Shown: piece after piece, positions 1 through 64,000 of the stretch
Layout of the letters: each line of letters opens with the position of its first letter
How positions within the stretch are numbered: the stretch's first letter is position 1
Assembly: GCA_017302795.1 (NCBI GenBank)
Contig: JAFLCB010000001.1
Coordinates: forward strand, 248,001-312,000
Length of the DNA: 64,000 bases
DNA from: Deltaproteobacteria bacterium
Lineage (GTDB): Bacteria > Bdellovibrionota > Bdellovibrionia > Bdellovibrionales > JAMPXM01
Direction of reading: 5' to 3'
Notes under the pieces: model-generated
Told to the model about the DNA's origin: nothing
The model's database searches: none
What the model saw: only the letters and a program-made list of their open reading frames with translations
Made by a program: the position numbers and the translations under genes

Positions 1-74
1 TTACTGACAAGTTCATTTTCCTTAGCGCCACTCCCGTAAGCGCTCATCAATTTTACATTTTAATTTTATTTCTT

Positions 75-110
75 GGCTCATTAAATCCAATTTAATGAGC
101 CTTTATTTTT
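75..110 (+). terminator. Intrinsic terminator, plus strand
   Basis: A perfect 11-bp inverted repeat (75-85 with 91-101, stem GGCTCATTAAA, 5-nt loop) is followed by a T-rich run. It would end a plus-strand transcript that enters from the left of the window. In one frame the preceding bases close with a stop at 37-39, but too little is visible to name that gene. Confidence 0.8.
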
Positions 111-368
111 CTGCGGCGAAAGTTCGACGTTTCACCTCTTGATAAAAACCAAATCCCGAAAATGTTGGCGCAAATTCGACGAAGAATCCTATTGCGGTCT
201 TGAGGGATTGGCGAAGTCTCGACGAACTAACCTACACTCTCCTTTCTGAAGAGAACCAAAATCTAACAATTTCAACAAGTTAGTTCGTCACAGGCAGTGG
301 CGATCTCCTTGCAATTCTAAATTATAAGAGGACCTGATTTCGGTTCTCTCTACTGGAGGGATTGAAAA
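111..368. other. Non-coding leader of the small-gene cluster
   Basis: No convincing gene is seen here. The motif TCGACG occurs at about 124, 176 and 219. An inverted repeat, AGAGGACC paired with GGTTCTCT (one G-U pair), lies just upstream of the first gene, and its ribosome site GGAGGG overlaps the end of this stretch. The promoter and possibly control sites of the 369-1514 cluster are probably here. The left boundary of the mobile element could not be located. Confidence 0.4.
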
Positions 369-620
369 ATGAGAACAACGGGAAAATGCCCACGCTGCCA
401 AGACGAAACATACGAGCGGTTCAGTACACATGCTTACTGCCATTCGTGCAATTACTCACCTGACTTTTCTATTCAGCGAAGACAGTGCGGTGATGATCTA
501 CCGATTCCACCTTGGGCACACGAGGCAATCAAACAAATGAACAGACAAACGTCGGTAGCTGCACTTATGCCCCTGCCAATGAATCAAAAACCAAAATCAA
601 AAAAAGGAAGTGCCGCATGA
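369..620 (+). CDS. Small zinc-ribbon protein
   Basis: This 83-residue protein begins with a CPRC pair near residue 8 and a CHSC pair near residue 24, a treble-clef or zinc-ribbon pattern; the rest is short and basic at the C-terminus. A GGAGGG ribosome site precedes the ATG. It is the first of five small genes packed before the coupling-protein gene, and its stop overlaps the next start in an ATGA. The Cys pattern is seen directly; a nucleic-acid-binding or regulatory role within the conjugative element is inference. Confidence 0.65.
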   Translation: MRTTGKCPRCQDETYERFSTHAYCHSCNYSPDFSIQRRQCGDDLPIPPWAHEAIKQMNRQTSVAALMPLPMNQKPKSKKGSAA

Positions 621-889
621 ATCAAGCCACAACACTATCGGGCTTAAAGGACATGAACCTCGTAACTCACATCAAAAATCCGCATTGGAACATAGAGTTG
701 ATGAATAAGTTCTGGGCCGGAATCCGAAAGCTTAAAGAACTCTGGCAATGGATTTTGAGCCTTTGGATTTGGCGGATGATTTCACGCTTCGCCGGAGGAC
801 TTTTCAATTTGCTATTTGCTACTCCCCCTGCGCAGGAGCAGATCGAGCAAGTAAGGGTCAAAGCAATGCAATATCGAAGTGTTTTCTAA
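617..889 (+). CDS. Small Trp-rich, probably membrane-bound protein
   Basis: The start is set at the ATG at 617, which overlaps the stop of the previous gene (ATGA) and has AAGGAAG upstream. The reading frame extends further upstream without any ribosome site. The 90-residue product has a Trp/Leu/Ile-rich central stretch (roughly residues 25-65) that could form an amphipathic or membrane helix. I do not recognise the family. Co-transcription with the neighbouring element genes is very likely from the overlap. Confidence 0.6.
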   Translation: MNQATTLSGLKDMNLVTHIKNPHWNIELMNKFWAGIRKLKELWQWILSLWIWRMISRFAGGLFNLLFATPPAQEQIEQVRVKAMQYRSVF

Positions 890-904
890 ATTCAAGGAGG
901 GGCA

Positions 905-1105
905 ATGAGTGCCGCAGAGAATTTTAAAAATAAAAATCTGGACGAGCAAAAACCACTGACAGGGGGTGTAGTCCAAAAAATCAAAGAAGAAATTCGGAAC
1001 TGGTATGGAAGTCTCTCCATTCGGGAACTCACCCAGAATAAGGCATTGATTGCGGAGATCGAGCGACTTGAGAGCTTACTCGCAAAGGGCGCGGTGGTCG
1101 TATGA
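905..1105 (+). CDS. Hypothetical protein, 66 aa
   Basis: A strong AAGGAGGGG ribosome site lies 7 bases before the ATG. The product is a soluble, charged, mostly helical 66-residue protein ending in a short Val-rich tail; no family recognised. It overlaps the next gene by four bases (ATGA), so the two are probably translationally coupled. Confidence 0.6.
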   Translation: MSAAENFKNKNLDEQKPLTGGVVQKIKEEIRNWYGSLSIRELTQNKALIAEIERLESLLAKGAVVV

Positions 1106-1329
1106 TTGAGCAATCAAAAATACTGAACATGAAAGATGCATCGGATGACGCTGTTTTAGAAGAGGCGGCAAAACGCCTTCAAAGTCAGTATGCCCGCGAA
1201 CATGGAGTTGAGTTTTCGTATGGGACATTCAGATTCATCTTCCACGACGGAAGATTTCAAGGGGTCGAAGATTGGCCTCGTAATAAAAGATATGTGAGTC
1301 CCAAACGGACAAACAATGGAAACAATTAG
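1102..1329 (+). CDS. Hypothetical protein, 75 aa
   Basis: The start codon overlaps the previous stop (ATGA). The 75-residue product is charged, with an acidic helical first half and a basic C-terminus (KRYVSPKR). No family recognised. Gene packing supports it as a real member of the cluster that leads into the coupling-protein gene. Confidence 0.55.
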   Translation: MIEQSKILNMKDASDDAVLEEAAKRLQSQYAREHGVEFSYGTFRFIFHDGRFQGVEDWPRNKRYVSPKRTNNGNN

Positions 1330-1355
1330 AAAGGTAAACTCTGAGAGGAAAATTT

Positions 1356-1514
1356 ATGGAAGATACGCTTGAAAAAATGGTTTTAAAAATTCTGGGACAG
1401 GTTTCAAGTCTTGAAAAAGAGCGCAATAAGACACTTGAGAGAAAGACCGCAAAAGTTTTGAAGGCTCTTGAATATATGAAAGCTGTTAGCAGAAATAAAA
1501 GACTGGGGGCTTAA
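1356..1514 (+). CDS. Very small coiled protein, 52 aa
   Basis: This 52-codon frame has a GAGAGG ribosome site about 8 bases before its ATG. Its stop overlaps the start of the coupling-protein gene (TAATG at 1512-1516). The product (starting MEDTLEKMVLKILGQ) is Lys/Glu/Leu-rich and predicted to be one amphipathic helix. It fills what would otherwise be an unexplained 185-base gap, and the coupled junction argues that it is translated. Function unknown. Confidence 0.6.
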   Translation: MEDTLEKMVLKILGQVSSLEKERNKTLERKTAKVLKALEYMKAVSRNKRLGA

Positions 1515-4500
1515 TGACAACAAGGGGTGCGGCAGGACAGCAGAATGACATTCCACTTTCAGCAGCGTTACTTGCGCTGATTGGGGTGAGTTTTGCGTAC
1601 TTTTATCTGACCTATTTGAGACTTCATCCTGGAGTCATGGAAATCGCCATACAGCAGTTGGAAAAAAACGTAGGATTTGTTTGGCTCACGCTGCTGTCCT
1701 TAATGGTGAATACGGCAGCACTTTCTCTTTTCATCAAACGCTCGGTAAAACTTGAGCGTCAGGGAAGCAAGCTTGCTGTACTTGAGGGGAAATCAAAGTC
1801 GCCCAAATTTGAGCGCATATCTGCACTATCATTGCTCCTCGCTTTCGGCTCTTATTTTGTCGTGCATAGTTATGTCGTTCACGTTGTGATCCCAGGAATT
1901 CCAGAGGTCGCCCAGCTCGCAGCCCAATACTATGTTCTCGAAATACTAAGTTCAAATATTGCGATCACTGCTGGACTCGTGAGCCGCTTTATTTTTAGTG
2001 GACTTGCCAGAATGAAGTTCTCTCTCAGTGATTCGCATAAACTTGAGAAACCAGAGATTGAACTTGGTGAACTTGTTTTAGGTACAACACCAGGGGGCAT
2101 TGAGCGAAACCAAGATGAGGAGATTCAAGAAACCGAAGAGTGGGTGAAAATTCCGAGCCGAGGAATCAATGGCGGCATTTTTATTTCGGGTAGTATCGGA
2201 AGCGGAAAAACACAAGGGACTATATTAAGGTATTTAAGGCAGATCATTCGCACAAAATCTGAGTGTCCTGCGATTCTAGCCGTAGATCCCAAACGAACAT
2301 TTTTAGGCGAAGCAGAGAAAATCATCAGACAGGCAGGTCTTGGAGATCGGATCGTTAAGGTATCTCTAAAAGGGAGTGTAAGCTTCAATCCGGTCTATAT
2401 CGAAAACCCTCTTGTAGATTCGCGGTTTACAGAGCTTGCTGAGATGGTTCGGTCTGCCGCAGTTAATTTCATGGGCAAATCGTCGGACTCACCTTTCTGG
2501 GATGTCTCATCTTCGCACTTGATCCGAAATGCAATCATCTACTGTGCGGCAAAGCATGGGTACTTCACGTTGCTTGATCTTTATAGAACCATTGTTCGCG
2601 CTTCCAAGGAGGATTTAGCCGAAGACCTAAAGGCGTGCGTCTTAGAGGGGAATTTCACCGAAGAGGAGAAATTTAATATCGGGCGTGCCGTGGAGTATTT
2701 TGAAAACGAATACTCGCAGCTCGAAGACCGCGTGCGGACAGGGATTGTCGCCACCAGCACGGCGTTTATCAACCAATTCCAAGAATTTGCGGCCAGCCGC
2801 GTTTTTTGTCCAAGCAAAGAGAATCTGACGATCAAATCAATGGAGGATTTGATTCGAGACGGAAAGATTCTTCTTTTTGATGTGAACCAGCCGGGCCTCG
2901 CACGCTCCATGGGAACTTTCGTAAAACTTCACTTTGAGCAAGCCGTTTTGAACCTTCTTCCTGAACTTAAGCAAAAAGATATGCCCTGCACAACAGCTCT
3001 CATCATTGACGAGTACCAAGATGTCGTTACATGTGGTGGCGGCGGAACAATTGGCGACGAGAGCTTTATGGCAAAAGCTAGGGAATCAAAACCTGCCGTC
3101 ATTGTAGCAACCCAATCTTTAAGTTCTTTGATGAACTCGGTTGGCAGTCAGCGCCCAGCATTAGAGCTTGTCCAAAACTTTCGAACGCGAATTGCGTGTC
3201 ACTCGTCGGATCTCGAAACAATCAAACTCTTTCAAGAGCTTGCTGGAAAAGAAGATGTTGAGCGTAAATCCCGCTCAATGTCAGAGACCGCACGAAGCGC
3301 GAAGATCAATCTTTTTGCCGGGGGGTTCGATTCGCAGGATGCGAGTCTCAATGAGTCCGTAAGTCAGTCGCTCCATAGGGAAGACTTGGTGACAGGTAAG
3401 GAGTTTTCACGGCTTCGCACATTTGAGGCATTTGCACAGGTGTTCGATGGAATTGAGACAAAATTCTTACGCCTCTACTTGAAACCCGACTTCTTGAGGT
3501 TCATCAACACAAAGCACAAGACGGTGCTTGAAATGCTGAAAGCAACGAAGAAGGGAGGCGCTATAGAGAGAATTAAGCATTTCGCTCAAAATCTTCGTGC
3601 TGTAGCCGCCTCCCTCTTCTTGGCGGGTAATGTTCAGGCGGCTATTCCAAATGTTTGCACAGTTGCAAACTCACCTGCGTTCTCGTCATGTCTTGAGCTG
3701 AATATTGGAGGTTGTGTTTGTGGATTTCCACCGAGACCTTGCGCAGCGATTTCGTACTACGTTCCACAGACATTCATCGAAGTATGGCCCGAAACTCGAA
3801 CGAGTTACTTTGCTGGGATTCCAGGGGCAACGGCGCAGCTTGCAAAGGTGTTTCCGAAACCTTTCGGAGCCGAAGGAGATGATGACACTCAAAGTTTTCA
3901 AGCAAGAGCGATTGCCGTTCCGCTCTCGGGCCTTACTTTTCAGGCAATGCCAGCGGGTGGAACACGCACGGAGAAGCTTTGCTTCGACGGGATGAGCGAA
4001 CATTTTGGCGCGCACTGGAATACGGGAAAAGGTGATCTTCTCCAGCCGTCATTCTTAGCATGGAGTACGGCACCGAAAGCTTGCCTTTTGAAAGGTGCTG
4101 CAACTTCGGTCATTGGAGACGGAAGTGGTGCCGCTCGTGGAGACTCTTCGCTTTGCAGCTTTCCATTTCCGAAGACTGATCTCTTACCGCCAAGTTCTCA
4201 TCCTGTTTGTAACGGCTGGGGCGTTTTTTTTCCAAGATATGGCACATACTCGGGACCGGCATCAATGACTGGAGCTTTGATGATTGCTTCTAGAATTAAG
4301 AGTCTTTCTTCGGAAGTCTTGAATTCGATGCCAAGTCATCCCGATGAAAAATGGCAAATGATCTACCCGCAATCAAGCAGTTGTTTTCGCGAAGGTCAGA
4401 ATGTGGGGATTTTGGAGACCGTAAAAAATGCGAGAGAAACTATGCGGCTCGCAAACGGAAAACTCAAAGGCTACCTATTTGTTGTATGGAGTAGAACCTT

Positions 4501-4582
4501 CGCTTGCCAAGACTTGCCACGAGCGGCGCAAGCCAAAGCCGCGTCGCTAGCCATTCCTGCTGCATGCGGAGGTGCGAAGTGA
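1514..4582 (+). CDS. T4SS coupling protein (VirD4/TraD type) fused to a TraU-like domain
   Basis: Residues 1-160 contain about four hydrophobic segments. Residues 190-670 are a coupling-protein ATPase: Walker A GSIGSGKTQG near 226, a DPKR motif near 256, Walker B ALIIDEYQD near 496 and ATQS near 530. This part links the relaxosome to the secretion channel. From about residue 674 a basic segment and a hydrophobic run ending in NVQAA resemble a signal sequence. They lead into a Cys-rich domain (GGCVCGFPPRPC near 720; WGVFFPRYG near 900) that resembles TraU and the TraU-like ICE family TIGR03756. TraU proteins are periplasmic and normally separate. The fusion is one open frame; internal translation from the ATG at 3533 is possible, but no good ribosome site is seen. 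Confidence 0.85.
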   Translation: MTTRGAAGQQNDIPLSAALLALIGVSFAYFYLTYLRLHPGVMEIAIQQLEKNVGFVWLTLLSLMVNTAALSLFIKRSVKLERQGSKLAVLEGKSKSPKFERISALSLLLAFGSYFVVHSYVVHVVIPGIPEVAQLAAQYYVLEILSSNIAITAGLVSRFIFSGLARMKFSLSDSHKLEKPEIELGELVLGTTPGGIERNQDEEIQETEEWVKIPSRGINGGIFISGSIGSGKTQGTILRYLRQIIRTKSECPAILAVDPKRTFLGEAEKIIRQAGLGDRIVKVSLKGSVSFNPVYIENPLVDSRFTELAEMVRSAAVNFMGKSSDSPFWDVSSSHLIRNAIIYCAAKHGYFTLLDLYRTIVRASKEDLAEDLKACVLEGNFTEEEKFNIGRAVEYFENEYSQLEDRVRTGIVATSTAFINQFQEFAASRVFCPSKENLTIKSMEDLIRDGKILLFDVNQPGLARSMGTFVKLHFEQAVLNLLPELKQKDMPCTTALIIDEYQDVVTCGGGGTIGDESFMAKARESKPAVIVATQSLSSLMNSVGSQRPALELVQNFRTRIACHSSDLETIKLFQELAGKEDVERKSRSMSETARSAKINLFAGGFDSQDASLNESVSQSLHREDLVTGKEFSRLRTFEAFAQVFDGIETKFLRLYLKPDFLRFINTKHKTVLEMLKATKKGGAIERIKHFAQNLRAVAASLFLAGNVQAAIPNVCTVANSPAFSSCLELNIGGCVCGFPPRPCAAISYYVPQTFIEVWPETRTSYFAGIPGATAQLAKVFPKPFGAEGDDDTQSFQARAIAVPLSGLTFQAMPAGGTRTEKLCFDGMSEHFGAHWNTGKGDLLQPSFLAWSTAPKACLLKGAATSVIGDGSGAARGDSSLCSFPFPKTDLLPPSSHPVCNGWGVFFPRYGTYSGPASMTGALMIASRIKSLSSEVLNSMPSHPDEKWQMIYPQSSSCFREGQNVGILETVKNARETMRLANGKLKGYLFVVWSRTFACQDLPRAAQAKAASLAIPAACGGAK

Positions 4583-5751
4583 GTTCACTCAGTATTCAAA
4601 AAGAACATGGGATTACACTCGCAAAGCGCAGAACGTCTGAAGACCTGTTAATGGACTCGGGTCCCTATGCTCAAATGCTAAATGATCTAGTCGCGGCAGC
4701 TAAAGTCGCGGGAGCCAGTGACATTCACATCGAACCGAATGAGGTCGGTGTAAGTATGAGGCTTCGTGTAGACGGAGACTTGAGGCTCTATAAGCAGATT
4801 GGTCTCCAGCACCGAGAAAGCTTGATCTTAGAGGTGAAACGAATCTTTGGTCTTGCCATTGGTGTGAGTGGCAGGCCGCAAGATGGAAGAGCTTCCTTGC
4901 CTAACAAGCGCTTGGATCTACGGGTGAGTTTACTTCCGACCCATTTCGGCGAAAAAGTTGTGATGAGGCTTTTGAATTTAGATGCGAGTTTCGATCTTGA
5001 GCAACTTGGCTTCATGGATCAAGAGCATGCGCTCCTTCAAAAGGCGCTTCGTTATGAAGATGGTGTTGTGGTGGTCTCAGGTCCTACGGGTAGTGGGAAA
5101 ACGAGAACGCTGTACGCTCTTTTAAAAGCCCTTGATCCAAGCAAACTCAATATTGTGACTCTGGAAGATCCGATTGAATATCGAATCGACGGTCTTAACC
5201 AAGTTCAAGTGACCTCGAAAATGAGTTTTGCAGATGCCTTGAGGTCTGTTCTTCGTCAAGACCCTGATGTGATCCTTGTGGGAGAAGTCCGGGATGCAGA
5301 AACGGCAAGACTTTGTTTTCAGGCAGCGGAAACCGGACATCTTGTCTTCACCACTCTTCACGCCAATGGATCACTTGAAGTTATTGAGAGGCTTCGTGGT
5401 CTAAAGGTTGATGAGCTGGTTTTGAAATCAAATTTGCGACTTTCAATCGCGCAGAGACTTGAGCAAAAAATATGCGAGCACTGTTACCTTGAGCCTGATC
5501 CTAAAGTTGTAGATTGGTACAAGGGACAATCACTGGGAGCTTCTCTTGTTTTACGATTCCAAAATACCGAGGGCTGCAAGCATTGCTTTCAAGGCATTCA
5601 TGGACGAGCACCGATTTTGGAGTGGGCAACTTTCGAATGCGAAACCGATGAGAAAGCAGCAAGGGTCATTCAGTCGCTTAAGGAAGCAAGAATTCATAGG
5701 GCAATTAAAGGAGAAATTGATTGCGAAGAGGTGTGGCATGTCCATAGCTAG
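4579..5751 (+). CDS. GspE/PilB-family secretion ATPase
   Basis: The start is the GTG at 4579 (GTGA overlap with the upstream stop, GGAGG six bases before). The 390-residue product carries ASDIHIEP near 47, Walker A GPTGSGKT near 168, the Asp box EDPIEY near 196, Walker B DPDVILVGEVRD near 229 and TTLHAN near 259. A C-x2-C ... C-x2-C zinc motif lies near 299 and 333. It is a type II secretion / type IV pilus motor without the usual N-terminal domain. F-type conjugation loci normally have no VirB11-like ATPase, so a GspE-like enzyme here is unusual; it may power pilus dynamics or substrate export. Confidence 0.88.
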   Translation: MSSLSIQKEHGITLAKRRTSEDLLMDSGPYAQMLNDLVAAAKVAGASDIHIEPNEVGVSMRLRVDGDLRLYKQIGLQHRESLILEVKRIFGLAIGVSGRPQDGRASLPNKRLDLRVSLLPTHFGEKVVMRLLNLDASFDLEQLGFMDQEHALLQKALRYEDGVVVVSGPTGSGKTRTLYALLKALDPSKLNIVTLEDPIEYRIDGLNQVQVTSKMSFADALRSVLRQDPDVILVGEVRDAETARLCFQAAETGHLVFTTLHANGSLEVIERLRGLKVDELVLKSNLRLSIAQRLEQKICEHCYLEPDPKVVDWYKGQSLGASLVLRFQNTEGCKHCFQGIHGRAPILEWATFECETDEKAARVIQSLKEARIHRAIKGEIDCEEVWHVHS

Positions 5752-6496
5752 TTTGGTTTTGATAGTCGTCTTTTCACCAGCGGTCTTTGCAGAAGATAAG
5801 CTTCAGTATTTCGAATCCAAGATTGATTTCTGGGGAGATAAGAAAACTGACACATCTTCTCCGTCCGCAGTCGAACGACCAAAAGAAAAAGAAGATGGTA
5901 AGTTTCCTTGGAAGGCTTACCTCGATCCAAAAAATAAAGAATTTTTCAAGGAAGGCGATTACACGCCACCTGAACCGTTTATGGAGGTTGCGAGAAATCC
6001 CACTGATGAAAATATCAAACAGTGGTTTGAGTTGATGCAAAAAAAGAATGAGCTTCAAACACGGCTTCAGGCACGAATGCAAGAATACTTGGTAAAGAAC
6101 AACTCTCTAAAATCCCCGACAGAGAGTTTAGTCGAAAAGCCCTCGGCTCCTGTAAAAAAGGGACCGGAGGCTAGACTTGATCCATCAAGGTTCAAAGTCA
6201 GAATGTATTTTGAGTCCACATGCCCACACTGCCGAAGGATGTTTGGGGTCCTTAAAAGCCTTCAAGACGAGGGCTTTGAGGTAGAAGCACTACAGATAGA
6301 TAGCGGACCTGTGGCAATGGACGAAAAAGTTGTCCCGATTGGAAAGGCGCAAACGTCAGAAATAAAAAAACATGGAATCAACGGCGTGCCATTTTTATTG
6401 ATCGCGGATCTGAAACGCAAAGCACTGCTGCCTGCGATTCAGGGATACCATGGTCTTCAAGAAGTGAAAGCACTTTTGAAGGAAGCAAGTCGATAG
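5738..6496 (+). CDS. traF: TraF-like pilus assembly protein with thioredoxin fold
   Basis: The ATG at 5738 overlaps the end of the ATPase gene by 14 bases, has AAGAGG upstream and gives a clean signal peptide ending in AVFA. The open frame extends upstream but without a signal sequence at its start. The N-terminal half carries the TraF-type segment around FPWKAYLDP and NPTDENIKQWF. The C-terminal half is a thioredoxin domain with CPHC near residue 161 and the cis-Pro loop GVPF near 216. It is a periplasmic protein expected to help disulphide formation in pilus and channel components. The intact CxxC suggests redox activity, unlike F-plasmid TraF. Confidence 0.8.
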   Translation: MSIASLVLIVVFSPAVFAEDKLQYFESKIDFWGDKKTDTSSPSAVERPKEKEDGKFPWKAYLDPKNKEFFKEGDYTPPEPFMEVARNPTDENIKQWFELMQKKNELQTRLQARMQEYLVKNNSLKSPTESLVEKPSAPVKKGPEARLDPSRFKVRMYFESTCPHCRRMFGVLKSLQDEGFEVEALQIDSGPVAMDEKVVPIGKAQTSEIKKHGINGVPFLLIADLKRKALLPAIQGYHGLQEVKALLKEASR

Positions 6497-6511
6497 TTGA
6501 AATGAAATTGG

Positions 6512-6580
6512 AGACCTCCACTACTTAAGGTCTTCGTCCTTTTAAAAAAACAAGAAGTCTCTCCACCACAACAAGGCGAG
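6512..6580 (+). promoter_or_regulatory. Conserved leader element, copy 1 (before the pilin gene)
   Basis: A small hairpin (AGACCT at 6512-6517 with AGGTCT at 6528-6533) is followed by a 23-base motif at 6558-6580, TCTCTCCACCA...CAAGGCGAG. Closely related motifs occur before traC (10886-10908) and before the gene at 19717. All lie 27-29 bases upstream of the start codon and are preceded by a hairpin. A shared RNA or DNA regulatory site is inferred. Confidence 0.5.
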
Positions 6581-6609
6581 TTGGCTTCGAGCAAGAATAG
6601 GAGAAACCT

Positions 6610-7056
6610 ATGCTCGGAGAACGTCTATTATTGTTGGGTGGATCACTAATTCCTGGGGCAGCGATTAAGAGTCCCAACCCTCGGAGACACGAAGAATGGT
6701 TTTTCTTCGTCGTCATAACTGCCCTCATTGCACTACTTGCGCATACGCAAGCTTTTGCCGGTACCAGAATTCCAGGGGCTGATGCCAGCGATAAACTTGA
6801 AGCCGCAGGGACACTGCTTCGAATCGTGGATTCGGTGCTGTTTTCTTGGGGTGCCAGAATCTTTGCGGGCCTTTGCGTGATGTCAGCCGGATGGAATCTT
6901 AAAGAACAAAGATTTGGGATCGCAGTTCTTTGCGTTGTTGCGGCCATCGTCCTTGGAACGGCTCCAACGTGGGTAAAGAACATTTTCGACATCGGCGGTG
7001 GTGGCGGAGTGTTTTCGCAAACATTGATTCTGAGAGAGGAGTCATTAGGTGCGTAA
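6610..7056 (+). CDS. Conjugative pilin (TraA/VirB2-like) precursor
   Basis: AGGAGA precedes the ATG. A long N-terminal region ends in a hydrophobic stretch with a signal-peptidase site at about residue 51 (AFA before GTRIPG). The mature part of about 97 residues has two hydrophobic helices (near FAGLCVMSAG and IAVLCVVAAIVLG) separated by a short basic loop (LKEQRFG). This is the layout of F-type and VirB2 pilins. It sits directly before traL, as in F-type loci, and would be the pilus subunit. The long leader is like that of TraA. Confidence 0.75.
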   Translation: MLGERLLLLGGSLIPGAAIKSPNPRRHEEWFFFVVITALIALLAHTQAFAGTRIPGADASDKLEAAGTLLRIVDSVLFSWGARIFAGLCVMSAGWNLKEQRFGIAVLCVVAAIVLGTAPTWVKNIFDIGGGGGVFSQTLILREESLGA

Positions 7057-7363
7057 GCAAGAAATCTTAAAAGCGAAACATTCCTCGCTGGTGAGTCAAA
7101 CCATCGACTCGCCCATTATGGTTTTTGATTTCTGGGAACTCTCAGACGTGTTTATCGCTCTTTTTGTGATCTTAGTGTTTGGGGTCCTTTTCTATTCGTG
7201 GGGCACGATGTTCACGCTCTTGGTGCTGTGCTTAGGGTTCGGCCCAGTCATTAAGAAGAAGTACCCGAAAGGTATTTTCTTTCATTGGCCTTACTCAAGA
7301 CTTCGCATGGATTTACCAGGCATCGTAAACCCGCGCGGAGTGCGACGAAGATATTCTGATTAA
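7049..7363 (+). CDS. traL: TraL-like conjugative pilus assembly protein
   Basis: It starts at a GTG overlapping the pilin gene's end, with AGGAG seven bases before. The 104-residue product has a short polar N-terminus, a hydrophobic hairpin (about residues 32-72) and a conserved basic C-terminal tail with GIFFHWPYSRLRM. These are features of the TraL family of small inner-membrane proteins in F-type conjugation. Its order before traE, traK and traB supports the call. Confidence 0.8.
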   Translation: MRKQEILKAKHSSLVSQTIDSPIMVFDFWELSDVFIALFVILVFGVLFYSWGTMFTLLVLCLGFGPVIKKKYPKGIFFHWPYSRLRMDLPGIVNPRGVRRRYSD

Positions 7364-7406
7364 GAAGGGATTTAAAAATGGAAACAGCAAATCAAACGGA
7401 GGACCT

Positions 7407-7661
7407 ATGGAAGGTAAAAATGATGAACAACAAAAACGCTATGACCGCAAACCGAATTTCAACACTCGTGCAAAGCTCTCTCGTGATGGTCGCTTCTGGA
7501 TTATCGAACGTGTTGAAACGTGGATTCTGCCTCGTAAGTACCTTGATGTCATCGCTCAGAACCATGCTGCTGGCAATGGTGGGGCCGAGCCTTTTGAGAT
7601 CCAAGGAAAACCTAAAAAGAAAGGCAAACGAAATGCTGACAGCAATGGACAAGGGGATTGA
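7407..7661 (+). CDS. Small basic protein between traL and traE
   Basis: GGAGG lies 5 bases before this ATG, and the frame shows normal codon use rich in GNN and CGT/CGC codons. The overlapping frame that starts at 7378 reads as a Ser/Leu/Met-rich out-of-frame translation here, so this 84-residue frame is taken as the true gene. The product is hydrophilic and very basic at its C-terminus (KPKKKGKRN). It ends inside the start of traE (29-base overlap). Family not recognised. Confidence 0.65.
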   Translation: MEGKNDEQQKRYDRKPNFNTRAKLSRDGRFWIIERVETWILPRKYLDVIAQNHAAGNGGAEPFEIQGKPKKKGKRNADSNGQGD

Positions 7662-8364
7662 GGCGGCACAGGTCGCCACTCCACCAGTAGGAGTCTATAA
7701 AGGTGTCGATCTCAGAATCTTGCCAAAGTATGTGGCGTTTAAAGCTGCAATGATCAAGCAAAGGATGACGTTACAGTACATCCTAGCAATCCATATCGCG
7801 GCCTTTGCCCTGCACTTTGTGCTTGCACGAGTTGAAATTCACAGCCTCGAAACCAAACTAAGAGAGAAGGAATTTATTCTCGCTCCTGGTGTGATGGACT
7901 TCACTACAGCCTCACCGCAATCGGTTTCTGATTCCTATGTTGTAAACGCCGCGATGAGTTTTCTGGGAATGCTTGGGAACATCAATGCTTCAAATATTGA
8001 TGAGCAATATAAGCGATTGTCAAACTTCATGTCTTCAGAACTCCGAATTCAGTTTGAGGAGGAGGCTCGTGAGTGGCGAGAAACCGTAAAGGTTGAAAAT
8101 ATCTCTGAAATCTTAAGGATCACCGACCGCGAAGTGGTTGCGACAGATGAAGGCTTCTACAAAATCACAGCTATTGCACAAAGGGAGCGTTATTCGAACA
8201 GCGAAAGCCTCGGGCATGTGGATGAAGTTGTGGAAATGACCTTAAAACTCGTCCCTCCCGTGAAAGGTAAGGAGTGGTACTTGGAAATCACAAGCCTTAA
8301 GCGCGGGCGAGCTGATGGATTCAAACCAACAAGCGCAAATGGAGGGAAAAAGAATGATCGCTAA
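7633..8364 (+). CDS. traE: TraE-like (VirB8-related) protein
   Basis: The open frame begins at 7378, but its first 85 codons overlap the better-supported small gene, so the ATG at 7633 (AAAGG about 10 bases upstream) or 7645 is preferred. The 243-residue product has a cytoplasmic N-terminus with one membrane helix (ILAIHIAAFALHFVLA, near residues 52-67). A periplasmic VirB8-like domain follows, with the TraE-type stretch YVVNAAMSFLGMLGNI. TraE is part of the inner-membrane assembly platform. Its stop overlaps the traK start. Confidence 0.75.
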   Translation: MLTAMDKGIEAAQVATPPVGVYKGVDLRILPKYVAFKAAMIKQRMTLQYILAIHIAAFALHFVLARVEIHSLETKLREKEFILAPGVMDFTTASPQSVSDSYVVNAAMSFLGMLGNINASNIDEQYKRLSNFMSSELRIQFEEEAREWRETVKVENISEILRITDREVVATDEGFYKITAIAQRERYSNSESLGHVDEVVEMTLKLVPPVKGKEWYLEITSLKRGRADGFKPTSANGGKKNDR

Positions 8365-9226
8365 GTCAGACACTTTTGATTCGGACCTCGCGTCCCTAAA
8401 AGAATTGTTCAAAACATTATCGTTCAAACTAGCGACGGGCCTTTACCTCATTGGCGTCATGGTTCTGTTTATGATGCTTGTGAGTCGCGCCGATGCCAAG
8501 ACTGTTGGCTACGGTTCGCAAGTTGAGCAAATTCGGGTGAAGTATGGGGGGCCTACGATTTTTCGTTTTCCCAAAGCTGTTCAAACGATTACGGGCGCAA
8601 GCCGTTTTCAAATTGTTCCAGCAAATGATCGAGAGCCGAACTACACGGATTTGTCAGTCACTCCCAGATTCACCAATGGAGTCAATGAAGTGACTTTCTT
8701 TTTGATGGATAAATCTGTTGTGAGAACAAAAATCATCGTCAGTCCAAATGATCCTGCGGCTGATGGGCTTTATGATTTTAGATCGCGTGACGATTTAAAT
8801 TCAGGAGATAGTGAAAACGCTCCTGTTATTTCTGAAGCGGAGCTGCTTAAGGCCATGGTACGAGATGATGCCGTTGTAACAGGCTATAAAATCCACAGGG
8901 TTTCTCAAAGCGTGAGTTCTAAAAACTCAAATGCACGAGTGGAACTCATTCGCATTTATCGGGGAAATCCCTTTAACGGGTATGTTTTCAAAGTCACGAA
9001 TACAAGTTGGAAAAAGCTTGTGGAGGTCGACGTAAGACATATCTCCGTGGGTGAGCCCAATCTTGCGATCTTATCACAAAGTGATGAGGCAAGCCTTAAT
9101 CCGAAAGGCAAAGGCACAAGTGAAACTCTCGTACGTGTGGTGACAAAAAACACGGCATCAAGCAGTGACGTAATTCTCGCTATGGAATCAGAGGACCCAA
9201 AAGCTGATTCCAAGAAGGGAGAATAA
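8354..9226 (+). CDS. traK: TraK-like (VirB9-related) channel protein
   Basis: The ATG at 8354 has GGAGGG seven bases upstream and overlaps the end of traE by 11 bases; the ATG at 8315 lacks a ribosome site. The 290-residue product has a hydrophobic N-terminal export segment (about 28-50, ending SRADA). A beta-rich region with GGPTIFRFPKAVQTI and VNEVTFFLMDKSVVRTKI is characteristic of TraK, the secretin-like outer-membrane channel component that binds TraB and TraV. Its place between traE and traB matches. Confidence 0.82.
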   Translation: MIAKSDTFDSDLASLKELFKTLSFKLATGLYLIGVMVLFMMLVSRADAKTVGYGSQVEQIRVKYGGPTIFRFPKAVQTITGASRFQIVPANDREPNYTDLSVTPRFTNGVNEVTFFLMDKSVVRTKIIVSPNDPAADGLYDFRSRDDLNSGDSENAPVISEAELLKAMVRDDAVVTGYKIHRVSQSVSSKNSNARVELIRIYRGNPFNGYVFKVTNTSWKKLVEVDVRHISVGEPNLAILSQSDEASLNPKGKGTSETLVRVVTKNTASSSDVILAMESEDPKADSKKGE

Positions 9227-9228
9227 TT

Positions 9229-10500
9229 ATGCAGATGAATGAAGCCATCTTGCGTGTAAAAGAAATCGACTGGAAGAAGCACGAAAAGAGGATCAAAGAT
9301 CTAATTCAGAAGAATCCTATTCTTGTCGGACTATCCGTCGTGGCCCTACTTCTGCTGGTGAACCTGATTGGAATCGGAAGTAGTAATGATAATCACGTTG
9401 TTGAGCGCGGAGCCCCTGTAACCTTTCAAAATGGCCGCATTTTAAATGATCGTGAAAGCACATTCTACTATGGGAAAGAGCGCCTGCTTTCGCAAAAAGC
9501 TCAATCCATGCTGGAAGGTCAAGCGAAGCTAGAGGCACGACTTCAAGAGCTTGAAAAAAAGCTTCAAGAGGCGAATACGCAGAATGCAAAAGTACCTGCA
9601 TCTGTAGATGGAACTCCTCTTGTTGGTCAAACCTCACAGTCGCTTGGCGTTGCGCCCGCTCCTTCTACTGAGTCTGCAAATGCTGAAGCAGCACTTCAGT
9701 TGTATGGAACGACTGAAAATCCTCAAGGATCAAGTGTCGCCCCAGTCCGACTTCGCTCGAAGGGATCACTTATTAAGGGGCCTGATCTGATCGCCTTTCC
9801 GGTAAAAGCAGAAACAAAGACGGAAGGCGTGATGTTGCCCGCGGGAAGCTATGTGAAGGCCAAGGTTCTAACGGGAGTAGATGTTCCAGAGGGCAAAACG
9901 TATCCTGTCTTGATGGTCCTTGATTTTTCCTATGTGGCACCAAATGACCACAAGATCGACCTTTCCGGATGCTTCATGATCGCTAAAGCTGAAGGTGATC
10001 TTTCAACTGAGCGAGTTCAAATGCAGGCAACGAAAATGAGCTGCGTTTCAAAGAAAGGAAAAATGTTTGAGCGCGATGTAAATGGTTTCGTTGCCGATGA
10101 CAAAGACGGATCATTTGCCATGAAAGGGCAAGTGAACTCAAAGCAAGGGCGAGTCGCAGCAATGGCGTTCTTAGCAGGCGTTGTGGACGGAGTTGGAAGA
10201 GCCGTACAAGCCGCACAAACTACCCAAAGCACGAATCCTCTGGGTGGCGGTTCTTCGATGATGACTGGAGACGCTGGAAAATACGCAATGGCAGGAGGAG
10301 CGTCGAACGCGGCTGGCATGGTTGCTCAGTGGTACTTGCAGCAAGCACAGAATCTCGCACCGACCGTTGCTATTGGATCAGGGCGTGATGTCTGGATTGT
10401 CATCAAAGATAAAGTGAGCCTGCCAGAAGAGTTTTTCAAAAAAGAAAGGAAGAATGGAGATGAAGGCATTTACTCTTATTTCACTCGTGTTCTTGAGTAG
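9229..10500 (+). CDS. traB: TraB-like (VirB10-related) channel protein
   Basis: AAGGGAGA precedes the ATG. The 423-residue product has one inner-membrane helix (about 31-48), a coiled-coil segment near 85-115 (EGQAKLEARLQELEKKLQ), a low-complexity linker, and the VirB10/TraB beta domain. The domain includes GVMLPAGSYVKAKVLTGVD and DLSGCFMIAKAEGDL. It spans both membranes and gates the channel. The end overlaps traV by 41 bases. Confidence 0.88.
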   Translation: MQMNEAILRVKEIDWKKHEKRIKDLIQKNPILVGLSVVALLLLVNLIGIGSSNDNHVVERGAPVTFQNGRILNDRESTFYYGKERLLSQKAQSMLEGQAKLEARLQELEKKLQEANTQNAKVPASVDGTPLVGQTSQSLGVAPAPSTESANAEAALQLYGTTENPQGSSVAPVRLRSKGSLIKGPDLIAFPVKAETKTEGVMLPAGSYVKAKVLTGVDVPEGKTYPVLMVLDFSYVAPNDHKIDLSGCFMIAKAEGDLSTERVQMQATKMSCVSKKGKMFERDVNGFVADDKDGSFAMKGQVNSKQGRVAAMAFLAGVVDGVGRAVQAAQTTQSTNPLGGGSSMMTGDAGKYAMAGGASNAAGMVAQWYLQQAQNLAPTVAIGSGRDVWIVIKDKVSLPEEFFKKERKNGDEGIYSYFTRVLE

Positions 10501-10825
10501 TATTATTGGCGCCTGCGCCAGTACCAATCAGAAATCACTTCTTGAAGAGCGGGCCGAATATGGTTTCACCGCTCCACCTATGAATATGGCCGGGAAAGGC
10601 GGTGTAAAATATGTTCCGACCCGAGTACCAGAACAAGTGGTAGTGGCTTGGCTTCACGCTAAAGAGCTTCCATCAAAAGATTATTTTTGGGGATCTTGGC
10701 TTTCAATCGTAGTTGCTCCCGAGGGTTGGGAAATGAAAAAGGTTGTGGTTCCAAAATCCGAAAAGAAACAAACGAAGCGCACACCAGACCGCCCAACTGT
10801 ACCGCTAAAGCCGAAGCGTCCGTAA
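10460..10825 (+). CDS. traV: TraV-like outer-membrane lipoprotein
   Basis: AAGGA is only 3 bases from the ATG at 10454 but 9 bases from the ATG at 10460, so 10460 is preferred. The 121-residue product has a signal peptide with lipobox IIGAC and a basic, Pro-rich C-terminus. TraV anchors the TraK/TraB complex to the outer membrane. The assignment rests on lipidation, size and position between traB and traC; sequence similarity to TraV is weak by eye. Confidence 0.65.
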   Translation: MKAFTLISLVFLSSIIGACASTNQKSLLEERAEYGFTAPPMNMAGKGGVKYVPTRVPEQVVVAWLHAKELPSKDYFWGSWLSIVVAPEGWEMKKVVVPKSEKKQTKRTPDRPTVPLKPKRP

Positions 10826-10843
10826 GAACTTAAGTTTCGTAAG

Positions 10844-10908
10844 GGCTCTACAACTTTCTGAGAGCCATCAAAAATTTAGAAAAAGTCTCTCTACCAATTT
10901 CAGGCGAG
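10844..10908 (+). promoter_or_regulatory. Conserved leader element, copy 2 (before traC)
   Basis: A hairpin, GGCTCT (10844-10849) with AGAGCC (10861-10866), is followed by TCTCTCTACCA...CAGGCGAG at 10886-10908. This motif matches copy 1 at 17 of 23 positions and ends 27 bases before the traC ATG. The hairpin could also attenuate or end transcription after traV, although no long T-run follows. Confidence 0.5.
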
Positions 10909-10935
10909 CGGCGGACCAAAGAAAGAGGTCTACTG

Positions 10936-13458
10936 ATGCTTGGATTAGAAAAATCAACTAACGAAATAATTGAATCAACACTGGCAAATCGTGCGAAGTT
11001 TGTTCATGCACTTTTTGAGCGCCCTGATTCATTTGCTAAGATTCTTCCGTATGAAGAATATCTCCATGAAGCGCGAATGTTTGTGCTCAAGGACGGGTCT
11101 CTTGGAGCCGTGTTTGAGCTAGGGCTTGTAGAGCATGAGCCGATGGAGGCTCCTCGGATTGTTGAGACAGTTGAAGGTTTAAAATCTTGGTTTTCTCTAC
11201 CTGAGAAATGTACGCTTCAAATTCTCTTCGATCAAAGCCACATTCCAGCGCGCGATCCAATTTGGAAATTTGAAGCGAGCGGCTTCAAATCCCCTCACCC
11301 AATTTCAAAAGCAATCTACGAAGCAAGACTAGAGACGCTTAAAGGTTTCTGTGAAGGGCGTCATCCCCTTTCACCTATGAGAAGGCGCGCCTTCTTGTCG
11401 ATTCGCTACTTTCCTGACAAAGAAAATCAGAAGTCCATTCTTCGCCTTATGGAGCGAGGCGAAGGGCTTCTATTTAACACTATGAACGAAATGACAATGG
11501 AGGTGTCTGAATTTTCCCAGACTCTCGCGCAATTTGTAGATAGCTCCAAAGTTCCTCTCAGTAGAGTGGATGGAGCAGGTCTTGTTGAAGTGCTTCGACG
11601 GTTCTTTAATCCCAAAGAATACCTAGAGCGAGATTTTGCTCCTTTCAATCCCCATATCTCTATTTCAGAGCAAATCGTTTATGCAGGACCAACTGGAAGC
11701 CTTGAGGGGCTTGAGCGAGAGGGACTTAAAACCCGCACGATCACTCTTAAGACAAGTCCAAGGCGTGTGACCCCTGGTGGAACGGCGAATTTCCTTGCGC
11801 TCAATTTTCCATTTAGGCTTTCGCTAAATTTCAGTTTTCCGAAGGCAACAAAGATTAAAGGCTACTTCGATACGAAGGAGTTTTTTCTTCAAAATAGTCC
11901 AAGCGCCAGGGCTCGCCGCCAACAGCAAGAACTTCGTGAAATTCAAGAGCGTCTTGCACATGACGAACGATGTCTCTTCATGACTTTTTGCGTGGTGATT
12001 GAGGGCGAGACCGAAGAGATTCTTAATCAGCGCACACGAGCGATTACCAGTGTTTTTCACAATGATCTTGAGTGCGAAGTCATCAAGGAAGAAATGATCG
12101 GATTTGGGTTGTGTCTCAATTCCCTACCGCTCTTTTACTCTCCAGCGGCAGACCATTCTAGTCAGCGGTTCATTCGCATAATGAATAAGGATGCAGCTAA
12201 ACTTCTTCCTATTTTTGATTCCTATCGCGGCATGGAAAACCCGATGCAGCTCTATCTATCAAGAGAAAACAATCTCGTGAGACTTTCGTGGGCCGCGAAT
12301 CCGATCTCAAATCACACGGCAATCCTTGGCGACACAGGCTCTGGCAAAAGCAAATACGCCTTGGACGCTGTTCAGGCGCTCAAGCTTAGAAATCCAGAGC
12401 CGCTCTGTTTTGTAATCGACAAACGAGCAAGCTGTGAAGCGCTCTGCCGTGAGTTCGATGGAGATTTAAGCGTCTTTGATGCAAACCGCGAGATGCCGTT
12501 TTCATCGTTTCGTGGAGCTTTTGACGATGTAAAGGTGCAGTTTCTCACAAAACTGATTCTGACTGCCGTGAAGCTCACTAGCCAATCTTTTGAAGTTGAG
12601 AGCCATCATATGGCAGTGGTGTCTCGCGCGCTGAAAGAAGCCTACCTCAGACGCGCAAGAGAGCGCGGCATTGTTTACCGCGAAGGACAGCTCATTGAGG
12701 CTGATTCCAATATCGAAGTCTCTGTTTCAATGGACGACGTCATTGCTTCGATGTCGGCGCTCACTTCTGAGAGTGAATTTGAAACTCTCAAAGATCAAAT
12801 TGATGAGCTGATTACAAGGCTCATGCCTTTTTTTGGCGATGGAAACTATGCACCTTTTTTTCGAGGACGAGCAAAGTCACAAAAATCTTCTTCGCGAAAG
12901 TTGCTCTATGCCTATGACTTGGAGGCTTTGGATTCTGACGAAACACTCAAAGTGCTCATGAGCATGTGCGTGATTCAAGAAATCATAACGACCATGGCGC
13001 GCCCTGAGAATTTAAAACGTGGAGGAGTTCTCTACATTGAGGAACTCGGATGCTTAGGAAGAGATAATCCAATTGTTGGTGATTTCGTGATTGAGGCCGC
13101 TGAACGCATGAGAAAGATGGGATTTTTCCTGATCGGTGTGGCTCCCAGTCCCAGAGTGTTCTTTGAGACTGAAGCTGGCAAGGCCGTATGGGGCGGAGCT
13201 GATAATTTCTTTTTCTTAAAAATGAGCCCCGATAACGTGCGCTACCTCAAAGAGCACTCCTCTCTGTTAGGCCCGGCACCGCTTGAAATTATAGGAAGCC
13301 TTGAAACCCGAATTAACGAATATGCCGAGGTCTTTTACACGAATAAGACAGGCACTCATCAGGGAGCGTTTCGCTACGTTCAATCTCATCTTGATCGAAG
13401 TTCTTCAGTGAACAGCGAGGGCGAAAAGGAAAAAGCTCGCGCAGAGGTTTCTGCATGA
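10936..13458 (+). CDS. traC: TraC-like (VirB4 family) ATPase
   Basis: AAAGAGG precedes the ATG. The 840-residue product has Walker A GDTGSGKSKY near residue 465 and Walker B VLYIEELG near 699 followed by a Q/N-type motor region, as in VirB4/TraC. These ATPases energise pilus assembly at the inner membrane. The length fits the family (about 800-870). It is the largest enzyme of the locus and starts its own leader-controlled segment. Confidence 0.9.
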   Translation: MLGLEKSTNEIIESTLANRAKFVHALFERPDSFAKILPYEEYLHEARMFVLKDGSLGAVFELGLVEHEPMEAPRIVETVEGLKSWFSLPEKCTLQILFDQSHIPARDPIWKFEASGFKSPHPISKAIYEARLETLKGFCEGRHPLSPMRRRAFLSIRYFPDKENQKSILRLMERGEGLLFNTMNEMTMEVSEFSQTLAQFVDSSKVPLSRVDGAGLVEVLRRFFNPKEYLERDFAPFNPHISISEQIVYAGPTGSLEGLEREGLKTRTITLKTSPRRVTPGGTANFLALNFPFRLSLNFSFPKATKIKGYFDTKEFFLQNSPSARARRQQQELREIQERLAHDERCLFMTFCVVIEGETEEILNQRTRAITSVFHNDLECEVIKEEMIGFGLCLNSLPLFYSPAADHSSQRFIRIMNKDAAKLLPIFDSYRGMENPMQLYLSRENNLVRLSWAANPISNHTAILGDTGSGKSKYALDAVQALKLRNPEPLCFVIDKRASCEALCREFDGDLSVFDANREMPFSSFRGAFDDVKVQFLTKLILTAVKLTSQSFEVESHHMAVVSRALKEAYLRRARERGIVYREGQLIEADSNIEVSVSMDDVIASMSALTSESEFETLKDQIDELITRLMPFFGDGNYAPFFRGRAKSQKSSSRKLLYAYDLEALDSDETLKVLMSMCVIQEIITTMARPENLKRGGVLYIEELGCLGRDNPIVGDFVIEAAERMRKMGFFLIGVAPSPRVFFETEAGKAVWGGADNFFFLKMSPDNVRYLKEHSSLLGPAPLEIIGSLETRINEYAEVFYTNKTGTHQGAFRYVQSHLDRSSSVNSEGEKEKARAEVSA

Positions 13459-13517
13459 CCTGCATTTTGAAACCAAAGGTCAGCACCAAGAAACTAAAAC
13501 GAAAGGATTTTGAATGA
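13455..13517 (+). CDS. 20-codon mini-ORF coupling traC to traH
   Basis: The ATG overlaps the traC stop (ATGA at 13455-13458) and the TGA overlaps the traH start (ATGA at 13514-13517), so the mini-ORF exactly bridges the gap. AGAGG lies seven bases before the start. The peptide (MTCILKPKVSTKKLKRKDFE) is strongly basic. It is either a coupling leader that carries ribosomes from traC to traH or a chance frame. The double overlap and ribosome site favour translation. Confidence 0.45.
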   Translation: MTCILKPKVSTKKLKRKDFE

Positions 13518-14839
13518 AGATATTTTTTGCGACGTTTTTTATGATTCCAGGAGTTCTTTTGGCTGGTGAAAACGATTTTACCTATAGGAATCGCACAGAG
13601 TTCAAGGCCAGTGATTACCTATTTCAGCACCAGGGTCTTAAGAAAGATCCCGTGTTCGATGAATATCGCACAGTGGATCTTGGGCTTAATCTTGGAATTG
13701 GTTCAGACTGTGGTCGCGTAGACTTTAGAAGCACACTCCAGGCAAGTCTTAAGAACATTCTAGACAGCCGCTACTTTGGCGATATGGGAAAAGACATCAT
13801 GGCAGGTTCACCAATGCTTCTTGCCTGCTATTTTAGTCCAACTTGGTGTGCGATCCTCAAGCACTCTCAGATCAACGCAAACTTCATGTCTCAAATGCGG
13901 CTGAATCAGTGCTCGCTCATGGACAAGTACACGGACTCTCGTGTGCAAGAATACTATGAGGAACGGCAAGTGTGCGTTCATCGTGAGATCGAAAAAAACG
14001 GCGGGAACATCGAGTCTGCTATGCAGGCTTGTAACTCAAGTCGTGTGTGGGACACAGATATAGCCAATTGGTCGGGCTCGAAGTACGGAGAGAAAAGTAG
14101 TTCCAACAAACTCATTGGAAGTTCAGCTCAATGGGCGGGGCTTGATACCAAAGAAGCAACGCCAACGCTCAATCTCGTTAAGAACCTAGTGGGAGATACT
14201 GTTATTACCCGAGGTAAAGTATCGGTCGAATACGGCGATAAACCCTTTGGGATCACGCCAAGGACTCACCTCGCAGGAATTGAACGAGACGTTCAAGAAA
14301 AGCTCTGCTTTGGACTTATGCGTAAGATCGACGATGCCGGTCGTAGCGGGACTGGTGCCGTGATTCGTGGAGCTGATCTTGAGTCTATCACCGGGGTCAA
14401 AGACCAAGTGCTGCTAGATCGTCAGACTCTCAGAAACTTATCCGTCATGCCCTATAGAAGCCGCGCGCTCTACTGTCAGCGCCTTGCAAGCTCTATCGCA
14501 GTTGCACGGTTCTCAGACGATATGAACCGCTCGCTTGATGTTCTCGCGTTAGCTGCGCAGAACCCGAACTTACCGGAGCGCAGAAAAAAAGAGATCGAAG
14601 ATAAACGAGACACGCTAAAAAAGTCCGTCGAAGTCACGCTGGAACTTCAAAGGGAAAGAAATGCTCCTTTAAATGAAGTGGTCTCACAGATCAATTCCGA
14701 GGGTGAAGGCATTCACCTGGATTTATCCAGAGAACGAATCGTTCGCGACCAAACAGAACTTGAAGCACACACTACAAAGGGCCGTTTTTTCGATTGCGCT
14801 GATGGTGTCATGTGCGAGCAAACGGGAGGCTCACGATGA
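13514..14839 (+). CDS. traH: TraH-like conjugative pilus assembly protein
   Basis: The 441-residue product has a signal peptide ending near GVLLA. A region with LGIGSDCGRVDFRSTL and a hydrophobic stretch near residues 95-115 (MLLACYFSPTWCAIL) follow. The pattern and spaced cysteines resemble the TraH family and the related ICE family TIGR03755 (PFL_4711-like). These are periplasmic or outer-membrane proteins of F-type pilus assembly. It lies between traC and the TraG-like gene. I am fairly sure of the broad family, less of the exact subfamily. Confidence 0.72.
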   Translation: MKIFFATFFMIPGVLLAGENDFTYRNRTEFKASDYLFQHQGLKKDPVFDEYRTVDLGLNLGIGSDCGRVDFRSTLQASLKNILDSRYFGDMGKDIMAGSPMLLACYFSPTWCAILKHSQINANFMSQMRLNQCSLMDKYTDSRVQEYYEERQVCVHREIEKNGGNIESAMQACNSSRVWDTDIANWSGSKYGEKSSSNKLIGSSAQWAGLDTKEATPTLNLVKNLVGDTVITRGKVSVEYGDKPFGITPRTHLAGIERDVQEKLCFGLMRKIDDAGRSGTGAVIRGADLESITGVKDQVLLDRQTLRNLSVMPYRSRALYCQRLASSIAVARFSDDMNRSLDVLALAAQNPNLPERRKKEIEDKRDTLKKSVEVTLELQRERNAPLNEVVSQINSEGEGIHLDLSRERIVRDQTELEAHTTKGRFFDCADGVMCEQTGGSR

Positions 14840-15057
14840 AACTTGAGGGAAAGCTTTTAAGAAATTCTTGCGAACGATTTGAGGTCGCCGACTTTGAACT
14901 GACATCAGGAACCGCTGTGGAAATCGAGATCAACAAGACATGGCTTCTGGGTGTCATCGAATACTGGAAGGACGCCTACTATTGGTTTTCAAAAGTAGAA
15001 GGAATTGCAGTGATCTTAAGAAATGGGATCAACGCAAGACTTCCAAGACGATCTTAG
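14836..15057 (+). CDS. Small protein resembling DUF5348
   Basis: The start is the ATG at 14836 (ATGA overlap with the traH stop, GGGAGG upstream). The 73-residue product looks like a small beta protein: ELTSGTAVEIEINKTWLLG followed by a Tyr/Trp-rich strand and a final basic Arg tail. The pattern is reminiscent of DUF5348 proteins found in mobile elements, but that is a by-eye resemblance. Function unknown. Confidence 0.6.
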   Translation: MKLEGKLLRNSCERFEVADFELTSGTAVEIEINKTWLLGVIEYWKDAYYWFSKVEGIAVILRNGINARLPRRS

Positions 15058-15071
15058 AGAAAGGAGGAAGC

Positions 15072-16607
15072 ATGTTTTCAAATACAGCGTATGAGGCACT
15101 TTACCAGATTATTGGTCTTAGCCTTCATGCGAAGTTCATTGAAATCATCACGGGTGAGACTTTCTTTAAGGGGCTCACCCTGATGATCTTTGGTGCGGTG
15201 TTTTTCATTACGATTTTGAAATTCATCTCGCGCTATATTCCTGGATCGTTAATCGAAAGAAAACAGATTCCAATTTCAAGATTCATAAAGGTGGTTGCCT
15301 GTCTTTTCTTAGGGCTTGCGCTCTTAAGAGTGGGCTCCGATGCCAAAGTAAAGGATTACCAAGGAAAGAATTGGGCCGATAACCCCTATGTGCAAAAGCA
15401 TGTGGAAAGCCTTCAGTCCCAGTACAAAGTGAGCTTCGTCTTTGAAATCTTGAGCCATACAGCGGAAGAAATCACTGGGCTACTGTCGCGGGTGATTGAC
15501 CAAGTGTTTGCACAGGGAAACTCGCAGCTCACGGCTCCGAATATGTTCTATAAGGCCATCATGTTTGCAGGCATATCGACAATCGAGGATGCCCAGGTGC
15601 GTGACCAGCTTAGATTTTATTCAGAAGAGTGCTTCACGAAAGTTTTGCCTTCCATCGGTGAATTTAAAAATCGTGGAGCTATTGATGGGTTCTTCATGGC
15701 GAGCAAACAGATCGACCAAGAACTATCAAGTCTTCCGATTGAGTTGGGTACGGGAAAGACTACGAACTGTCTTGAAGTCAAAGACTCTACGGTTCAAAAG
15801 CTGAACGAATACGGTGATGCCAAGATGAAGGGATTCTCAAGAAAGGTCCCTTACTCGGAAGCCATTGTGTACTCATACGGCGGTAAGTTTGATCCTAGTT
15901 ATTACAAGCACTATGCGTCCTCTATGGCCCTTGCAAATTTCTACGCTGACCAGCACGAGGGCACGCTTGGAATTCAGAAAGGCGCTGAAGTTCCAGGAAC
16001 CGCAAGCAAGTCATTTCAAACCTTGGGCCGCTTCTTTAGCTGGGACGGGATTTTGGGAATACTGAACCTTCGTGAGCTTCAAGGCGCATCCGAGTCAGCC
16101 AAACGTGCGCAAGAGTTTAGCGAGCACTTAGCCCGTGCTCCGCATGTTGCGGGCTTTATCCGAATGCTGTTGATTGCGATTTTTCCGTGGCTGATGTTTT
16201 TTGTCGTAGCGGGCAAGTGGCGAGTTTTGGTTGTTTGGTTCTGGATCTATTTTTCAGTCTTACTTTGGACACCACTCTGGACGCTTCTCTACCACATTAT
16301 GCTCGGGATCTCGATGTCGTCTGAGGTGATGGAATCCTTTGGGCAGTTGACAGATGGGGTCTCGCTTTATGCTGCGGCTCTAGTGAACCACAGGCTCTAT
16401 TATATGTTTTCGATTTACTCCTGGGTGCAGCTCCTTGTCGCGACACTGACGACAGGATCGGCCTTTATGTTCTTAAAGCCGATGCTGGGAGAAGGAGATT
16501 CGGAATCTAAGCCTGAATTTCTCGAACCTCTTTCAAGTGCCACAACGGGCGCTGTGGGTGGCGGTGTTAAGGGCGCGGCTACTGGCGCAGTTGGGGCGGT
16601 TCTATGA
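15072..16607 (+). CDS. traG: TraG N-terminal-like membrane protein
   Basis: AAGGAGG precedes the ATG at 15072; the frame is open further upstream but only as an overlap of the previous gene. The 511-residue product has hydrophobic segments at about 30-50, 75-95 and several between 355 and 490. Its C-terminus is Gly/Ala-rich (GAVGGGVKGAATGAVGAV). This matches the N-terminal membrane part of TraG, needed for pilus assembly and mating-pair stabilisation. The long periplasmic C-terminal half of F TraG (about 900 residues) is absent, so entry exclusion through it is not expected. Confidence 0.75.
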   Translation: MFSNTAYEALYQIIGLSLHAKFIEIITGETFFKGLTLMIFGAVFFITILKFISRYIPGSLIERKQIPISRFIKVVACLFLGLALLRVGSDAKVKDYQGKNWADNPYVQKHVESLQSQYKVSFVFEILSHTAEEITGLLSRVIDQVFAQGNSQLTAPNMFYKAIMFAGISTIEDAQVRDQLRFYSEECFTKVLPSIGEFKNRGAIDGFFMASKQIDQELSSLPIELGTGKTTNCLEVKDSTVQKLNEYGDAKMKGFSRKVPYSEAIVYSYGGKFDPSYYKHYASSMALANFYADQHEGTLGIQKGAEVPGTASKSFQTLGRFFSWDGILGILNLRELQGASESAKRAQEFSEHLARAPHVAGFIRMLLIAIFPWLMFFVVAGKWRVLVVWFWIYFSVLLWTPLWTLLYHIMLGISMSSEVMESFGQLTDGVSLYAAALVNHRLYYMFSIYSWVQLLVATLTTGSAFMFLKPMLGEGDSESKPEFLEPLSSATTGAVGGGVKGAATGAVGAVL

Positions 16608-16637
16608 ACCATCTCCACTGCGTCTTTGTATTTGCTC

Positions 16638-16662
16638 GGAGGCAGGCTTTCAGCCTGCCTCC
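16638..16662. terminator. Strong hairpin after the transfer operon
   Basis: An 11-bp perfect inverted repeat (GGAGGCAGGCT, loop of 3) follows the TraG-like gene by 31 bases. There is no T-run after it; a G-rich stretch and a second weak inverted repeat (AACCAC/GTGGTT) follow. It probably ends or stabilises the transfer-operon mRNA. Confidence 0.5.
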
Positions 16663-16787
16663 TTGGGGGTGTGGGGGCGTAGCAACCACTCTTTTGCGGG
16701 TGGTTGGTACCAACACCCTATCTTGCCCCGAACCAAAACTGCCCAAATTATATGCAACTACAAATGAACCAAACTAAAGGAGAAAAC

Positions 16788-17153
16788 ATGCACAAACCAA
16801 AATTTAATAACAACACACGATACTTTTTGAACCAACTTCCGTTTCTGATCCTAATGCTCGCACTTACTCTTCAAATATTTCTCACTGGCTGCGCAAGCAT
16901 CAACCGGAAGGAAGAATCCGTTCAGACGATTCTTCAAAAAGAAAATCTGCTGATTGAAAAACTTAAAGTGGAGCGCGGACAGCCAGAGGTTGCTCAAGCC
17001 GTATCTGCAAACGAAGTTTTAAAGAAAGCAGAAGCACACTTGATCTTAGGTTTAGATGAGATGCTGAAAGCAAACGAAGCGATCAAAACTAAAATCTTAA
17101 AACAACAACCGAAGGAGGTTGAAAATGGGGAAAGTGAAAGAACTCACGATTGA
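16788..17153 (+). CDS. Small lipoprotein with helical C-terminus
   Basis: The ATG at 16788 has AAGGAG upstream, and the product begins with a basic N-terminus and a hydrophobic run ending in the lipobox FLTGC. Mature residues form a charged helical region (QTILQKENLLIEKLKVERG). At 121 residues it resembles small lipoproteins of conjugative elements in size, but the family is not recognised. It overlaps the next gene by 29 bases. Confidence 0.65.
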   Translation: MHKPKFNNNTRYFLNQLPFLILMLALTLQIFLTGCASINRKEESVQTILQKENLLIEKLKVERGQPEVAQAVSANEVLKKAEAHLILGLDEMLKANEAIKTKILKQQPKEVENGESERTHD

Positions 17154-17304
17154 TCCAGGCGAAGAAGTTGTGAAGGCTGTAGGTGAACTTAGTGCGACAG
17201 TTAAAGATGCGGCGAAGACCGCCACTGACACAGAAGTCGATCACGAGGAAGTCAAAAACTGGCTCACAACAATTTTCAAAGCACTCGTCGCCGCTTTTAA
17301 ATAA
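17125..17304 (+). CDS. Hypothetical protein, 59 aa
   Basis: AAGGAGG lies seven bases before the ATG at 17125. The product is acidic and helical with a hydrophobic C-terminal end (NWLTTIFKALVAAFK), perhaps a membrane-interacting amphipathic helix. It is nested against the lipoprotein gene end and before the candidate oriT. Family not recognised. Confidence 0.55.
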   Translation: MGKVKELTIDPGEEVVKAVGELSATVKDAAKTATDTEVDHEEVKNWLTTIFKALVAAFK

Positions 17305-17395
17305 AGCGGCAGAGTGAAGGAAAAGTCCGACCCTTTTTAGGGAGGACATGAACATAAAATCGAGATGAGACCTACGACAAGTCGCGGTCTTCTTA
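17290..17395. other. Candidate origin of transfer (cluster of inverted repeats)
   Basis: Three inverted repeats lie within 105 bases directly upstream of the mobC-relaxase pair. They are GCCGCTTT/AAAGCGGC (17290-17310), GTCC-GA-CCCT/AGGG-A-GGAC (17325-17347) and AGACC/GGTCT (17368-17390). MOBP origins usually sit next to the relaxase genes and contain such repeats with a nick site nearby. Position and structure are seen; the function is inference, and the nick site cannot be named. Confidence 0.45.
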
Positions 17396-17421
17396 AAGCG
17401 CACAAAGTTTAAGGAGAAACC

Positions 17422-17781
17422 ATGACCGAACTTCAAATCACAACTGAACCAAAAAAACTTCCTTCGTCCCACGTTCGCTTCACAGAAAAGGAACTTGCAA
17501 TCGTTCAAAAGATGCAAAAGGACACTGGCCTTTCCATCCCCGACCTTTTGAAAAAAGCTCTCTTCAGGCGAGTTGATCTCGTGCGCCCCCTTCTTTCCAA
17601 AGAGGACGTAGATCGTGTGATGGTTGAGCTACGCCGTCAGGGTAACAACATCAACCAAATTGCAAAGCACATCAACTCAGGTGTGCAGCAGGGATGGAAT
17701 CAATCTTTCAATAGTCTTGTGAGCGCATACGTTAGCATTCGCCACATGATCTCGGTGAACAATGGCGATAGCCAAGCTTGA
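17422..17781 (+). CDS. mobC: MobC-like relaxosome accessory protein
   Basis: AAGGAG precedes the ATG. The 119-residue protein has an N-terminal ribbon-helix-helix-like region (HVRFTEKELAIVQKM). The MobC signature ELRRQGNNINQIAKHINSG lies near residues 72-90. MobC proteins bind oriT and help the relaxase open the DNA. The gene overlaps the relaxase gene by 20 bases, the usual arrangement. Confidence 0.85.
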   Translation: MTELQITTEPKKLPSSHVRFTEKELAIVQKMQKDTGLSIPDLLKKALFRRVDLVRPLLSKEDVDRVMVELRRQGNNINQIAKHINSGVQQGWNQSFNSLVSAYVSIRHMISVNNGDSQA

Positions 17782-19618
17782 ACCTGTCGAGCACCTTAAA
17801 GAGTACGAATTGTACACTTTGAAGGATAGAGAGGCCGAACTTTTAGAAACAGGACCAGATACGGAGGTGGGAGACATGACCACTGCAATTCAAGACACGC
17901 ATGAGCGCGTTCAAAATAAAAGAATGCAGTATCTTGCCTACACAATGTATCAAAGTTGGCCTGAGCAAGAGAGCGGAATCTTTCCCCTTGAGAAGTACAA
18001 TCAGATGGGCCGAGAGCTTGGGGAAAAGTTTGCGCCTGGGCATCTTGTGTGGGTGACAACTCACACAGATAAAAAGAACACACACAATCATATTACGATT
18101 TGTTCCGTGCACTCAGAGACTGGAAAAGCACTCGCTTTAAAAAAAGCGGACATTCGTCGTCTCCATGAGATTAACAATGGAATAGCCAGGGAAAATGGAC
18201 TTTCCCTCAATCTTCCGCGCGTCAAAGATCCGACACTCAATTTACCAGATCACGTTAGACAAATGTTTGCTCAAGGAAAGCCGCATTGGATGATTCACAT
18301 GGTTGAAAAGATCGACTTTGCACGGGCCATTAGTACGAACTTTGACGAGTTCAAATCGCATCTGCATTTTCTCGGTGTCGGCACTGTGATTGAAGACAAA
18401 AATATCACTTACTCATATGGCGGTGATGAGAAGCGAAAAAAACGCGGTAAAGGATTAGGGACATTTTTTGATAAAGATGGGCTGATGAAAGCCTTCAAGG
18501 AGAATGATGAGAAATTCGCAAAGTATCCAGGACTGCGAGAGCAATTGCGTTCCGATGTTCGAGCGGCCTTTGACGGAAAAGGAAATCCTTTGGGAACTCC
18601 AAGCGATTTACTTCTTGAATCAAAAAGCCATCCAAGACTCGGAGACAAGGATTACAGCAAGTTCACAAAGGTTGCTCGTCGGGATAATCATCGTGAGCTG
18701 CCTGCAATTTTTGATGAGCGCGGCGGTGTGCTTCACGGTGAGATGAAAAAAGCCCTGGGTGTGAGCATTTTGGAATACTGTGCGCAGAACAAAATTAAAA
18801 CCTCATTGAATCAAAAGGGCGAAACTGTTCTACACGGGCGCGATTTTGTTCTGCTTAAAGAATTTGAGTGGATCAATACAAAAAATCGCACCAAGGGTAA
18901 CATCATTGATTTCGTGGGACTTCACGAGCGAACAGGTTTTCTCGGCGCTATTGCAAAGATCAATAACAACCCAAGGCTTTTGCTCCTTGAGCAAGTGGCT
19001 GGCGCATCTCAACGCGGATACCAGTCTTTTCATATTCCAGGACCTGAGCGCGCATCTGCACAGGCGGGCTCTCAGATGTTGCACAAGTTCTTGAAGGCTC
19101 GCGGCATCCACGGAGACGCAGCGAAAACTCTTTTAGAAAGTAAAAGTGTGCACGTTGGTAAAGACATGAGCGTTTGGCTCATGGGCGACAAAGGAGATTC
19201 TGCAATTGAGTTTCGTGAAGAACCGAATGGCAAATGGAAGTCAAAGCGCCATGGAAATCCTAGCGGAGTTTTCCTAGAAACTCACACCAAATCAAAACAT
19301 GCGGTCGTCTACCGTGACCCATTTGAGTTCGCACTTTTCAAAGCAAAGGGCGGACTTACTGGTCATAGAGAAGCAAATGTCCTGGTTATGCTTGGTGACG
19401 ATGGTTCAGATCAAAGACTTGATGAAATGCTGGCCCTGCATGAGCACATCACGCATGTGCATTTAGCACACATGATGGCTCGTGACGGACAAGCGCGGCA
19501 TGAGCAAAGAGCGCAAAGTTTAACGAAACGATTCAACCCTTTTGATATTCAGATTAAGGAGCTGAAACTCTCGGATCTTGGCAAAGATCGCTCGCATGGT
19601 CCTGACATTGGTTTTTAA
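17762..19618 (+). CDS. MOBP-type relaxase with a primase-like C-terminal half
   Basis: The N-terminal domain carries the metal-binding motif HTDKKNTHNHI (residues about 100-110) typical of MOBP relaxases. Candidate catalytic tyrosines are Tyr15 and Tyr18; the classic motif I is not obvious. The relaxase nicks oriT, stays covalently bound to the 5' end, and is exported through the coupling protein. Residues about 320-600 resemble the DUF3991/Toprim region of MobA-primase-like proteins (GNIIDFVGLHERTGFLGAI near 381, VLVMLGDDGSDQR near 540). The 618-residue length fits a relaxase plus a second domain. The primase-like call is inference from pattern. Confidence 0.82.
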   Translation: MAIAKLEPVEHLKEYELYTLKDREAELLETGPDTEVGDMTTAIQDTHERVQNKRMQYLAYTMYQSWPEQESGIFPLEKYNQMGRELGEKFAPGHLVWVTTHTDKKNTHNHITICSVHSETGKALALKKADIRRLHEINNGIARENGLSLNLPRVKDPTLNLPDHVRQMFAQGKPHWMIHMVEKIDFARAISTNFDEFKSHLHFLGVGTVIEDKNITYSYGGDEKRKKRGKGLGTFFDKDGLMKAFKENDEKFAKYPGLREQLRSDVRAAFDGKGNPLGTPSDLLLESKSHPRLGDKDYSKFTKVARRDNHRELPAIFDERGGVLHGEMKKALGVSILEYCAQNKIKTSLNQKGETVLHGRDFVLLKEFEWINTKNRTKGNIIDFVGLHERTGFLGAIAKINNNPRLLLLEQVAGASQRGYQSFHIPGPERASAQAGSQMLHKFLKARGIHGDAAKTLLESKSVHVGKDMSVWLMGDKGDSAIEFREEPNGKWKSKRHGNPSGVFLETHTKSKHAVVYRDPFEFALFKAKGGLTGHREANVLVMLGDDGSDQRLDEMLALHEHITHVHLAHMMARDGQARHEQRAQSLTKRFNPFDIQIKELKLSDLGKDRSHGPDIGF

Positions 19619-19629
19619 GAATTTGCCCA

Positions 19630-19687
19630 CAAACTAAAGTTTGAGGCCGTACAAAAAATTATTCCTCTCCTACCACATCAAGGCGGA
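19630..19687 (+). promoter_or_regulatory. Conserved leader element, copy 3
   Basis: A small hairpin (CAAACT with AGTTTG) is followed by CTCTCCTACCACATCAAGGC (19665-19684, ending GGA at 19687). The core ACCACA-CAAGGCG differs from copy 1 at one base. The motif ends 29 bases before the ATG at 19717, matching the spacing of copies 1 and 2. Confidence 0.5.
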
Positions 19688-19716
19688 CGAGGTTTCACAA
19701 AAAGGGAGAACCTTTT

Positions 19717-20076
19717 ATGGAAACTTCAGAAGCAAAAAAGCTCGTAAAGCCTGCAACAAAAAAATCAAGTTCGTCTGCAATCCGCGTCTCTATTGAGACA
19801 AGAAAACGGATGCTTTCGGAGCTTGCCAAAATCAATAAGAAGCAATTCGGAAAGCGCGTCAAACTTGATGCGCTTTTGCTGAAACTTCTCCCGAAGCTTA
19901 CCGCGCAAGACGTAAGCGAGCTTCAGGAGGCAAGTCTTACGGGACGTGACCGCATGGAGCAGAGCTACCGTGCCTATTGCACTAAGCACGGACACGTCAC
20001 CATGGACGAGTATTTGTCGCAACTTTTGAAACTAGATAGCGACAAAACTCAAAACCAAAATGCAGCAAATTCTTGA
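19717..20076 (+). CDS. Small basic, probably DNA-binding protein
   Basis: AGGGAGA lies before the ATG. The 119-residue product starts with a Lys/Ser-rich tail and then has SAIRVSIETRKRMLSELAKI, which fits a ribbon-helix-helix or similar basic DNA-binding fold. A helical C-terminal part follows. It sits between the relaxase and the excisionase-like gene and carries the shared leader element, so a regulatory or relaxosome role is plausible. Family not firmly recognised. Confidence 0.6.
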   Translation: METSEAKKLVKPATKKSSSSAIRVSIETRKRMLSELAKINKKQFGKRVKLDALLLKLLPKLTAQDVSELQEASLTGRDRMEQSYRAYCTKHGHVTMDEYLSQLLKLDSDKTQNQNAANS

Positions 20077-20079
20077 GTG

Positions 20080-20110
20080 GAAAATGCAGTCATTTTCTCT
20101 ATGAAAAATG
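20080..20110. promoter_or_regulatory. Operator-like palindromes upstream of the HTH gene
   Basis: GAAAATG-CAGT-CATTTTC (20080-20097) is a perfect inverted repeat. It overlaps a second one, CATTTT-8-AAAATG (20091-20110). The two share a half-site, a common layout for repressor or excisionase binding upstream of a small HTH gene. No function can be shown from sequence alone. Confidence 0.35.
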
Positions 20111-20161
20111 AGCGTAAACGAAATGAATTTTCTTGAAAAAAATAGAAGGAGAAAGTAGTTT

Positions 20162-20419
20162 ATGAACAACGAAAAACCGATTGATTCCATAGAGCAGAAC
20201 TCGGAATCAATTGAAAAGTTCTTTGACAATTTGACTTGGTTATCTACGAAAGACGCTGCTGTGTACTTGCGAAAATTTCGCAAGAAAGATGGCAAACCTT
20301 CTGATGGAGCAATTCGCACTGCAATTTGGAGAGGCTTACTCAAAGCCCGAAAATGGGGGCGAAGACTCTACATCAAGAGGGTCGAACTGGACCGCCTACT
20401 TGAACTCTCACTGATTTGA
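20162..20419 (+). CDS. Excisionase-like helix-turn-helix protein
   Basis: AGAAGGAGA precedes the ATG. The 85-residue product has an HTH of the MerR/excisionase type: LTWLSTKDAAVYLRKF followed by a wing-like GRRLYIKRVELDRLL. It lies 21 bases before the integrase gene on the same strand. Such proteins bend DNA at attachment sites for excision or repress the integrase promoter. The fold is well supported; the exact role is inferred from context. Confidence 0.75.
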   Translation: MNNEKPIDSIEQNSESIEKFFDNLTWLSTKDAAVYLRKFRKKDGKPSDGAIRTAIWRGLLKARKWGRRLYIKRVELDRLLELSLI

Positions 20420-20440
20420 AAAAAGAAGGGGAGGTTTAAG

Positions 20441-21658
20441 ATGGGTGTAACCAGTTATGAATTAGATGGAAAAACGTATTGGCAAGCGTATGTGAATGTT
20501 GTCTCAAGTAAGAATCGAAAGATTCGAGAGCAAAAGCGTGTACCGGATCTTGCTTCAAAAGATGAAGCTGAAAAGGTATATAAGCGCGAGTACCAACAGG
20601 CATGTATCAGACTTGCTAGACGTGAGAACGAAGGCGCATCTTGGGAAGAAGTTGTGGAAAAGTGGGAACACTACTACACCGTCTTCCCGAGTGAAAAACT
20701 CAAAGCGGACACGATCCGCGATTATGTGGCAAGGGCGAACAACTGGACAAAGTCATGGCTTAAAAAGCCAGCTTCAAGTTTGGGGTTTGCTGATGGGGCT
20801 GAGATCTTCCAGCTTGCGAAAGCTGAAGGAGCAAGCCTCAATCTTCAATACCAGCTTAAGATCGCTATTAAAGTGATCTACACCTGGGGCATTGAACACG
20901 GTCACATAGTAGGAAAAGATAAGACTCCGGTTCAGGCGATTGAGCTTGAGCGAAAGAGTTCCACGACGATTCCTGAGATCCTGACAAGGGATCAGGTGAT
21001 CGCGCTGCTTGAAAAGGCAGAGGCTCAAGAGCATCCTTGGTATCCAGTATGGAAGGTTGATCTTTATACGGGGATGCGCGCAGGAGAACTTAAGGGCTTA
21101 CGCTTAGAGGACATCGACCTTGTGTCTCGGGAAGTCGCTTTAGGTTTGGATAAGTCCACATCTCACCAAAAAAACTATGGGCTCATCAGGGTTCATCGGG
21201 CTTGGTGCCAAAAGATAAAGGATTACTCCGACACGAAGGGCGGTTACTGGCGCACGGTTCCTGTTTCGAGTGAGCTTTACTGGTTCCTGCAAAGTTATTT
21301 GCCGAATGCGAACTGGGGTAAAGACAAACACGGAACATTGGTGTTTCAGGACTTTAAGGAACTTCGGCGCGGGATGCAGGCAAAAGTGCTCCGAGCGTTT
21401 TGTGAAACTCACAAATTGAAGTCGATTAAGTTTCACACGCTGAGAGCCTGCTTTGCGACTCACTTAATCCAGGCTGGAGTTCCTGCATCGACCGTGATGA
21501 AGATCGGCGGCTGGCAGGATCTTGAAACCATGCAAATTTATATTCGCATGGCAGGGATTGAGGAGGCTGGAGCTACGGAAAAGCTTAGCTTTAAAGCAAA
21601 AGCAATCGAAGTCCCTAGAGAGCTGCCGAAGAATGTGGTGAGTTTGTTTGGGCGCTAG
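20441..21658 (+). CDS. Tyrosine recombinase (integrase)
   Basis: AGGGGAGG precedes the ATG. The 405-residue protein has an N-terminal arm-binding domain, a core-binding SAM-like region (about 60-160), and the catalytic domain. Arg is in TGMRAGELKGLRLEDID near 212, HTLRACFATHLI near 332 and GGW near 357; the catalytic Tyr is in IYIRM near 367. It would integrate and excise the element by site-specific recombination. It is the last gene of the element, with non-coding structured DNA after it. Confidence 0.92.
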   Translation: MGVTSYELDGKTYWQAYVNVVSSKNRKIREQKRVPDLASKDEAEKVYKREYQQACIRLARRENEGASWEEVVEKWEHYYTVFPSEKLKADTIRDYVARANNWTKSWLKKPASSLGFADGAEIFQLAKAEGASLNLQYQLKIAIKVIYTWGIEHGHIVGKDKTPVQAIELERKSSTTIPEILTRDQVIALLEKAEAQEHPWYPVWKVDLYTGMRAGELKGLRLEDIDLVSREVALGLDKSTSHQKNYGLIRVHRAWCQKIKDYSDTKGGYWRTVPVSSELYWFLQSYLPNANWGKDKHGTLVFQDFKELRRGMQAKVLRAFCETHKLKSIKFHTLRACFATHLIQAGVPASTVMKIGGWQDLETMQIYIRMAGIEEAGATEKLSFKAKAIEVPRELPKNVVSLFGR

Positions 21659-21683
21659 AAGATGTGTTGAAGAAGAAAGTGTG

Positions 21684-21692
21684 TGCTATAAT
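21684..21692 (+). promoter_or_regulatory. Extended -10 promoter downstream of the integrase
   Basis: TGCTATAAT is a near-consensus extended -10 element pointing away from the integrase. No clear -35 is needed for this class (a weak TGTTGA lies at 21664). The predicted transcript would begin at about 21699, inside the left arm of the inverted repeat at 21696-21748, so a short structured RNA is possible. Confidence 0.45.
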
Positions 21693-21695
21693 AGC

Positions 21696-21748
21696 ATGGC
21701 GGATTCGTTAAGTAGTTGAAACAAGTCATTTTACGGCGAATCCGCCAT
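21696..21748. repeat. 12-bp inverted repeat, probable attachment region
   Basis: ATGGCGGATTCG (21696-21707) and CGAATCCGCCAT (21737-21748) form perfect arms around a 29-base spacer, 37 bases after the integrase stop. It may be part of the attachment site or a stem-loop RNA. The right arm alone also folds (GGCG-AATC-CGCC). No tRNA or tmRNA 3' end was recognised here. Confidence 0.45.
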
Positions 21749-21870
21749 TCTTTCCGAGCTTTTCAAGCACGGTCTTCGAGAAAACCAACAGTTCTAAGTA
21801 TTTGAAATAACATATCGGGCCTGAGGCCCTTCGGCCGAATCTTTCAAAAAGTTTCGCGAGATTTCGTGAG

Positions 21871-21900
21871 TTTGCTTCTTTTTGCTTCTCGATTTGCTTC
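21871..21900. repeat. Three direct repeats TTTGCTTC, spaced by about one helical turn
   Basis: TTTGCTTC occurs at 21871-21878, 21881-21888 and 21893-21900, so all three face the same side of the helix. Arm-type integrase or excisionase sites next to an integrase gene often look like this. The same DNA is inside a 61-codon minus-strand frame (21726-21911) that has no other support. Confidence 0.4.
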
Positions 21901-21909
21901 CCGGTTTTC

Positions 21910-21947
21910 AAACGGCAGAACTCGTTTTCGAGGTCTGCCGTTTTTTT
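21910..21947 (+). terminator. Intrinsic terminator
   Basis: AAACGGCAGA (21910-21919) pairs with TCTGCCGTTT (21934-21943), with an inner CTCG-TTTT-CGAG stem, and a run of seven T follows. It closes the non-coding region after the integrase and would terminate plus-strand transcripts, including one from the promoter near 21690. Confidence 0.8.
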
Positions 21948-22079
21948 GCGTGAGGCCGGGAATTCTGCGAATTCAGATTCGCACGATGACCGGCAATTGA
22001 GGGGTTTTGGAACCTATGCATCGAGTCCAGCGACGATAGCCTAGTTGTAATTGGGGGCCATCTATCCCACAATTTAGTT

Positions 22080-23531
22080 ATGCGGAATGTCCTATGCCCG
22101 GTTTTCTTGATAGCTCTCACTGGAGCAATTTCACTCCAGACAAGTGCAGAGGTAACCGGTAAATTTTCCGTAAAAGAATTTTGGGAAACACCAATAGGTG
22201 CTCCAACATTTGGTGCGACTCGCGGTGGCTGGGGAAAAACAGTCTCTCCAGACGTGCAAATTTCTCGATGCTACGATTCCAACTGCATTTATTCGAACTT
22301 CGCTTCTCTTGTCAGCCAGTCAGCTGAGATATTGAAACTCACCGAAGAAGTAAATAAAAACCTCGTTCAAAACGTTCTCCGAGAACTCGAGGACCAGGTT
22401 GGTAAAGGTCCTGCTATAGGGGAATCTGAGCTTCAAACCAGATTGGCTCCTCTCTACGATACCCTTTTCTCAATGCCTTGGTATCAGTACCACGATCAGG
22501 CCTACTCTCGTTTGAGGGCCATGTTGGTCGCCTGCAATTTGAACTTTGACCCCATTACTGAATTGAAGGCGGTCGCCCGTCAGCCGAGTCAACTTCAGAG
22601 GAACTTATTGGCACGAAAATGCGTGTGGGATGTTTACGGAATCAGAGCGATGTCTTCTCCGGATAAACACAATCGCTGCCTGAGTTTGGTGGAGAAAACT
22701 TTAGATGTTATCGGAATTGCAACCGTCCCGGGAACATTCGCAGAACGCTATACAGATTTTTTGGTTGAGAACCCTCGATTCGACGATTTCATTGTTCGAT
22801 TTGTCAAAAAACTCGAACCGTTTCAAACGGCGATGAGAGAAGCAAACGTAGAATCACAGTCGCAGACCGATCGAATTCCAAAGGAAGTTCAGGCACTTGA
22901 TCTGGGGCAACTTGCGGTAGAAATCACCGGAAACTCCGAGGATGCAATTCGTCTTTTGCAACTGGTAGTTGGCGATCCAGGCGCGGAATTCACCGGCAAA
23001 ATGTTAGAACAACGCCTGATGCGCACAGACGCCGAACGATGGGCACGGATTCGCCCGTTCCTGCTGCATAAGAATGTAACTGGAAATGAACGATGGCTGC
23101 TCTCGAATTCGACACGGAAGTTTTTTGGGTTCGAATTTCGTCGCAATTGGAGTAGCCGAAACTATAAGGCGCTCGCGGGTATGACCTTGGGTGTAGAACT
23201 TTATCGTAACGGTTACAGTCCCGAGGAAATTCGATGGATGTCTCGCACGACTGGAGAAGCCTACAAAGTTCAGGCTCATATAATGAACGCCGCCGATATA
23301 AAAGGAGATAAGGCGTATTTCGTTTTGGATTCGGTCGCGCATGAAGTGGGCTCTGACTTAGCCGTCAATTTATTGCAGGGGACTTCTGGTGAAAAATATA
23401 TGGCGGAACGTTATTCTGAGGTGAGATCTGAGTCAGAAAAAAGAGTGAACGAAGATTGGAGCAAGATAAGCGTTGCCCATTCAGCCATTCAAACGGGCAG
23501 CAAGCTCAAAAAATTGTTTCAGACCAAATGA
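22080..23531 (+). CDS. Secreted protein of unknown function
   Basis: The 483-residue product begins with a signal peptide (cleavage near QTSAE at about residue 23). The mature protein is soluble, mixed alpha/beta, with few cysteines (RCYDSNC near 62-68). No family recognised. It is the first chromosomal gene after the integrase and stands alone, convergent with the following minus-strand operon. No clear ribosome site precedes the ATG, so the start is uncertain. Confidence 0.6.
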   Translation: MRNVLCPVFLIALTGAISLQTSAEVTGKFSVKEFWETPIGAPTFGATRGGWGKTVSPDVQISRCYDSNCIYSNFASLVSQSAEILKLTEEVNKNLVQNVLRELEDQVGKGPAIGESELQTRLAPLYDTLFSMPWYQYHDQAYSRLRAMLVACNLNFDPITELKAVARQPSQLQRNLLARKCVWDVYGIRAMSSPDKHNRCLSLVEKTLDVIGIATVPGTFAERYTDFLVENPRFDDFIVRFVKKLEPFQTAMREANVESQSQTDRIPKEVQALDLGQLAVEITGNSEDAIRLLQLVVGDPGAEFTGKMLEQRLMRTDAERWARIRPFLLHKNVTGNERWLLSNSTRKFFGFEFRRNWSSRNYKALAGMTLGVELYRNGYSPEEIRWMSRTTGEAYKVQAHIMNAADIKGDKAYFVLDSVAHEVGSDLAVNLLQGTSGEKYMAERYSEVRSESEKRVNEDWSKISVAHSAIQTGSKLKKLFQTK

Positions 23532-23840
23532 TCGTCGATTAGTCGGTGGATATCGACAGGGCATGGATGCTCTAAATCCAAATGTCACCAGGCCGGGTTG
23601 TTGGCAGCCTATCCTATGTCTTTTGAAGTGGGCACTAGGGGTTGGCGGTAGCTATTGCCGGCAATCGGCAAGTGGTCGCGGAGGGGACCTCTTCGATGCT
23701 TCAATTCTCTCGGTTGGGGACCAGATCGCCGATTCGAGGCGTCGTAGATGCAGGCCGGGAGCTTGAGGGGCCAAAAGACACAGGCGGGCCATATCCGAGA
23801 CAGGCCTGGTGACATTGAGTTCTAATTGACCTCGATAACC
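23532..23840. other. Intergenic stretch without a recognised gene
   Basis: This lies between two convergent genes. Short frames exist on both strands but have no ribosome sites and look like chance. No strong hairpin with a T-run, no tRNA and no repeat was seen. Confidence 0.4.
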
Positions 23841-25700
23841 TTACCAGTAGACCGTTTGTGCTTTAGCTTCAGGGGAATTTGGGAAGCGCTTGTGTAGCCT
23901 CTTAAACCACGATCTCCGTTCACTTAGCGGAGGAGCTTGATCACTCGCATAGGCCATCCAGTGTCCACCGCAAGAAGGCGCAGCAGAAGTCACTTTAAAG
24001 CAGCGTAACATCGTGCTCAAGAGTTTCGCCTCGATCGGTGTTTTTCTTTTTTTCGCCGCTTCATCCTCTTTGAATTTGCTCAGCGATTTTGTGAACAATT
24101 CAAATGGCTCTAACACCGGGGCAAACTTTTGATTCTTACAGGGTGCTAAGATCCCCGGTCCTGGACTAATGTTCGCGAGAAAGATCCCGACGCGTGCGTT
24201 CGATTCGGCATCCGTCGGATCATTCGCCAAGATTTGTGCAGCGTTTCCGACATCACGAAGAAGGGATTTCGCAGGCTGAGTCTCCATTAACCCAACCGCT
24301 TTCCCTGCCAGGTCCCATTCGTTCATTGCGATAAGCTTCGAAACAATTAGTGGTTGGATTTTTTTACGTAACTCCGTCGGCATTTTCATGGACATGGTTT
24401 CGTATAAATCGGTCGACGATGTGCCTTGAATAAAAACTCGAATGAGCGAAGCCTCGCCTATCAGCAAAAAATTTTTTTCACTGACGATGTCCTTTGGTTT
24501 CTTCTCCCAAAAGTAAGTCATGCCATAGAAATTTCTCGCATCGTTGGCGACGTCATAAGAACCCGGGTAGTCGAGCGGATTCGGACCTATTTGGTAGGTG
24601 ATGACCGGTGATTCAGAGCTTGGATCGTAGCGTCGACCCCACAGCGAGTCTTCTTTAATCGTAGGATGAGCAACAATGAAGTTTTCAAGAATTTGACGAG
24701 CGTCTGCGAAGCGGCCCATCGCCATCAGCAGGCGTGCATTTAAGACGATCCATGAAAGACTTCCGCCATTGGTCTTTGCAACAGACTGTCCTTGCAAGAG
24801 CTCGTATCCATCCTTTTCGCGACCGAGCTTCAACATGTAAACCGCACGCGCCCATGCATAGAGATCGCTGTACTTTTTAAATGAAGATTTGTCGGACTCG
24901 AGGGCTTTCAGTTCCTTTTCAAGATCAAATGCGAAATTGTCGGCGTCTCGAAACTTTCGGGTAGCGTAATACGCGCGAATCATCCAAAGGACAGGATGAA
25001 GTTTCTTCCGCTTCATAAGATCGGCCAGTGGCAACTGCGATCCCTCGACAAAAAGTTGTTTGACTTTTCCAGCGCTACGGTCTGCCAATGCTTTATCAAC
25101 GGCCTGTCCCCAATCGACATAGATGTCATCGATTTGATTGGCAAGCCAGGCCGAGCGTCGTGCGAGCCCAATCGCAGAATCTACCCACTCGTGCGTCGGA
25201 AACTTTTTTGCAAACTTCAGAAACGCTTCGCGCGCGAGTTTGGCTTGCGCAACATCGACTTTAGAAGCCCCAAATATGTAACCGTCGTAACCAGCTTGCG
25301 CGAATCGTAAATGCGACCGACCAAGGTAGTAAAGTGCGATGTCATCCGTTGCCTTTTCAAAGTGTCCGATTGCCTCCTTGTATTTTTCTGCGCGAAACGC
25401 GAGAACGCCCTCCGACAATGCGCTTCCAGGGGCCGGCTCTTCTGTTTCTTCTTCGTAATGATCAGGGCTGTCGTCCTCTTTTTTTGCGCCTAAAAGCTCC
25501 CACGCAAACATTTTGAAATTCTGCTCGGTACGATTGTTGGGATCAAGGTGTGCCACCTGATCTTGAGCGCACCTATCAAGGTCTACCGCATCAGGTGAAA
25601 GCGCGCCGTAAGCCAGGCAGGAATTGCTGTAGCAACCCCACGGCCCACAAGCGTAAACCTTTGCCGAAAGTAGAAAAAAGACAGCGAAGATGATCTTCAC
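23841..25700 (-). CDS. Secreted TPR-like protein
   Basis: The 619-residue product has a signal peptide ending in VYAC, so lipidation is possible though the lipobox is poor. A Cys-rich start (ACGPWGCYSNSC) is followed by an acidic patch, then a long helical region. Helical pairs such as FRAEKYKEAIGHFEKATDD near residue 105 and LNARLLMAMGRFADARQIL near 305 look like tetratricopeptide repeats. Its start overlaps the stop of the upstream DUF3142 gene by four bases, so they are co-translated. A scaffold or envelope role is inference. Confidence 0.7.
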   Translation of the reverse strand: MKIIFAVFFLLSAKVYACGPWGCYSNSCLAYGALSPDAVDLDRCAQDQVAHLDPNNRTEQNFKMFAWELLGAKKEDDSPDHYEEETEEPAPGSALSEGVLAFRAEKYKEAIGHFEKATDDIALYYLGRSHLRFAQAGYDGYIFGASKVDVAQAKLAREAFLKFAKKFPTHEWVDSAIGLARRSAWLANQIDDIYVDWGQAVDKALADRSAGKVKQLFVEGSQLPLADLMKRKKLHPVLWMIRAYYATRKFRDADNFAFDLEKELKALESDKSSFKKYSDLYAWARAVYMLKLGREKDGYELLQGQSVAKTNGGSLSWIVLNARLLMAMGRFADARQILENFIVAHPTIKEDSLWGRRYDPSSESPVITYQIGPNPLDYPGSYDVANDARNFYGMTYFWEKKPKDIVSEKNFLLIGEASLIRVFIQGTSSTDLYETMSMKMPTELRKKIQPLIVSKLIAMNEWDLAGKAVGLMETQPAKSLLRDVGNAAQILANDPTDAESNARVGIFLANISPGPGILAPCKNQKFAPVLEPFELFTKSLSKFKEDEAAKKRKTPIEAKLLSTMLRCFKVTSAAPSCGGHWMAYASDQAPPLSERRSWFKRLHKRFPNSPEAKAQTVYW

Positions 25701-26383
25701 AGGCGAGTTCCTCCGAAGAAAGTAGCGAAACCACGAAATTGCGATGCCAGCGCGAGCAATTCGTTCTGACGACTCGTGAGCGTCTGCCCTGGAAGAAGTC
25801 CTATTTTAAAAGGAAACTTCGCGCGCGCAAGACGTTCAATGTACATCTCATTTTCTGCGTGCATTCGATTTTCGCGATAAAACTGAAAGTACACCGTAAT
25901 GTCTGATCCAAATTCGGATCGCTCCAGCGTTAACCAGTCGGTCAGTCCCGTAATGGAAAGATTTTGTTCAGGAGTTTGCTTTCGAATTGCTTCGAGGATC
26001 TCAGACAAATCTTTTTGATAAAATCCCAACTTTGCTGTCGGCGAATCGTAGTCGAGCTGAAGTCCCCGAACGGTCACACTTTTCGATTCCCACGCTTGTT
26101 TCAACGCGAAGAATTGCGTTATAACCTCGGCAACCTGCGGTCGCGTTTCAAAACGAAAAACGATTGTAAGCTCTTTCACTTTCCACGGCCAAGGCGCCGG
26201 TCCCCGCTTCTCAATCCGACCCGACCGACTGAAGTGTCGCTGTAAAACGAAGACAGAAGCTGTACCGACGTTCTTCGCCTGTTGTACGTAAGCCGCTGGC
26301 CATATCCAAACATCTGGATTTGCAGACGGAGCAGCGCTGGCAGGTACAACGCGACCAAATAGTAGAAGTAATACTATAAACAT
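25697..26383 (-). CDS. DUF3142-type secreted protein
   Basis: The 228-residue product has an N-terminal hydrophobic signal (ending ASAAP). The pattern VRGLQLDYDSPTAKLGFY near 104-121, followed by LSITGLTDWLTL, resembles DUF3142, a TIM-barrel-like family of unknown function. The second gene of a three-gene minus-strand operon (lipoprotein, DUF3142, TPR-like protein), with gaps of 5 and minus 4 bases. Catalytic activity is unknown. Confidence 0.7.
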   Translation of the reverse strand: MFIVLLLLFGRVVPASAAPSANPDVWIWPAAYVQQAKNVGTASVFVLQRHFSRSGRIEKRGPAPWPWKVKELTIVFRFETRPQVAEVITQFFALKQAWESKSVTVRGLQLDYDSPTAKLGFYQKDLSEILEAIRKQTPEQNLSITGLTDWLTLERSEFGSDITVYFQFYRENRMHAENEMYIERLARAKFPFKIGLLPGQTLTSRQNELLALASQFRGFATFFGGTRL

Positions 26384-26388
26384 TAGAC

Positions 26389-26697
26389 CTATACTGAATC
26401 ACCGCGAGGGGTCTGCGGCAAGCGTTGAGCGGTTCCAAAGGTGCATGGCGAAGCCGACCGAAGTTTGCCAAACGCCTCAAAAGGGGGGCACTTGGTTAGG
26501 AGAACGTCCGAGCCGAAAAGCGGACTCAGCTTACCGGTACTTTTTGTGGGCCGAGGTACATCTGGTCTGGCTTGTTTGGTTGGTCCACAAAGCTTCAAAC
26601 TAAAGCGAGGATAGCTAACCTTGATATCGGTTCTTACAGGAAAGTGGTAGCACCCCAAAAGGGATAAACAAATTAATAAAATTAGGTTTTTTTTCAC
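26389..26697 (-). CDS. Small lipoprotein
   Basis: It begins at a GTG with a short basic N-terminus and a hydrophobic run ending in the lipobox SLLGC. The remaining 80 or so residues are Pro-rich and have no recognised fold. It lies five bases upstream of the DUF3142 gene. The signal is convincing, but the low-complexity C-terminus leaves some doubt that the frame is intact. Confidence 0.5.
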   Translation of the reverse strand: MKKNLILLICLSLLGCYHFPVRTDIKVSYPRFSLKLCGPTKQARPDVPRPTKSTGKLSPLFGSDVLLTKCPPFEAFGKLRSASPCTFGTAQRLPQTPRGDSV

Positions 26698-27071
26698 TTT
26701 GCCACCGTAGGAAATAAAATCTTGTTTTTCAATGATTAAAGACTAATGACTGACGGGCGATCGCATATCGCCACCCCGGCGTCTTCTAGGCCTTCGGCGG
26801 GCCGTTCGAGTGTTCTTAAAGCCGAACACAGCCGTTTCGAGACCTAAGTTATCGTAATGAATGTCGGTTAACGAATATTCGGCCCCAGTGTGTCTGCAAA
26901 TCCAAACAAAAGTTTGATCGAAGCTAAGCGACGCCGATGCGAGTCGCATTCTGACGATAGCTCGATCTAAAAAACCGCACGGCACGAACGATGAAACACG
27001 AAGATCACGACCGGGATCTCTGATATTCCTGGACCCGTCCGGCGCGAGAAACACAATACCCCCAAATTTCC
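26698..27071. other. Intergenic stretch with an uncertain minus-strand frame
   Basis: A minus-strand frame (26743-27147) runs through this region but starts inside the next gene and has no ribosome site. Its middle part (SFDQTFVWICRHTGAEYSLT) reads protein-like, while its end is an Arg-rich run. It may be a remnant or chance. No RNA gene or terminator was seen. Confidence 0.3.
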
Positions 27072-27929
27072 TTACTGCGCGGCAAGCGGAATGGCCATTG
27101 CCCGACTCTTTGCAACCGATTTTCGAAGTGATGCACGGTAACTCCAAAGGCTTGTATTGAAAACATTTGGCGCGCCTTTTCGCTCGGCTGTCTTGAATGC
27201 TGGTTCGTAAATCGACTTTTCTACAGTTGCCGTGACGGCAAAAGCTGCTGGACCAAGGCTTTTTGGAAGCAGCCGGAGGTCTTCATGAAACATGCTTGGA
27301 ATCAATTGTCCGAGCCAAACTGCAATTGGGAGCATTGTATAGAAAAGATCAGGACTGACGACGTAACCCTCTTCGATGCGTTCGAGGAAAACGTCGCCCA
27401 TTAGGAACAGCTTCCACGACTTGTAGAGATCTTCCGTGCGACGATACTCGCCAACAACTTCGAACAGATCCGAATTTAGCAAATCACCCGGGGCAACAAA
27501 TGTTCGATTCGTCACACCCAAGTTTTTCACATGCCGAAACGCAGGTTCTGATCGAACAACGACCTGGTTTGGTGAAATCCGCGATTGCGCTTCGCCGCTT
27601 CCATCCAAATAGGATTTCACGACAAGCTCTGTGCAGAACATCTTATGGTCACTGTCGAGATCAATTGATGTGTCGTAGTCGATTCCTTTTTTTGCATATG
27701 CGTAAGCTGCATCACTGGCACGACGTGAGACAGCCGCGCGCGTTGCCGGATTCTTCCAGCGAAGAACAGTGAGCGTGTTGTATTGATCTTTTGAAAAATG
27801 CTTCCAGGGAAACTCTCGCACTCCCGTTTCAATCAGGGATTCTAGCGTGGTTCGTTGTCCGTTGCGAACGCGAACCATGAAAGCGTGAGAGTGGAAATTC
27901 TGCCCTACCCAAGTGACGAAGTGTGGCAC
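27072..27929 (-). CDS. Permuted papain-like (YiiX/NlpC-P60 superfamily) protein, possibly 5'-truncated
   Basis: It starts at a GTG two codons after an in-frame stop and without a ribosome site. The 285-residue product has the family's His in NFHSHAFMV near residue 15 and Cys in DHKMFCTELVVKSYL near residue 99, the permuted order His then Cys. Relatives are amidases or lipases of the cell envelope. The usual GD(I/L)-type strand before the His is missing and there is no signal peptide, so the 5' end may be lost or shifted. It lies 26 bases downstream of a secreted-protein gene. Confidence 0.6.
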   Translation of the reverse strand: MPHFVTWVGQNFHSHAFMVRVRNGQRTTLESLIETGVREFPWKHFSKDQYNTLTVLRWKNPATRAAVSRRASDAAYAYAKKGIDYDTSIDLDSDHKMFCTELVVKSYLDGSGEAQSRISPNQVVVRSEPAFRHVKNLGVTNRTFVAPGDLLNSDLFEVVGEYRRTEDLYKSWKLFLMGDVFLERIEEGYVVSPDLFYTMLPIAVWLGQLIPSMFHEDLRLLPKSLGPAAFAVTATVEKSIYEPAFKTAERKGAPNVFNTSLWSYRASLRKSVAKSRAMAIPLAAQ

Positions 27930-27955
27930 TTTTCACAGGCGAAACTAAGGTGAAA

Positions 27956-29068
27956 TTAAGGCGACGGGCCGCTTACAAGGCTTTTAAAATATTCTATGCG
28001 TTCACGAGTGAGCTTTTCAATATCGCTCGGACTCATTCCCAGCGGCTCGAGAATTTTTGGATTTACTTTACTTTGTTCGGAAACAAACGTTTCTGCTAAC
28101 GATTTCAACTCGTTTTGAGAGCGAAACTGACGTCGTAAAAAATCCGCAGGAGATGCCCCGTCGGATATTCGACTGGTGACCCAATAATGAAACGCGCCGC
28201 TTGGTGGTGTAAGGCGATTTGAAACCGTTTCATTTATTCCCATTTGCGGTCCTGCAGTAATGGCGTCGATTTCCCGGGAAAATTCCTCGATTTTGTTTGC
28301 TAAAAAAATTCTGTCCTCAGCGGAAAGGTGGGTCTGTTTTGCAATGAATTTTTCGAATTCAAGTAGGGCTTTTGCTTGCCCGCGCACGAGATCGATCACT
28401 TTCGGCGGCAGAAAAATTCCTGCGAAATGAAAATTTATGTCGTGAACTGCTTCATCTCCATTTCGTGCAATTGGATGTCGGGCATTGAATGCGAATTCGC
28501 TGAGATAATCGCGTTTAGATACTCGATCGATTTTAGGTGTATAAAAGCGAAGTGAAATTATCTCATGTCCAGAAGATTTATTCAGATTGGCGATCGCCTG
28601 ATTGGCAGTATCAGCGGCAGGCAATTGAATTTCGCTATCGGAAACTCTTTTGAAGCCAAAATAGTTCGCAAGTTTGTCTCCCATAAGTGAAAAATTCCAG
28701 TTGGGATCGCCGCGAAAGGTGTGCCCGGGCACATTGAACCATTCAGCCCCGTCTTTCTGAACCACCATTCGATGATGGCCCTTCGCATCTCTTGTCACGG
28801 CTTTGATGTGGTAGGTATTTCCGTTGGTAGCGGTTTCGGGCGCAAAGGGGCGGCTATTGAAGGCTTTTACGTCGCCAGGGATACTGAGTTCGGCGAATTG
28901 TCGCGCACAATGCTTCTGCTTGCCGGGAACTTCACTCTGGGCGGCTGATGCGCGAATGATTTCCGGGCGATGGGTCTCTGCTTGGGCGTAAATGGCACTC
29001 GAGCAAGACATTGGAACAATGCCGGCGACCAGCAGTAACCAATGGCGATAGGTCGACGCACGAATCAT
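27956..29068 (-). CDS. Secreted protein of unknown function
   Basis: The 370-residue product has a signal peptide with two candidate ends (SCSSA or IYAQA). The mature part is hydrophilic with a helical C-terminal half. Segments such as DAKGHHRMVVQKDGAEWF and AVHDINFHFAGIFLPPKV do not recall a family to me. It precedes the papain-like gene on the same strand, and the two may act together at the envelope. Confidence 0.6.
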   Translation of the reverse strand: MIRASTYRHWLLLVAGIVPMSCSSAIYAQAETHRPEIIRASAAQSEVPGKQKHCARQFAELSIPGDVKAFNSRPFAPETATNGNTYHIKAVTRDAKGHHRMVVQKDGAEWFNVPGHTFRGDPNWNFSLMGDKLANYFGFKRVSDSEIQLPAADTANQAIANLNKSSGHEIISLRFYTPKIDRVSKRDYLSEFAFNARHPIARNGDEAVHDINFHFAGIFLPPKVIDLVRGQAKALLEFEKFIAKQTHLSAEDRIFLANKIEEFSREIDAITAGPQMGINETVSNRLTPPSGAFHYWVTSRISDGASPADFLRRQFRSQNELKSLAETFVSEQSKVNPKILEPLGMSPSDIEKLTRERIEYFKSLVSGPSP

Positions 29069-29226
29069 GCGAACAAATCCTTCTTTCTTTCTATTGAGAC
29101 TCTAGTGTCTATCGGCGATAGCCCGTTTTTTCTGCATTGCTGAACCGGTCTACTGCACCGAACTTTAGTCGAGGAACGGCGCCGTCAGGCGATGCTTCAT
29201 TATCGTCGCTCTGTCAAAAACCGACT

Positions 29227-29600
29227 TCAGTCTGTTCCGACTTCTTTTCTCCGATTGAGAATTGTGGGCCAGTGCGGACGCATTTGCTCGACGATATTGT
29301 CGGCAATCAGCTGGCTGCCATTGCGAGTGGTATGACCAAAATTGAGATCTGCGCCACGACCGAAGTAGTCGCGAAAGCGCTAAGGTCTTAAAGCTCGTTG
29401 CGAATTCATCAGCCACTTGAAGATCGTGCTTCTCGTTGCTCCACGCTTTCATCTGAGAGAGTGGAGACGCGAGGAGATTCGGGAAGATGGGCGCGATTGC
29501 GTCTGCGACACACTCTCTCCGCCAATTTTGAAAGTACGCGAACCCACGGTACTTTTTGACCGAGCACCCTCTAAAATTGAAATGACATTTGAAGATCCTA
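29227..29600 (-). pseudogene. Decayed 3' part of an SGNH-hydrolase-like gene
   Basis: Three short blocks in three frames together read like the C-terminus of an SGNH/GDSL hydrolase: SKSTVGSRTFKIGGES (about 29565-29510), AIAPIFPNLLASPLSQMKAW (about 29490-29430), and FRDYFGRGADLNFG then HTTRNGSQLIADNI before a TGA at 29227. The last block has the DxxH-type catalytic Asp/His pattern. At least two frameshifts are needed to join them. The 5' part is gone, replaced by a radical SAM gene start. A continuous frame across the junction exists but is a by-product. Confidence 0.5.
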
Positions 29601-30508
29601 AAAGACCGGAAGCAGCGGTGCTGATAGCTCGCCCACTCAACTTTAAACGGAAGTGAAAGCAGCAACTGTCCAACTTCTTCCACCTTGGCTCGGCTATCGT
29701 TAAAACAGTCATCGACAAAATGATAGTTTTGCACCCCGAAGTTTTCATAACTGCTTATGAATTCTTGCTTCAAGTCAGTTAAAGATTTGCGAAAGTTTTC
29801 GTTCTTATCGTAGTTGCAGAATTTGCAGTTAAATGCGCAACCCCTTCCGATTTCTATCGGTAGGGGTTCATTTGGCTGAACAAACCAATGCTTCTTCCAA
29901 TCGTGAGGCGGGCAGACTTTCGGTTGCTTGTATTGAAGTGCTGTGTCGACCACCCGCTTGTTGCCCATCATTTTGTAATGAGGATCTCGGCCAGCTATTA
30001 GATCTTTTAAGACCTCAGGAAAAACTTTGTCGACAACCCCCATTACAAGATAATCGATTTCCGTGATATCGTTGAAAAGTTGATTTCCGAAAAATTGAGC
30101 TTTTGCGCCGCCGACAAAGACTTTCGCCTTAGGCGACTTCTCAGTTATAATCGCTCGGAATTTTTCGAACCAGTTCTTTCGCAGAATTGGGTCATTCGAA
30201 ATGATCCCGTAATCATAGTAACTTCGAGACAGCTTGTGCCGGGGGGTATATCGGTCATATTCCTTGTTGAACTCTGGTGGCGTAAAAAAAGTCGTTGAAA
30301 GCCCTACGCCAATAAAGTCCTCATCCAAAAACAGTTCTAAAAATTTAAAGAAATCTGGAAAACTATAAAACTTATCGAGAACGAAAGTTTGAATGCCTTG
30401 TGCTTCTAGTTCATGAGCAATTCGGTAAGGCCCTAAGTATCTGGGGCCAGCCACGGCGTAGCTGGTGTTGTCCGAGATAAGCAAAAATTTAGGTCCGGCA
30501 ATTTTCAT
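29600..30508 (-). pseudogene. 5'-part of a B12-binding radical SAM gene, 3'-truncated
   Basis: About the first 290 residues read as a cobalamin-dependent radical SAM protein. A Rossmann-like N-terminus (KFLLISDNTSYAVAGPRYLG) is followed by the iron-sulphur motif CAFNCKFCNYD near 231 and LPFKVEW. The reading then leaves the family: the remaining radical SAM barrel (substrate half) is missing and downstream sequence comes from an unrelated gene remnant. The gene is therefore probably inactive, although the frame stays open to 29165. The start has no strong ribosome site. Confidence 0.6.
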
Positions 30509-30967
30509 TCCCTAACGGTAGGGATTCTCAATTTCAAATTCAACATACTTTTTCCAGCTGCAGGAATTGAATTTGTTTTTGCGGCCTAGCTTTGGTTGCC
30601 TGAGTCGATTTCGCGCACAAGGGGGATAGGGAAAAGAAAGCGGTCTTTTGGTTTGGTTTGCTGGCGGCCCTCTTGAACTAGCGGCTAACTAGATTTCCGA
30701 GTTTGTTCTGATCTGCCATGCTGCCAAGCCTTCAAACTTCGATTGATTTGTTTCGCTTCAATGCCCATCAAGAAGCCCATCAAGAAGCCCATCAAGAATG
30801 AACCGGGCGCCGGAAAACAGCCTAAATTTTTGGAATTAATGGCTAAAAACTAAGTCTGAAGGCGCTGTTTTTCTCGACAGATTTGGCCGAAAGATTTTGC
30901 ATCCTGGCGCGCTCTAACATACAAGCGAGCTTCCTCAATTCATCCGAAAAAGCGCAGGAGGCTTTCA
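30509..30967. other. Intergenic region with a short tandem repeat
   Basis: It lies between the divergent radical SAM remnant and the beta-barrel gene. A 12-bp unit (CCCATCAAGAAG) is repeated three times (about 30764-30798) inside a 30-codon frame (30761-30853; MPIKKPIKKPIKNEPGAG...) that lacks a ribosome site. No terminator or RNA gene was recognised. The promoter of the beta-barrel gene is expected here. Confidence 0.35.
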
Positions 30968-31648
30968 ATGTCTTTTATGTCACGATCCGCGGCCAGCATC
31001 CGAGTTCTCGCCGGTCTTTTAATTCTCGTTCCATGTGTTTCAATGGCAGCGCCAAAGAATGCTTCAAAAGCTGCGGCAAAAGTCGATCCCAAGAACAACG
31101 AGGCTACTATCGGATCAAGCCTTGGTGGCGGATCTTCGCTACCTGAAGCAATCAGAGGTCACTTAAGCGTTTTCGGAATGTTCGATATGGCTGACCAGTT
31201 CGAGCTAAGCGGCGGCACAAAAGCTGACTCAGAACGAACGTTCCTGGTTGGAGCAAACTATGAATTTGACCAATTCAACCCAGGCCTCTCGCTTCAAGTT
31301 GGTGGATCTTACGATATCTCACGTGAAGTGAAAAATTCAGGTGGCCTAAAAGTAAGCGAATGGACTGGTTACGGAGAAGTCACCGCTAAGGTTTCACCTA
31401 AATTTAAAGTTATGGGCGGAATGAACTATAACTTCCCATCGCTTTCAAATGCAGCGGCTGGCGCCTCGATAAAAGGAAAAATCGGATTTCAAATGGGCGC
31501 GTCTTTTCAATTTGCCCCACAGCTGGCGTTCGATGCTCGCTGGCGCCAACTTGAAATGGAAGTTTCGGGCAACAACGGTCAAGGTGGATCAACTGCAACA
31601 GGCGTCAAGATTTCAGGCTTCATGCTTGGCGGGCGCTTTCTCTTTTAG
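30968..31648 (+). CDS. Outer-membrane beta-barrel protein
   Basis: AGGAGG precedes the ATG. The 226-residue product has a signal peptide ending VSMAAP, a short Lys/Ala-rich linker, and about eight alternating amphipathic strands. The C-terminus, ISGFMLGGRFLF, has the terminal Phe expected for BAM-inserted barrels. Size fits an 8-stranded OmpA/OmpX-like barrel. Function beyond that is unknown. HutD-like gene starts directly after it. Confidence 0.8.
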   Translation: MSFMSRSAASIRVLAGLLILVPCVSMAAPKNASKAAAKVDPKNNEATIGSSLGGGSSLPEAIRGHLSVFGMFDMADQFELSGGTKADSERTFLVGANYEFDQFNPGLSLQVGGSYDISREVKNSGGLKVSEWTGYGEVTAKVSPKFKVMGGMNYNFPSLSNAAAGASIKGKIGFQMGASFQFAPQLAFDARWRQLEMEVSGNNGQGGSTATGVKISGFMLGGRFLF

Positions 31649-31651
31649 TTC

Positions 31652-32230
31652 GTGAAACTGATTCGACAAACTGACTACAAACGGATGCCGTGGAAAAACG
31701 GGCTTGGATTCACCGATCAGATCGCAATCGGGCCCCAAGATGCAAAGTTTCCGAACGATCCGTTTGATTGGCGACTGAGCACCGCCACAGTTTCTGATCC
31801 GGGTCCATTTTCTGTCTTTCAGCACTGTGACCGATGGCTAACAGTGGTCGAAGGAAATGGACTCACTCTGAACGATCTACCTCTTCGATACGGCGAATGT
31901 GCCCGCCTTTCGGGAGAAGCTCCCGTTCACGGCAAACCGATCGATGGTTCAGTAAAAGATCTTGGACTCATCTTCGCCCGGCGGGCGTGCAATGCAGAAA
32001 TGAAATTTGTCGAGGCAAACACCGGATCTCTTATAGTTGATTGCGATGCTGATAAATCTTGTTTTCTGTACTTGTGCAGGGGCGAGCTCGCCATTGGCTC
32101 TACCTCGATGGTCGCAGGTGAAACACTAGCACTTGAAGCGAATGTTGCTACGAAGCTTCTCTGTGTAGAAAAGGCGGAATTTGTGCTCATCAAAATTTCA
32201 AGCTTGCTCGACAAGGTAGCGACAACGTAG
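31652..32230 (+). CDS. HutD/Ves-family protein
   Basis: It begins at a GTG four bases after the previous stop. The 192-residue product has the family opening WKNGLGFTDQIAI and the cupin-like pattern DWRLSTATVSDPGPFSVF. A further match is DRWLTVVEGNGLTL near residues 62-75. HutD proteins are small bicupins associated with histidine use; Ves is a cold-response relative. No hut genes are nearby, so a role in histidine breakdown is uncertain. Confidence 0.8.
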   Translation: MKLIRQTDYKRMPWKNGLGFTDQIAIGPQDAKFPNDPFDWRLSTATVSDPGPFSVFQHCDRWLTVVEGNGLTLNDLPLRYGECARLSGEAPVHGKPIDGSVKDLGLIFARRACNAEMKFVEANTGSLIVDCDADKSCFLYLCRGELAIGSTSMVAGETLALEANVATKLLCVEKAEFVLIKISSLLDKVATT

Positions 32231-32397
32231 GTCGTCACTGACGTCCGTTTGTTAAACGTTTCAATTTGAGACGCCAAAATCTCAGTTCGCTCTAAATGCA
32301 ATCCGCGAAAAGAATGTCTCAAACCGACACGAAAACCGGTTTACCGCTGTCTTGCATCCTTCCCTGGTGCTGAACAACCGTTCGCGGGAGAATCGAA

Positions 32398-33150
32398 ATG
32401 ACCAAAGAATTTTTTTTAAAATCGATGGCAATAGCCGGAGTACTCTTTTGCGCTGTTTTCGCGTCAACCTACAGCGAAATATCGCGCGCGCAGAGTGTCC
32501 GACTTGAAGTTGTGAAATCTCAAGCCGCAGGTGCTCCCCGGGGCTCTCTCAATCTAGGCGAAGAGCTGGTGGTTTCAGCAAACGATCAAATGAAAATGGA
32601 CGTTGAGTTTAATAGCCGGCGACTTTTGCGTTTTCATCAACTTTGGAATCTCTACCTTTTCAGAAACGAAGCGGCTGCCCGTACCCTGCAAGCGCAAGTT
32701 GATGCGATGGTGGAGGAGGATTCGCGACCCGCTACGGAGGCAGAACTTGCGCTTGCAGATGCCGAAAAGCGCGAACCAAAGCAAATCGCAGTCACTTTGC
32801 GCCCCGAGACATCAAAGGCGCGATCGGATCTTCGATCCAAAAACGAGTTAAACGAAACTGCACGAAAAGAATCTGATGCCACTCGATTGACAAAGGTGCA
32901 CGCAGGCCTACCCCCGGATCAAGTTTCGCAGCTTATCGAAGAAAATTCGAAAGTTCTCGCCAAGCGATTGCGAGCAGAAATGGCGGCCGGTGGGGAGAAT
33001 GGCGAAAAGGCGAAGGTGAACCTTGCGTATTTGCAGGAAACACTGCTACCGAAGCTTCGCGATCCTCAGTACTTCTCCGTCTCGAGAAATGCTTTTGACA
33101 AAGAGTTCGACAAAGTTGTGGGCAAATCAGGAACCGCCACAGGTCGATAG
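32398..33150 (+). CDS. Secreted helical protein of unknown function
   Basis: A GGGAG site precedes the ATG. The 250-residue product has a signal peptide (hydrophobic run to about residue 32, ending RAQS). The mature protein is strongly charged and helical (ATEAELALADAEKREPKQ), probably a coiled coil. No family recognised. It is convergent with the following minus-strand gene, with only 11 bases between the stops. Confidence 0.6.
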   Translation: MTKEFFLKSMAIAGVLFCAVFASTYSEISRAQSVRLEVVKSQAAGAPRGSLNLGEELVVSANDQMKMDVEFNSRRLLRFHQLWNLYLFRNEAAARTLQAQVDAMVEEDSRPATEAELALADAEKREPKQIAVTLRPETSKARSDLRSKNELNETARKESDATRLTKVHAGLPPDQVSQLIEENSKVLAKRLRAEMAAGGENGEKAKVNLAYLQETLLPKLRDPQYFSVSRNAFDKEFDKVVGKSGTATGR

Positions 33151-33161
33151 CGTTACAAGTA

Positions 33162-33875
33162 CTACGCAACACTGTTGAAGAGAGCGAGCATTGTGTCGGC
33201 AACATTGCTTGGCAGCGCTCGTGCAAATCGAAAAGAAAGCTCAAGCTCGTCGTCGGGTCTTCGAATCATCGAAAGGCCCTTCGACTCTGTTTCGTTAACG
33301 ATGTGCAATCCCGAGCACTCTTGAAATGGCGACCATAGCTGTGGTGTGTCCTGAAGCTGCAAAATCACATTGCGCACCGCTGATAAAACGGTCACGAGGT
33401 TAATAATCTCGTCGACTGGATACTTTGTCGGATCCTGCTCGAAGAACAGCTTCGCAGACCATTCTGTGCGAATTTCTTCGCAAATCTTGGTGAGTGAAAG
33501 CGTGGCCTCTTGATGAGTCATCTTTCTCGCAAACGGCGAACGCGCCAGTGCGCCATCCGTCAGTAACGGCAAAACTAAATGCGCTGCAAAAAAGGTGACC
33601 GTGCTTACATCGGAAATGTCGACGAAAACCACTGCGCTCTTAGGTGAAAGAGCAGACTCCGAGCTCAAGGCCATAACGTGATTTTTTAAAGCGACTGGCC
33701 ATCCACGGGCCACCGCCCGAGACCTCAAAACAATTTCTATTGGTCCCAAAAGTAGACGGTCTGTTTCGGAGATGGATTTCAAAAATCGCCAGTAGTTGCC
33801 AAGCACCTCGGCGGTCGGAACTGGTTCGACGAGGCCAAATATATATTCTTTAGGTGCGACCTCTTCTGAACTCAT
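33162..33875 (-). CDS. Cytoplasmic protein of unknown function
   Basis: The 237-residue product has no signal peptide or membrane segment. It contains SAVVFVDISDVSTVTFFA near residues 80-97, a beta strand-helix pattern that recalls STAS or receiver folds but is not diagnostic. It lies downstream of the adenylate cyclase gene on the same strand, 74 bases apart. No family named. Confidence 0.55.
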   Translation of the reverse strand: MSSEEVAPKEYIFGLVEPVPTAEVLGNYWRFLKSISETDRLLLGPIEIVLRSRAVARGWPVALKNHVMALSSESALSPKSAVVFVDISDVSTVTFFAAHLVLPLLTDGALARSPFARKMTHQEATLSLTKICEEIRTEWSAKLFFEQDPTKYPVDEIINLVTVLSAVRNVILQLQDTPQLWSPFQECSGLHIVNETESKGLSMIRRPDDELELSFRFARALPSNVADTMLALFNSVA

Positions 33876-33949
33876 AGCGATAGTTTGAAGCCCCAGAAAA
33901 ATGAACGCAAATATTGGATTCGGTTTTAAGTTTAGCTATCCGTTCGTCC

Positions 33950-36061
33950 CTACGCGACCGCTTTGTTCGTATCTGCGCCACTGGCCTTACGTGCGGCCTC
34001 CTCAGCCAAACGTCTTAAGCTCGGATTCTTCGCGACCACCGCCCTTACCCGCTTCTCAAGTCCCATGAAGTCGGTTTGCGTGCGTAAATGAACGGCATCT
34101 CGCTGGAAATGAAACCCTGCAATCTCGCCCCAAACATAAATGCCGGCCCCGACTTTTACTAAATCGCCGGAATCTAAAAGATTCCCGATTTCTTTTACGA
34201 CCTGCTTTGTCACTTCGATTTTACCAAGGAAGACAATCGCGTTCGCCGCAATTCTCACGTTTTCTGATTTTAGTAACTTTTTGTTGAGTGAAGCGAAGCC
34301 CGTGTCGCGGAACTCTTGCATTGACTGAATCGCATTCGCAGCAACGCGTGGATCTGAGTGTTCAGTAAACTTCTCTAAGATCGCGCCAAGCTGGCCATTG
34401 AACCGACCGGCGGGAATCAATCTTGGCAACGCCGAAACAACTGTGGCCAGCAGTTTAACAGTCTGTGTTTCAAAACCGCCCTTCAGCTCCCAAGCTTGGT
34501 TAAGCAGTCTTTCAAGTTCCGACAGGTAGACGTCCGAACACTTGGTGAACAGCGACCCAGAAATCAGCCGCAACGCATCTGGAACAAATCGATGTTCCGG
34601 ATCTTGAACGATGAACTTCAATACTTTCAAAAAACTCGATTCGTCTCTGTAAGCATGAACTGCGCGAAACGCATCTTGACCGCCGTCATCAAGAAGCATC
34701 TGCACGTTGCGATGTCCTTTGTAGCGACAGATCTGTCTTTCTCCGTCCAAACCCTTCAGATTTGCGCGAAACGCTTCTTCAAATTCCACGCCCCAATCAA
34801 GCATTGGCAAGCAGCGAGAATCGAAATGTACTGTGTTTTCATTTTTTTCGCTCACGTGGCTTAAAATTCGAGATGTTTCGATAAGTGGCGCGCCCGCAAG
34901 CGAATACCCATTCAAAAGGGGGCCAAAGCGAATGACCCCATGGGACAACGAGGTTTTAATTCGAAAGCCGTATTGATTTTCGACAGACGTTCTCTGGTGG
35001 ATACGATTCGCAATCACACCAATTTCGTACGCGCAAGAGAGCGCGGCAGAAAACGAATTAACATGTTTCTCATCCTTAAAATAAAATATAATTTCGTCGC
35101 CTACGAATTCATGGATCAGACCATTGTAGCGACTGATCACATGGGAACACTCCGTAAAAAACTCATTGATCGTCGTCAAAAATTCATCTTGTGGCTTCGA
35201 ATGGAAAGTTTTGGTGAAGTCATTGATGTCCGTCCGAACTAGCGTGCAAGCAAAGTCGTAAGGTGGCACTTTGCCCGACCGCAGTTCAGATTTTAAAGAC
35301 GGAAGAATTTGCGCACCAAGTACCCGGTTGGCATTTTGCAATCTTTCGACAGTTTCCTGATACCCGGAAAAGCCCTGCTTTAAGATTTCTGCTTCCGCCG
35401 ACATAGACGATAGAGATTCAAGTCCGTGAACACCCTTCGTTCTAACGGTGCGAACTATTTTAAATAGGTCTCGCGCAGTAAACAGGAATATTAAAATGGA
35501 AAGAATCATTCCCCAGATGAGGATTCGCTGATTTTCGCTCGCACGAAGGATCTTCATTTCTGCGAGAAACGCCTCTCGGTTGAGATTAAACCCCAGCTTG
35601 AGCCGACGATCGCCACCCATATCGGTTTCGATGAATCGAAAGTCTTCAATTTGATCGGTCTTTGCCGCCGCTGGTCCCCGAATAGAGGGTGCTGATTCGA
35701 ACTTAGAACGAAACTCCCAAGCCGTATCTGGCGGGTGAAGACTTGCAAGCGTCCCGTAGGCTTCATCAGAAAGCGGTCGCACTGAATTGAATGATAAAAC
35801 CTCGCCCCGGTACGTGAGCATGTAGAAATCGATCCAGCCGACGCGAATTGAATCCGTCAAATGTGCGTCGATAAGATCCTGGCTGGACGTCACCAACAAA
35901 GATTCCGTTATGGCAGAGAGCAACCGCACATCGCGCTCTTTTTTAACCAAGATAATTTCAAAACTCTTTAAATTTGCGGAGCGAAGATCCAACCGATATT
36001 GGATGTAGGAAACAAGAATTGTTCCCAATGCAAAAATCAAAAGGAGTGACTTTTTTTTCAT
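33950..36061 (-). CDS. Membrane adenylate/guanylate cyclase with C-terminal HEAT-like repeats
   Basis: The 703-residue product has a membrane helix at 5-20, an extracytoplasmic sensor region (about 25-175) and a second helix (about 183-200). A class III nucleotide cyclase domain follows: first metal Asp in RTDINDFTKTF near 273 and second in HEFVGDEIIFYF near 317. Residues about 490-660 are helical repeats of HEAT/ARM type (DPRVAANAIQSMQEF, NVRIAANAIVFLGKI). It should make cAMP or cGMP in response to a periplasmic signal. It starts six bases after the stop of the metallopeptidase gene and may be co-expressed. Confidence 0.8.
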   Translation of the reverse strand: MKKKSLLLIFALGTILVSYIQYRLDLRSANLKSFEIILVKKERDVRLLSAITESLLVTSSQDLIDAHLTDSIRVGWIDFYMLTYRGEVLSFNSVRPLSDEAYGTLASLHPPDTAWEFRSKFESAPSIRGPAAAKTDQIEDFRFIETDMGGDRRLKLGFNLNREAFLAEMKILRASENQRILIWGMILSILIFLFTARDLFKIVRTVRTKGVHGLESLSSMSAEAEILKQGFSGYQETVERLQNANRVLGAQILPSLKSELRSGKVPPYDFACTLVRTDINDFTKTFHSKPQDEFLTTINEFFTECSHVISRYNGLIHEFVGDEIIFYFKDEKHVNSFSAALSCAYEIGVIANRIHQRTSVENQYGFRIKTSLSHGVIRFGPLLNGYSLAGAPLIETSRILSHVSEKNENTVHFDSRCLPMLDWGVEFEEAFRANLKGLDGERQICRYKGHRNVQMLLDDGGQDAFRAVHAYRDESSFLKVLKFIVQDPEHRFVPDALRLISGSLFTKCSDVYLSELERLLNQAWELKGGFETQTVKLLATVVSALPRLIPAGRFNGQLGAILEKFTEHSDPRVAANAIQSMQEFRDTGFASLNKKLLKSENVRIAANAIVFLGKIEVTKQVVKEIGNLLDSGDLVKVGAGIYVWGEIAGFHFQRDAVHLRTQTDFMGLEKRVRAVVAKNPSLRRLAEEAARKASGADTNKAVA

Positions 36062-36067
36062 GCCTGT

Positions 36068-38884
36068 CTAGTTCTCGCATGGTGTTTTAAGAGGAAGTTC
36101 CTGCCCAACATATTTGTAACAAGTCCTGACGGTTTTTTTCGCGCCAATCAGCCTTCCGTCGGCGCCAATGATTTTGATTCCTCGATCAATCAAATTCTGC
36201 TGAAGCTTCAGATTGTTCAGCCGACTTTCAATCAATCGATATTTACGGGTGAACAATCCGTCCAGCAGAGCTAAGACCTCGGCCGGTTCGCGATCGGAAA
36301 GAGACTTTGATGTTGGTGCCAAGGAGCCCGGCGCATCGGGTGCGGTATTTTTTGCCGTAGCTTTAGAAGCTTGGATCGAATCCCCATTTACTCTCTGACC
36401 GCTGCTTCCCTTTAGCGCTGATTGACCGGACGGCGAACTGCCTGAAGTGGTTCCTGAAAAAGCTCCAGAATCCGACGGCGCTGCGCCGGGGACCGAGGCA
36501 GGATCGCCGCCACCGCCCGACGTTAAAAGGGATGATTTCGATAAAAGAGCCGAATCATTCTTGGGAAGAACTAAAGAAGCGACACCACGTTTCGCGGCAA
36601 AGGGATTGTCAACTTTAAAGGCTTTGCCGTCGGATTTCGTAGGACGGAAAGCAATGAAGGATTCGTCTCCATCCAAACGATTCGATTTGCTTCTCGACCG
36701 ATCGGCCGCAACCGCTCGTGGGACAATTGAATCGCGAAGATCCCTAAGTCCTCTGGTAGTTAATCCGGCAAAGTCTGTTGCACGTTGATAGTTTCTTTCT
36801 GCAACTGACCGGCCGCTATCTGGTGAGGTGACTCTTGTTACCGGTAAAGGAGACCGATCTGGTACACCAATAGGATATGAAGGATTCGGGGGACGAGATC
36901 CGGTGGATGAACCGACCGAAGAATCTCCGCCAGGGCGGCTGACAACGGTTCCGATATCACTGTCACCTGGTACCCCGACACCGGGACGCTTTGCTCCTAT
37001 GGTATCCAACGGCGGTGCTTGGGCAGCGGGTGGCACCTCTCCGGGAATAGTGCTTGGTGGCAGCTGCACGTCAGGAGGTGGAGGCGGAGCGACAATGCCG
37101 TCGTCGCAAGGAACGTCTTCGACTGCGTAAGAGGGCGCGATCATCCGCGAAAAGAATTTAGCCGCGCGACTTTTTAAGTCTGAGGCGGGCACTGGCGATT
37201 TGCAGATTTGCGGATCTCCGGGGTCTCGATCAGAGCTCAAATGAATCATTGAGCGAGCAATCGTGTTGACGAGACGACTTTTAAAGTCGGCGGTGACTTT
37301 TTTGCATTCAGATTTACTTGCGCCAATCACTATTTTTTTGCATTCGTTTTTGAAAAATGAATCGGCGTAAGATTCCAGGTGCCGGATCCATTCATCGCGA
37401 CACTTTGTTTCAGAGGATACATTTACACATTTTGAAAACTCCTCGTTGTTGATAAGTCCTAATTCAAACACGCCTGACGGAGGAGTGCCTCTCTTGTAAC
37501 TGTCTAAACCTAGCAGAAATTTTCGATATATATCGGCCGTGCCATTCACGTCAAATTTCGCCGTAAGTTCATTCAACAGTGGCGCCATACTTCCGTCGCG
37601 CGCCAGGAACGCCTCCAGCTCGGTGAATCGACGTTCTTCGGCAACAAGCTTATCTAGCTTCACGCAGGCTGCCACCCGACTGGCAGAAGCTATCGGATCT
37701 CCACAGCAGCCTTGTGCAGCCTGTGTCATTTCCTCTGACTCTACGCCTGCAACATGCGTGAGTTCATGGAAGAGCAGGTTTTTGTAGTTATACGGGCTAC
37801 CATCAGCGGTCTTCGTTTTTCCTTCATCTGGTAAACACATGTGAAGAACAACTTGTCGTATGTTCGGGTTGGCGTAACCAGTATTTGCACCAGGCTTGAA
37901 ATCACATCGAATCGGGTTTTCGGCTCGGTAAGGGTCGTTCATTCCGCTTAAAAAGTTTTGTTCAATTCTCGCGGCCGTGATTCCCAAGCCAGAGTTTTCC
38001 AGACATCGTAAATACCGACCTCGCGATTGTGTATCCGTTGAAGCCTCTCCTTTTGAGCTTGTCATCATAAGCTCGGAAAGACTTTTCGCTATTTGATCAA
38101 AGTCTTTTTCTCGTCCCGGCTTGCGACACGAGGAATCGAACATTTTTGAATCTTTCAATTTGTCGGTAAGGCGATCGACGCGGCCATCGGTATCTCGTTT
38201 TAATATCTTCCACCACTCCCGCTGGAGTGTCGCAAGACGACCACTTGAACTGTCATCAGACACACAAAGAAGATCCGGACCCCAAATACGTGATTGGAAC
38301 TCTCGCCACGATTGATCCTCTAAATCAAAACGCTCATCTTTCGGAAGCTGAGTGCTATTGGCTGACGAAGATACCACGGGGGCATCGGGTATTTCCTCAG
38401 CCGCAAACGAAGCTGGAACAGATTCAGACATTAACCTACGGTCAGCTCGATCAAATTTTGTTCGCAAAAGATTGTAGCGGCGTCCGTCGAGATCCAAAAC
38501 ATAAAATGCTTCAAAGGTTCCTTCTTTTGATCGTTCGGTAACATTCATTCGAAGAAACCGTCCGCGACTAGGGTTCGTCGCGAGGACGGTCTTTTCGCCT
38601 CTCGTGATTTCCCAGAAATCGACCGTTCCATCTGCGTTTTGGTCCAATTGAATTTCAGAAAAAGAAGGGCCCACAAAAATTTGCTTTCGTACTCGACCCT
38701 GGCTATCTTTTCTTTGCCGAATGGAGATCTCGCCGTGCTTCGTCGCTAAGCCCGCGCCAAAAAGCGATTCTAGGTCACGTTCGAAGGTGGTGGATTTTGC
38801 GGCGGCCGCGTTGGCGGACACAGCTATTGAAAAAAGAAGACAGCCAAGGAGGCTGGCATTTCTCTTAATAATCGTTCTAGGCAT
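36068..38884 (-). CDS. Secreted zinc metallopeptidase-like protein A (tandem paralogue)
   Basis: The 938-residue product has a signal peptide ending in ANAAAAKS and a Ca-binding-like loop DQNADGTVDFWE near residue 80. A gluzincin-type motif HELTHVAGVESEE lies near 370 with nearby CC. Many conserved cysteines and a long low-complexity Ser/Pro/Gly region (about 600-850) precede a conserved C-terminal domain (RKYRLIESRLNNLKLQQ ... ending TPCEN). It is a large extracellular or periplasmic enzyme of a family I do not recognise. A tract of 318 bases is identical to its tandem paralogue. Confidence 0.7.
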   Translation of the reverse strand: MPRTIIKRNASLLGCLLFSIAVSANAAAAKSTTFERDLESLFGAGLATKHGEISIRQRKDSQGRVRKQIFVGPSFSEIQLDQNADGTVDFWEITRGEKTVLATNPSRGRFLRMNVTERSKEGTFEAFYVLDLDGRRYNLLRTKFDRADRRLMSESVPASFAAEEIPDAPVVSSSANSTQLPKDERFDLEDQSWREFQSRIWGPDLLCVSDDSSSGRLATLQREWWKILKRDTDGRVDRLTDKLKDSKMFDSSCRKPGREKDFDQIAKSLSELMMTSSKGEASTDTQSRGRYLRCLENSGLGITAARIEQNFLSGMNDPYRAENPIRCDFKPGANTGYANPNIRQVVLHMCLPDEGKTKTADGSPYNYKNLLFHELTHVAGVESEEMTQAAQGCCGDPIASASRVAACVKLDKLVAEERRFTELEAFLARDGSMAPLLNELTAKFDVNGTADIYRKFLLGLDSYKRGTPPSGVFELGLINNEEFSKCVNVSSETKCRDEWIRHLESYADSFFKNECKKIVIGASKSECKKVTADFKSRLVNTIARSMIHLSSDRDPGDPQICKSPVPASDLKSRAAKFFSRMIAPSYAVEDVPCDDGIVAPPPPPDVQLPPSTIPGEVPPAAQAPPLDTIGAKRPGVGVPGDSDIGTVVSRPGGDSSVGSSTGSRPPNPSYPIGVPDRSPLPVTRVTSPDSGRSVAERNYQRATDFAGLTTRGLRDLRDSIVPRAVAADRSRSKSNRLDGDESFIAFRPTKSDGKAFKVDNPFAAKRGVASLVLPKNDSALLSKSSLLTSGGGGDPASVPGAAPSDSGAFSGTTSGSSPSGQSALKGSSGQRVNGDSIQASKATAKNTAPDAPGSLAPTSKSLSDREPAEVLALLDGLFTRKYRLIESRLNNLKLQQNLIDRGIKIIGADGRLIGAKKTVRTCYKYVGQELPLKTPCEN
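38382..38699. repeat. 318-bp tract identical between tandem paralogues, copy A
   Basis: This tract matches 41344-41661 base for base, with a constant offset of 2962. The bases at both ends differ, and the paralogues diverge strongly outside it. It encodes the DQNADGTVDFWE domain and the segment after it. Such sharp-edged identity in diverged genes is the mark of recent gene conversion. Confidence 0.9.
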
Positions 38885-38964
38885 TCAAGACCCCACAAAT
38901 CCACGTTCGCTGACATAGTAGGTATCGGTTGAATGCCGCCCTGAATTGAGACTCGACCTTTGGA

Positions 38965-39045
38965 CGGGGTGTAGATTTTGTCGATTTTTTCGAAGATCGA
39001 GTGCCCGTCACGACCCTTCATCTCTATTCGTATAGCATCCGGAGG
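38965..39045 (-). pseudogene. Fragment of a fumarylacetoacetase-family gene (duplication scar)
   Basis: A minus-strand frame between the two metallopeptidase genes encodes IRIEMKGRDGHSIFEKID. It matches the C-terminus of the intact gene at 41999-43015 (IQIEMKDRNGQSIFGLID). The non-coding DNA after it (about 38885-38960) also resembles that after the intact gene (41853-41935). The tandem duplication therefore took the end of this gene along with the metallopeptidase gene. Confidence 0.75.
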
Positions 39046-39047
39046 AT

Positions 39048-41852
39048 CTAGTCCTCGCAAGGTGTTTTTAACGGACGTTCTTGACCAGCGAACTCGTAAC
39101 AGGTCTTGTACCTTTTTTTTGCGCCGACTATTCGGCCGTTTGATCCGATTACCTTGATACTCCGGTCAATGAGCTGCTGTTGAACCTTGAGGTCCATCAA
39201 ACGTCTCTCGACCAGACGATAACGCTTGGTAAACAGTCCCACTAATAGATCAGGCTGTTCCTGTAAATCCGGGGACGCCACGGCCTGCGCAGGATCACGT
39301 CCCGCTTTGGGCTTTACCGTCGCGGCGCCTGCTTGCATCGACGAGCGCGAGGACGCTTTGTCGCTGCTTTCGGTTGCGGACGCTTGCGGCGCGGATAAAT
39401 TCCCTGCGGCCGACGGCGGCTTAGGCGCTGTTGAAGAAACCACTGATATACCCGCATTGGCCCCTCGATCCCCAAAGCGAGAAGCCGCACCCACATCACC
39501 AACATTGCGCGTGGAATTTAACGAAAAAGAGGTTCCGCCATTCGTTTTCACTGACACCGCGGCTGTTCGATTTGCCGCAAAGAGATTGTCGATTCTTAGT
39601 GCTTTTAAGTCGGACCTGGTCGGTCTAAAGGCGATGAAGGATCCTTCACTCGTCAGACGCTTCGAATTGCTTTGCGAGCGATCTGCCACCGCGATCGCTT
39701 GGGGTACAATCGCTTCACGCAGATACTTGAACCCTCGCGTCGCTAAGCCGGCAACATCCGTTGCCCGTTGATAGCTGGTCTCCGCCATCGAACGACCGCT
39801 GCTTAGCGAGGTCACTCTTGTCACTGGCAAGGGTGATCGGTCGGGATCCCTAACCGGAAGCGAGGTGACCGACGGTGCTGTGGCCACCGACTGATCACTT
39901 CCCGACCGACTGACGACGTCATCAAGGTCACTGGCACCTGGCACACTTATGCTTGGGGATTTCATTCCGAGATCAATTGAGGTGTTCCAAACTATCGGAC
40001 GAACTTCGCCAGGAATATTGCTCGGGGGCACCTGCGTAATCGGGCGCCGCGGCGGAACGACCATTCCGTCTTCACAAGGAACATTATAATCCGCGTTCGC
40101 ACGCGAAAAATAATTTCGAAGAAACTGAAAGATTGGGGCTGCACGGCCGAACAAGCGTGAACTGTTCGGTTCAATTTGACAAGATCGCGGATTAACGGTT
40201 TCGCCGTCAGTTCTGAGTTCGATCAGTGAATTCGAGATGCTAGTCGCCAATCGCTCACGAAAACTTTCAGAAACTTGGCCGCACATTAATCGCTTGGATC
40301 CGACGACAATGTTTTGACAGTCTTGTCTAAAAAAATCTGTGGCGTATTTCGAAATTCGTTCGGCCCAGCTCGCCCGGCAAGTCTCGCCTCGAAGAGTCAC
40401 TAAACAATTGGAAAAAGCTGAGTCGTCGATAATTCCCGCTTTATCAAGACCCAAAAGAAACCCGCGAAAAAGTTCAGCGGTTCCGTCTTCTTGAAATTTA
40501 ACATTGAGCTCGGATAACAAGGTTGCCATTTGCTCGTCTCGCGCAAAGTGGCTTTCGAGCGCGAGAAATCGATGGTTATCCACAACCAACTGATCCAGTT
40601 TTCCGCAGGCCGTTTTTCGGCGGCCTATAGGGTTTGTTGGATCCCCACAACAAGCTTGCGCCGCATGAGTCAGATCTTCATTCTCGATGCCCGAGATATG
40701 AACAAGCTCGTGGAAAAGCACATTCTTATAGTTTTGCGCACTTCCATCGGTCGTCGTTGCTATCCCCTCGTCCGGCAAACACAAATGTAACACGACCTGC
40801 TTGGTAGTATGGTTTGCATACCCCGGCTGCGCCTTGCCGCGAGTTCCCGGCTTGAAGTCACAACTAATGAGTCTATCGGAACGTGGATTGTTGAGACCGC
40901 TTAAGAAGTTTTGTTCGATTCTGGCCGCGTTAATCCCGAGGCCAGATTGTTCAAGACACTTGAGATATCGGCCTCGCGATTCACTGTCTGCAGAGGGCTC
41001 GCCTTTCGAGCTCGTCATCATGAGCTCTGCAAGACTAGACACAATTTTTTCAAAATCATTTTCGCGGCCCGGTTTTTGGCAAGAAGAATCGAACATCTTC
41101 GATTCCTTAAGTTTTGCGGTTAATAGATCGACGCGCTCTTTGGCATCGTGCTTGAGAATCTTCCACCACTCGCGCTGCAGTGATGCCGCTCGTCCTTTCG
41201 CCATGTCATCACTTTCACAAAGAAGTTGGTTGCCAAAATAGTTCACTTGATAATAGCGCCAATTAAAATCATCAATTGGAAATCTATCGACCTCTGACTT
41301 CTCAACGCCGCCTATGAAACCTGGCGCGATGGACTTTGAAGGTGCATCGGGTATTTCCTCAGCCGCAAACGAAGCTGGAACAGATTCAGACATTAACCTA
41401 CGGTCAGCTCGATCAAATTTTGTTCGCAAAAGATTGTAGCGGCGTCCGTCGAGATCCAAAACATAAAATGCTTCAAAGGTTCCTTCTTTTGATCGTTCGG
41501 TAACATTCATTCGAAGAAACCGTCCGCGACTAGGGTTCGTCGCGAGGACGGTCTTTTCGCCTCTCGTGATTTCCCAGAAATCGACCGTTCCATCTGCGTT
41601 TTGGTCCAATTGAATTTCAGAAAAAGAAGGGCCCACAAAAATTTGCTTTCGTACTCGACCCGCGTCGTCTTTCCGCTGCCGAATTATCATGGACCCGTGC
41701 TTCGTCGCGAGGGCCGCGCCGAAGAGGGACTCAAGATCGCGCTCGAATTTGCTTTCGGAACCACCAAGGGCCAGATTCGGATGCGCGAAAAGTAAACCGA
41801 GAATTAAACAGCCAGAAAGCACGGCAGTTCGTTTCGAAATGTACTTCGGCAT
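39048..41852 (-). CDS. Secreted zinc metallopeptidase-like protein B (tandem paralogue)
   Basis: The 934-residue product parallels protein A: signal peptide, DQNADGTVDFWE loop, gluzincin-type HELVHISGIENED near 374 with nearby CC, a Cys-rich middle, a Ser/Pro/Ala-rich region and a conserved end (RYRLVERRLMDLKVQQQL ... TPCED). HExxH suggests zinc catalysis, and a Glu eight or more residues later could be the third ligand. Start context GGGGTC(A/T)TGAATGCC is shared with copy A. Substrate unknown; digestion of prey or matrix protein would be speculation. Confidence 0.7.
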   Translation of the reverse strand: MPKYISKRTAVLSGCLILGLLFAHPNLALGGSESKFERDLESLFGAALATKHGSMIIRQRKDDAGRVRKQIFVGPSFSEIQLDQNADGTVDFWEITRGEKTVLATNPSRGRFLRMNVTERSKEGTFEAFYVLDLDGRRYNLLRTKFDRADRRLMSESVPASFAAEEIPDAPSKSIAPGFIGGVEKSEVDRFPIDDFNWRYYQVNYFGNQLLCESDDMAKGRAASLQREWWKILKHDAKERVDLLTAKLKESKMFDSSCQKPGRENDFEKIVSSLAELMMTSSKGEPSADSESRGRYLKCLEQSGLGINAARIEQNFLSGLNNPRSDRLISCDFKPGTRGKAQPGYANHTTKQVVLHLCLPDEGIATTTDGSAQNYKNVLFHELVHISGIENEDLTHAAQACCGDPTNPIGRRKTACGKLDQLVVDNHRFLALESHFARDEQMATLLSELNVKFQEDGTAELFRGFLLGLDKAGIIDDSAFSNCLVTLRGETCRASWAERISKYATDFFRQDCQNIVVGSKRLMCGQVSESFRERLATSISNSLIELRTDGETVNPRSCQIEPNSSRLFGRAAPIFQFLRNYFSRANADYNVPCEDGMVVPPRRPITQVPPSNIPGEVRPIVWNTSIDLGMKSPSISVPGASDLDDVVSRSGSDQSVATAPSVTSLPVRDPDRSPLPVTRVTSLSSGRSMAETSYQRATDVAGLATRGFKYLREAIVPQAIAVADRSQSNSKRLTSEGSFIAFRPTRSDLKALRIDNLFAANRTAAVSVKTNGGTSFSLNSTRNVGDVGAASRFGDRGANAGISVVSSTAPKPPSAAGNLSAPQASATESSDKASSRSSMQAGAATVKPKAGRDPAQAVASPDLQEQPDLLVGLFTKRYRLVERRLMDLKVQQQLIDRSIKVIGSNGRIVGAKKRYKTCYEFAGQERPLKTPCED
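41344..41661. repeat. 318-bp tract identical between tandem paralogues, copy B
   Basis: Partner of 38382-38699. The flanking codons differ sharply on both sides, so the borders of the conversion tract are clear. Confidence 0.9.
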
Positions 41853-41998
41853 TCATGACCCCACAAAACGACATTAACAGACTTATAAGTATCGGCAGAA
41901 TGTCGCCCCGTATTGAAACTCGATCTCCGACTGGAGGTCAGTTTTGTGAAAAAATCAGACATGCGTCGCAGTGTCTCAAAACGAGACACTCTACTCAA

Positions 41999-43015
41999 CT
42001 AGGGTTCGATTACGGCGGGTTTGACGGTCTGATCGATAAGTCCAAAAATCGACTGCCCATTGCGATCCTTCATTTCGATCTGAATTCGATCGCCCACCTT
42101 CATAAACGACGTCGAAGCCGTGCCATTCGCGATTTGCTCGATCATCCGCTTTTCAGCCAAGCAGGAGCTTCCCATTTCTGCATCTTCATTTGAAACTGTG
42201 CCGCTGCCAATGATCGAACCGGCCGCAATAGTTCGGGTTCGAGCAACGTGTGCGATCAGCTGTCCAAAGTGAAAATGCATTTCCCCAGCGTTCGCTTTAC
42301 CAAAAAACTTGCCGTTGAAATTTACAAGTAGCGGCAAATGAATCCGACCCTCGTTCCAGTCCGCCCCGAGCTCATCAGGCGTCACAGCGAAGGGACCAAA
42401 AGCCGACTGCGGCTTACTCTGAAAGAAGCCAAAACCCTTCGCCAGTTCTTCCGGAATAAGTCCACGAAGCGACACATCGTTGACGATCATTAACAGTGCT
42501 ATTTTGCTAAGCGCCTTTTCTGGGCTAACTCCCATCGGGACGTCAGTGGTAACGACAGCAACTTCGCCTTCGAAATCTGTACCGTGCGAAAAATCAATTT
42601 GAGGAATATCCTCCGTGGGAGCAAGAAATTCGTCGCTGCCACCCTGGTAAATCAAAGGATCATGATAAAACGACGGTGGCATTTCAGCTTTTCGGGCCAA
42701 GCGCACCAATTTCACGTGATGTAGAAAGGCAGACCCATCAGCCCACTGAAACGCCCGCGGAAGGGGCGAATGAAATTTCGATTGATCAACAGAAAAAGCA
42801 TTCCCGATTTTGCCGTTTTCTAAATCTTTCGCGACATGCTCTAGAAGTGGCTTCGATGTGGCCCACGATTCAATGGATTCACGCAGAGTGCCAGGAATAT
42901 CACCATAAACGGACCGGCCGAGATCTGATACTTTCACGGCGCGCTTGAGATCGCGGCTGACTACGCATAGCTGTCCATCACGGGATGCAGACGATTTAAG
43001 GCTTCCGAGTTTCAT
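41999..43015 (-). CDS. Fumarylacetoacetase-family hydrolase
   Basis: The ATG at 43015 (AAGGAG upstream) is preferred over an upstream ATG at 43096 that would overlap the divergent gene. The 338-residue product has FAH-family features: a metal-binding DFEGEVAVV near 172, VNDVSLRG near 203, and GSIIGSGTVSNED near 265. It probably cleaves fumarylacetoacetate at the end of tyrosine/homogentisate breakdown; the family also contains other decarboxylase and hydrolase activities. The divergent maleylacetoacetate isomerase gene supports the tyrosine role. Confidence 0.85.
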   Translation of the reverse strand: MKLGSLKSSASRDGQLCVVSRDLKRAVKVSDLGRSVYGDIPGTLRESIESWATSKPLLEHVAKDLENGKIGNAFSVDQSKFHSPLPRAFQWADGSAFLHHVKLVRLARKAEMPPSFYHDPLIYQGGSDEFLAPTEDIPQIDFSHGTDFEGEVAVVTTDVPMGVSPEKALSKIALLMIVNDVSLRGLIPEELAKGFGFFQSKPQSAFGPFAVTPDELGADWNEGRIHLPLLVNFNGKFFGKANAGEMHFHFGQLIAHVARTRTIAAGSIIGSGTVSNEDAEMGSSCLAEKRMIEQIANGTASTSFMKVGDRIQIEMKDRNGQSIFGLIDQTVKPAVIEP

Positions 43016-43018
43016 GTT

Positions 43019-43047
43019 TTGCTCCTTCGCGATCGATACCGTATAAC
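43019..43047 (+). promoter_or_regulatory. Candidate promoter of maiA giving a leaderless mRNA
   Basis: TTGCTC (43019-43024) and TATAAC (43042-43047) are 17 bases apart. Transcription would begin about at the ATG of maiA (43054), and no ribosome site precedes that ATG. A leaderless transcript is therefore the simplest reading. Confidence 0.45.
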
Positions 43048-43053
43048 ACACTA

Positions 43054-43719
43054 ATGAAGGAATTTGCTCTCTACAGCTATTTTCGAAGCTCTGCATCCTA
43101 CCGCGTTCGAATTGCCTTAGGTCTAAAGAAAATCGACTACGAATATCGGCCGGTTCACCTTCTGAATGATGGCGGCGAGCAATTGAAGTCCGACTATGCT
43201 GCGCTAAATCCTAGCCGCGAGGTCCCAACTTTGGTTCATCGCACCGGCGGCCGCGAACAAATGATCGGCCAGTCAGTGGCAATAATAGACTACTTAGATC
43301 AAATCGTTCCAAACCCGTCCTTGTTTTCTGACCAGCCGGATAAGCGTGCCCAAATTCTTCAAGCTTGTGAGATCGTGAATAGCGGCGTTCAGCCGCTGCA
43401 CAATCTGCGAGTTCTAAAGCGCTTGAGCGAAAAATTTAACGCCACGGAAGAACAGAAAAACGAATGGACACGTCACTGGATCAGCTATGGGCTTGAGGCC
43501 TTAGAAAAGTTTTTAACACCCCATGCTCGCGATTTCAGTTTTGGGGATCGACCGACCGCTGCTGATTGTTTTTTAATTCCCAATCTTGCGAACGCCGATC
43601 GTTTTCAAGTCGACCTTTCGCCGTACCCTACACTTTTGCGAATTCGAATGTCTTGCGACCAGCTTACGGCTTTCGTCCAGGCTAGCCCTGCAAATGTTCC
43701 AGACAGTCCGGCGCCCTAA
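43054..43719 (+). CDS. maiA: Maleylacetoacetate isomerase (GST zeta family)
   Basis: The 221-residue protein starts with the thioredoxin-like GST domain and the zeta signature SSASYRVRIALGLK (near residues 12-25). A conserved NPSREVPTL loop and GQSVAIIDYLD follow, then a helical C-terminal domain. The enzyme isomerises maleylacetoacetate to fumarylacetoacetate using glutathione. It is divergent from the fumarylacetoacetase-family gene, the next step of the pathway, across only 38 bases. Confidence 0.92.
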   Translation: MKEFALYSYFRSSASYRVRIALGLKKIDYEYRPVHLLNDGGEQLKSDYAALNPSREVPTLVHRTGGREQMIGQSVAIIDYLDQIVPNPSLFSDQPDKRAQILQACEIVNSGVQPLHNLRVLKRLSEKFNATEEQKNEWTRHWISYGLEALEKFLTPHARDFSFGDRPTAADCFLIPNLANADRFQVDLSPYPTLLRIRMSCDQLTAFVQASPANVPDSPAP

Positions 43720-43844
43720 TCCTTCAAAACGCGGACAATAGTTTGACGCCGTTTCAGACCGATACACTGGACCATTTTATTACGATGAAACAGTGGAACA
43801 CCGGTGAATTGCGGTTCAGACTAGTCTGATCAGGGTGGGTAAAA

Positions 43845-45215
43845 ATGAGAAATAAATCACTGTCGCGAACTCAAAAATCCGTTCTTTTTGCCGGATTTGC
43901 AATTGCAGGAATGATTGGTCTCTTTCAAAACTGCGGCAGCGGTTTCGCTGTGGATCCAGCAGCCATCAGCGCAAGTCAGCTCTCCTCAACCGGTGTCACG
44001 AAGGTTGTTGGTACTTCTAATGCCGACTTCAAAACGTGTCGCACGATGACCACACCGCTATTTGACTGTCTTGAATCGAGAAGCGAAGCCAAAGGACTGC
44101 TGAAGGCTGCAGACGTCACTCGCTGCACGACCGGAGCGACACCGCCTTCCGATCTCGACGTGTCGATATGTCTAACAAAAGCAGGATTTCCTATCTTTAA
44201 TTATCGTGAGCCACTGCAATGGGACATTGAGGGCTGCGCTTCAAGAGTCGGCACACCGAAAATTGCTACCTGCCTAGAAAAAAACGCGATCCGTCCAGCC
44301 TCGGTCACCCAAGCCGTGATTGAAACATGCATCAACGCGGTCGGAATGTTGAATGTTGAAAAGTGCCTGCGAAAGAATGGACATCTCGCTAAAATTTCTT
44401 TCGTTTCAAATTCTGATGCTGCGCTTTGCGGTAAAGTTACCGAGCAGGGAACGAACAGCCTTGTGATTCGTACCTGTCTTTTAGACCGCGAAGTTATTCC
44501 AGCAACGGTTCTCCAAGCCGATATCGATACTTGCATGACTAACGCGCCGACGGCGATCGGTCGCTGCCTTCGTTCAGGACGCAAAGTTCCGCGCGTCATC
44601 ATGCAGGCAAACATAAATGGTTGTATCAATGCGGTTGGTCCCACGCGAATCGCCACTTGCCTCGAGGGGAACGGGTACCTTTATGATTCCCTGTTGCCAG
44701 CCGCTACTCTTCAAACTGTCATCGATGATTGCGTCACGGTTGTCGGCACAGCGAACGTCGCCCGTTGCTTGCGCGCGCGCAACGTTCTTGAGAGACCGAT
44801 TTTACAAGCACATATTGCCGCCTGTAACCTCGCGGCAGGCCAAGACAAAATCGTTACCTGCCTCGCAGCAAACGGTATGCTTGATGCCAGTGGTCTTGCA
44901 ACCAACAGCGTAGCCGAAAAACCTTTCTTGCAGGCCGACATCGATACCTGCGTTACAAACGTCGGCATCGGTAGTGTTGCAACATGCATGGTGGGTCCAC
45001 GCGCAGCTCTTCAAGCAAACTCTTATCAAGCGCACTTTGCAGCGTGCCACCGGTTCAATGACCCAACGGGCGTCGCCGCTTGTCTTAATGGATCCGGAAT
45101 GCTTCCGGCGACTGCGACACAAGCGAATTTCGATACCTGTTTAGCAGCTGCCGGACTGGCAGGTTTAGAAACCTGCATGCGCACGCGTGGCTTCATCACT
45201 TATCCAGCGCTATAA
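43845..45215 (+). CDS. Lipoprotein built of Cys-pair repeats
   Basis: The 456-residue product has a signal peptide with lipobox FQNC (residue about 29), a form common in Bdellovibrio lipoproteins. From about residue 60 to the end it consists of eight or more units of about 38 residues with a core of Q-x2-(I/F)-x2-C-x11-12-C-L, for example QANINGCINAVGPTRIATCL. Each unit carries two cysteines that could pair. I do not know a named family with this exact repeat. A cell-surface or periplasmic binding scaffold is inference. Confidence 0.75.
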   Translation: MRNKSLSRTQKSVLFAGFAIAGMIGLFQNCGSGFAVDPAAISASQLSSTGVTKVVGTSNADFKTCRTMTTPLFDCLESRSEAKGLLKAADVTRCTTGATPPSDLDVSICLTKAGFPIFNYREPLQWDIEGCASRVGTPKIATCLEKNAIRPASVTQAVIETCINAVGMLNVEKCLRKNGHLAKISFVSNSDAALCGKVTEQGTNSLVIRTCLLDREVIPATVLQADIDTCMTNAPTAIGRCLRSGRKVPRVIMQANINGCINAVGPTRIATCLEGNGYLYDSLLPAATLQTVIDDCVTVVGTANVARCLRARNVLERPILQAHIAACNLAAGQDKIVTCLAANGMLDASGLATNSVAEKPFLQADIDTCVTNVGIGSVATCMVGPRAALQANSYQAHFAACHRFNDPTGVAACLNGSGMLPATATQANFDTCLAAAGLAGLETCMRTRGFITYPAL

Positions 45216-45242
45216 CTCCATAGTCATGCGCCATTTTAACAT

Positions 45243-45326
45243 GCGCCTCGAACCAGAGGCTTTTTATCAAAGTGCGCCTCGAACCAGAGGCTTTTTATCA
45301 AAGTGCGCCTCGAACCAGAGGCGCAG
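45243..45326. repeat. Tandem 31-bp terminator repeats
   Basis: The unit GCGCCTCGAACCAGAGGC...TTTTTATCAAAGT occurs twice in full (45243-45273, 45274-45304) and a third, partial time from 45305. Each unit has a GCCTC/GAGGC hairpin followed by five T, so the first two act as intrinsic terminators for the plus-strand lipoprotein gene. The repeats also code the last residues of ctaA on the opposite strand, so the array lies between and within convergent genes. Confidence 0.8.
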
Positions 45327-46184
45327 TGTAATCCCCAATAGGATCATGGCTAGGGTTTGGTGTGGGACTGTTATGTGCGGCGGAATAAAGTAGAGCAGAT
45401 TCATAATTCCGACGATCGTCTGCAGAATTACAACGATACCGGCTTTAACAAATAATTTCCACACGAGCTCCGAAAGTCTTTCCCTCTGAACCAGCGCCCA
45501 AATACCTAGGCCGACAAAAAGAGCGACCAAGGCATAAGCGAAAAATCGGTGGATGATCTGCAGACCGATGGCCCCTTTCCACGTCGGCACCCATTGACCG
45601 TTGCAAAGTGGCCAGTCGACACATACAGACCCAGAATAAGTTGAAGCAACCAGCCCACCGATTGCGATTTGTGCGAAAACTAAAATCGGAAGTGCCAAGA
45701 TCCAGGAGGTAGAAATACCGGGTGCCTTTAACGTTTTTCCAGACTGCTTACTGAGGTGGTGATCGACGCCAAAATACATCCAAAGCACACAGCCGAAAAA
45801 CAAAGTCGCAAGCAGCAGGTGGGTCGTTACAACAATGGCTTTCACCAACAAAAGCACCGTAAGCCCGCCCATGATAATCTGAGCAGCCAGAAAAGCGGAA
45901 CCCCACTTCGCTGCGGTCTTTACGGTCTTAGGAACCTCTTGCGTTCGAAAAGCGAAAACTAAAAGTCCGGCAAAAATCAACGCCACAATTCCCGCGTAAG
46001 CGCGGTGAACAAATTCGAACCAAACTGCAGGATGAAAATCAGGAATGACTTTTCCGAAACAGAGTGGCCAATCCGGGCACGACAGCCCTGCGTTCATAGT
46101 TCTAACGCCAGCACCGAGTGCCATTAGGCCAACGATCATGATGGCGAGGATCATAAGAAAAGTTCGATACCTTGCGAGGCTCAT
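45267..46184 (-). CDS. ctaA: Heme A synthase
   Basis: The ATG at 46184 (AGGAGG four bases upstream, ATGA overlap with ctaB) is chosen over the longer frame. The 305-residue protein has about eight membrane helices and the CtaA/Cox15 motifs: Cys-containing SCPDWPLCFG near 35, FEFVHRAYAG near 60, VDWPLCNG near 210, and later His in IIHRFFAY and VPHQTLAM. It oxidises heme O to heme A for cytochrome oxidase. Its C-terminal residues are coded by the tandem terminator repeat, so the end is probably a recent change. Confidence 0.92.
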   Translation of the reverse strand: MSLARYRTFLMILAIMIVGLMALGAGVRTMNAGLSCPDWPLCFGKVIPDFHPAVWFEFVHRAYAGIVALIFAGLLVFAFRTQEVPKTVKTAAKWGSAFLAAQIIMGGLTVLLLVKAIVVTTHLLLATLFFGCVLWMYFGVDHHLSKQSGKTLKAPGISTSWILALPILVFAQIAIGGLVASTYSGSVCVDWPLCNGQWVPTWKGAIGLQIIHRFFAYALVALFVGLGIWALVQRERLSELVWKLFVKAGIVVILQTIVGIMNLLYFIPPHITVPHQTLAMILLGITLRLWFEAHFDKKPLVRGAL

Positions 46185-47140
46185 CCTTCCTCCTGGCTCG
46201 CCTCGACCTCCGCCATCGTCACGGCGTACTGCAACCAACGATCAACAACGGGCGCGGCAAGAAATACGAGAATCGAAAGATTGGTCCACAGGAAAAATGC
46301 AAGCCATCTCGATTTCGTTTCACTATTATAAACCGACTTGAAGTACTTCAAAAACTGCCAAAGAACGATTCCAGATAAAGGTAAAACCAAAAACGCATAG
46401 CCCCAGCGCGCCGACGTAAAAAACGGAGCCGCAGCCGCCGTTGCAATGTAAGCGAAAAGATAAAGGGCCATGTGATAAAGCGTACGCTCGGTGCCAACTC
46501 GCAATGGCAATACAGGGATCCCACCTTTTTCGTAATCGGACTTAAAGCGAATGGCGAGTGACCAGAAGTGGGGCATCTGCCAGAGGAACATCAACAGAAA
46601 AAGATAAACTGGTTCCGGCATTAAGATGTTTGGCTGATTGGCAGCATAGCCGATTAAGACTGGTGTCGCGCCAGGAATTGCACCCGGAACTGCACCGAAG
46701 GCCCACTTTTTTTTCCACCAAAGTGTGTAAGGGACGTTGTATAAAAAAACCGTAGCTAGCCCTAGCCAAAGTACAGTTTGATTCACAAGAATTGCCGCAA
46801 GAGCGCCGATTGCAACAAAGCCAATTCCCAGCGTCCAGGCTTGTGCCCGAGAAATTCGTCCCGAAGGAATCGGTCGTAGTTTCGTTCGAGGCATCACGGC
46901 ATCAATGCTCGCCTCTTGCGCCTGATTGATTGCAAAGCTGCCCGCTGATAAAAAATAGAGCGCCGCAAGAGTCGCAATGATATGTCCGACATCCCATGCT
47001 GTTTGAAAAGGATGGCTCATGGCATAGCCAGCAGCCCCAGTCACTAGGACGAATACAACAATGCCAGACTTTGTGAGATCAAAAAAAAGTCGCAAAAAAA
47101 CCCCAACCGTTCCGTTGAGGTTTTGTCGCTTGTTGGCCAA
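46181..47140 (-). CDS. ctaB: Protoheme IX farnesyltransferase (heme O synthase)
   Basis: The 319-residue UbiA-family membrane protein has the prenyl-binding Asp motif NQAQEASIDAVMPRTKLRP near 92 and the second region RFKSDYEKGGIPVLP near 218. It transfers farnesyl to heme B, giving heme O for CtaA. It begins at TTG in the listed frame, and no strong ribosome site was seen. The gene is between ctaF and ctaA in the oxidase operon. Confidence 0.92.
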   Translation of the reverse strand: MANKRQNLNGTVGVFLRLFFDLTKSGIVVFVLVTGAAGYAMSHPFQTAWDVGHIIATLAALYFLSAGSFAINQAQEASIDAVMPRTKLRPIPSGRISRAQAWTLGIGFVAIGALAAILVNQTVLWLGLATVFLYNVPYTLWWKKKWAFGAVPGAIPGATPVLIGYAANQPNILMPEPVYLFLLMFLWQMPHFWSLAIRFKSDYEKGGIPVLPLRVGTERTLYHMALYLFAYIATAAAAPFFTSARWGYAFLVLPLSGIVLWQFLKYFKSVYNSETKSRWLAFFLWTNLSILVFLAAPVVDRWLQYAVTMAEVEASQEEG

Positions 47141-47170
47141 GGGCCGTCAAGCCCTATACCGAAAGAGAAA

Positions 47171-47506
47171 TCAGAGCGTGGATTCCTGACCAATACGGGT
47201 CACAATATCTAGAATACAGAAGAACCAAAGTACGAGCAAAAAGAAGACGCTCGTTCCGATGATCACTCGGTTCAGCATATTGTCGTATTTCAAATGCATG
47301 AATATCGACAAAACTAAACCCGCCTTCACAGATGCAATACCAAAAGCGACGACGGCGTTAAACGCACCGAAATCAACTTTCGCCGCAAGAACTGTGATGA
47401 CGGTCAGAAAGATCAGCGCCGCGAAGACTGATAAATAGGTCTTCAACGGAATGATGTGGTGATCATGAGATCCGTGATCGTGTGAGTCCGAAGTCGTATT
47501 TGCCAT
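47171..47506 (-). CDS. ctaF: Cytochrome c oxidase subunit IV
   Basis: The ATG at 47506 follows a G-rich ribosome site (AAGGGGG); the upstream part of the frame overlaps ctaE. The 111-residue product starts with a His/Asp-rich tail and has three membrane helices, matching the caa3-type subunit IV family. It supports assembly or stability of the oxidase. The order ctaC-D-E-F agrees. Confidence 0.85.
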   Translation of the reverse strand: MANTTSDSHDHGSHDHHIIPLKTYLSVFAALIFLTVITVLAAKVDFGAFNAVVAFGIASVKAGLVLSIFMHLKYDNMLNRVIIGTSVFFLLVLWFFCILDIVTRIGQESTL

Positions 47507-47516
47507 GACGTCCCCC

Positions 47517-48194
47517 TTAAGAAACCAGGTAAAGAAGTGGGAAGAGATAGATCCAAACCAAGTCGACCAAATGCCAGAACAATCCGACACCTTCGACTGG
47601 CGTGTAATAACCAGGACCGAATTCGCCCTTCATCGTGCGAACTAAAACCCAGCCAATCAAACCCATGCCGATTAAAACGTGAATCCCGTGGATGCCGGTC
47701 ATCAGGAAATAAAACGAAAAATAAAGGCCGATGTTGTCTGGAATTTTGAGGTTTCCAACTTCAGCCGCAATCAGTTCTGCATTTCCCGCGTACCAGTCGC
47801 CCGGCAATAGTCCCAGATGAATTTTATGAGTGTATTCAAGGTACTTGATACCCATAAATATAAATCCACAAACAATCGTCGCGGCCAAAGCAATGACCGC
47901 CTTCTTCTGTTCTTTCATCTGACAGTAGTAAATGCCAAGGGCCATTGTCAGAGAGCTAAACAGAAGCACAACCGTGTTGGTCGCACCGTAGCGAACGTCT
48001 GTGAATTTCGAACCCACCTTAAAGAGCTCGGGATAAAGATGGTGGAAGATCGCATAGGCCACGAACATTCCACCGAACATCAAGATTTCAGTACAAAGGA
48101 AAAGCCAAACGCCTTCTTTTGAACTCTGATACTCGTGTTCAGCATTGTCGTAATGGTGAGCGTGATGGTGCGAGCCAGGTTTAGCGGTACTCAT
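47517..48194 (-). CDS. ctaE: Cytochrome c oxidase subunit III
   Basis: The 225-residue protein has a His-rich N-terminus and five or more membrane helices. Subunit III features include [19 protein letters not shown] near 26, [12 protein letters not shown] near 168 and a final [18 protein letters not shown]. It overlaps ctaD by 14 bases, so translation is coupled. Confidence 0.93.
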
Positions 48195-49773
48195 AGGGTC
48201 CTGCCGTTACGATTGGGGTTGTAAGGAAGTTCTCGTGAGGTGGTGGCGAAGCAGTCGTCCATTCCAGCGTTTTCCCGCCCCATGGATTTGGTCCTGCCGG
48301 CGTACCCTTCAATAGTCCATGAATGACCGTGAAGAAGGCGACAATAAAACCGATTCCGATGAGGTAAGACCCTATCGTCGAAATTCGGTTTAAATGTTCG
48401 TATTCGGGAAGGTAGTCGAAATAGCGACGTGGCATCCCTAGCGAACCAAGTACGAACTGTGGGTAGAACGTCACGTTAAAGCCGACGAAAATAAATACGA
48501 AAGAAATCCGTGCCCATGCGTCGTTGCAGAGTTTGCCGAACATTTTCGGGAACCAATAGAAAATTCCGCCCATGATTGCCATCAATGTTCCGCCGACCAT
48601 CACATAGTGGAAGTGGGCAACGACAAAGTAGGTGTCGTGAAAGTGGACATCTGTTGCGATTGTGGCCAAGAAGATTCCCGTCACTCCACCAATGGTGAAA
48701 AGGAACATGAAGCCTAATGCATACAACATTGGTGCAGCCAAATTGATCGACCCTTTATAGAGCGTCGCAATCCAGTTGAACAACTTGATCGCCGTCGGGA
48801 CTCCGACAAGCATTGTGAGGAATGAGAAAACAACGCCCGCAAATTCCGACTGGCCCGACACAAACATGTGGTGACCCCAGACGAAAAACGAGACCGCGGC
48901 AATCGCCAAACTTGAATACGCGATCGCCGTATAACCAAAAATGGTCTTTCGAGCAAAAGTCGTGATGAGTTCCGAGATCACACCAAATGCTGGCAAGATC
49001 ATGATGTAAACTGCGGGGTGCGAGTAGAACCAGAAGAAGTGTTGGAACAAGACCGGGTCTCCGCCAAGCGCCGGATCAAAGAAGCCGATTCCAAAAATAT
49101 TCTCGGCTGCCAACAGAAGAACTGTGATCGCAAGAACTGGCGTGGCTAGTACCTGAATGATTGCTGTCGAGTAGAGTGCCCATACAAACAGCGGAATCCG
49201 ATTCATCGTCATTCCCGGCGCCCGAAGCTTATGTGTAGTCACAACAAAGTTGAGGCCGGTCAAAATGGACGAGAATCCCGCGATGAACACGCCCATCATC
49301 ATACATAGGACTGCTGGCGCATGCTTGATCGAGTAAGGCGTATAAAAGGTCCAGCCAGTGTCTGCACCGCCGAAAGCGAGAGACAGCAGCGCAACGCCCG
49401 CTCCAATGATTAAACAGTACCAGCTTAAAAGATTCAATCGAGGGAAGGCGACATCTTTTGCACCAATTTGCATCGGTAGGAAGAAGTTCCCTAGGAATGC
49501 TGGAATTCCCGGAATGATTACCAAGAAGACCATCACGGCCCCATGGTAAGTCATTACCCGCGAATAGGTCTCAGCCGTCATGATCGTCTGCCCTGTCGAA
49601 AACAGTTCAGTACGAATCAAAAGTGCGAAAATTCCGCCGACGAGGAAAAAAATCGCGACCGTGATGAAGTACATGATGCCGATGCGCTTGTGATCAAGCG
49701 TCGACAACCAAGACCAGAGACCTTTTTCGTGATTCAGATAATTGTGCTCGCTGTGAGCGCCTGTAGATGCCAT
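48181..49773 (-). CDS. ctaD: Cytochrome c oxidase subunit I (heme-copper oxidase)
   Basis: The ATG at 49773 has AAGGAG nine bases upstream; a TTG three codons earlier is less likely. The 530-residue catalytic subunit shows the low-spin heme ligand in [10 protein letters not shown] near 71 and the binuclear-centre [14 protein letters not shown] near 248. HHMF near 300 and HFHYVMVGG near 387 are also seen. The YSHPAVY form, rather than GHPEV, marks the A2 type, which uses Tyr-Ser in place of the D-pathway Glu. It reduces O2 to water and pumps protons. Confidence 0.95.
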
Positions 49774-49786
49774 GGTGCCCAACTCC

Positions 49787-50893
49787 TTATTTCAATGTCT
49801 TTATGAATTCGATAATTGCTTTTATTTCGTCGTCCGAAAGCTGGCCAGCGTAAGCCGGCATCACTCCCGCAGGATATCCCGCAACTACTTTTGCATTGGG
49901 ATTCAAGATCGACTCGCGAATGTAATCTTCGTCAACTTTTACAGTCTCCCCGCCTTCAACCGCGTGGGAGGTTCCAAAAACACCTTTAAAAGTCGGACCA
50001 ACGACACGCGATCCGTCGGCACTGTGACAACCAACGCAAGCCTTCGATGCGTAAAGTGCCTTCCCTTGATCGACAAGGGTCAAGGCGCCGCCGCCTTCGG
50101 CCGATAGCCATGATTCAAACTCTTCCACCGGAACTGCTTTAACCATTGCCTTCATCGCAGAATGGCCAGAGCCGCAGAACTCCGTACAGAAGATCCAATA
50201 ATCACCGGGCTTATCTATGTTGAACCACAGAGTCGTAAAACGACCCGGGACGATATCTTGCTTGATCCGGGCAGCTGGAAGATAAAACGAGTGAAGGACT
50301 GGGCGATCTGAACGATCAGTTGAGGCTTCGTTGATTTTTTCAGACGCCATGATCAGCTTTACAGGTCGACCGACTGGAACGACCATTGTAGCAGGCGTCT
50401 TTTGACCCTTGTCGTCGATTCCAGACGTGATTTCTTTTCCACTCTTATAAAGGAAACGCCAATCCCACTTCTTCGCCATGACATGGATTTCCAGCGCCCC
50501 AGCCGGAACGTTGCGCATGTCGTGATAGACCTTCCATCCCCAAACGAAAACGAACATAAAAATCAAAAAGGGGATGAACGACCACAAAAATTCAAGTGTG
50601 TAGTTGTGCGAAATGTAGGCGGTCTTATCGTTAGCTGAGCGACGCTGATATTTGTAGACGAAATAAAACATTCCGCCGATCAGCAAAACGAACGAGATAA
50701 AACTCGTAATCAAAAGGAAACCATATATCTGATCGACCTCGCCTGCGGTTGTCGTGGCGGCCGGTGGCATGAAGGCGCTGGCAACGGCATTTGAAGTTGC
50801 CATTGTGCTTACCACTACGGACGCTACAATCGCCAGCAGCGCTGACAAACCAGTAGCTGGCAAACCCGTAAATACTCGGGGCATGAGTTTCAT
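49787..50893 (-). CDS. ctaC: Cytochrome c oxidase subunit II with fused cytochrome c domain
   Basis: The ATG at 50893 lies seven bases after AAGGAG. The 368-residue protein has a signal or anchor helix, two membrane helices (about 55-80 and 95-118), and the CuA domain with [13 protein letters not shown] near 240. A C-terminal cytochrome c domain with CVGCH near 287 makes it a caa3-type subunit II. Electrons enter through the heme and pass through CuA to subunit I. Confidence 0.94.
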
Positions 50894-50906
50894 CAATCGT
50901 CTCCTT

Positions 50907-51842
50907 TTACTTTTCAGTCTCAGCGCCAGCAGTCACCGCGCCAGTCTCTTTCCGCGCACGAATCCAAAATGGCAAGAGGAAGGCCCCCAAAACCAAGAGC
51001 ATCATTGCACCTCCGGCACGCATTACGTTGAATGCAGCCACGGTGTAACGACTTTCTTTCGGATCGTAGTGGAAACAGAACAAAGTTAGTTTATCGACGA
51101 GAGATCCGACCAGCCCCTTCGAGGCCTCGATCATCGACAGTCGAACTGTCTTCGGATCAAACGTGATTCCATAGAAATATCGAGAGATAGTTCCATCGGG
51201 AGAGATCGCGTACGCCGCTGCTGCGTGCGCGTACTGTTTCTGCTCTTCATCCCAGCGGTATTTGAATCCGACCGCCTTCGCCAGAGGCTCGATCGCTGCG
51301 GATTCGCCAGTTAAAAAATGCCAACCCTTAGCACCTTCCGGACGACCGTAAGCCTTTAAATAATTCTCGCGCTTGGCCGACGCCAGCGGCGTTTTTTCCT
51401 TCGGATCAAAGCTGACAATAACGACGTTGAATTCATCACCCAACGGTTTTGCCATCGCCTTAAATGCATCGTTCAAGCCATTCAGATGAAAGTTGCATAG
51501 GCTGGGGCAGTTAAAATACGCTAGGCTTAAAAGAAGCGGTTTGCCATCTTTCACATAATCGGCAAGGCGAACTACTTTGCCTTCATGGTCTAAAAACGTC
51601 GCATTGAGATCTACTTTTTCACCAAGTCTTTGCTCGATATCAAGATTCTCGAGGCTTTTGGGAGTCTCGTTGGAGTGACCTTCCTTTGGTTTCGCAAACT
51701 CGCGCGCCCCTGCGGTAGTTCCGCTGACGACGGAAAGAACCAAGATGCAGCCCAACAGCCCGACCACGCCAAAACTTCGCGGCGCACGTTTGTGCGCTTC
51801 GACCCAAGGTTTTGAACTTAATTGCTTCGAGCTGTCGTTCAT
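50907..51842 (-). CDS. SCO1/SenC family copper chaperone
   Basis: The 311-residue product has an N-terminal membrane segment (about residues 20-45), a thioredoxin-like domain with the copper-binding FNCPSLCNFHL near 115, and a C-terminal helix (about 275-295). SCO proteins deliver copper to the CuA site of subunit II. It lies immediately upstream of ctaC, 13 bases away. Confidence 0.88.
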   Translation of the reverse strand: MNDSSKQLSSKPWVEAHKRAPRSFGVVGLLGCILVLSVVSGTTAGAREFAKPKEGHSNETPKSLENLDIEQRLGEKVDLNATFLDHEGKVVRLADYVKDGKPLLLSLAYFNCPSLCNFHLNGLNDAFKAMAKPLGDEFNVVIVSFDPKEKTPLASAKRENYLKAYGRPEGAKGWHFLTGESAAIEPLAKAVGFKYRWDEEQKQYAHAAAAYAISPDGTISRYFYGITFDPKTVRLSMIEASKGLVGSLVDKLTLFCFHYDPKESRYTVAAFNVMRAGGAMMLLVLGAFLLPFWIRARKETGAVTAGAETEK

Positions 51843-51845
51843 CTG

Positions 51846-52442
51846 CTACTTCAATCCTGGAGCTTTCGCTTTGAGTTCGGTTTCTGCGTCTGCAACAGGC
51901 GTCGTTGTGATCGAGCGAATAAATTGAACGAGTGCCCAGCGATCCTTCGCCGGAAGAGCATCTTTGTAGCCCTGCATAGAGCCGCCAGGAACGCCGTTTT
52001 GCAAAGTGGCGAATAGTGCGACAGAAGTTCCGCCCTGTTTCCATTTGCCTTCGATCAAATTGCGCGGTTTCGGATTCAAAGAGCCACCAGCGATCCCGTC
52101 GCCAGCCCCTTTTTCCCCGTGACACATAGCGCAGTTAGTTTTGTAAACTGTAGCACCGTGCTTCACCATTTTTTCGTTGGGAAGCCACGGTTCTGTTACA
52201 GCAGAGACATCGACTTTTTCAGGAGCAGCAGCGATGGTTTGAACTGCGCCAGAAGAATCTGTCGCTTTCACTTCCTTAAGATCGACACCGCCGCTCATGA
52301 AAGTGACATAGATGAAACAAGCGAACGTCACGACCATGCTGATCACGAATGCAACGACACCGCCGCTATTGACTCCGTCTTGACTCTCTTCTCTGGTATC
52401 GGCCGTAGGTTTGGAATCTGATTTAGAATCTTGAGTTGCCAT
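51846..52442 (-). CDS. Membrane-anchored monoheme cytochrome c
   Basis: The ATG at 52442 has GGAG five bases upstream; a GTG two codons earlier is less likely. The 198-residue product has an N-terminal polar stretch, one membrane helix (about 30-50) and a class I cytochrome c domain with CAMCHG near residue 100. It is the first gene of the oxidase operon and may carry electrons to the oxidase. Confidence 0.85.
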   Translation of the reverse strand: MATQDSKSDSKPTADTREESQDGVNSGGVVAFVISMVVTFACFIYVTFMSGGVDLKEVKATDSSGAVQTIAAAPEKVDVSAVTEPWLPNEKMVKHGATVYKTNCAMCHGEKGAGDGIAGGSLNPKPRNLIEGKWKQGGTSVALFATLQNGVPGGSMQGYKDALPAKDRWALVQFIRSITTTPVADAETELKAKAPGLK

Positions 52443-52908
52443 TCTCACTCCGCTGAAAAGCTAATCGGGCTAACCAATCAGCCAACTATTTGACGAGACG
52501 CATGAATTTAATGTGCGAGTTCTTAATTCTCACTTCAATCAAACCCGTGCAAGAGGTTTCGTGGTACAAACACAGGATATCCCAACGACTTAAAGAATTC
52601 TTAGGACTCGGAATTTTCGAAACTCTCGGAAATCAAGTTTTTGTCGATTCGTAAGTTTAAAAATTCAGCAATTGAGACACTTCGACTCGAATTCAAGAAA
52701 CCGCGCGTTTCTTCATCAAAACAGTGTGTTGAATTCAGGAAATGCGATGCCTAATTTAGAGCATTTGCTCTATTGGCCATGGTCAAAACTCTGTAATTTT
52801 AGTTACTTGACGCTTTGCGACCTTGTGACGCCATGTGTTTTAAAAGACTGAGTGAATGCTCTTTATACGTTGACTGAATCTTCGCCGAACCGATAGACGG
52901 CAAAGCCT
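52443..52908. other. Divergent intergenic region
   Basis: This 466-base region separates the oxidase operon (minus strand) from the SDR gene (plus strand) and should hold both promoters. It is AT-rich. A TTGACT near 52871 lacks a clear -10 partner before the SDR start. No RNA gene, repeat or strong hairpin was recognised. Confidence 0.4.
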
Positions 52909-53664
52909 ATGACTACAGTAAAAAATCTAAAATTTGATTTTCATAACAAAAACGTAATCGTCACCGGCGGTGCGCGCGGGATCGGCCTTCAGCTGACTCG
53001 CCAGTTTTTGGAGGCAGGGGCCTCCGTTTCGGTCTGGGAGTACTCGACCGACTCGATCGATGCAGCGAAAACTGAACTTGCGGCCTTTGGCTCGAAACTT
53101 CACTTCCAGCAAGTGGATGTGTCTAAGGCGACTTCCGTCGAGGAAGCTGCCAAGAATATCCCTTTCCCTGTTCATATTCTGATCAACAATGCTGGTATCA
53201 CCCGCGATAAATCTTTCGGCAAAATGACCCACGAAGATTTCCAATCCGTGATCGATACCAATCTCACTGGCGTGTTTAATTGCACAAAGGCACTACTTAC
53301 CAAATTCGCCGACACTCCTGACAAAAGAATTATTTCAATTTCATCGGTCGTCGCCCTCTATGGTAACTTCGGCCAAACAAATTATGTCGCTGCAAAAGCG
53401 GGCGTTATCGGCATGACAAAGACATGGGCGCGCGAACTCTCTCGCAAGGGCTTTACTGTCAATGCCGTCGCCCCTGGCTTCACAATGACACCTATGGTGG
53501 AAGCTATGCCAGCCGAAGCACGCAAGCTTATCGAGGAAAAAATTCCGGCTGGCCGCTTTGGCAAACCTTCCGATATTGCGAACGCATGTATGTTTCTTGC
53601 CTCCGACGAGGCTTCCTATATCAGTGGCACCGTGATTTCCGTCGACGGCGCACTGGTCGTTTAA
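52909..53664 (+). CDS. Short-chain dehydrogenase/reductase (FabG-like)
   Basis: The 251-residue protein has the NAD(P)-binding TGGARGIG motif near residue 19, NNAGITRD near 89, the catalytic Ser in ISISSVVALYG and Tyr-Lys in YVAAKAG near 157. It ends with the FabG-like DGALVV. The predicted reaction is reduction of a 3-oxoacyl thioester. It heads a plus-strand cluster with two hydrolases, a ketosynthase III homologue and an AMP-dependent ligase. The ribosome site is weak. Confidence 0.85.
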   Translation: MTTVKNLKFDFHNKNVIVTGGARGIGLQLTRQFLEAGASVSVWEYSTDSIDAAKTELAAFGSKLHFQQVDVSKATSVEEAAKNIPFPVHILINNAGITRDKSFGKMTHEDFQSVIDTNLTGVFNCTKALLTKFADTPDKRIISISSVVALYGNFGQTNYVAAKAGVIGMTKTWARELSRKGFTVNAVAPGFTMTPMVEAMPAEARKLIEEKIPAGRFGKPSDIANACMFLASDEASYISGTVISVDGALVV

Positions 53665-53734
53665 ATTTTAAGTTAAAATGATAGTTTGCGATGGGAGGGG
53701 CCCGACGCAAACACAGAAATAACCGAGGGGTTTT

Positions 53735-54817
53735 ATGAATTTCAGCATGCGCACTAAACTAACGCTGCCACTACTCGCTGTACTCGCTTCCGGAGTCCTG
53801 GCGCTTTCTAGCAGCTTTGCCTCGGCCGGATCTTCGGTGGGCATCTTTGAAACAGACTTTCAAGCACAGATATCGGCAGATCCCGAAACCAGGCAAGACC
53901 GACTGCAAGCGTTCGTCAAAATCCACGACAACCGCGAACTCTTCGTCGACTTCATTAAACCTGCTGCTGGGAAACCAATCGTTGTCCTTTTAAACGGTCT
54001 CACCTACCGCACTGGCGTTTGGGACGCATTCGTAAAAGAGCTTAAAGGCGACGGTCTCGGCATTCTTCGCTACGATCCGATGGGCCACGGTAAAACGATG
54101 GTAAAATACGGCTACCCAGCTGAAGCTTTTGAGGCCGATGACCAAGTGAAAGATCTCAACTCACTTTTGTCAGCTCTTTCCATTAAGAAGCCCGTCCACC
54201 TTTTGGGACTCTCTTATGGGGGCGCAATCGGCACGATGTTCACAGTGAAATATCCGAAAAAGGTCGCTAGCCTAATTTTAATGGCGCCGTTCACGAAACC
54301 TCTTGAAAGCCAAGATCAGCAAATTCGCCTTCAAATCGCACAAACTCGCTTCATGTTCCCGTTCAACCGGTCATCCGATGACGAACTTTACGATTTCTTT
54401 CTCAAGCAAATTGTCTACGCGACCTACCCGCTGGCTGAACCAATCGTCCTCGAACACCCTTACAAACTTGAATCGACTTTCCGACTGGTTCAGGGCGTTC
54501 GAAAGTTCAAAGCAGCTGACGTGGCTGACCAACTTCCAGACGCATCTGTGCATCTGATTGTCGCCGATAAAGATCAGTATATTGAACCGAAGATTTTAGA
54601 AGAACTCTGGAAGCAAATTCCAAAACGAGCGCGACTCAGCCGTCTGTTCATCAATCACTCGGAACATAAAATTCCAGAAGCAATGCCTAACTTCTCGGCT
54701 GAATGGATCAAACTGATCGTCAACGGCGATCAACGTATACAAGACGGCCGAACCTGGAAAGGCGGAACCTTTTTGGGCTACGCAGCCAGCGGAACAGAGA
54801 AAATCGAAATCGAATAG
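53735..54817 (+). CDS. Secreted alpha/beta hydrolase
   Basis: GAGGGG lies upstream of the ATG. The 360-residue product has a signal peptide (ending SFASAG) and an alpha/beta-hydrolase core: VVLLNGLTYRTGVWD, nucleophile Ser in HLLGLSYGGAIGTMF near 155, acid near IVADKDQYIEP, and His in NHSEHKIPEAM near 310. It is exported, unlike the next gene's product. It lies 70 bases after the SDR gene. Confidence 0.82.
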   Translation: MNFSMRTKLTLPLLAVLASGVLALSSSFASAGSSVGIFETDFQAQISADPETRQDRLQAFVKIHDNRELFVDFIKPAAGKPIVVLLNGLTYRTGVWDAFVKELKGDGLGILRYDPMGHGKTMVKYGYPAEAFEADDQVKDLNSLLSALSIKKPVHLLGLSYGGAIGTMFTVKYPKKVASLILMAPFTKPLESQDQQIRLQIAQTRFMFPFNRSSDDELYDFFLKQIVYATYPLAEPIVLEHPYKLESTFRLVQGVRKFKAADVADQLPDASVHLIVADKDQYIEPKILEELWKQIPKRARLSRLFINHSEHKIPEAMPNFSAEWIKLIVNGDQRIQDGRTWKGGTFLGYAASGTEKIEIE

Positions 54818-54846
54818 ACTGCGCTAGGACGAAATAGGAGCTTCTT

Positions 54847-55653
54847 ATGACAAGTGTAGATCTCATGGGATACCAAATGAATGCGGATGTCGTTCCGGCT
54901 GCATTACCCTTGGACACGATTTTTCTTCATGGAAACTTAGCTTCGAACACATGGTGGGAACCCGTCATGGCGGAGCTGAAACGGTCTGCACGCCCTGGCC
55001 TTGAGGGCCGCGCCGTCATGGCCGAGTGGCGAGGTTGCGGCAAATCGCATGCGCCCAAATCCGAGGAAGAGCTTCATCCAGCGGCCCTCGCTGAAGACTA
55101 CATTCAGCTCTGTCATAAACTGGGAATCAAAAAAGCTTGTCTCGTCGGCCACTCTACAGGCGGCATCATCGCTCTCTACGCAATGCTAAAAGCTCCCGAG
55201 CTTTTTGATCGCGCAGTTCTTTTAGACTCTGTCGGCGCCACTGGGGTCCAGTTTGGACCAGAGATGTATGCAGCTTTCACACAGATGAGCACGGACCGCA
55301 GCATTTGCGAAGCCGTCATGCACGGCACGATTCACGGTAACGACATGAAGAGCCAACTCTTTCAACGTATCGTCGACGACGCGTACGGTATTGCAAAAAT
55401 CAATTGGCACGGTGTTCCGCGAATGCTTCATGTGACGGATATTTCTGCGGACCTCGCGAAAATCCATCACAAGGTTCTTGTCCTTCACGGCGCCCATGAC
55501 CCGATTATTCCAATCGATAGCTCGAAAGTTTTGGCGGCCGGTCTTCCAAATGCGCGACTCGAGGTTTTGGAAAACCAGGGTCACTCGACTAACGTAGAAA
55601 ATCCGAAACTTTTTGTTCAGAAATTGAACGATTTTTTGTTTCACCGACCGTAA
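54847..55653 (+). CDS. Cytoplasmic alpha/beta hydrolase
   Basis: AGGAG lies upstream of the ATG. The 268-residue product has the fold's LHGNLASNTWWEP opening near 28 and the nucleophile in VGHSTGGIIALY near 101. The Asp is in LHGAHDPIIPID near 216 and the His in NQGHSTNVENP near 243. Its closest functional analogue by context may be OleB (a beta-lactone decarboxylase), but that is inference. It lies 29 bases from both neighbours. Confidence 0.83.
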   Translation: MTSVDLMGYQMNADVVPAALPLDTIFLHGNLASNTWWEPVMAELKRSARPGLEGRAVMAEWRGCGKSHAPKSEEELHPAALAEDYIQLCHKLGIKKACLVGHSTGGIIALYAMLKAPELFDRAVLLDSVGATGVQFGPEMYAAFTQMSTDRSICEAVMHGTIHGNDMKSQLFQRIVDDAYGIAKINWHGVPRMLHVTDISADLAKIHHKVLVLHGAHDPIIPIDSSKVLAAGLPNARLEVLENQGHSTNVENPKLFVQKLNDFLFHRP

Positions 55654-55682
55654 AGGTTAGGAATCTTTCACCGGAGAACGGC

Positions 55683-56699
55683 ATGGAATCAGCCAACAAC
55701 ACGAAACACTTTGCGGCAATCACGGGGCTGGGACTTTACGTTCCACCCAACGCCGTGGGAAACGATTTTTTTAACAAAAAATATGATCGTGACATCAACA
55801 AGTTTTTACTAGAACAGCGAAACATCAAAAAACGCCACTTTATGTCGCCTGATCAGGCGACTTCAGACCTTATTGTTCCCGCTGCTGAAGAAGCGATGAA
55901 AGCCGCTGGTGTGACGGCCCGTGACCTCGACTTAATCATCATTGCGACCGATACACCAGATTACGTTTCACCGTCCACCGCCGCTGTCGTTCAGTATAAG
56001 TTGCAAGCGACACGCGCTGGCACCTTTGACCTCAACACGGCGTGCGCCGGATTTGTGACGGCGACGGACGTCGCCTCCAAATACCTAATGGCTGACGAGC
56101 GCTATAATACGATTCTCGTTGTTGGCGCCTACGGAATGTCTAAATATTTCGACTGGTCAGACCACAAGGTTACGTCGGTTTTCGCAGACGGTGCAGGTGC
56201 TGCTATCATTCAGCGGTCTGGCGAGTTCGGTATACTTGCATCCCAACTTGCGACCGACGGTCAATACCATGACTACATGGGTATCTACGCTGGGGGAACC
56301 AAGTATCCAATTTCCGAAGAAACGCTTGCTAAACGAATGCACCTGCTTCAGTTCACGAAACGGATTCCACCGGAGACCAATGGCAAAGTTTGGCCCGAGA
56401 TGACACACGCGATCCTCGATCGTATCGGCAAATCGGTCTCGGACGTTGATCATTTCTTCTTCACTCAGATCAACATCGGTTCGATCATCGAAACAATGGC
56501 GAAGCTTGAAGCACCTTTTGAAAAAGCGCACAACGTGATGGATCAGTTCGGATATACCGGAGGCGCCTGCATCCCCATGGCGCTCGCAGATGCGGCTCGC
56601 CACCACAAACTTAAAAAAGGTGATTTAGTTATGATTCTTGGCTCAGGCGGCGGAATGTCGATGGCCGCTATGGCAATGCGCTGGGGTTACGACACTTAG
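55683..56699 (+). CDS. Ketosynthase III (FabH/OleA-type) homologue with altered active site
   Basis: GGAG precedes the ATG. The 338-residue thiolase-fold protein has the nucleophile Cys in NTACAGFVTATD (Cys121). The usual His of PHQAN is Thr261 (FTQIN) and the usual Asn of GNTSAAS is Tyr291 (GYTGGAC). The C-terminus (GSGGGMSMAAMAMRW) is intact. Loss of both residues argues against normal decarboxylating condensation; acyl transfer or non-decarboxylating chemistry is possible. It sits next to the AMP-dependent ligase gene (17 bases). Confidence 0.85.
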   Translation: MESANNTKHFAAITGLGLYVPPNAVGNDFFNKKYDRDINKFLLEQRNIKKRHFMSPDQATSDLIVPAAEEAMKAAGVTARDLDLIIIATDTPDYVSPSTAAVVQYKLQATRAGTFDLNTACAGFVTATDVASKYLMADERYNTILVVGAYGMSKYFDWSDHKVTSVFADGAGAAIIQRSGEFGILASQLATDGQYHDYMGIYAGGTKYPISEETLAKRMHLLQFTKRIPPETNGKVWPEMTHAILDRIGKSVSDVDHFFFTQINIGSIIETMAKLEAPFEKAHNVMDQFGYTGGACIPMALADAARHHKLKKGDLVMILGSGGGMSMAAMAMRWGYDT

Positions 56700-56716
56700 A
56701 CGGTCAGGAGCAATTC

Positions 56717-58306
56717 GTGCCGAATATGGAAATTGAGACTCATTCGGAAATTGGTGACTTCGATTGGTTGAAAAACTGGGCGCGACTATCGCCAACTTCC
56801 ATCGCATTCAAGGATGCGGAATCTGGAGTGTCTTACACGTACCGCGAATTGCTTTTCCTCAGCTGCAAACTTTCAGAAAAACTTATCGGGGAATTCAAGG
56901 TAACTCCCGGGGCGCGGGTCGCTGTTTGGGCAACAAACGAACTTGAAACGGTCGCACTCTTTTTCGCCTGTTTGCGCGCTGGAGCAACTATGGTCCCTGT
57001 TAACTTTCGGTTAACCGGGCGAGAAGTCGAACACATCCTGGAAGATTCGGAATCTCAAGTTCTCGTTTTACAAAAGTCTTTCGCCGGAGTTTTCGAAACA
57101 GTCATGGCAAAAGCGCGTCCCGAACATGTGTGGATGTTTGAATCACTTCAAGAGTTCATCGCGACCGAATTGGCGACCGCGAAGAAAAGCTCTGCGAAAG
57201 AAATGTCTGTAACTTCACACGCACTTCCAACCTGGTTTCGGAAGCAGGCAGCGAGCCCGACAAAGCCGTGTATGATTCTTTATACGTCAGGCACAACTGG
57301 CGCGCCGAAAGGGGCCTGTATAACGCCCCTGATGCTACACTGGAATTCCATCAACACGACGCTGCGGCTAAACTTGTCAGAATCAGACGTGTTCATCAGC
57401 TTCCTCCCGTTTTTCCATACGGGAGGCTGGAATGTTCTGCTGACACCTTTTGTACATCGAGGCGCATGCACCGTTCTGACAAAAAAGTTTGAGCCCGAGC
57501 GCATCCTCGAGCTCTGCGAGTCGGAAGGTGCCACAATAATGTTCGGCGTTCCCACGACGATGGAAATGATGACGCATTCCAAACGCTTTGAAAATGTGAA
57601 CCTTTCGAAAGTGCGTTACGCCATCGTGGGTGGTGAACCGATGTCGATCGACCTCATTCGAACATGGCAAAAAAAAGGAGTTCCCATCCGCCAAGGATTT
57701 GGCTTGACCGAATTTGGCCCGAACGTCTTCTCGCTCGACGAGGAGGATGCCATTCGAAAAATCGGTTCGATAGGCTTTCCGAATTTCTACATTGAAACCA
57801 GAGTCGTCGATGACCACGGAAAAGAAGTTTCACCAAATGAAATTGGTGAACTGCTTTTGCGCGGCCCCGTCTGCACGCCTGGGTATTGGAAAAACGACAA
57901 GGCCACGAAGGAAGCCATCATTGACGGATGGTTTCACACTGGAGACCTCGTTCGATTTGATGAAGAAGGATATTTCTACGTCGCGGGCCGAAAGAAGGAC
58001 ATGTTCATTTCCGGAGGCGAAAATGTCTATCCGGTCGAAGTAGAACGGGTACTTAGCCAACATCCGGCTGTCCGCGAAGTAGCCGTGGTGGGTCTTCCAG
58101 ACGAGAAATGGGGCGAGTCAGGATGCGCTGTCATTTCGCTGAATGATGGAGCGCACGTTGATTCTGAAGAGATTCTTCAGTTTTGTACCGACAAACTGGC
58201 AAAGTTTAAAATTCCAAAGCGCGTCGAGTTCATGGAAAATCTCCCCAAAGGGGACTCGGGTAAAATCCTTAAACGCGAAATCAAAAACCTATTCGCCTCA
58301 AAATGA
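56717..58306 (+). CDS. AMP-dependent acyl-CoA synthetase/ligase
   Basis: It begins at GTG, eight bases after AGGAG. The 529-residue ANL-family enzyme has the P-loop YTSGTTGAPKGA near 189, the adenylate-binding RQGFGLTEFGPN near 325 and WFHTGDLVRFDEEGY near 405. The C-terminal hinge GRKKDMFISGGENVYP is followed by the catalytic Lys in LPKGDSGKILKRE. It activates a carboxylate as acyl-AMP and then usually a thioester. In the context of the upstream genes, a role like OleC (beta-lactone synthetase) is conceivable but unproven. Confidence 0.88.
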   Translation: MPNMEIETHSEIGDFDWLKNWARLSPTSIAFKDAESGVSYTYRELLFLSCKLSEKLIGEFKVTPGARVAVWATNELETVALFFACLRAGATMVPVNFRLTGREVEHILEDSESQVLVLQKSFAGVFETVMAKARPEHVWMFESLQEFIATELATAKKSSAKEMSVTSHALPTWFRKQAASPTKPCMILYTSGTTGAPKGACITPLMLHWNSINTTLRLNLSESDVFISFLPFFHTGGWNVLLTPFVHRGACTVLTKKFEPERILELCESEGATIMFGVPTTMEMMTHSKRFENVNLSKVRYAIVGGEPMSIDLIRTWQKKGVPIRQGFGLTEFGPNVFSLDEEDAIRKIGSIGFPNFYIETRVVDDHGKEVSPNEIGELLLRGPVCTPGYWKNDKATKEAIIDGWFHTGDLVRFDEEGYFYVAGRKKDMFISGGENVYPVEVERVLSQHPAVREVAVVGLPDEKWGESGCAVISLNDGAHVDSEEILQFCTDKLAKFKIPKRVEFMENLPKGDSGKILKREIKNLFASK

Positions 58307-58371
58307 GACGGTGGAAAGTCCACGCCTTCAGTCGAGGTGAATCTCAGTCTGATTCGCTGTAGTCTTTAAGA

Positions 58372-58779
58372 ATGCGGAAATCATACGTTGGCACAACGAG
58401 CGCTCTGATCCTACTGCTGGCTCTTTCGAGTTGCCAAACTCCTCGCTACAAGGAGTTTGAAGATGTCCACACCGGCATGACGAAAGCTGAAGTTATCGAG
58501 GTCGTGGGAGGGCCTTCCGCCAAACGACGTCGCCAAGGCGTAGATCGCTGGACCTACATTTTTGAAAACCACCCGGACGGCGAACAGGTTCGCGAAGTTC
58601 ATTTCGTCGATGGCAAATCCACCTACGTAGGTACTCAGATTAAAAGCGTCGTGTCTCCAGAAATCCAGGACAAGATCAACGAAACGAAAAGTCGGGTGTT
58701 GGACGAGAAAGAGCGCATCGGCACAGGTTCAGCGAAAAGTGAGGACGTCGAAGTGTTTATTCCGGTTGAAGCGGATTGA
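58372..58779 (+). CDS. BamE (SmpA/OmlA)-like lipoprotein
   Basis: The 135-residue product has a signal peptide with lipobox ALSSC and the BamE-type motif HTGMTKAEVIEVVGGPS followed by WTYIFENH and a beta hairpin. BamE-like proteins bind the outer-membrane assembly complex or related envelope machines. Many such small lipoproteins exist outside the BAM complex, so the precise role is open. Confidence 0.78.
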   Translation: MRKSYVGTTSALILLLALSSCQTPRYKEFEDVHTGMTKAEVIEVVGGPSAKRRRQGVDRWTYIFENHPDGEQVREVHFVDGKSTYVGTQIKSVVSPEIQDKINETKSRVLDEKERIGTGSAKSEDVEVFIPVEAD

Positions 58780-58787
58780 TCGAGGTT

Positions 58788-59345
58788 TTATTTTACTAGT
58801 CGAATAATTTCGGGAGAGTCATCTTCTTCGTCGCTGATGGCAGCGGGCAATCTCACTGCTGGAGCAGTATCTGTTTTTTCAGCCGGAAATACGACTCCCA
58901 CATGACGACGAATGCGATCTAAGCGCCCATCGAGGCCAAACGCATCAGCAATTTCGTCCAGGGACTTTAATTTCACCGCCATGTACTGGCGCTCACCTTC
59001 TAAATCGCGGTCCGGGTGCTGGAACCTGACGTGAAGACGCTCGGATTCATAATCGCGAATGACCTTCGCCAAATCAGAATGTTTGAATGAGATTTGTTGA
59101 GTCACTAGCCGAACGCGTTCGGTGCTCTCTAAAGTTTTTTTATGTACGATGAGGTCTGATATCTCTTTTTCCAAGCTTCGAATTTTAGCTGTAAAGCTGG
59201 TAAGACGAGACTCGTGCTCAGTCCACCGACAGGCCGTTTCGGCACTCGCGATTTTCACATCGGAAAAAAGAAACAGGAGCATCACCGCGAGGGTGACATT
59301 AAGACGGCGAATCGGTTGGCGAAATATCAAGCTCGGTAATCGCAT
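58788..59345 (-). CDS. Secreted coiled-coil protein
   Basis: The 185-residue product has a signal-like hydrophobic segment (residues about 17-33, ending IASAET). A long charged helix follows (TSFTAKIRSLEKEISDL), then an acidic C-terminus. The start overlaps the upstream zinc-ribbon gene by 47 bases; an in-frame TTG at 59330 is an alternative. Last gene of the trmL-secA operon. Family not recognised. Confidence 0.6.
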   Translation of the reverse strand: MRLPSLIFRQPIRRLNVTLAVMLLFLFSDVKIASAETACRWTEHESRLTSFTAKIRSLEKEISDLIVHKKTLESTERVRLVTQQISFKHSDLAKVIRDYESERLHVRFQHPDRDLEGERQYMAVKLKSLDEIADAFGLDGRLDRIRRHVGVVFPAEKTDTAPAVRLPAAISDEEDDSPEIIRLVK

Positions 59346-59997
59346 TTTGCTCCCAGCGAATTTGCACCGCGAGATTCTTGATTCGGTTGATCACAATCGA
59401 CGCCTTAACAGGGCTGATTCTTGGCAGAACCAGAGTTCCGCCCTTTAAAGATGCCATGACAGCGCCAGAGTCCCAGCCAAATCGCGAGTCCTGTATTGCT
59501 TGTCGGATTTCAGTGCGGAGATCTTTTGTGTCGATCCCAGAAATAATCACGGTCACGACCAAAGGCCCGTCTTTAGCGGAACTCAGTTCACTATTAGCGT
59601 AAGCAGAAATTCCAAGGGGATCATTCGGATCGTTTTGAGACGCTCCACCCTTGGAGGATTCAGTCCCAGGCGTGTCGTACCCAAGAAATCCACCCATATC
59701 CAGTTCGCCCCCGACGCCGGCGTCTTCTAGGCCTGGCGGCACCTGGGCCTGGGCAACTGGTTGTGTTTCCGGCAACGGATCGAGTCCCATTGGCGACGGA
59801 TCGTAAGCGCCTTCATCGGCGGCCATCGGCGCAGGCTGCATCGGTGTAGCCACAGCCCCCAACAACGGATCCGGCTCTCCAGCTGCTTGCGCGACGCCTT
59901 CCATATCGACAAATAAAACGACGCCGCAAGTGGGGCATGTCACCATGCCATAATCGTCCTTCAGTTTTGTTCCACACTTCGGGCAGCTAGTTGTCAT
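59299..59997 (-). CDS. Zinc-ribbon protein with a C-terminal alpha/beta domain
   Basis: The 232-residue product starts with CPKCGTKL ... CPTCGV, a four-cysteine zinc ribbon. A Pro/Met/Gly/Ala-rich linker (about 30-125) follows, then a C-terminal domain (GPLVVTVIISGIDTKDLRTE) with alternating strands and helices. It follows secA by eight bases on the same strand. Function unknown; the ribbon could bind a protein partner. Confidence 0.7.
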   Translation of the reverse strand: MTTSCPKCGTKLKDDYGMVTCPTCGVVLFVDMEGVAQAAGEPDPLLGAVATPMQPAPMAADEGAYDPSPMGLDPLPETQPVAQAQVPPGLEDAGVGGELDMGGFLGYDTPGTESSKGGASQNDPNDPLGISAYANSELSSAKDGPLVVTVIISGIDTKDLRTEIRQAIQDSRFGWDSGAVMASLKGGTLVLPRISPVKASIVINRIKNLAVQIRWEQNAITELDISPTDSPS

Positions 59998-60005
59998 TCG
60001 AAAAT

Positions 60006-62732
60006 CTATCTCCGACGCTTCTCACGTTCCTGGCGACGGCGATCGGCGCGCGATCCGCCCCCCCCACCACCACTCGGCGGCTCATCTGTGGGCGGACCAA
60101 AAGTAAGTCTCGTCTTCTTAGGCTTCAACGCTTCTAATTGGTCCTCTGGGTTTGGCATACTTGGTTCTCGAGATCTTGCGGCAGCAGCCTGCTTCGCCGA
60201 AGAAGAAACTTGGCCCGGAGCAGCTCCGCCGTTGAGTTCTTGAGCGTACTCCGCCGGAGCACCTACATCGCCCTCAGCAGGAGCATTCAACACCAACTGA
60301 ATCTTGAATAACTTCTCAAGAGCCTCGGTGCGAATAAAGCCATTCATTTCTTCGAACATCTTGAACGCTTCTTGTTTGTACTCAACTAAAGGATCTTTTT
60401 GCGCATAACCGCGAAGGCCAATCCACTCGCGCATCTGATCCATCCGCTGCAAATGTTCCTTCCAGCGTTGATCGATCGTCTGCAGAAGAATCATCTTTGC
60501 AACCTGACCATAGAAAGGGCCGAGATGGGTCTTTTGGAATTCAAGGCCTGCAAGGATCGAGCTTTTTACTTTCTCGACGATCTCTTCAATTTTCAGTTTC
60601 CCTTTATCACCAAAGTCGACTTCCAATCCGAACTGCTGCTGCATCGCCACTTGCAGCGCCTCAAGGTTCCAGGCGGCGCGATTCGCGGACTCATCCGCGT
60701 GGGAATCCAGCAATGACGAAACTTGATCACCTAGCAGTTCACGGACGATTTCATCGATCTTGTCGCCTTGAAGAACCTCACGACGAAGACCGTAGATCGC
60801 TTTTCGCTGCTTGTTCATGACGTCATCGTAGTCGATCAAATGTTTACGGATATCGAAGTTATGGCCTTCCACTTTTCGCTGCGCACCTTCGATCGAGCGC
60901 GAAACCATCCGCGCCGTGATCGGCTCGTCTTCGGGGACATTCATCATGTCCATGATTTTGCTGACGCGCTCGCCGTTAAACTTGCGCATTAAATCGTCAT
61001 CAAGACCTAAGTAAAAACGCGATTCGCCCGGATCCCCTTGGCGCCCCGCACGGCCTCGAAGCTGGTTATCGATTCGGCGAGACTCGTGTCTTTCGGTGCC
61101 GATGATGTACAATCCGCCGGCAGCGATCACGTCTGCTTTTTCTTTTTCACATTGAACCCGGAACTTTTCGACCGCCGGCTCGTACTCTGGCGAATCGATA
61201 TCGTCTGTCACCTGGCGGGCCAAGAATTCGGGGTTTCCACCCAAAACAATATCGGTGCCACGACCAGCCATGTTCGTGGCAATTGTGCACTGACCTTTGC
61301 GACCAGCCTGAGCCACGATTTCCGCTTCGTGTTCGTGGTGTTTCGCGTTCAGTACCTTGTGCGGCACACCCGCTTTTTTTAGGTACTGCGAGAGAACTTC
61401 CGATCGCTCGATCGAAACGGTACCGACAAGAATAGGCTGACCGTTCGCTTGGCGTTCTTTGATGTCGCGAACGATGGATGTGTATTTGCCGTTGGCATTT
61501 TTAAAGACAACATCTTCGCGATCAAGACGCTTAATTGGCTTGTTCGTAGGAATAACAGAGACGTCGAGATTGTAGATCTTCTTCATCTCGACAGCTTCAG
61601 TTTCCGCAGTCCCCGTCATTCCCGACAGCTTTTTATACATTCGGAAATAGTTTTGGAACGTGATGGTAGCAAGCGTTTGATTTTCGTTTTTGACCTGAAC
61701 ATTTTCTTTGGCTTCAACTGCCTGGTGAAGGCCATCGCTCCAGCGACGACCTTCCATCAAGCGGCCTGTGAATTCATCGACGATCACGATTTCGCCATCT
61801 TTTATCATATAATCGACGTCGAGATTATAAAGGTGATGCGCCTTCAGGCCTTGATACACATGGTGGATCAGTTCGATGTTCTGCGGATCGTAAAGATTTT
61901 CAATTTTCAAAAGTTCTTCGACACGACTGTTGCCATCTTCCGTTAGAGCAACGGTGCGGGACTTTTCTTCCATCGTGAAGTGAACGTCTTTTTTCAAATG
62001 CGGAATGATCGAGTTAATCAGGAAATATTTATCCGTCGAATCTTCCGCCGGGCCAGAAATGATTAACGGCGTTCGAGCTTCATCGATCAAAATCGAGTCA
62101 CATTCATCGACGATTGCAAAGTTCAACGGCCGCTGTGCGAATTCGCTGAGATCAAACTTCATGTTGTCGCGAAGATAATCAAAGCCGAGTTCGTTATTTG
62201 TGCAGTACGAAATATCGGCGCGATATGCGCGGATCTTTTCCGCCTCACTTTGGCCGTGTCCAATGACATCGGTGGTTAATCCAAGCCAACCGTAAAGACG
62301 CCCCATCCATTCCGCATCCCGTTTGGCGAGATAGTCGTTCACGGTAACAATGTGAACACCTTTGCCTTCTAGGCCATTCAAATAGGCGGGCAAAGTTGCC
62401 ACCAGGGTTTTACCTTCGCCTGTTCGCATCTCCGCAATCGACCCACGGTGTAAAATCATGCCGCCAATAAGCTGCACGTCGTAATGGCGCATCTTCAAAA
62501 CGCGGCGACTCGCTTCGCGGCAAACGGCGAACGCCTCTGGCAAAACTGAGTCTAAACTCTCTCCTTTTGCGATCCGCTCTTTGAATTGAACAGATTGATT
62601 TTGAAGTTCTCCATCGGCCATGGCTTGGAACCGAGATTCGTAGCCATTGATTTTAGAAACGATGGGCCCAAGTCGCTTCATTTCGCGCTCGTGGGCGGTG
62701 CCGAAAACTTTCGTAAGTACCGAATTGATCAT
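60006..62732 (-). CDS. secA: Preprotein translocase ATPase SecA
   Basis: The 908-residue protein has Walker A in MRTGEGKTLVATLP near 102, DECDSILIDEARTPL near 207 (DEAD-like), GRGTDIVLGG near 490 and GRAGRQGDPGESRFYLG near 565. It drives proteins through SecYEG. The C-terminus ends in a Gly-rich then Arg-rich tail and lacks the Cys/His zinc motif that usually binds SecB and lipids. It is downstream of trmL and upstream of the zinc-ribbon gene. Confidence 0.97.
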   Translation of the reverse strand: MINSVLTKVFGTAHEREMKRLGPIVSKINGYESRFQAMADGELQNQSVQFKERIAKGESLDSVLPEAFAVCREASRRVLKMRHYDVQLIGGMILHRGSIAEMRTGEGKTLVATLPAYLNGLEGKGVHIVTVNDYLAKRDAEWMGRLYGWLGLTTDVIGHGQSEAEKIRAYRADISYCTNNELGFDYLRDNMKFDLSEFAQRPLNFAIVDECDSILIDEARTPLIISGPAEDSTDKYFLINSIIPHLKKDVHFTMEEKSRTVALTEDGNSRVEELLKIENLYDPQNIELIHHVYQGLKAHHLYNLDVDYMIKDGEIVIVDEFTGRLMEGRRWSDGLHQAVEAKENVQVKNENQTLATITFQNYFRMYKKLSGMTGTAETEAVEMKKIYNLDVSVIPTNKPIKRLDREDVVFKNANGKYTSIVRDIKERQANGQPILVGTVSIERSEVLSQYLKKAGVPHKVLNAKHHEHEAEIVAQAGRKGQCTIATNMAGRGTDIVLGGNPEFLARQVTDDIDSPEYEPAVEKFRVQCEKEKADVIAAGGLYIIGTERHESRRIDNQLRGRAGRQGDPGESRFYLGLDDDLMRKFNGERVSKIMDMMNVPEDEPITARMVSRSIEGAQRKVEGHNFDIRKHLIDYDDVMNKQRKAIYGLRREVLQGDKIDEIVRELLGDQVSSLLDSHADESANRAAWNLEALQVAMQQQFGLEVDFGDKGKLKIEEIVEKVKSSILAGLEFQKTHLGPFYGQVAKMILLQTIDQRWKEHLQRMDQMREWIGLRGYAQKDPLVEYKQEAFKMFEEMNGFIRTEALEKLFKIQLVLNAPAEGDVGAPAEYAQELNGGAAPGQVSSSAKQAAAARSREPSMPNPEDQLEALKPKKTRLTFGPPTDEPPSGGGGGGSRADRRRQEREKRRR

Positions 62733-62750
62733 GCGCTTTAGACTACCTTT

Positions 62751-62788
62751 CGAATTAGCTCCTAGGCATCGAATTAGCTCCTAGGCAC
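62751..62788. repeat. 19-bp tandem duplication at the trmL stop
   Basis: CGAATTAGCTCCTAGGCAT and CGAATTAGCTCCTAGGCAC lie side by side and differ in one base. The copy nearer trmL holds its stop codon. The extra copy lengthens the gap before secA and repeats an AGGAG sequence in secA orientation. Confidence 0.8.
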
Positions 62789-63334
62789 CCCAGAAATCGG
62801 GGTCTTTAGGCGCGCCGCATCGACCTGGCGCAATAGTTCAAATACTGTGACCGCAACGGCGTTTGACAAGTTGAGACTGCGAACTTCACCAGACATAGGG
62901 ATTTTCAGCACCCGATCGGGCCGTGTCGTGACCCGCTGGACCTGCTCCCGGGCAAGGCCCACCGTCTCCTTCCCGAAAACCAGCCAATCCCCGCTCTCGA
63001 AGCTCGCTTCGTGAAGGCTGGTGTCGCCCCAGGTTTCGACAAAAAACACACGGTCTGGATCAAAGTCGCGCTCAATCGAAGTCGCCCATGCCTCAAAACT
63101 GGCATGCGAGTCCATTGCCAAATGCTTCCAATAGTCCAATCCTGCTCGTTTTACACGGGATTCGGTGATCTCAAAACCTAGCGGGTGAACAAGGTGGAGT
63201 TCCGAGTTTGTACCGACGCATGTACGACTGATGTTTCCGGTGTTCTCGGGAATCAGAGGCTCGACAAGAACCACCCGACACAAGGGCGATTCAAGGTGGC
63301 GCTGCGGTGGGAGGAACATTGAGTCCGACGACAT
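62774..63334 (-). CDS. trmL: tRNA (cytidine/uridine-2'-O-)-methyltransferase, SPOUT family
   Basis: The 186-residue product matches TrmL/YibK: VVLVEPLIPENTGNISRTC near 20, LVHPLGFEITESRVKRAG near 48 and DYWKHL. The knotted cofactor site is in LVFGKETVGL near 121 and the segment after RSLNLSNAVAV near 155. It methylates the wobble nucleotide (position 34) of leucine tRNAs. The frame starts at an ATG with alternatives a few codons downstream. Confidence 0.88.
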   Translation of the reverse strand: MSSDSMFLPPQRHLESPLCRVVLVEPLIPENTGNISRTCVGTNSELHLVHPLGFEITESRVKRAGLDYWKHLAMDSHASFEAWATSIERDFDPDRVFFVETWGDTSLHEASFESGDWLVFGKETVGLAREQVQRVTTRPDRVLKIPMSGEVRSLNLSNAVAVTVFELLRQVDAARLKTPISGVPRS

Positions 63335-63415
63335 CGCGACTGTATGTCACATTTCCGGGCGAACGGGGAGTTCATACTCTAAACCATGAAACCTTCTTAA
63401 AGTCCGTTCTTTCTT

Positions 63416-63812
<397 letters not shown>

Positions 63813-63832
63813 CCCGAGGAGAAGGAGAGACT

Positions 63833-64000
63833 ATGTCCCCGGCAGAGGTAATTGAGTTCGCGAAGAAAAACGGCGTGAAGATGGTGGATTTAAAGTTCAT
63901 CGACCTTCCAGGATTGTGGCAGCATTTCACAATTCCATTGCATCAACTTGAACCAGAAGTCTTTGAAAACGGACTTATGTTTGACGGAAGTTCAATCCGC
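63833..64000 (+). CDS. glnA: Glutamine synthetase, type I (N-terminal part, cut by window end)
   Basis: AGGAGAAGGAGA precedes the ATG. The 56 visible codons read as the N-terminus of a type I glutamine synthetase: VKMVDLKFIDLPGLWQHFTI and the conserved FDGSSIR at the edge of the window. The enzyme makes glutamine from glutamate and ammonia. It is directly downstream of the PII gene. Confidence 0.93.
   Translation, partial: MSPAEVIEFAKKNGVKMVDLKFIDLPGLWQHFTIPLHQLEPEVFENGLMFDGSSIR

Follow-up and report, generated by a model that had tools for sequence, protein, structure and literature searches.

A small RNA hairpin precedes four genes of a mobile element in the window (the whole stretch of 64,000 nucleotides analyzed here), standing immediately ahead of each ribosome-binding site (those of the pilin-like gene, traC, the mobC-relaxase unit and a gene for a 119-amino-acid basic protein; Table 1), and within the phylum the hairpin recurs both in conjugative elements of the F type and in mobC-relaxase elements unrelated to them. 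We consider it probable (roughly 0.7) that these copies form one family of cis-acting hairpins through which a trans-acting factor controls the translation of transfer genes in mobile elements of Bdellovibrio-related bacteria, at initiation in leaders and by -1 frameshifting within genes. Between the RNA-binding protein and the transcription factor that the first-pass annotation had offered as alternatives, we favor an RNA signal, because the arms change between copies yet stay complementary and because the hairpin in relatives also lies inside coding sequence, beside -1 slippage sites.

The starting point was a 23-base linear motif reported at positions 6558-6580, 10886-10908 and 19665-19687, and these sequences are present as described, ahead of the ATG codons at 6610, 10936 and 19717. 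The pattern CTCTCN{0,1}YACCANNNNNAGGCG matches exactly three times in the window (0.00 expected from 100 dinucleotide shuffles) and three times in the whole 4.2 Mb genome, always within the window (reversed-pattern control, 0), which makes it no common chromosomal sequence. The three sites are real, although the pattern first proposed for them requires one indel; that literal pattern, searched with mismatches, missed real copies because of the indel and was dropped. Among 140 other genomes of the order, three contain the pattern (G078, G113 and G126): the matches in G078 and G113 adjoin homologues of the window element's genes, and that in G126 precedes a homologous pilin, so that the motif is kept in related elements.

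Table 1. Genes, leader hairpins and small upstream hairpins of the element, in window positions
Feature	Position	Strand	Sequence or arms	Basis	Remarks
TraF-like gene	5546..6496	+		Pfam PF13728	start codon uncertain
Pilin-like gene (TrbC/VirB2)	6610..7056	+		weak Pfam match, E 0.003	below cut-off
traB (TrbI/VirB10)	9229..10500	+		Pfam PF03743	
traC (TraC_F_IV)	10936..13458	+		Pfam PF11130	
mobC (NikA-like)	17422..17781	+		Pfam PF21983, PF05713, PF03432 (with relaxase)	
Relaxase gene	17762-19618	+		Pfam PF21983, PF05713, PF03432 (with mobC)	after mobC
Gene for 119-aa basic protein	19717..20076	+			no known family or fold found
Pilin-leader hairpin	6554..6588	+	GAAGUC-U-CUC / CA / CC-ACAACAA-GG / C / GAG-UU-GGCUUC		ends 21 nt before ATG 6610
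traC-leader hairpin	10885..10912	+	GUC-U-CUC / UA / CC-AAUUUCA-GG / C / GAG-C-GGC	RNAfold	ends 23 nt before ATG 10936
mobC-relaxase-leader hairpin	17366..17392	+	GAGACC / UA / CG-ACAAGU-CG / C / GGUCUU	RNAfold	ends 29 nt before ATG 17422
119-aa-gene-leader hairpin	19664..19692	+	CCUC-UCC / UA / CC-ACAUCAA-GG / C / GGA-C-GAGG	RNAfold	ends 24 nt before ATG 19717
Small hairpin before pilin copy	6511..6534	+	GAGACC/GGUCUU	fold	relatives: hairpin in same place, other arms
Small hairpin before traC copy	10844..10866	+	GGCUCU/AGAGCC	sequence and fold	
Small hairpin before mobC copy	17328..17350 (approximate)	+	GUCC-GA-CCCU..AGGG-A-GGAC	fold	GA/A internal loop
Small hairpin before 119-aa gene copy	19625..19647	+	GCC-CA-CAAAC..GUUUG-A-GGC	fold	CA/A internal loop

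The unit that is conserved is not the linear motif but a small RNA hairpin with conserved internal and apical loops, of which the motif makes up the upper part, loop and inner stem. The motif had been described as following a hairpin; instead it is itself a hairpin, CTCTC and GGCG(AG) containing its two arms. RNAfold also finds the small, differing hairpin that had been noted upstream of each window copy; those at the mobC and 119-aa gene sites repeat the NA/A internal loop, and the latter covaries in G078 (CGGC/GCCG). The weaker relative suspected before mobC proved to be a fourth hairpin (supported by a model match, RNAfold and counterparts in relatives), and the spacing, taken to be fixed, is only similar, with 21, 23, 29 and 24 nt between hairpin and start codon for the pilin, traC, mobC and 119-aa genes, respectively.

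The hairpin consists of a variable outer stem (P1), an asymmetric internal loop (5' NA, 3' A or C), a short inner stem (P2) and a loop of 6-8 nt that tends to ACCACAAA, from which the loops in the window's group have drifted away. In an alignment of 39 copies made by hand around the structure, 90.0% of the pair cells are paired (49.7% after shuffling and at most 41.5% after sliding), and 144 pair cells are changed on both sides (50 after shuffling). P1 arms change freely between copies and stay complementary (P1 is short or imperfect in two copies, before the pilin of G058a and the 119-aa gene of L081), the inner pair of P2 is intact in 39 of 39 copies with four pair types, and the A before P2 is present in 38 of 39. 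The structure is thus conserved with compensatory changes, as in a cis-regulatory structured RNA, and is established at the level of sequence comparison. RNAfold recovers the architecture in all four window copies and in nearly all relatives (for the pilin leader, the MFE and centroid structures agree), with folding energies that are not exceptional, whereas an automatic MAFFT alignment yielded no structure with RNAalifold, the 3' arm being displaced by differing loop lengths.

We evaluated the arms independently of the core: core matches in mobile elements have arms, whereas the core 14-mer is present in a viral collection without them (103 of 104 viral-contig matches have at most 4 bp). The sole exception, L229, was taken as chance (a GU-rich flank of 14 bp and no A before P2). 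The pilin-leader hairpin scores 35.0 bits with model R1, and the mobC-leader hairpin 20.7 bits with model R2, in whose training that copy was included. R2, the first general model, was too unspecific genome-wide, and its chromosomal matches look like chance; model R3 gave seven untrained matches of at least 31 bits in 369 genomes, all of them at a traF or traB frameshift site or in a mobC leader. Rfam returned no covariance-model match at the gathering score and only chance-level matches at relaxed E-values, and our literature searches found no published description of the hairpin.

Leader copies lie on the sense strand in a constant context, ahead of the pilin, traC, mobC, the 119-aa gene or an HTH_17 gene, and usually end 21-37 nt before the start codon. 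The pilin-leader hairpin is conserved with changing arms in G078, L077, L079, L080 and G126; the traC-leader hairpin in G078 and L080 (with P2 as CU/AG and the outer arm as CCUGUC/GACGGG or GGCGGG); the mobC-leader hairpin has counterparts in G078 and L081; and that of the 119-aa gene is conserved in G078, G113, L077, L079 and L081, and also in G058a, G029b and G015. The copies before traC and mobC are missing from the close relatives L077 and L079, and none is recognizable in elements G016 and G058b. TraC itself is absent from viral contigs and has only distant relatives on plasmids. Before its lipoprotein gene (about 16665-16755) the window element also carries a conserved G-rich inverted repeat followed by CCCTATCTTGCC, a better oriT candidate than the hairpins.

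Distant relatives carry the hairpin within traF, traB or virD4, at a distance of 3-5 nt from a preceding A_AAA_AAG/A or A_AAG. At all 18 junctions examined, a slippery A_AAA_AAG, A_AAA_AAA or A_AAG stands in the 0 frame, homology of the protein carries on in the -1 frame (17 by blastp with E from 1e-69 to 0, and the traF of G038b by frames), and the hairpin follows the slip site by 3-5 nt (18 of 18 versus 0.23 expected; 6 of 150 for other AAAAAAG heptamers). The slip sequence is identical to that of dnaX (PMC5009743). These in-gene copies have the slip site, the frame relation and the stimulatory structure of programmed signals, and we predict that they direct -1 frameshifting. Readthrough or bypass of a TAG (G038a/G029a), considered first, was dropped, both genes continuing in the -1 frame; transcriptional slippage is excluded at most traB sites, because only AAAG is found there; and where virD4 is split in G058a, G038a and G029a, the junction is a stop and restart with no hairpin, not a frameshift. 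The window copies are intergenic, with no slip site or frame change beside them, and the window's traF and traB, both of which carry the hairpin and junction in distant relatives, run uninterrupted. Because the window element is without a frameshift site, the leader and frameshift functions would be joined only by the homology of the hairpin.

Among other explanations, the one that survives best is a purely structural hairpin, acting with no trans factor as a leader stabilizer or ribosome pause and stimulating frameshifting by its stability alone. Simple stem-loops suffice for frameshifting of the dnaX type (PMC5009743), and the loops do vary in the window's group; we nonetheless think this unlikely, because stability alone would not preserve, in elements that are unrelated, the A before P2, the outer C-G pair of P2, the A or C that follows P2 and a loop close to ACCACAAA, and predicted stability is modest, P2 having only 2 bp. 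It is more improbable still that the copies are imperfect inverted repeats serving as double-stranded DNA operators, at which a transcription factor would control several of the element's promoters. Their position just upstream of genes, their number (four per element) and the inverted repeats of the arms would suit operators, but an operator would keep its letters, whereas here the arm letters change with complementarity kept, even in the 2-bp P2; moreover, the conserved center is asymmetric, and copies occur within genes, where a slip site precedes them by 3-5 nt and the frame changes. Very little probability attaches to a mobile repeat (a REP-like or bypass-like hairpin) spread by transposition, the frame changes being damage tolerated via slippage: copies do occur at several places in one element and in unrelated elements, and those in genes follow a TAG, but they are not scattered in chromosomes, they hold orthologous positions across elements (in every case in a leader or 3-5 nt beyond a slip site), and the arms differ wholly between copies of one element, unlike recent transposition. 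Least probable of all is a single-stranded DNA site for relaxase or MobC (oriT-like), for although many copies outside F-type elements are leaders of mobC-relaxase operons, one element holds several copies, and these stand ahead of start codons or beside slip sites, and the separate G-rich inverted repeat is the better oriT candidate.

For the favored reading, an RNA signal read in trans, we propose the following mechanism. A trans-acting factor, probably a protein, would recognize the two invariant loops, internal and apical. At leaders its role would be to set the access of the 30S subunit, with repression favored because the hairpin ends within reach of the initiating ribosome; within genes, a -1 frameshift without which TraF and TraB would be truncated would be stimulated by the hairpin, whether alone or with protein bound. 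Either mechanism would then gate synthesis of the transfer apparatus post-transcriptionally, and at roughly the same points of the operon. A common signal for several transcription units of the element is well supported; that one regulator, as first proposed for these sites, binds it is what we infer, together with the sign of its action. Candidate regulators are MobC, the 119-aa protein and some host protein. The 119-aa protein belongs to a family that is multi-copy in the phylum; the gene had been called DNA-binding-like, and we detected no DNA-binding family or fold in its product. Autoregulation by this protein was rejected, the hairpin being absent from the leaders of 20 paralogues and the protein's model matching no known fold. 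More tentatively, and with rather less than even confidence, we suggest that a single trans-acting protein reads the hairpin across conjugative elements, controlling initiation in leaders and switching on -1 frameshifting in traF, traB and virD4, and that small mobilizable elements carry the pre-mobC hairpin to obey the same signal, which would amount to a regulated, protein-directed frameshift regulon in bacteria.

We know of no structured RNA that, in one gene set, serves initiation as a leader and also stimulates frameshifting; to our knowledge, protein-directed -1 frameshifting is known only from animal viruses, and little is known of how predatory bacteria control horizontal gene transfer. 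If a protein does bind the loop, protein-directed -1 frameshifting would exist in bacteria as well, where it would serve to control this transfer in predators. Where traF, traB or virD4 seems broken in one of these genomes, the gene is probably intact, and its annotation should be that of a frameshift product. The hairpin, at about 30 nt, is small enough for reporter constructs.

The coat protein operator of phage MS2 is a translational operator hairpin read by a protein, and it resembles the present hairpin in its small size, its unpaired A and its conserved loop adjoining the ribosome-binding site; the loop is different, the present hairpin leaves about 20-30 nt between its end and the start codon downstream, and its binding protein is only postulated. 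Cardiovirus 2A (PMC5472766) offers a model, from an animal RNA virus and with a known protein, for how a protein acting in trans can bind a stem-loop and turn on -1 frameshifting, whereas the present case has candidate proteins only. FseA of ICEMlSymR7A, a +1 frameshift product of msi172/msi171 (PMC5009743), shows ribosomal frameshifting restraining the transfer of an integrative conjugative element, but the shift is +1 rather than -1, the product is a transcription activator rather than T4SS parts, and there is no common hairpin. The in-gene copies resemble the bacterial -1 cassettes of the dnaX and IS type (PMC5009743), with A_AAA_AAG or A_AAG, a short spacer, a downstream stem-loop and a -1 shift; unlike in those cassettes, one hairpin family with conserved internal and apical loops is reused in several genes, it is found also in leaders that have no slip site, and the shifted product would be the full-length protein.

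The conjugative element that carries the motif is of the F type and occupies the start of the window, in a Bdellovibrionales genome (see table). It encodes a coupling protein, a T2SSE-type ATPase, TraF-like and pilin-like proteins, TraE, TraK, TraB (TrbI), TraC, TraG_N, a MobC/NikA-like protein, a relaxase, a 119-aa protein, an HTH_17-like protein and a tyrosine integrase. Its nearest relatives are in Bdellovibrionaceae MAGs (TraC identity about 83-84%); more distant syntenic relatives (29-52%) occur throughout the order, and others elsewhere in the phylum. A block with an inverted repeat, GGGGGTGTGGGGGC ... CCCTATCTTGCC, precedes the lipoprotein gene and is strongly conserved in relatives, including at the same place in genome G078; it is a candidate oriT with a nic-like site. 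In three distant elements (G058a, L053; G038a, L055; G029a, L057) virD4 is split at about the same place, approximately 1.5 kb in, by a stop and a restart with a Shine-Dalgarno sequence and an overlapping or nearby ATG, apparently yielding two proteins through translational coupling. The G058a traG frame is broken by an 8-bp duplication, TTATGATC (mutation, assembly error or restart). The relaxase genes of three small mobilizable elements are each overlapped, in another frame, by a long ORF that has a predicted hydrophobic segment and a MobB-like position.

Coordinates of features in the window and in sequence pieces (L-numbers) holding related elements
Feature	Sequence	Position
F-type conjugative element	window	first ~21.7 kb
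Pilin start codon	window	6610
traC start codon	window	10936
Hairpin before mobC	window	17366-17392
119-aa protein gene	window	19717-20076
Candidate oriT block	window	16665-16755
Candidate oriT block	L077	15596
Candidate oriT block	L079	15831
Candidate oriT block	L081	4352
ORF overlapping relaxase gene	L253	3696-4307
ORF overlapping relaxase gene	L255	5110-5493
ORF overlapping relaxase gene	L256	5303-5836
Duplication in traG	L053	about 19000
30-bit hairpin-model match	L295 (G103)	3378-3406

The three motif copies described in the first-pass annotation were found where it placed them, upstream of the pilin, traC and 119-aa start codons. Searched as CTCTCN{0,1}YACCANNNNNAGGCG, the motif has 3 matches in the window versus 0.00 in shuffles, and 3 in the whole genome (4.23 Mb; reversed control, 0); by itself, the core YACCANNNNNAGGCG matches the chromosome about as often as chance predicts (8 matches forward, 7 reverse; control, 4 and 12). 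The full pattern is present in 3/140 other genomes of the order, and it is kept in related elements, as the annotation had expected: the copies in G078 and G113 adjoin homologues of the window element's genes, and that in G126 precedes a homologous pilin. The copy merely suspected before mobC is genuine, with the same hairpin architecture and CG/CG at the base of the inner stem, P2.

In close relatives the letters flanking the motif differ and their complementarity is kept (arms GAAGUC/GACUUC in pilin copies, CCUGUC/GACGGG in the G078 traC copy, and GCCUCUUC/GAGGAGGC in the L077 119-aa copy). For all four window copies, the RNAfold minimum-energy and centroid structures both consist of a variable outer stem (P1), a 2x1 internal loop, P2 and a loop. 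Folding energies are unremarkable (z from -0.02 to -2.0), and the case for the hairpin therefore rests on comparison. Over 39 copies aligned by hand to a template, 90.0% of cells are paired (shuffled mean 49.7, sd 2.1; slid partners, 41.5% at most) and 144 are double-changed, versus 50 when shuffled. All 39 copies have a standard inner P2 pair, of four types (GC 17, CG 15, UA 4, AU 3). Conservation is highest at bases that are unpaired or adjoin unpaired ones: A before P2 (38/39), the outer P2 pair (C 37/39, G 36/39), A (33/39) and C (35/39) in the loop and, in every copy, A or C after P2.

Because this alignment was built around the structure, we sought less biased tests. Searching with the core CGRCCACAAACG(AG) only and then examining the arms, we found arms of 4-11 bp, or with one mismatch (L245), in mobile elements, and of at most 4 bp in 103/104 matches in viral contigs, this pattern scan being the one search beyond the phylum. 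The hairpin search model (R3), run on 369 genomes representing that one phylum, gave 16 matches of at least 31 bits; all 7 outside the training set lie at a traF/traB frameshift site or in a mobC leader. A further match, in L295, has GGACC/GGUCC arms, is followed by a purine-rich stretch and lies outside any recognised conjugative gene (another leader or chance).

As a leader, the hairpin precedes the pilin, traC, mobC-relaxase and 119-aa genes. It also stands before the mobC-relaxase genes of small elements whose relaxase is different (G022/G192, G196, G194, G266), before the G194 element's recombinase operon and, in G131, before an HTH_17/integrase pair. The hairpin ends 21, 23, 29 and 24 nt before the start codon in the window and 21-37 nt in clear cases elsewhere (about 44 for the G058a pilin), with a ribosome-binding site in between. 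A second hairpin usually lies upstream; those preceding the 119-aa gene and mobC often have the same NA/A internal loop and a longer P2. The G078 element (L052/L051; also L080) has an insertion of approximately 1.5 kb, absent from the window, between traV and traC, upstream of the traC hairpin.

Another set of relatives carries the hairpin within traF and traB, and also virD4 (G029b), at sites where the 0-frame stops 0-72 nt past a slip site and the -1 frame encodes the rest of the homologous protein. At 17/18 junctions the sequence in the -1 frame matches the window protein (E 1e-69 to 0); at the other (G038b traF) the continuation was read from the frames. Slip sites are A_AAA_AAG, the dnaX slip site (PMC5009743), A_AAA_AAA once, and A_AAG in most traB genes. 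The hairpin lies 3-5 nt downstream at 18/18 junctions (shuffles expect 0.23); of the other AAAAAAG heptamers in these elements, 6/150 have one. Polymerase slippage at the AAAG sites is ruled out, these being too short. The 0-frame TraF product in most cases consists of no more than a signal peptide with a short tail, so the existence of TraF would depend on frameshifting. No element combines a traF frameshift with a pilin leader, and only G015 combines a traB frameshift with a traC leader, indicating that the mechanism changes but the control point keeps roughly the same position in the operon. The window element itself lacks a frameshift site, so hairpin homology is what connects the two modes.

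The RNA structure and positions of the hairpin, and the reading frames at the in-gene sites, are demonstrated by these comparisons. Because its loops are kept over unrelated elements and both contexts while its arms are free, we infer that a trans-acting factor would read the internal and apical loops. A bound leader hairpin would end near enough to hinder 30S loading, which favours repression, with activation the alternative. Within genes the hairpin could act alone, but the gate-like layout suggests regulation. Candidate factors are MobC (NikA-like), also encoded by the small elements examined, where its relationship to the window MobC is detectable; the 119-aa protein, from a family of multi-copy small basic proteins in the phylum (about 50 homologues in 17/20 genomes) for which Pfam, PDB and fold comparisons gave no match, and whose paralogues are without the leader hairpin; and a host protein.

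No Rfam family matches the hairpin, and the part of the literature covered by our searches holds no description of it. The nearest precedents are the dnaX/IS cassettes, FseA of ICEMlSymR7A (PMC5009743), whose frameshift, however, is +1, and cardiovirus 2A (PMC5472766), whose frameshifting is protein-directed.

Follow-up and report, generated by a model that had tools for sequence, protein, structure and literature searches.

A ketoacyl synthase III-fold clade with threonine and tyrosine at the catalytic histidine and asparagine positions, and its catabolic-looking gene set

Results

A KASIII-fold gene lies in a compact set of five genes

The window, i.e. the whole 64,000-nucleotide stretch of Bdellovibrionota DNA analysed here, carries five genes in the order dehydrogenase, signal-bearing hydrolase, hydrolase, ketoacyl synthase III (KASIII) and ligase, all on the plus strand and separated by gaps of 17 to 70 bases:

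52909 to 53664, plus strand: short-chain dehydrogenase, FabG-like, with the acidic Glu44 ending beta-strand 2 (NAD type)
53735 to 54817, plus strand: alpha/beta hydrolase with an N-terminal signal-like segment (probably exported)
54847 to 55653, plus strand: alpha/beta hydrolase with no clear signal-like segment
55683 to 56699, plus strand: 338-residue member of the Thr/Tyr clade with the KASIII fold, ATG start (from the ORF list, Pfam, AlphaFold2 and the tree)
56717 to 58306, plus strand: acyl-CoA ligase (AMP-binding) with intact YTSGTTG and C-terminal GKILK motifs

A gene for a BamE-like small lipoprotein (58372-58779, plus strand) follows 65 bases downstream of the ligase gene. Elsewhere in the window, ORFs of 934 amino acids (39048-41852, minus strand) and 456 amino acids (43845-45215, plus strand) had no Pfam match. 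The window gave no Rfam or tRNA matches, and a promoter and terminator scan of it returned 3 promoter-like sites versus 4.9 expected.

The nucleophilic Cys is retained while Thr and Tyr replace His and Asn

The 338-residue protein passes the cut-offs of both Pfam models of the family (ACP_syn_III, PF08545, 81.5 bits, cut-off 24; ACP_syn_III_C, PF08541, 80.8 bits, cut-off 26.6) and belongs to the KASIII fold family of the thiolase superfamily. Its AlphaFold2 model (53-row alignment) has a pLDDT of 92.0 and a pTM of 0.92 and, in the top rows of a structure search, fits FabH structures at Z about 45 with an rmsd of 1.6-1.9 across 305-323 residues; because of this fit, we regard the residue-by-residue match to FabH as secure at the level of the model. 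FabH residues are numbered as in E. coli FabH from NC_000913, and HMMER alignments to solved FabH chains gave the same residue matches as the alignment to the E. coli protein. The catalytic triad of FabH is Cys-His-Asn (available excerpts of PMC8024396 and PMC11801535). The codons of interest, with their conservation in the 98 clade rows described below, are:

56043 to 56045, plus strand: Cys121 (FabH Cys112 by alignment), the retained nucleophile, 98/98
56463 to 56465, plus strand: Thr261 (FabH His244 by alignment), Thr in 97 and Ser in 1 of 98
56553 to 56555, plus strand: Tyr291 (FabH Asn274 by alignment), 98/98
55950 to 55952, plus strand: Asp90 (FabH Thr81; HMG-CoA synthase Glu79 in alignment), 98/98
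56379 to 56381, plus strand: Asn233 (FabH Ala216), clade-specific, 98/98
56643 to 56645, plus strand: Ser321 (FabH Phe304), clade-specific, Ser in 97 and Thr in 1 of 98

The first-pass annotation, made from the DNA alone, had reported that Cys121 is kept and that the His and Asn sites are Thr261 and Tyr291 in conserved contexts; both the E. coli FabH and the HMMER alignments bear this out, and the flanking motifs are retained, with TQIN for HQAN and GYTG for GNTS.

Thr/Tyr is a fixed trait of one clade

A scan of genome contigs yielded 58 loci; whole-genome searches and a Chloroflexota plasmid were added afterwards. Among the window and these 58 loci, of which one (L104) is truncated and one (L076) has a single stop elsewhere, Thr261 and Tyr291 are present in 58/58 rows with a letter there. 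After matches shorter than 850 bases or with stops had been dropped and exact duplicates removed, 168 KASIII rows were reduced to 126 distinct rows, i.e. 97 Cys-Thr-Tyr, 1 Cys-Ser-Tyr, 25 Cys-His-Asn and 3 of neither type. Position 261 is Thr in 97 and Ser in 1 of the 98 clade rows as opposed to His in 25/25 ordinary KASIII rows, and position 291 is Tyr in 98/98 as opposed to Asn in 25/25; the clade rows share descent and the counts measure conservation inside one clade, not 98 independent events. L126 is the sole row in which Ser replaces Thr261.

In a 70-row tree, one branch splits off the 43 Cys-Thr-Tyr rows (support 99/88; 99% of 200 bootstrap trees), and 24 Cys-His-Asn rows lie on another (support 100/96). 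We conclude that Thr/Tyr is a fixed trait of one clade set apart from the His/Asn KASIII proteins. Chance or sequencing error as the origin of Thr261 and Tyr291 is ruled out by the clade-wide conservation, and a degenerate or broken FabH by the clade-wide invariance together with the ordinary fabH elsewhere in the genome.

In the class to which the window belongs, 72/143 genomes have a match at E <= 1e-50, 67 of them at E <= 1e-100; these class-wide counts rest on the E-value, the Thr/Tyr motif having been read only in the loci returned. Of 395 genomes sampled from the phylum to which one Bacteroidota genome belongs, 57 have a match at E <= 1e-85, with the motif read in the loci taken. The motif is shared by Bipolaricaulota (L100-L103, L105) and one Chloroflexota plasmid (L107), and Bdellovibrio bacteriovorus strain kdesi carries a Thr/Tyr KASIII (L062). 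On the contig that carries its orthologue, a Bdellovibrio MAG encodes a second, divergent Thr/Tyr KASIII (L071:4262-5299, 33% identity). In the open literature that we searched, we found no paper on this clade; our statement that it is not in print extends to that literature and no further.

The active site has been rebuilt around the Cys

To count as clade-specific, a residue had to be shared by 90% or more of the 98 clade rows and to be all but missing from the 25 ordinary rows. Such changes fall, among others, on FabH Thr81, Phe87, Leu189, Met207, Gly209, Ala216, Leu220, His244, Asn274 and Phe304. The replacements include Thr81 by Asp90, Ala216 by Asn233 and Leu220 by Trp237 (each 98/98), as well as Phe87 by Ser96 and Phe304 by Ser321 (each 97/98). 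Several of the altered positions are pocket contacts in docking to E. coli FabH, according to the available excerpts of PMC6897290 and PMC8457745.

The clade was also compared by hhalign with five HMG-CoA synthases (Enterococcus, Melissococcus, Listeria, Methylobacterium and Streptomyces); D90 aligned with E79, C121 with C111 and T261 with H233 (probability 92.7, E 4e-7). Glu79 is the general base of HMG-CoA synthase. S321 as the counterpart of the HMG-CoA synthase serine was ruled out, hhalign setting S321 beside a Tyr.

The initial reading had been made contingent on there being no other His and Asn in the active site. No His is invariant in the 98 clade rows, the best being H283 (88/98), H220 (87/98) and H196 (78/98), and H196 and H283 were discarded as substitute catalytic His residues because both vary; for the Asn half, however, there is a candidate in the invariant Asn233, alongside the equally invariant Asp90. 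Altogether, the pattern of replacements indicates that the active site is rebuilt, not merely stripped or decayed.

The protein is not the FabH of the organism

In the organism's own genome (G000), ACP_syn_III_C matches three proteins: the one from the window, a canonical FabH and another that resembles type III polyketide synthases. The canonical His/Asn fabH lies on contig C10 of G000, ahead of fabD-, fabG- and acp-like ORFs; because this ordinary fabH is present, the window protein is not the FabH. The type III polyketide-synthase-like gene (L157, C10 at about 70.4 kb; read from sequence) adjoins a gene for a methyltransferase-like membrane protein. The window protein remains below the NCBIfam cut-offs for FabH (PRK09352, 229.5 of 249 bits; TIGR00747, 200.4 of 292.1 bits), retains only the Cys of the Cys-His-Asn triad, and has no fabD or acp gene beside it in the window cluster. 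Moreover, a Chloroflexota homologue is annotated as 'ketoacyl-ACP synthase III'. The first-pass claim that the protein is not a FabH although it would be annotated as one is thus well supported, by the canonical fabH elsewhere, the missed cut-offs and the Chloroflexota annotation. Of the two reactions that it suggested, acyl transfer or a non-decarboxylating reaction, the second gains support by inference from the loss of the decarboxylation residues, the alignment of D90 with Glu79 of HMG-CoA synthase and the catabolic-looking operon.

Dehydrogenase and ligase genes accompany the KASIII gene across phyla

Within 4.5 kb of the KASIII gene in 79 loci, we found a dehydrogenase gene in 74, a ligase gene in 72, both in 69 and a window-like alpha/beta hydrolase gene in 46. 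In seven of the 10 loci without the pair (L054, L071, L080, L091, L092, L093, L104), the contig or stretch ends within about 1.1 kb on one side; in L071, the dehydrogenase is absent on the long side too. In the other three, a CoA-transferase gene replaces the ligase gene (L107), no dehydrogenase passes the threshold (L138), or neither gene is present (L089).

Among 32 stretches, the window included, protein clusters comprised the dehydrogenase (28), KASIII (28), ligase (27), alpha/beta hydrolase C3 (21), barrel-like C4 (16), MarR C5 (13), SSF carrier C7 (12), lipoprotein C6 (12) and MFS C9 (4). The clusters were named from a Pfam scan of one representative each, and the KASIII count of 28/32 reflects ORF picking that missed L089, L095, L143 and L145, all of which are counted in the 79-locus tally. 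The barrel assignment of the signal-bearing C4 proteins is weak (Alginate_exp, 23.8 bits, under the cut-off of 25.2). Many C3 hydrolases and C6 proteins have a lipobox by simple pattern match. In Bacteroidota, a MarR regulator, an SSF or MFS carrier, the barrel-like protein and lipoprotein hydrolases extend the basic set.

The usual order in Bacteroidota is MarR, dehydrogenase, KASIII, carrier, ligase, C6, C4 and hydrolase, and in most Bdellovibrionales outside the window's family, the dehydrogenase and hydrolase genes are divergent from the KASIII and ligase genes. The Bdellovibrionales clusters examined had no carrier gene alongside them. The Bipolaricaulota and Chloroflexota loci have genes for a branched-chain-type ABC transporter and binding proteins. 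On the Chloroflexota plasmid (L107:9182-15180), KASIII and dehydrogenase genes are accompanied by genes for CoA-transferase, thiolase and Zn-ribbon OB-fold proteins, a set reminiscent of the archaeal thiolase/HMG-CoA synthase/DUF35 complex. In total, the Thr/Tyr KASIII clade is widespread and uncharacterised, with a conserved catabolic-looking gene set.

The dehydrogenase carries an NAD-type motif

An acidic residue where beta-strand 2 ends usually signals a preference for NAD rather than NADP. Of the 74 dehydrogenases, two were unreadable at this position and the remaining 72 have an acid there (Asp in 67 and Glu in 5); Ser-Tyr-Lys is present in 73/73 readable loci, with one unreadable. By contrast, the NAD position is not acidic in the FabG of E. 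coli or in that encoded by the genome itself. The models of FabG and acetoacetyl-CoA reductase give the window dehydrogenase its highest scores. Neither an acyl-CoA dehydrogenase nor a hydratase was seen in the gene set, and therefore the acid substrate is probably already 3-hydroxylated. Taken together, the NAD motif, MarR control, the carriers and the envelope hydrolases would favour breakdown over synthesis.

Discussion

A possible thiolase-like cleavage on a KASIII scaffold

We tentatively propose, with somewhat less than even confidence, that the window KASIII supplies the carbon-carbon bond step of a small catabolic pathway that consumes imported 3-hydroxy acids or their esters, carrying out a non-decarboxylating, thiolase-like cleavage of 3-ketoacyl-CoA; both the chemistry and the substrate are inferred. 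In this pathway, the exported alpha/beta hydrolase would free a hydroxy acid from its ester, a carrier would import it, the ligase would form the CoA thioester, and the NAD-linked dehydrogenase would convert 3-hydroxyacyl-CoA to 3-ketoacyl-CoA. Cys121 would then attack the keto carbon, and the chain would yield acetyl-CoA and a shorter acyl-CoA. Thr261, Tyr291 and perhaps Asn233 would hold the thioester oxygen as hydrogen-bond donors instead of His and Asn, and Asp90 would move the proton as an acid/base, as is held for Glu79 of HMG-CoA synthase. The likeliest substrates, which are the weakest step of the proposal, would be 3-hydroxy acids released from oligomers of polyhydroxyalkanoate or from the 3-hydroxyacyl lipids of other bacteria.

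Several observations count against this route. The genome has ordinary thiolases, three of its five Thiolase_N matches being strong (242-310 bits), and these three argue against a thiolase role for the window KASIII. The missing carrier at the Bdellovibrionales clusters and the FabG-like scores of the dehydrogenase argue against breakdown, and a reversible dehydrogenase leaves the direction of the pathway unfixed. Moreover, the thiolase and Zn-ribbon OB-fold protein in the Chloroflexota cluster suggest a different or additional step for KASIII there. Finally, Asp90 may bind substrate instead of moving a proton, by analogy with Ser84 of BioZ, which corresponds to D90 by residue count ahead of the Cys and which docking placed at the distal end of that enzyme's acyl tunnel (available excerpts of PMC8024396).

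Two other readings, each of which we consider unlikely, take a different view of the same genes. In the first, the enzyme is an acyltransferase or acyl-CoA hydrolase, Cys121 passing a ligase-derived acyl group to water, an alcohol or a carrier protein with no change to a carbon-carbon bond. The loss of the condensation residues with retention of the Cys, the neighbouring ligase as a supplier of acyl-CoA, and the existence of the KSIII-like acyltransferases CerJ and ChlB3 (excerpted text of PMC9573744) all agree with it; however, the Cys-activating His of those enzymes and the Asp five residues on are missing from the clade, which has Tyr at 291 and Cys, Ser or Ala at 296, and the NAD-type dehydrogenase in 74/79 loci is left unexplained.

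In the second, the enzyme would join two acyl-CoAs, or an acyl-CoA and acetyl-CoA, in a biosynthetic non-decarboxylating condensation, and the dehydrogenase would reduce the product towards an Ole-like lipid or signal. The ole gene set consists of a KASIII, an alpha/beta hydrolase, an AMP-ligase and a dehydrogenase, and the gene kinds here resemble oleABCD; the acid at the Glu79 position of HMG-CoA synthase is equally compatible with condensation. Against this stand a dehydrogenase of the short FabG type with an NAD motif, the MarR and carrier genes, which indicate uptake, and the active site, in which the His and Asn of OleA are missing and its Glu117-Pro is replaced by Ser96-Pro97 (Ser in 97/98), as judged from the portion of PMC7064751 available.

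That the protein is still a decarboxylating ketosynthase, with the Thr and Tyr hydroxyls taking over from His and Asn in holding the malonyl carbonyl, is in our view very unlikely: FabH is closest by fold and whole-chain similarity and BioZ H255A retains low activity, but BioZ N285A is dead (both from excerpts of PMC8024396), the clade has no invariant His, the window cluster has no acp or fabD, and the genome has an ordinary fabH.

Should the thiolase-like cleavage be correct, a wider reading, doubtful as a whole, could follow, i.e. that a degradative KASIII represents a second solution to thiolysis, with Asp and Tyr replacing His/Asn (or His/Cys), in an undescribed 3-hydroxyacyl-ester route of predatory Bdellovibrionota, Bacteroidota, Bipolaricaulota and Chloroflexota with which predators might exploit polyhydroxyalkanoate or 3-hydroxyacyl lipids of their prey. 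The known roles of KASIII enzymes lie in building fatty acids and polyketides. If the proposed cleavage holds, the scaffold would have been turned to cleavage, as shown by a clade with replaced condensation residues, an altered pocket and catabolic-looking genes, and many 'ketoacyl-ACP synthase III' labels would need correcting. The gene set offers a defined handle on the use of prey or environmental esters by Bdellovibrio and its relatives.

Comparison with known systems

The window protein resembles FabH/KASIII proteins (E. coli FabH; Burkholderia 4dfe, Neisseria 4ryb and B. subtilis FabHA 8vd9) in fold, length and about 30% identity, and it retains the Cys as well as the Q and N of HQAN; it differs from them in six replacements (His244 to Thr, Asn274 to Tyr, Thr81 to Asp, Ala216 to Asn, Phe304 to Ser and Phe87 to Ser) and in lying outside a fab cluster. 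With HMG-CoA synthase, it shares the Cys, an acid about 31-32 residues ahead of the Cys and an aligned YTG stretch; however, it has Thr261 at the H233 position, and HMG-CoA synthase has an insert ahead of YTGS. The HMG-CoA synthase set of Cys, Glu79 and His233 is therefore incomplete in the window protein, which does not match PF01154; a search for HMG-CoA synthase with PF01154 found it in 0/14 genomes. Similarly, the classical thiolase model (PF00108, Thiolase_N) does not match the window protein, and the thiolases of the genome are located elsewhere.

OleA has the KASIII fold, similar kinds of neighbour genes and non-decarboxylating chemistry, as is proposed here; by contrast, the window protein has Ser96 for Glu117, lacks the His and Asn and has a neighbouring dehydrogenase of another type. 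Glu117 of OleA is followed by Pro and acts across the dimer interface (available part of PMC7064751), and it is placed opposite FabH Phe87 on the strength of that following Pro; the Ser96-Pro97 of the clade lacks the OleA signature.

BioZ, a KASIII primed by a special acyl-CoA, has a polar residue, Ser84, at about the D90 position, but it retains a C115-H255-N285 triad (excerpts of PMC8024396). PqsB/PqsC form a heterodimer of two KASIII-like subunits; the window cluster has one KASIII gene, and a second kind is present in three loci only. DpsC uses a Ser nucleophile, whereas the clade has Cys121 in 98/98 rows.

CerJ, ChlB3, DpsC and the PRK06840 type resemble the clade as KASIII proteins with altered catalytic sets. 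CerJ and ChlB3 have a His at the Asn274 position and an Asp five residues on (PMC9573744, in the part available), and Tyr291 and the residues at 296 place the Thr/Tyr clade outside that group. The Bacillus PRK06839-PRK06840-PRK06841 set, whose members we presume from their numbering to be neighbours, was rejected as the same system, the window KASIII scoring 152 of 315 bits against PRK06840 and lying on a separate tree branch. PRK06840-type genes nevertheless occur near the Thr/Tyr KASIII gene in three loci (L153:11900-12922, L100:3858-4847 and L140 from about 2934), with scores of 464 bits for L100 and 441 bits for L153 (cut-off 315) and the L140 protein assigned by tree; all three proteins are CerJ-like in having a His at the Asn274 position and an Asp five residues on. 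Because of these three loci, we conclude that two unusual KASIII kinds can share one cluster.
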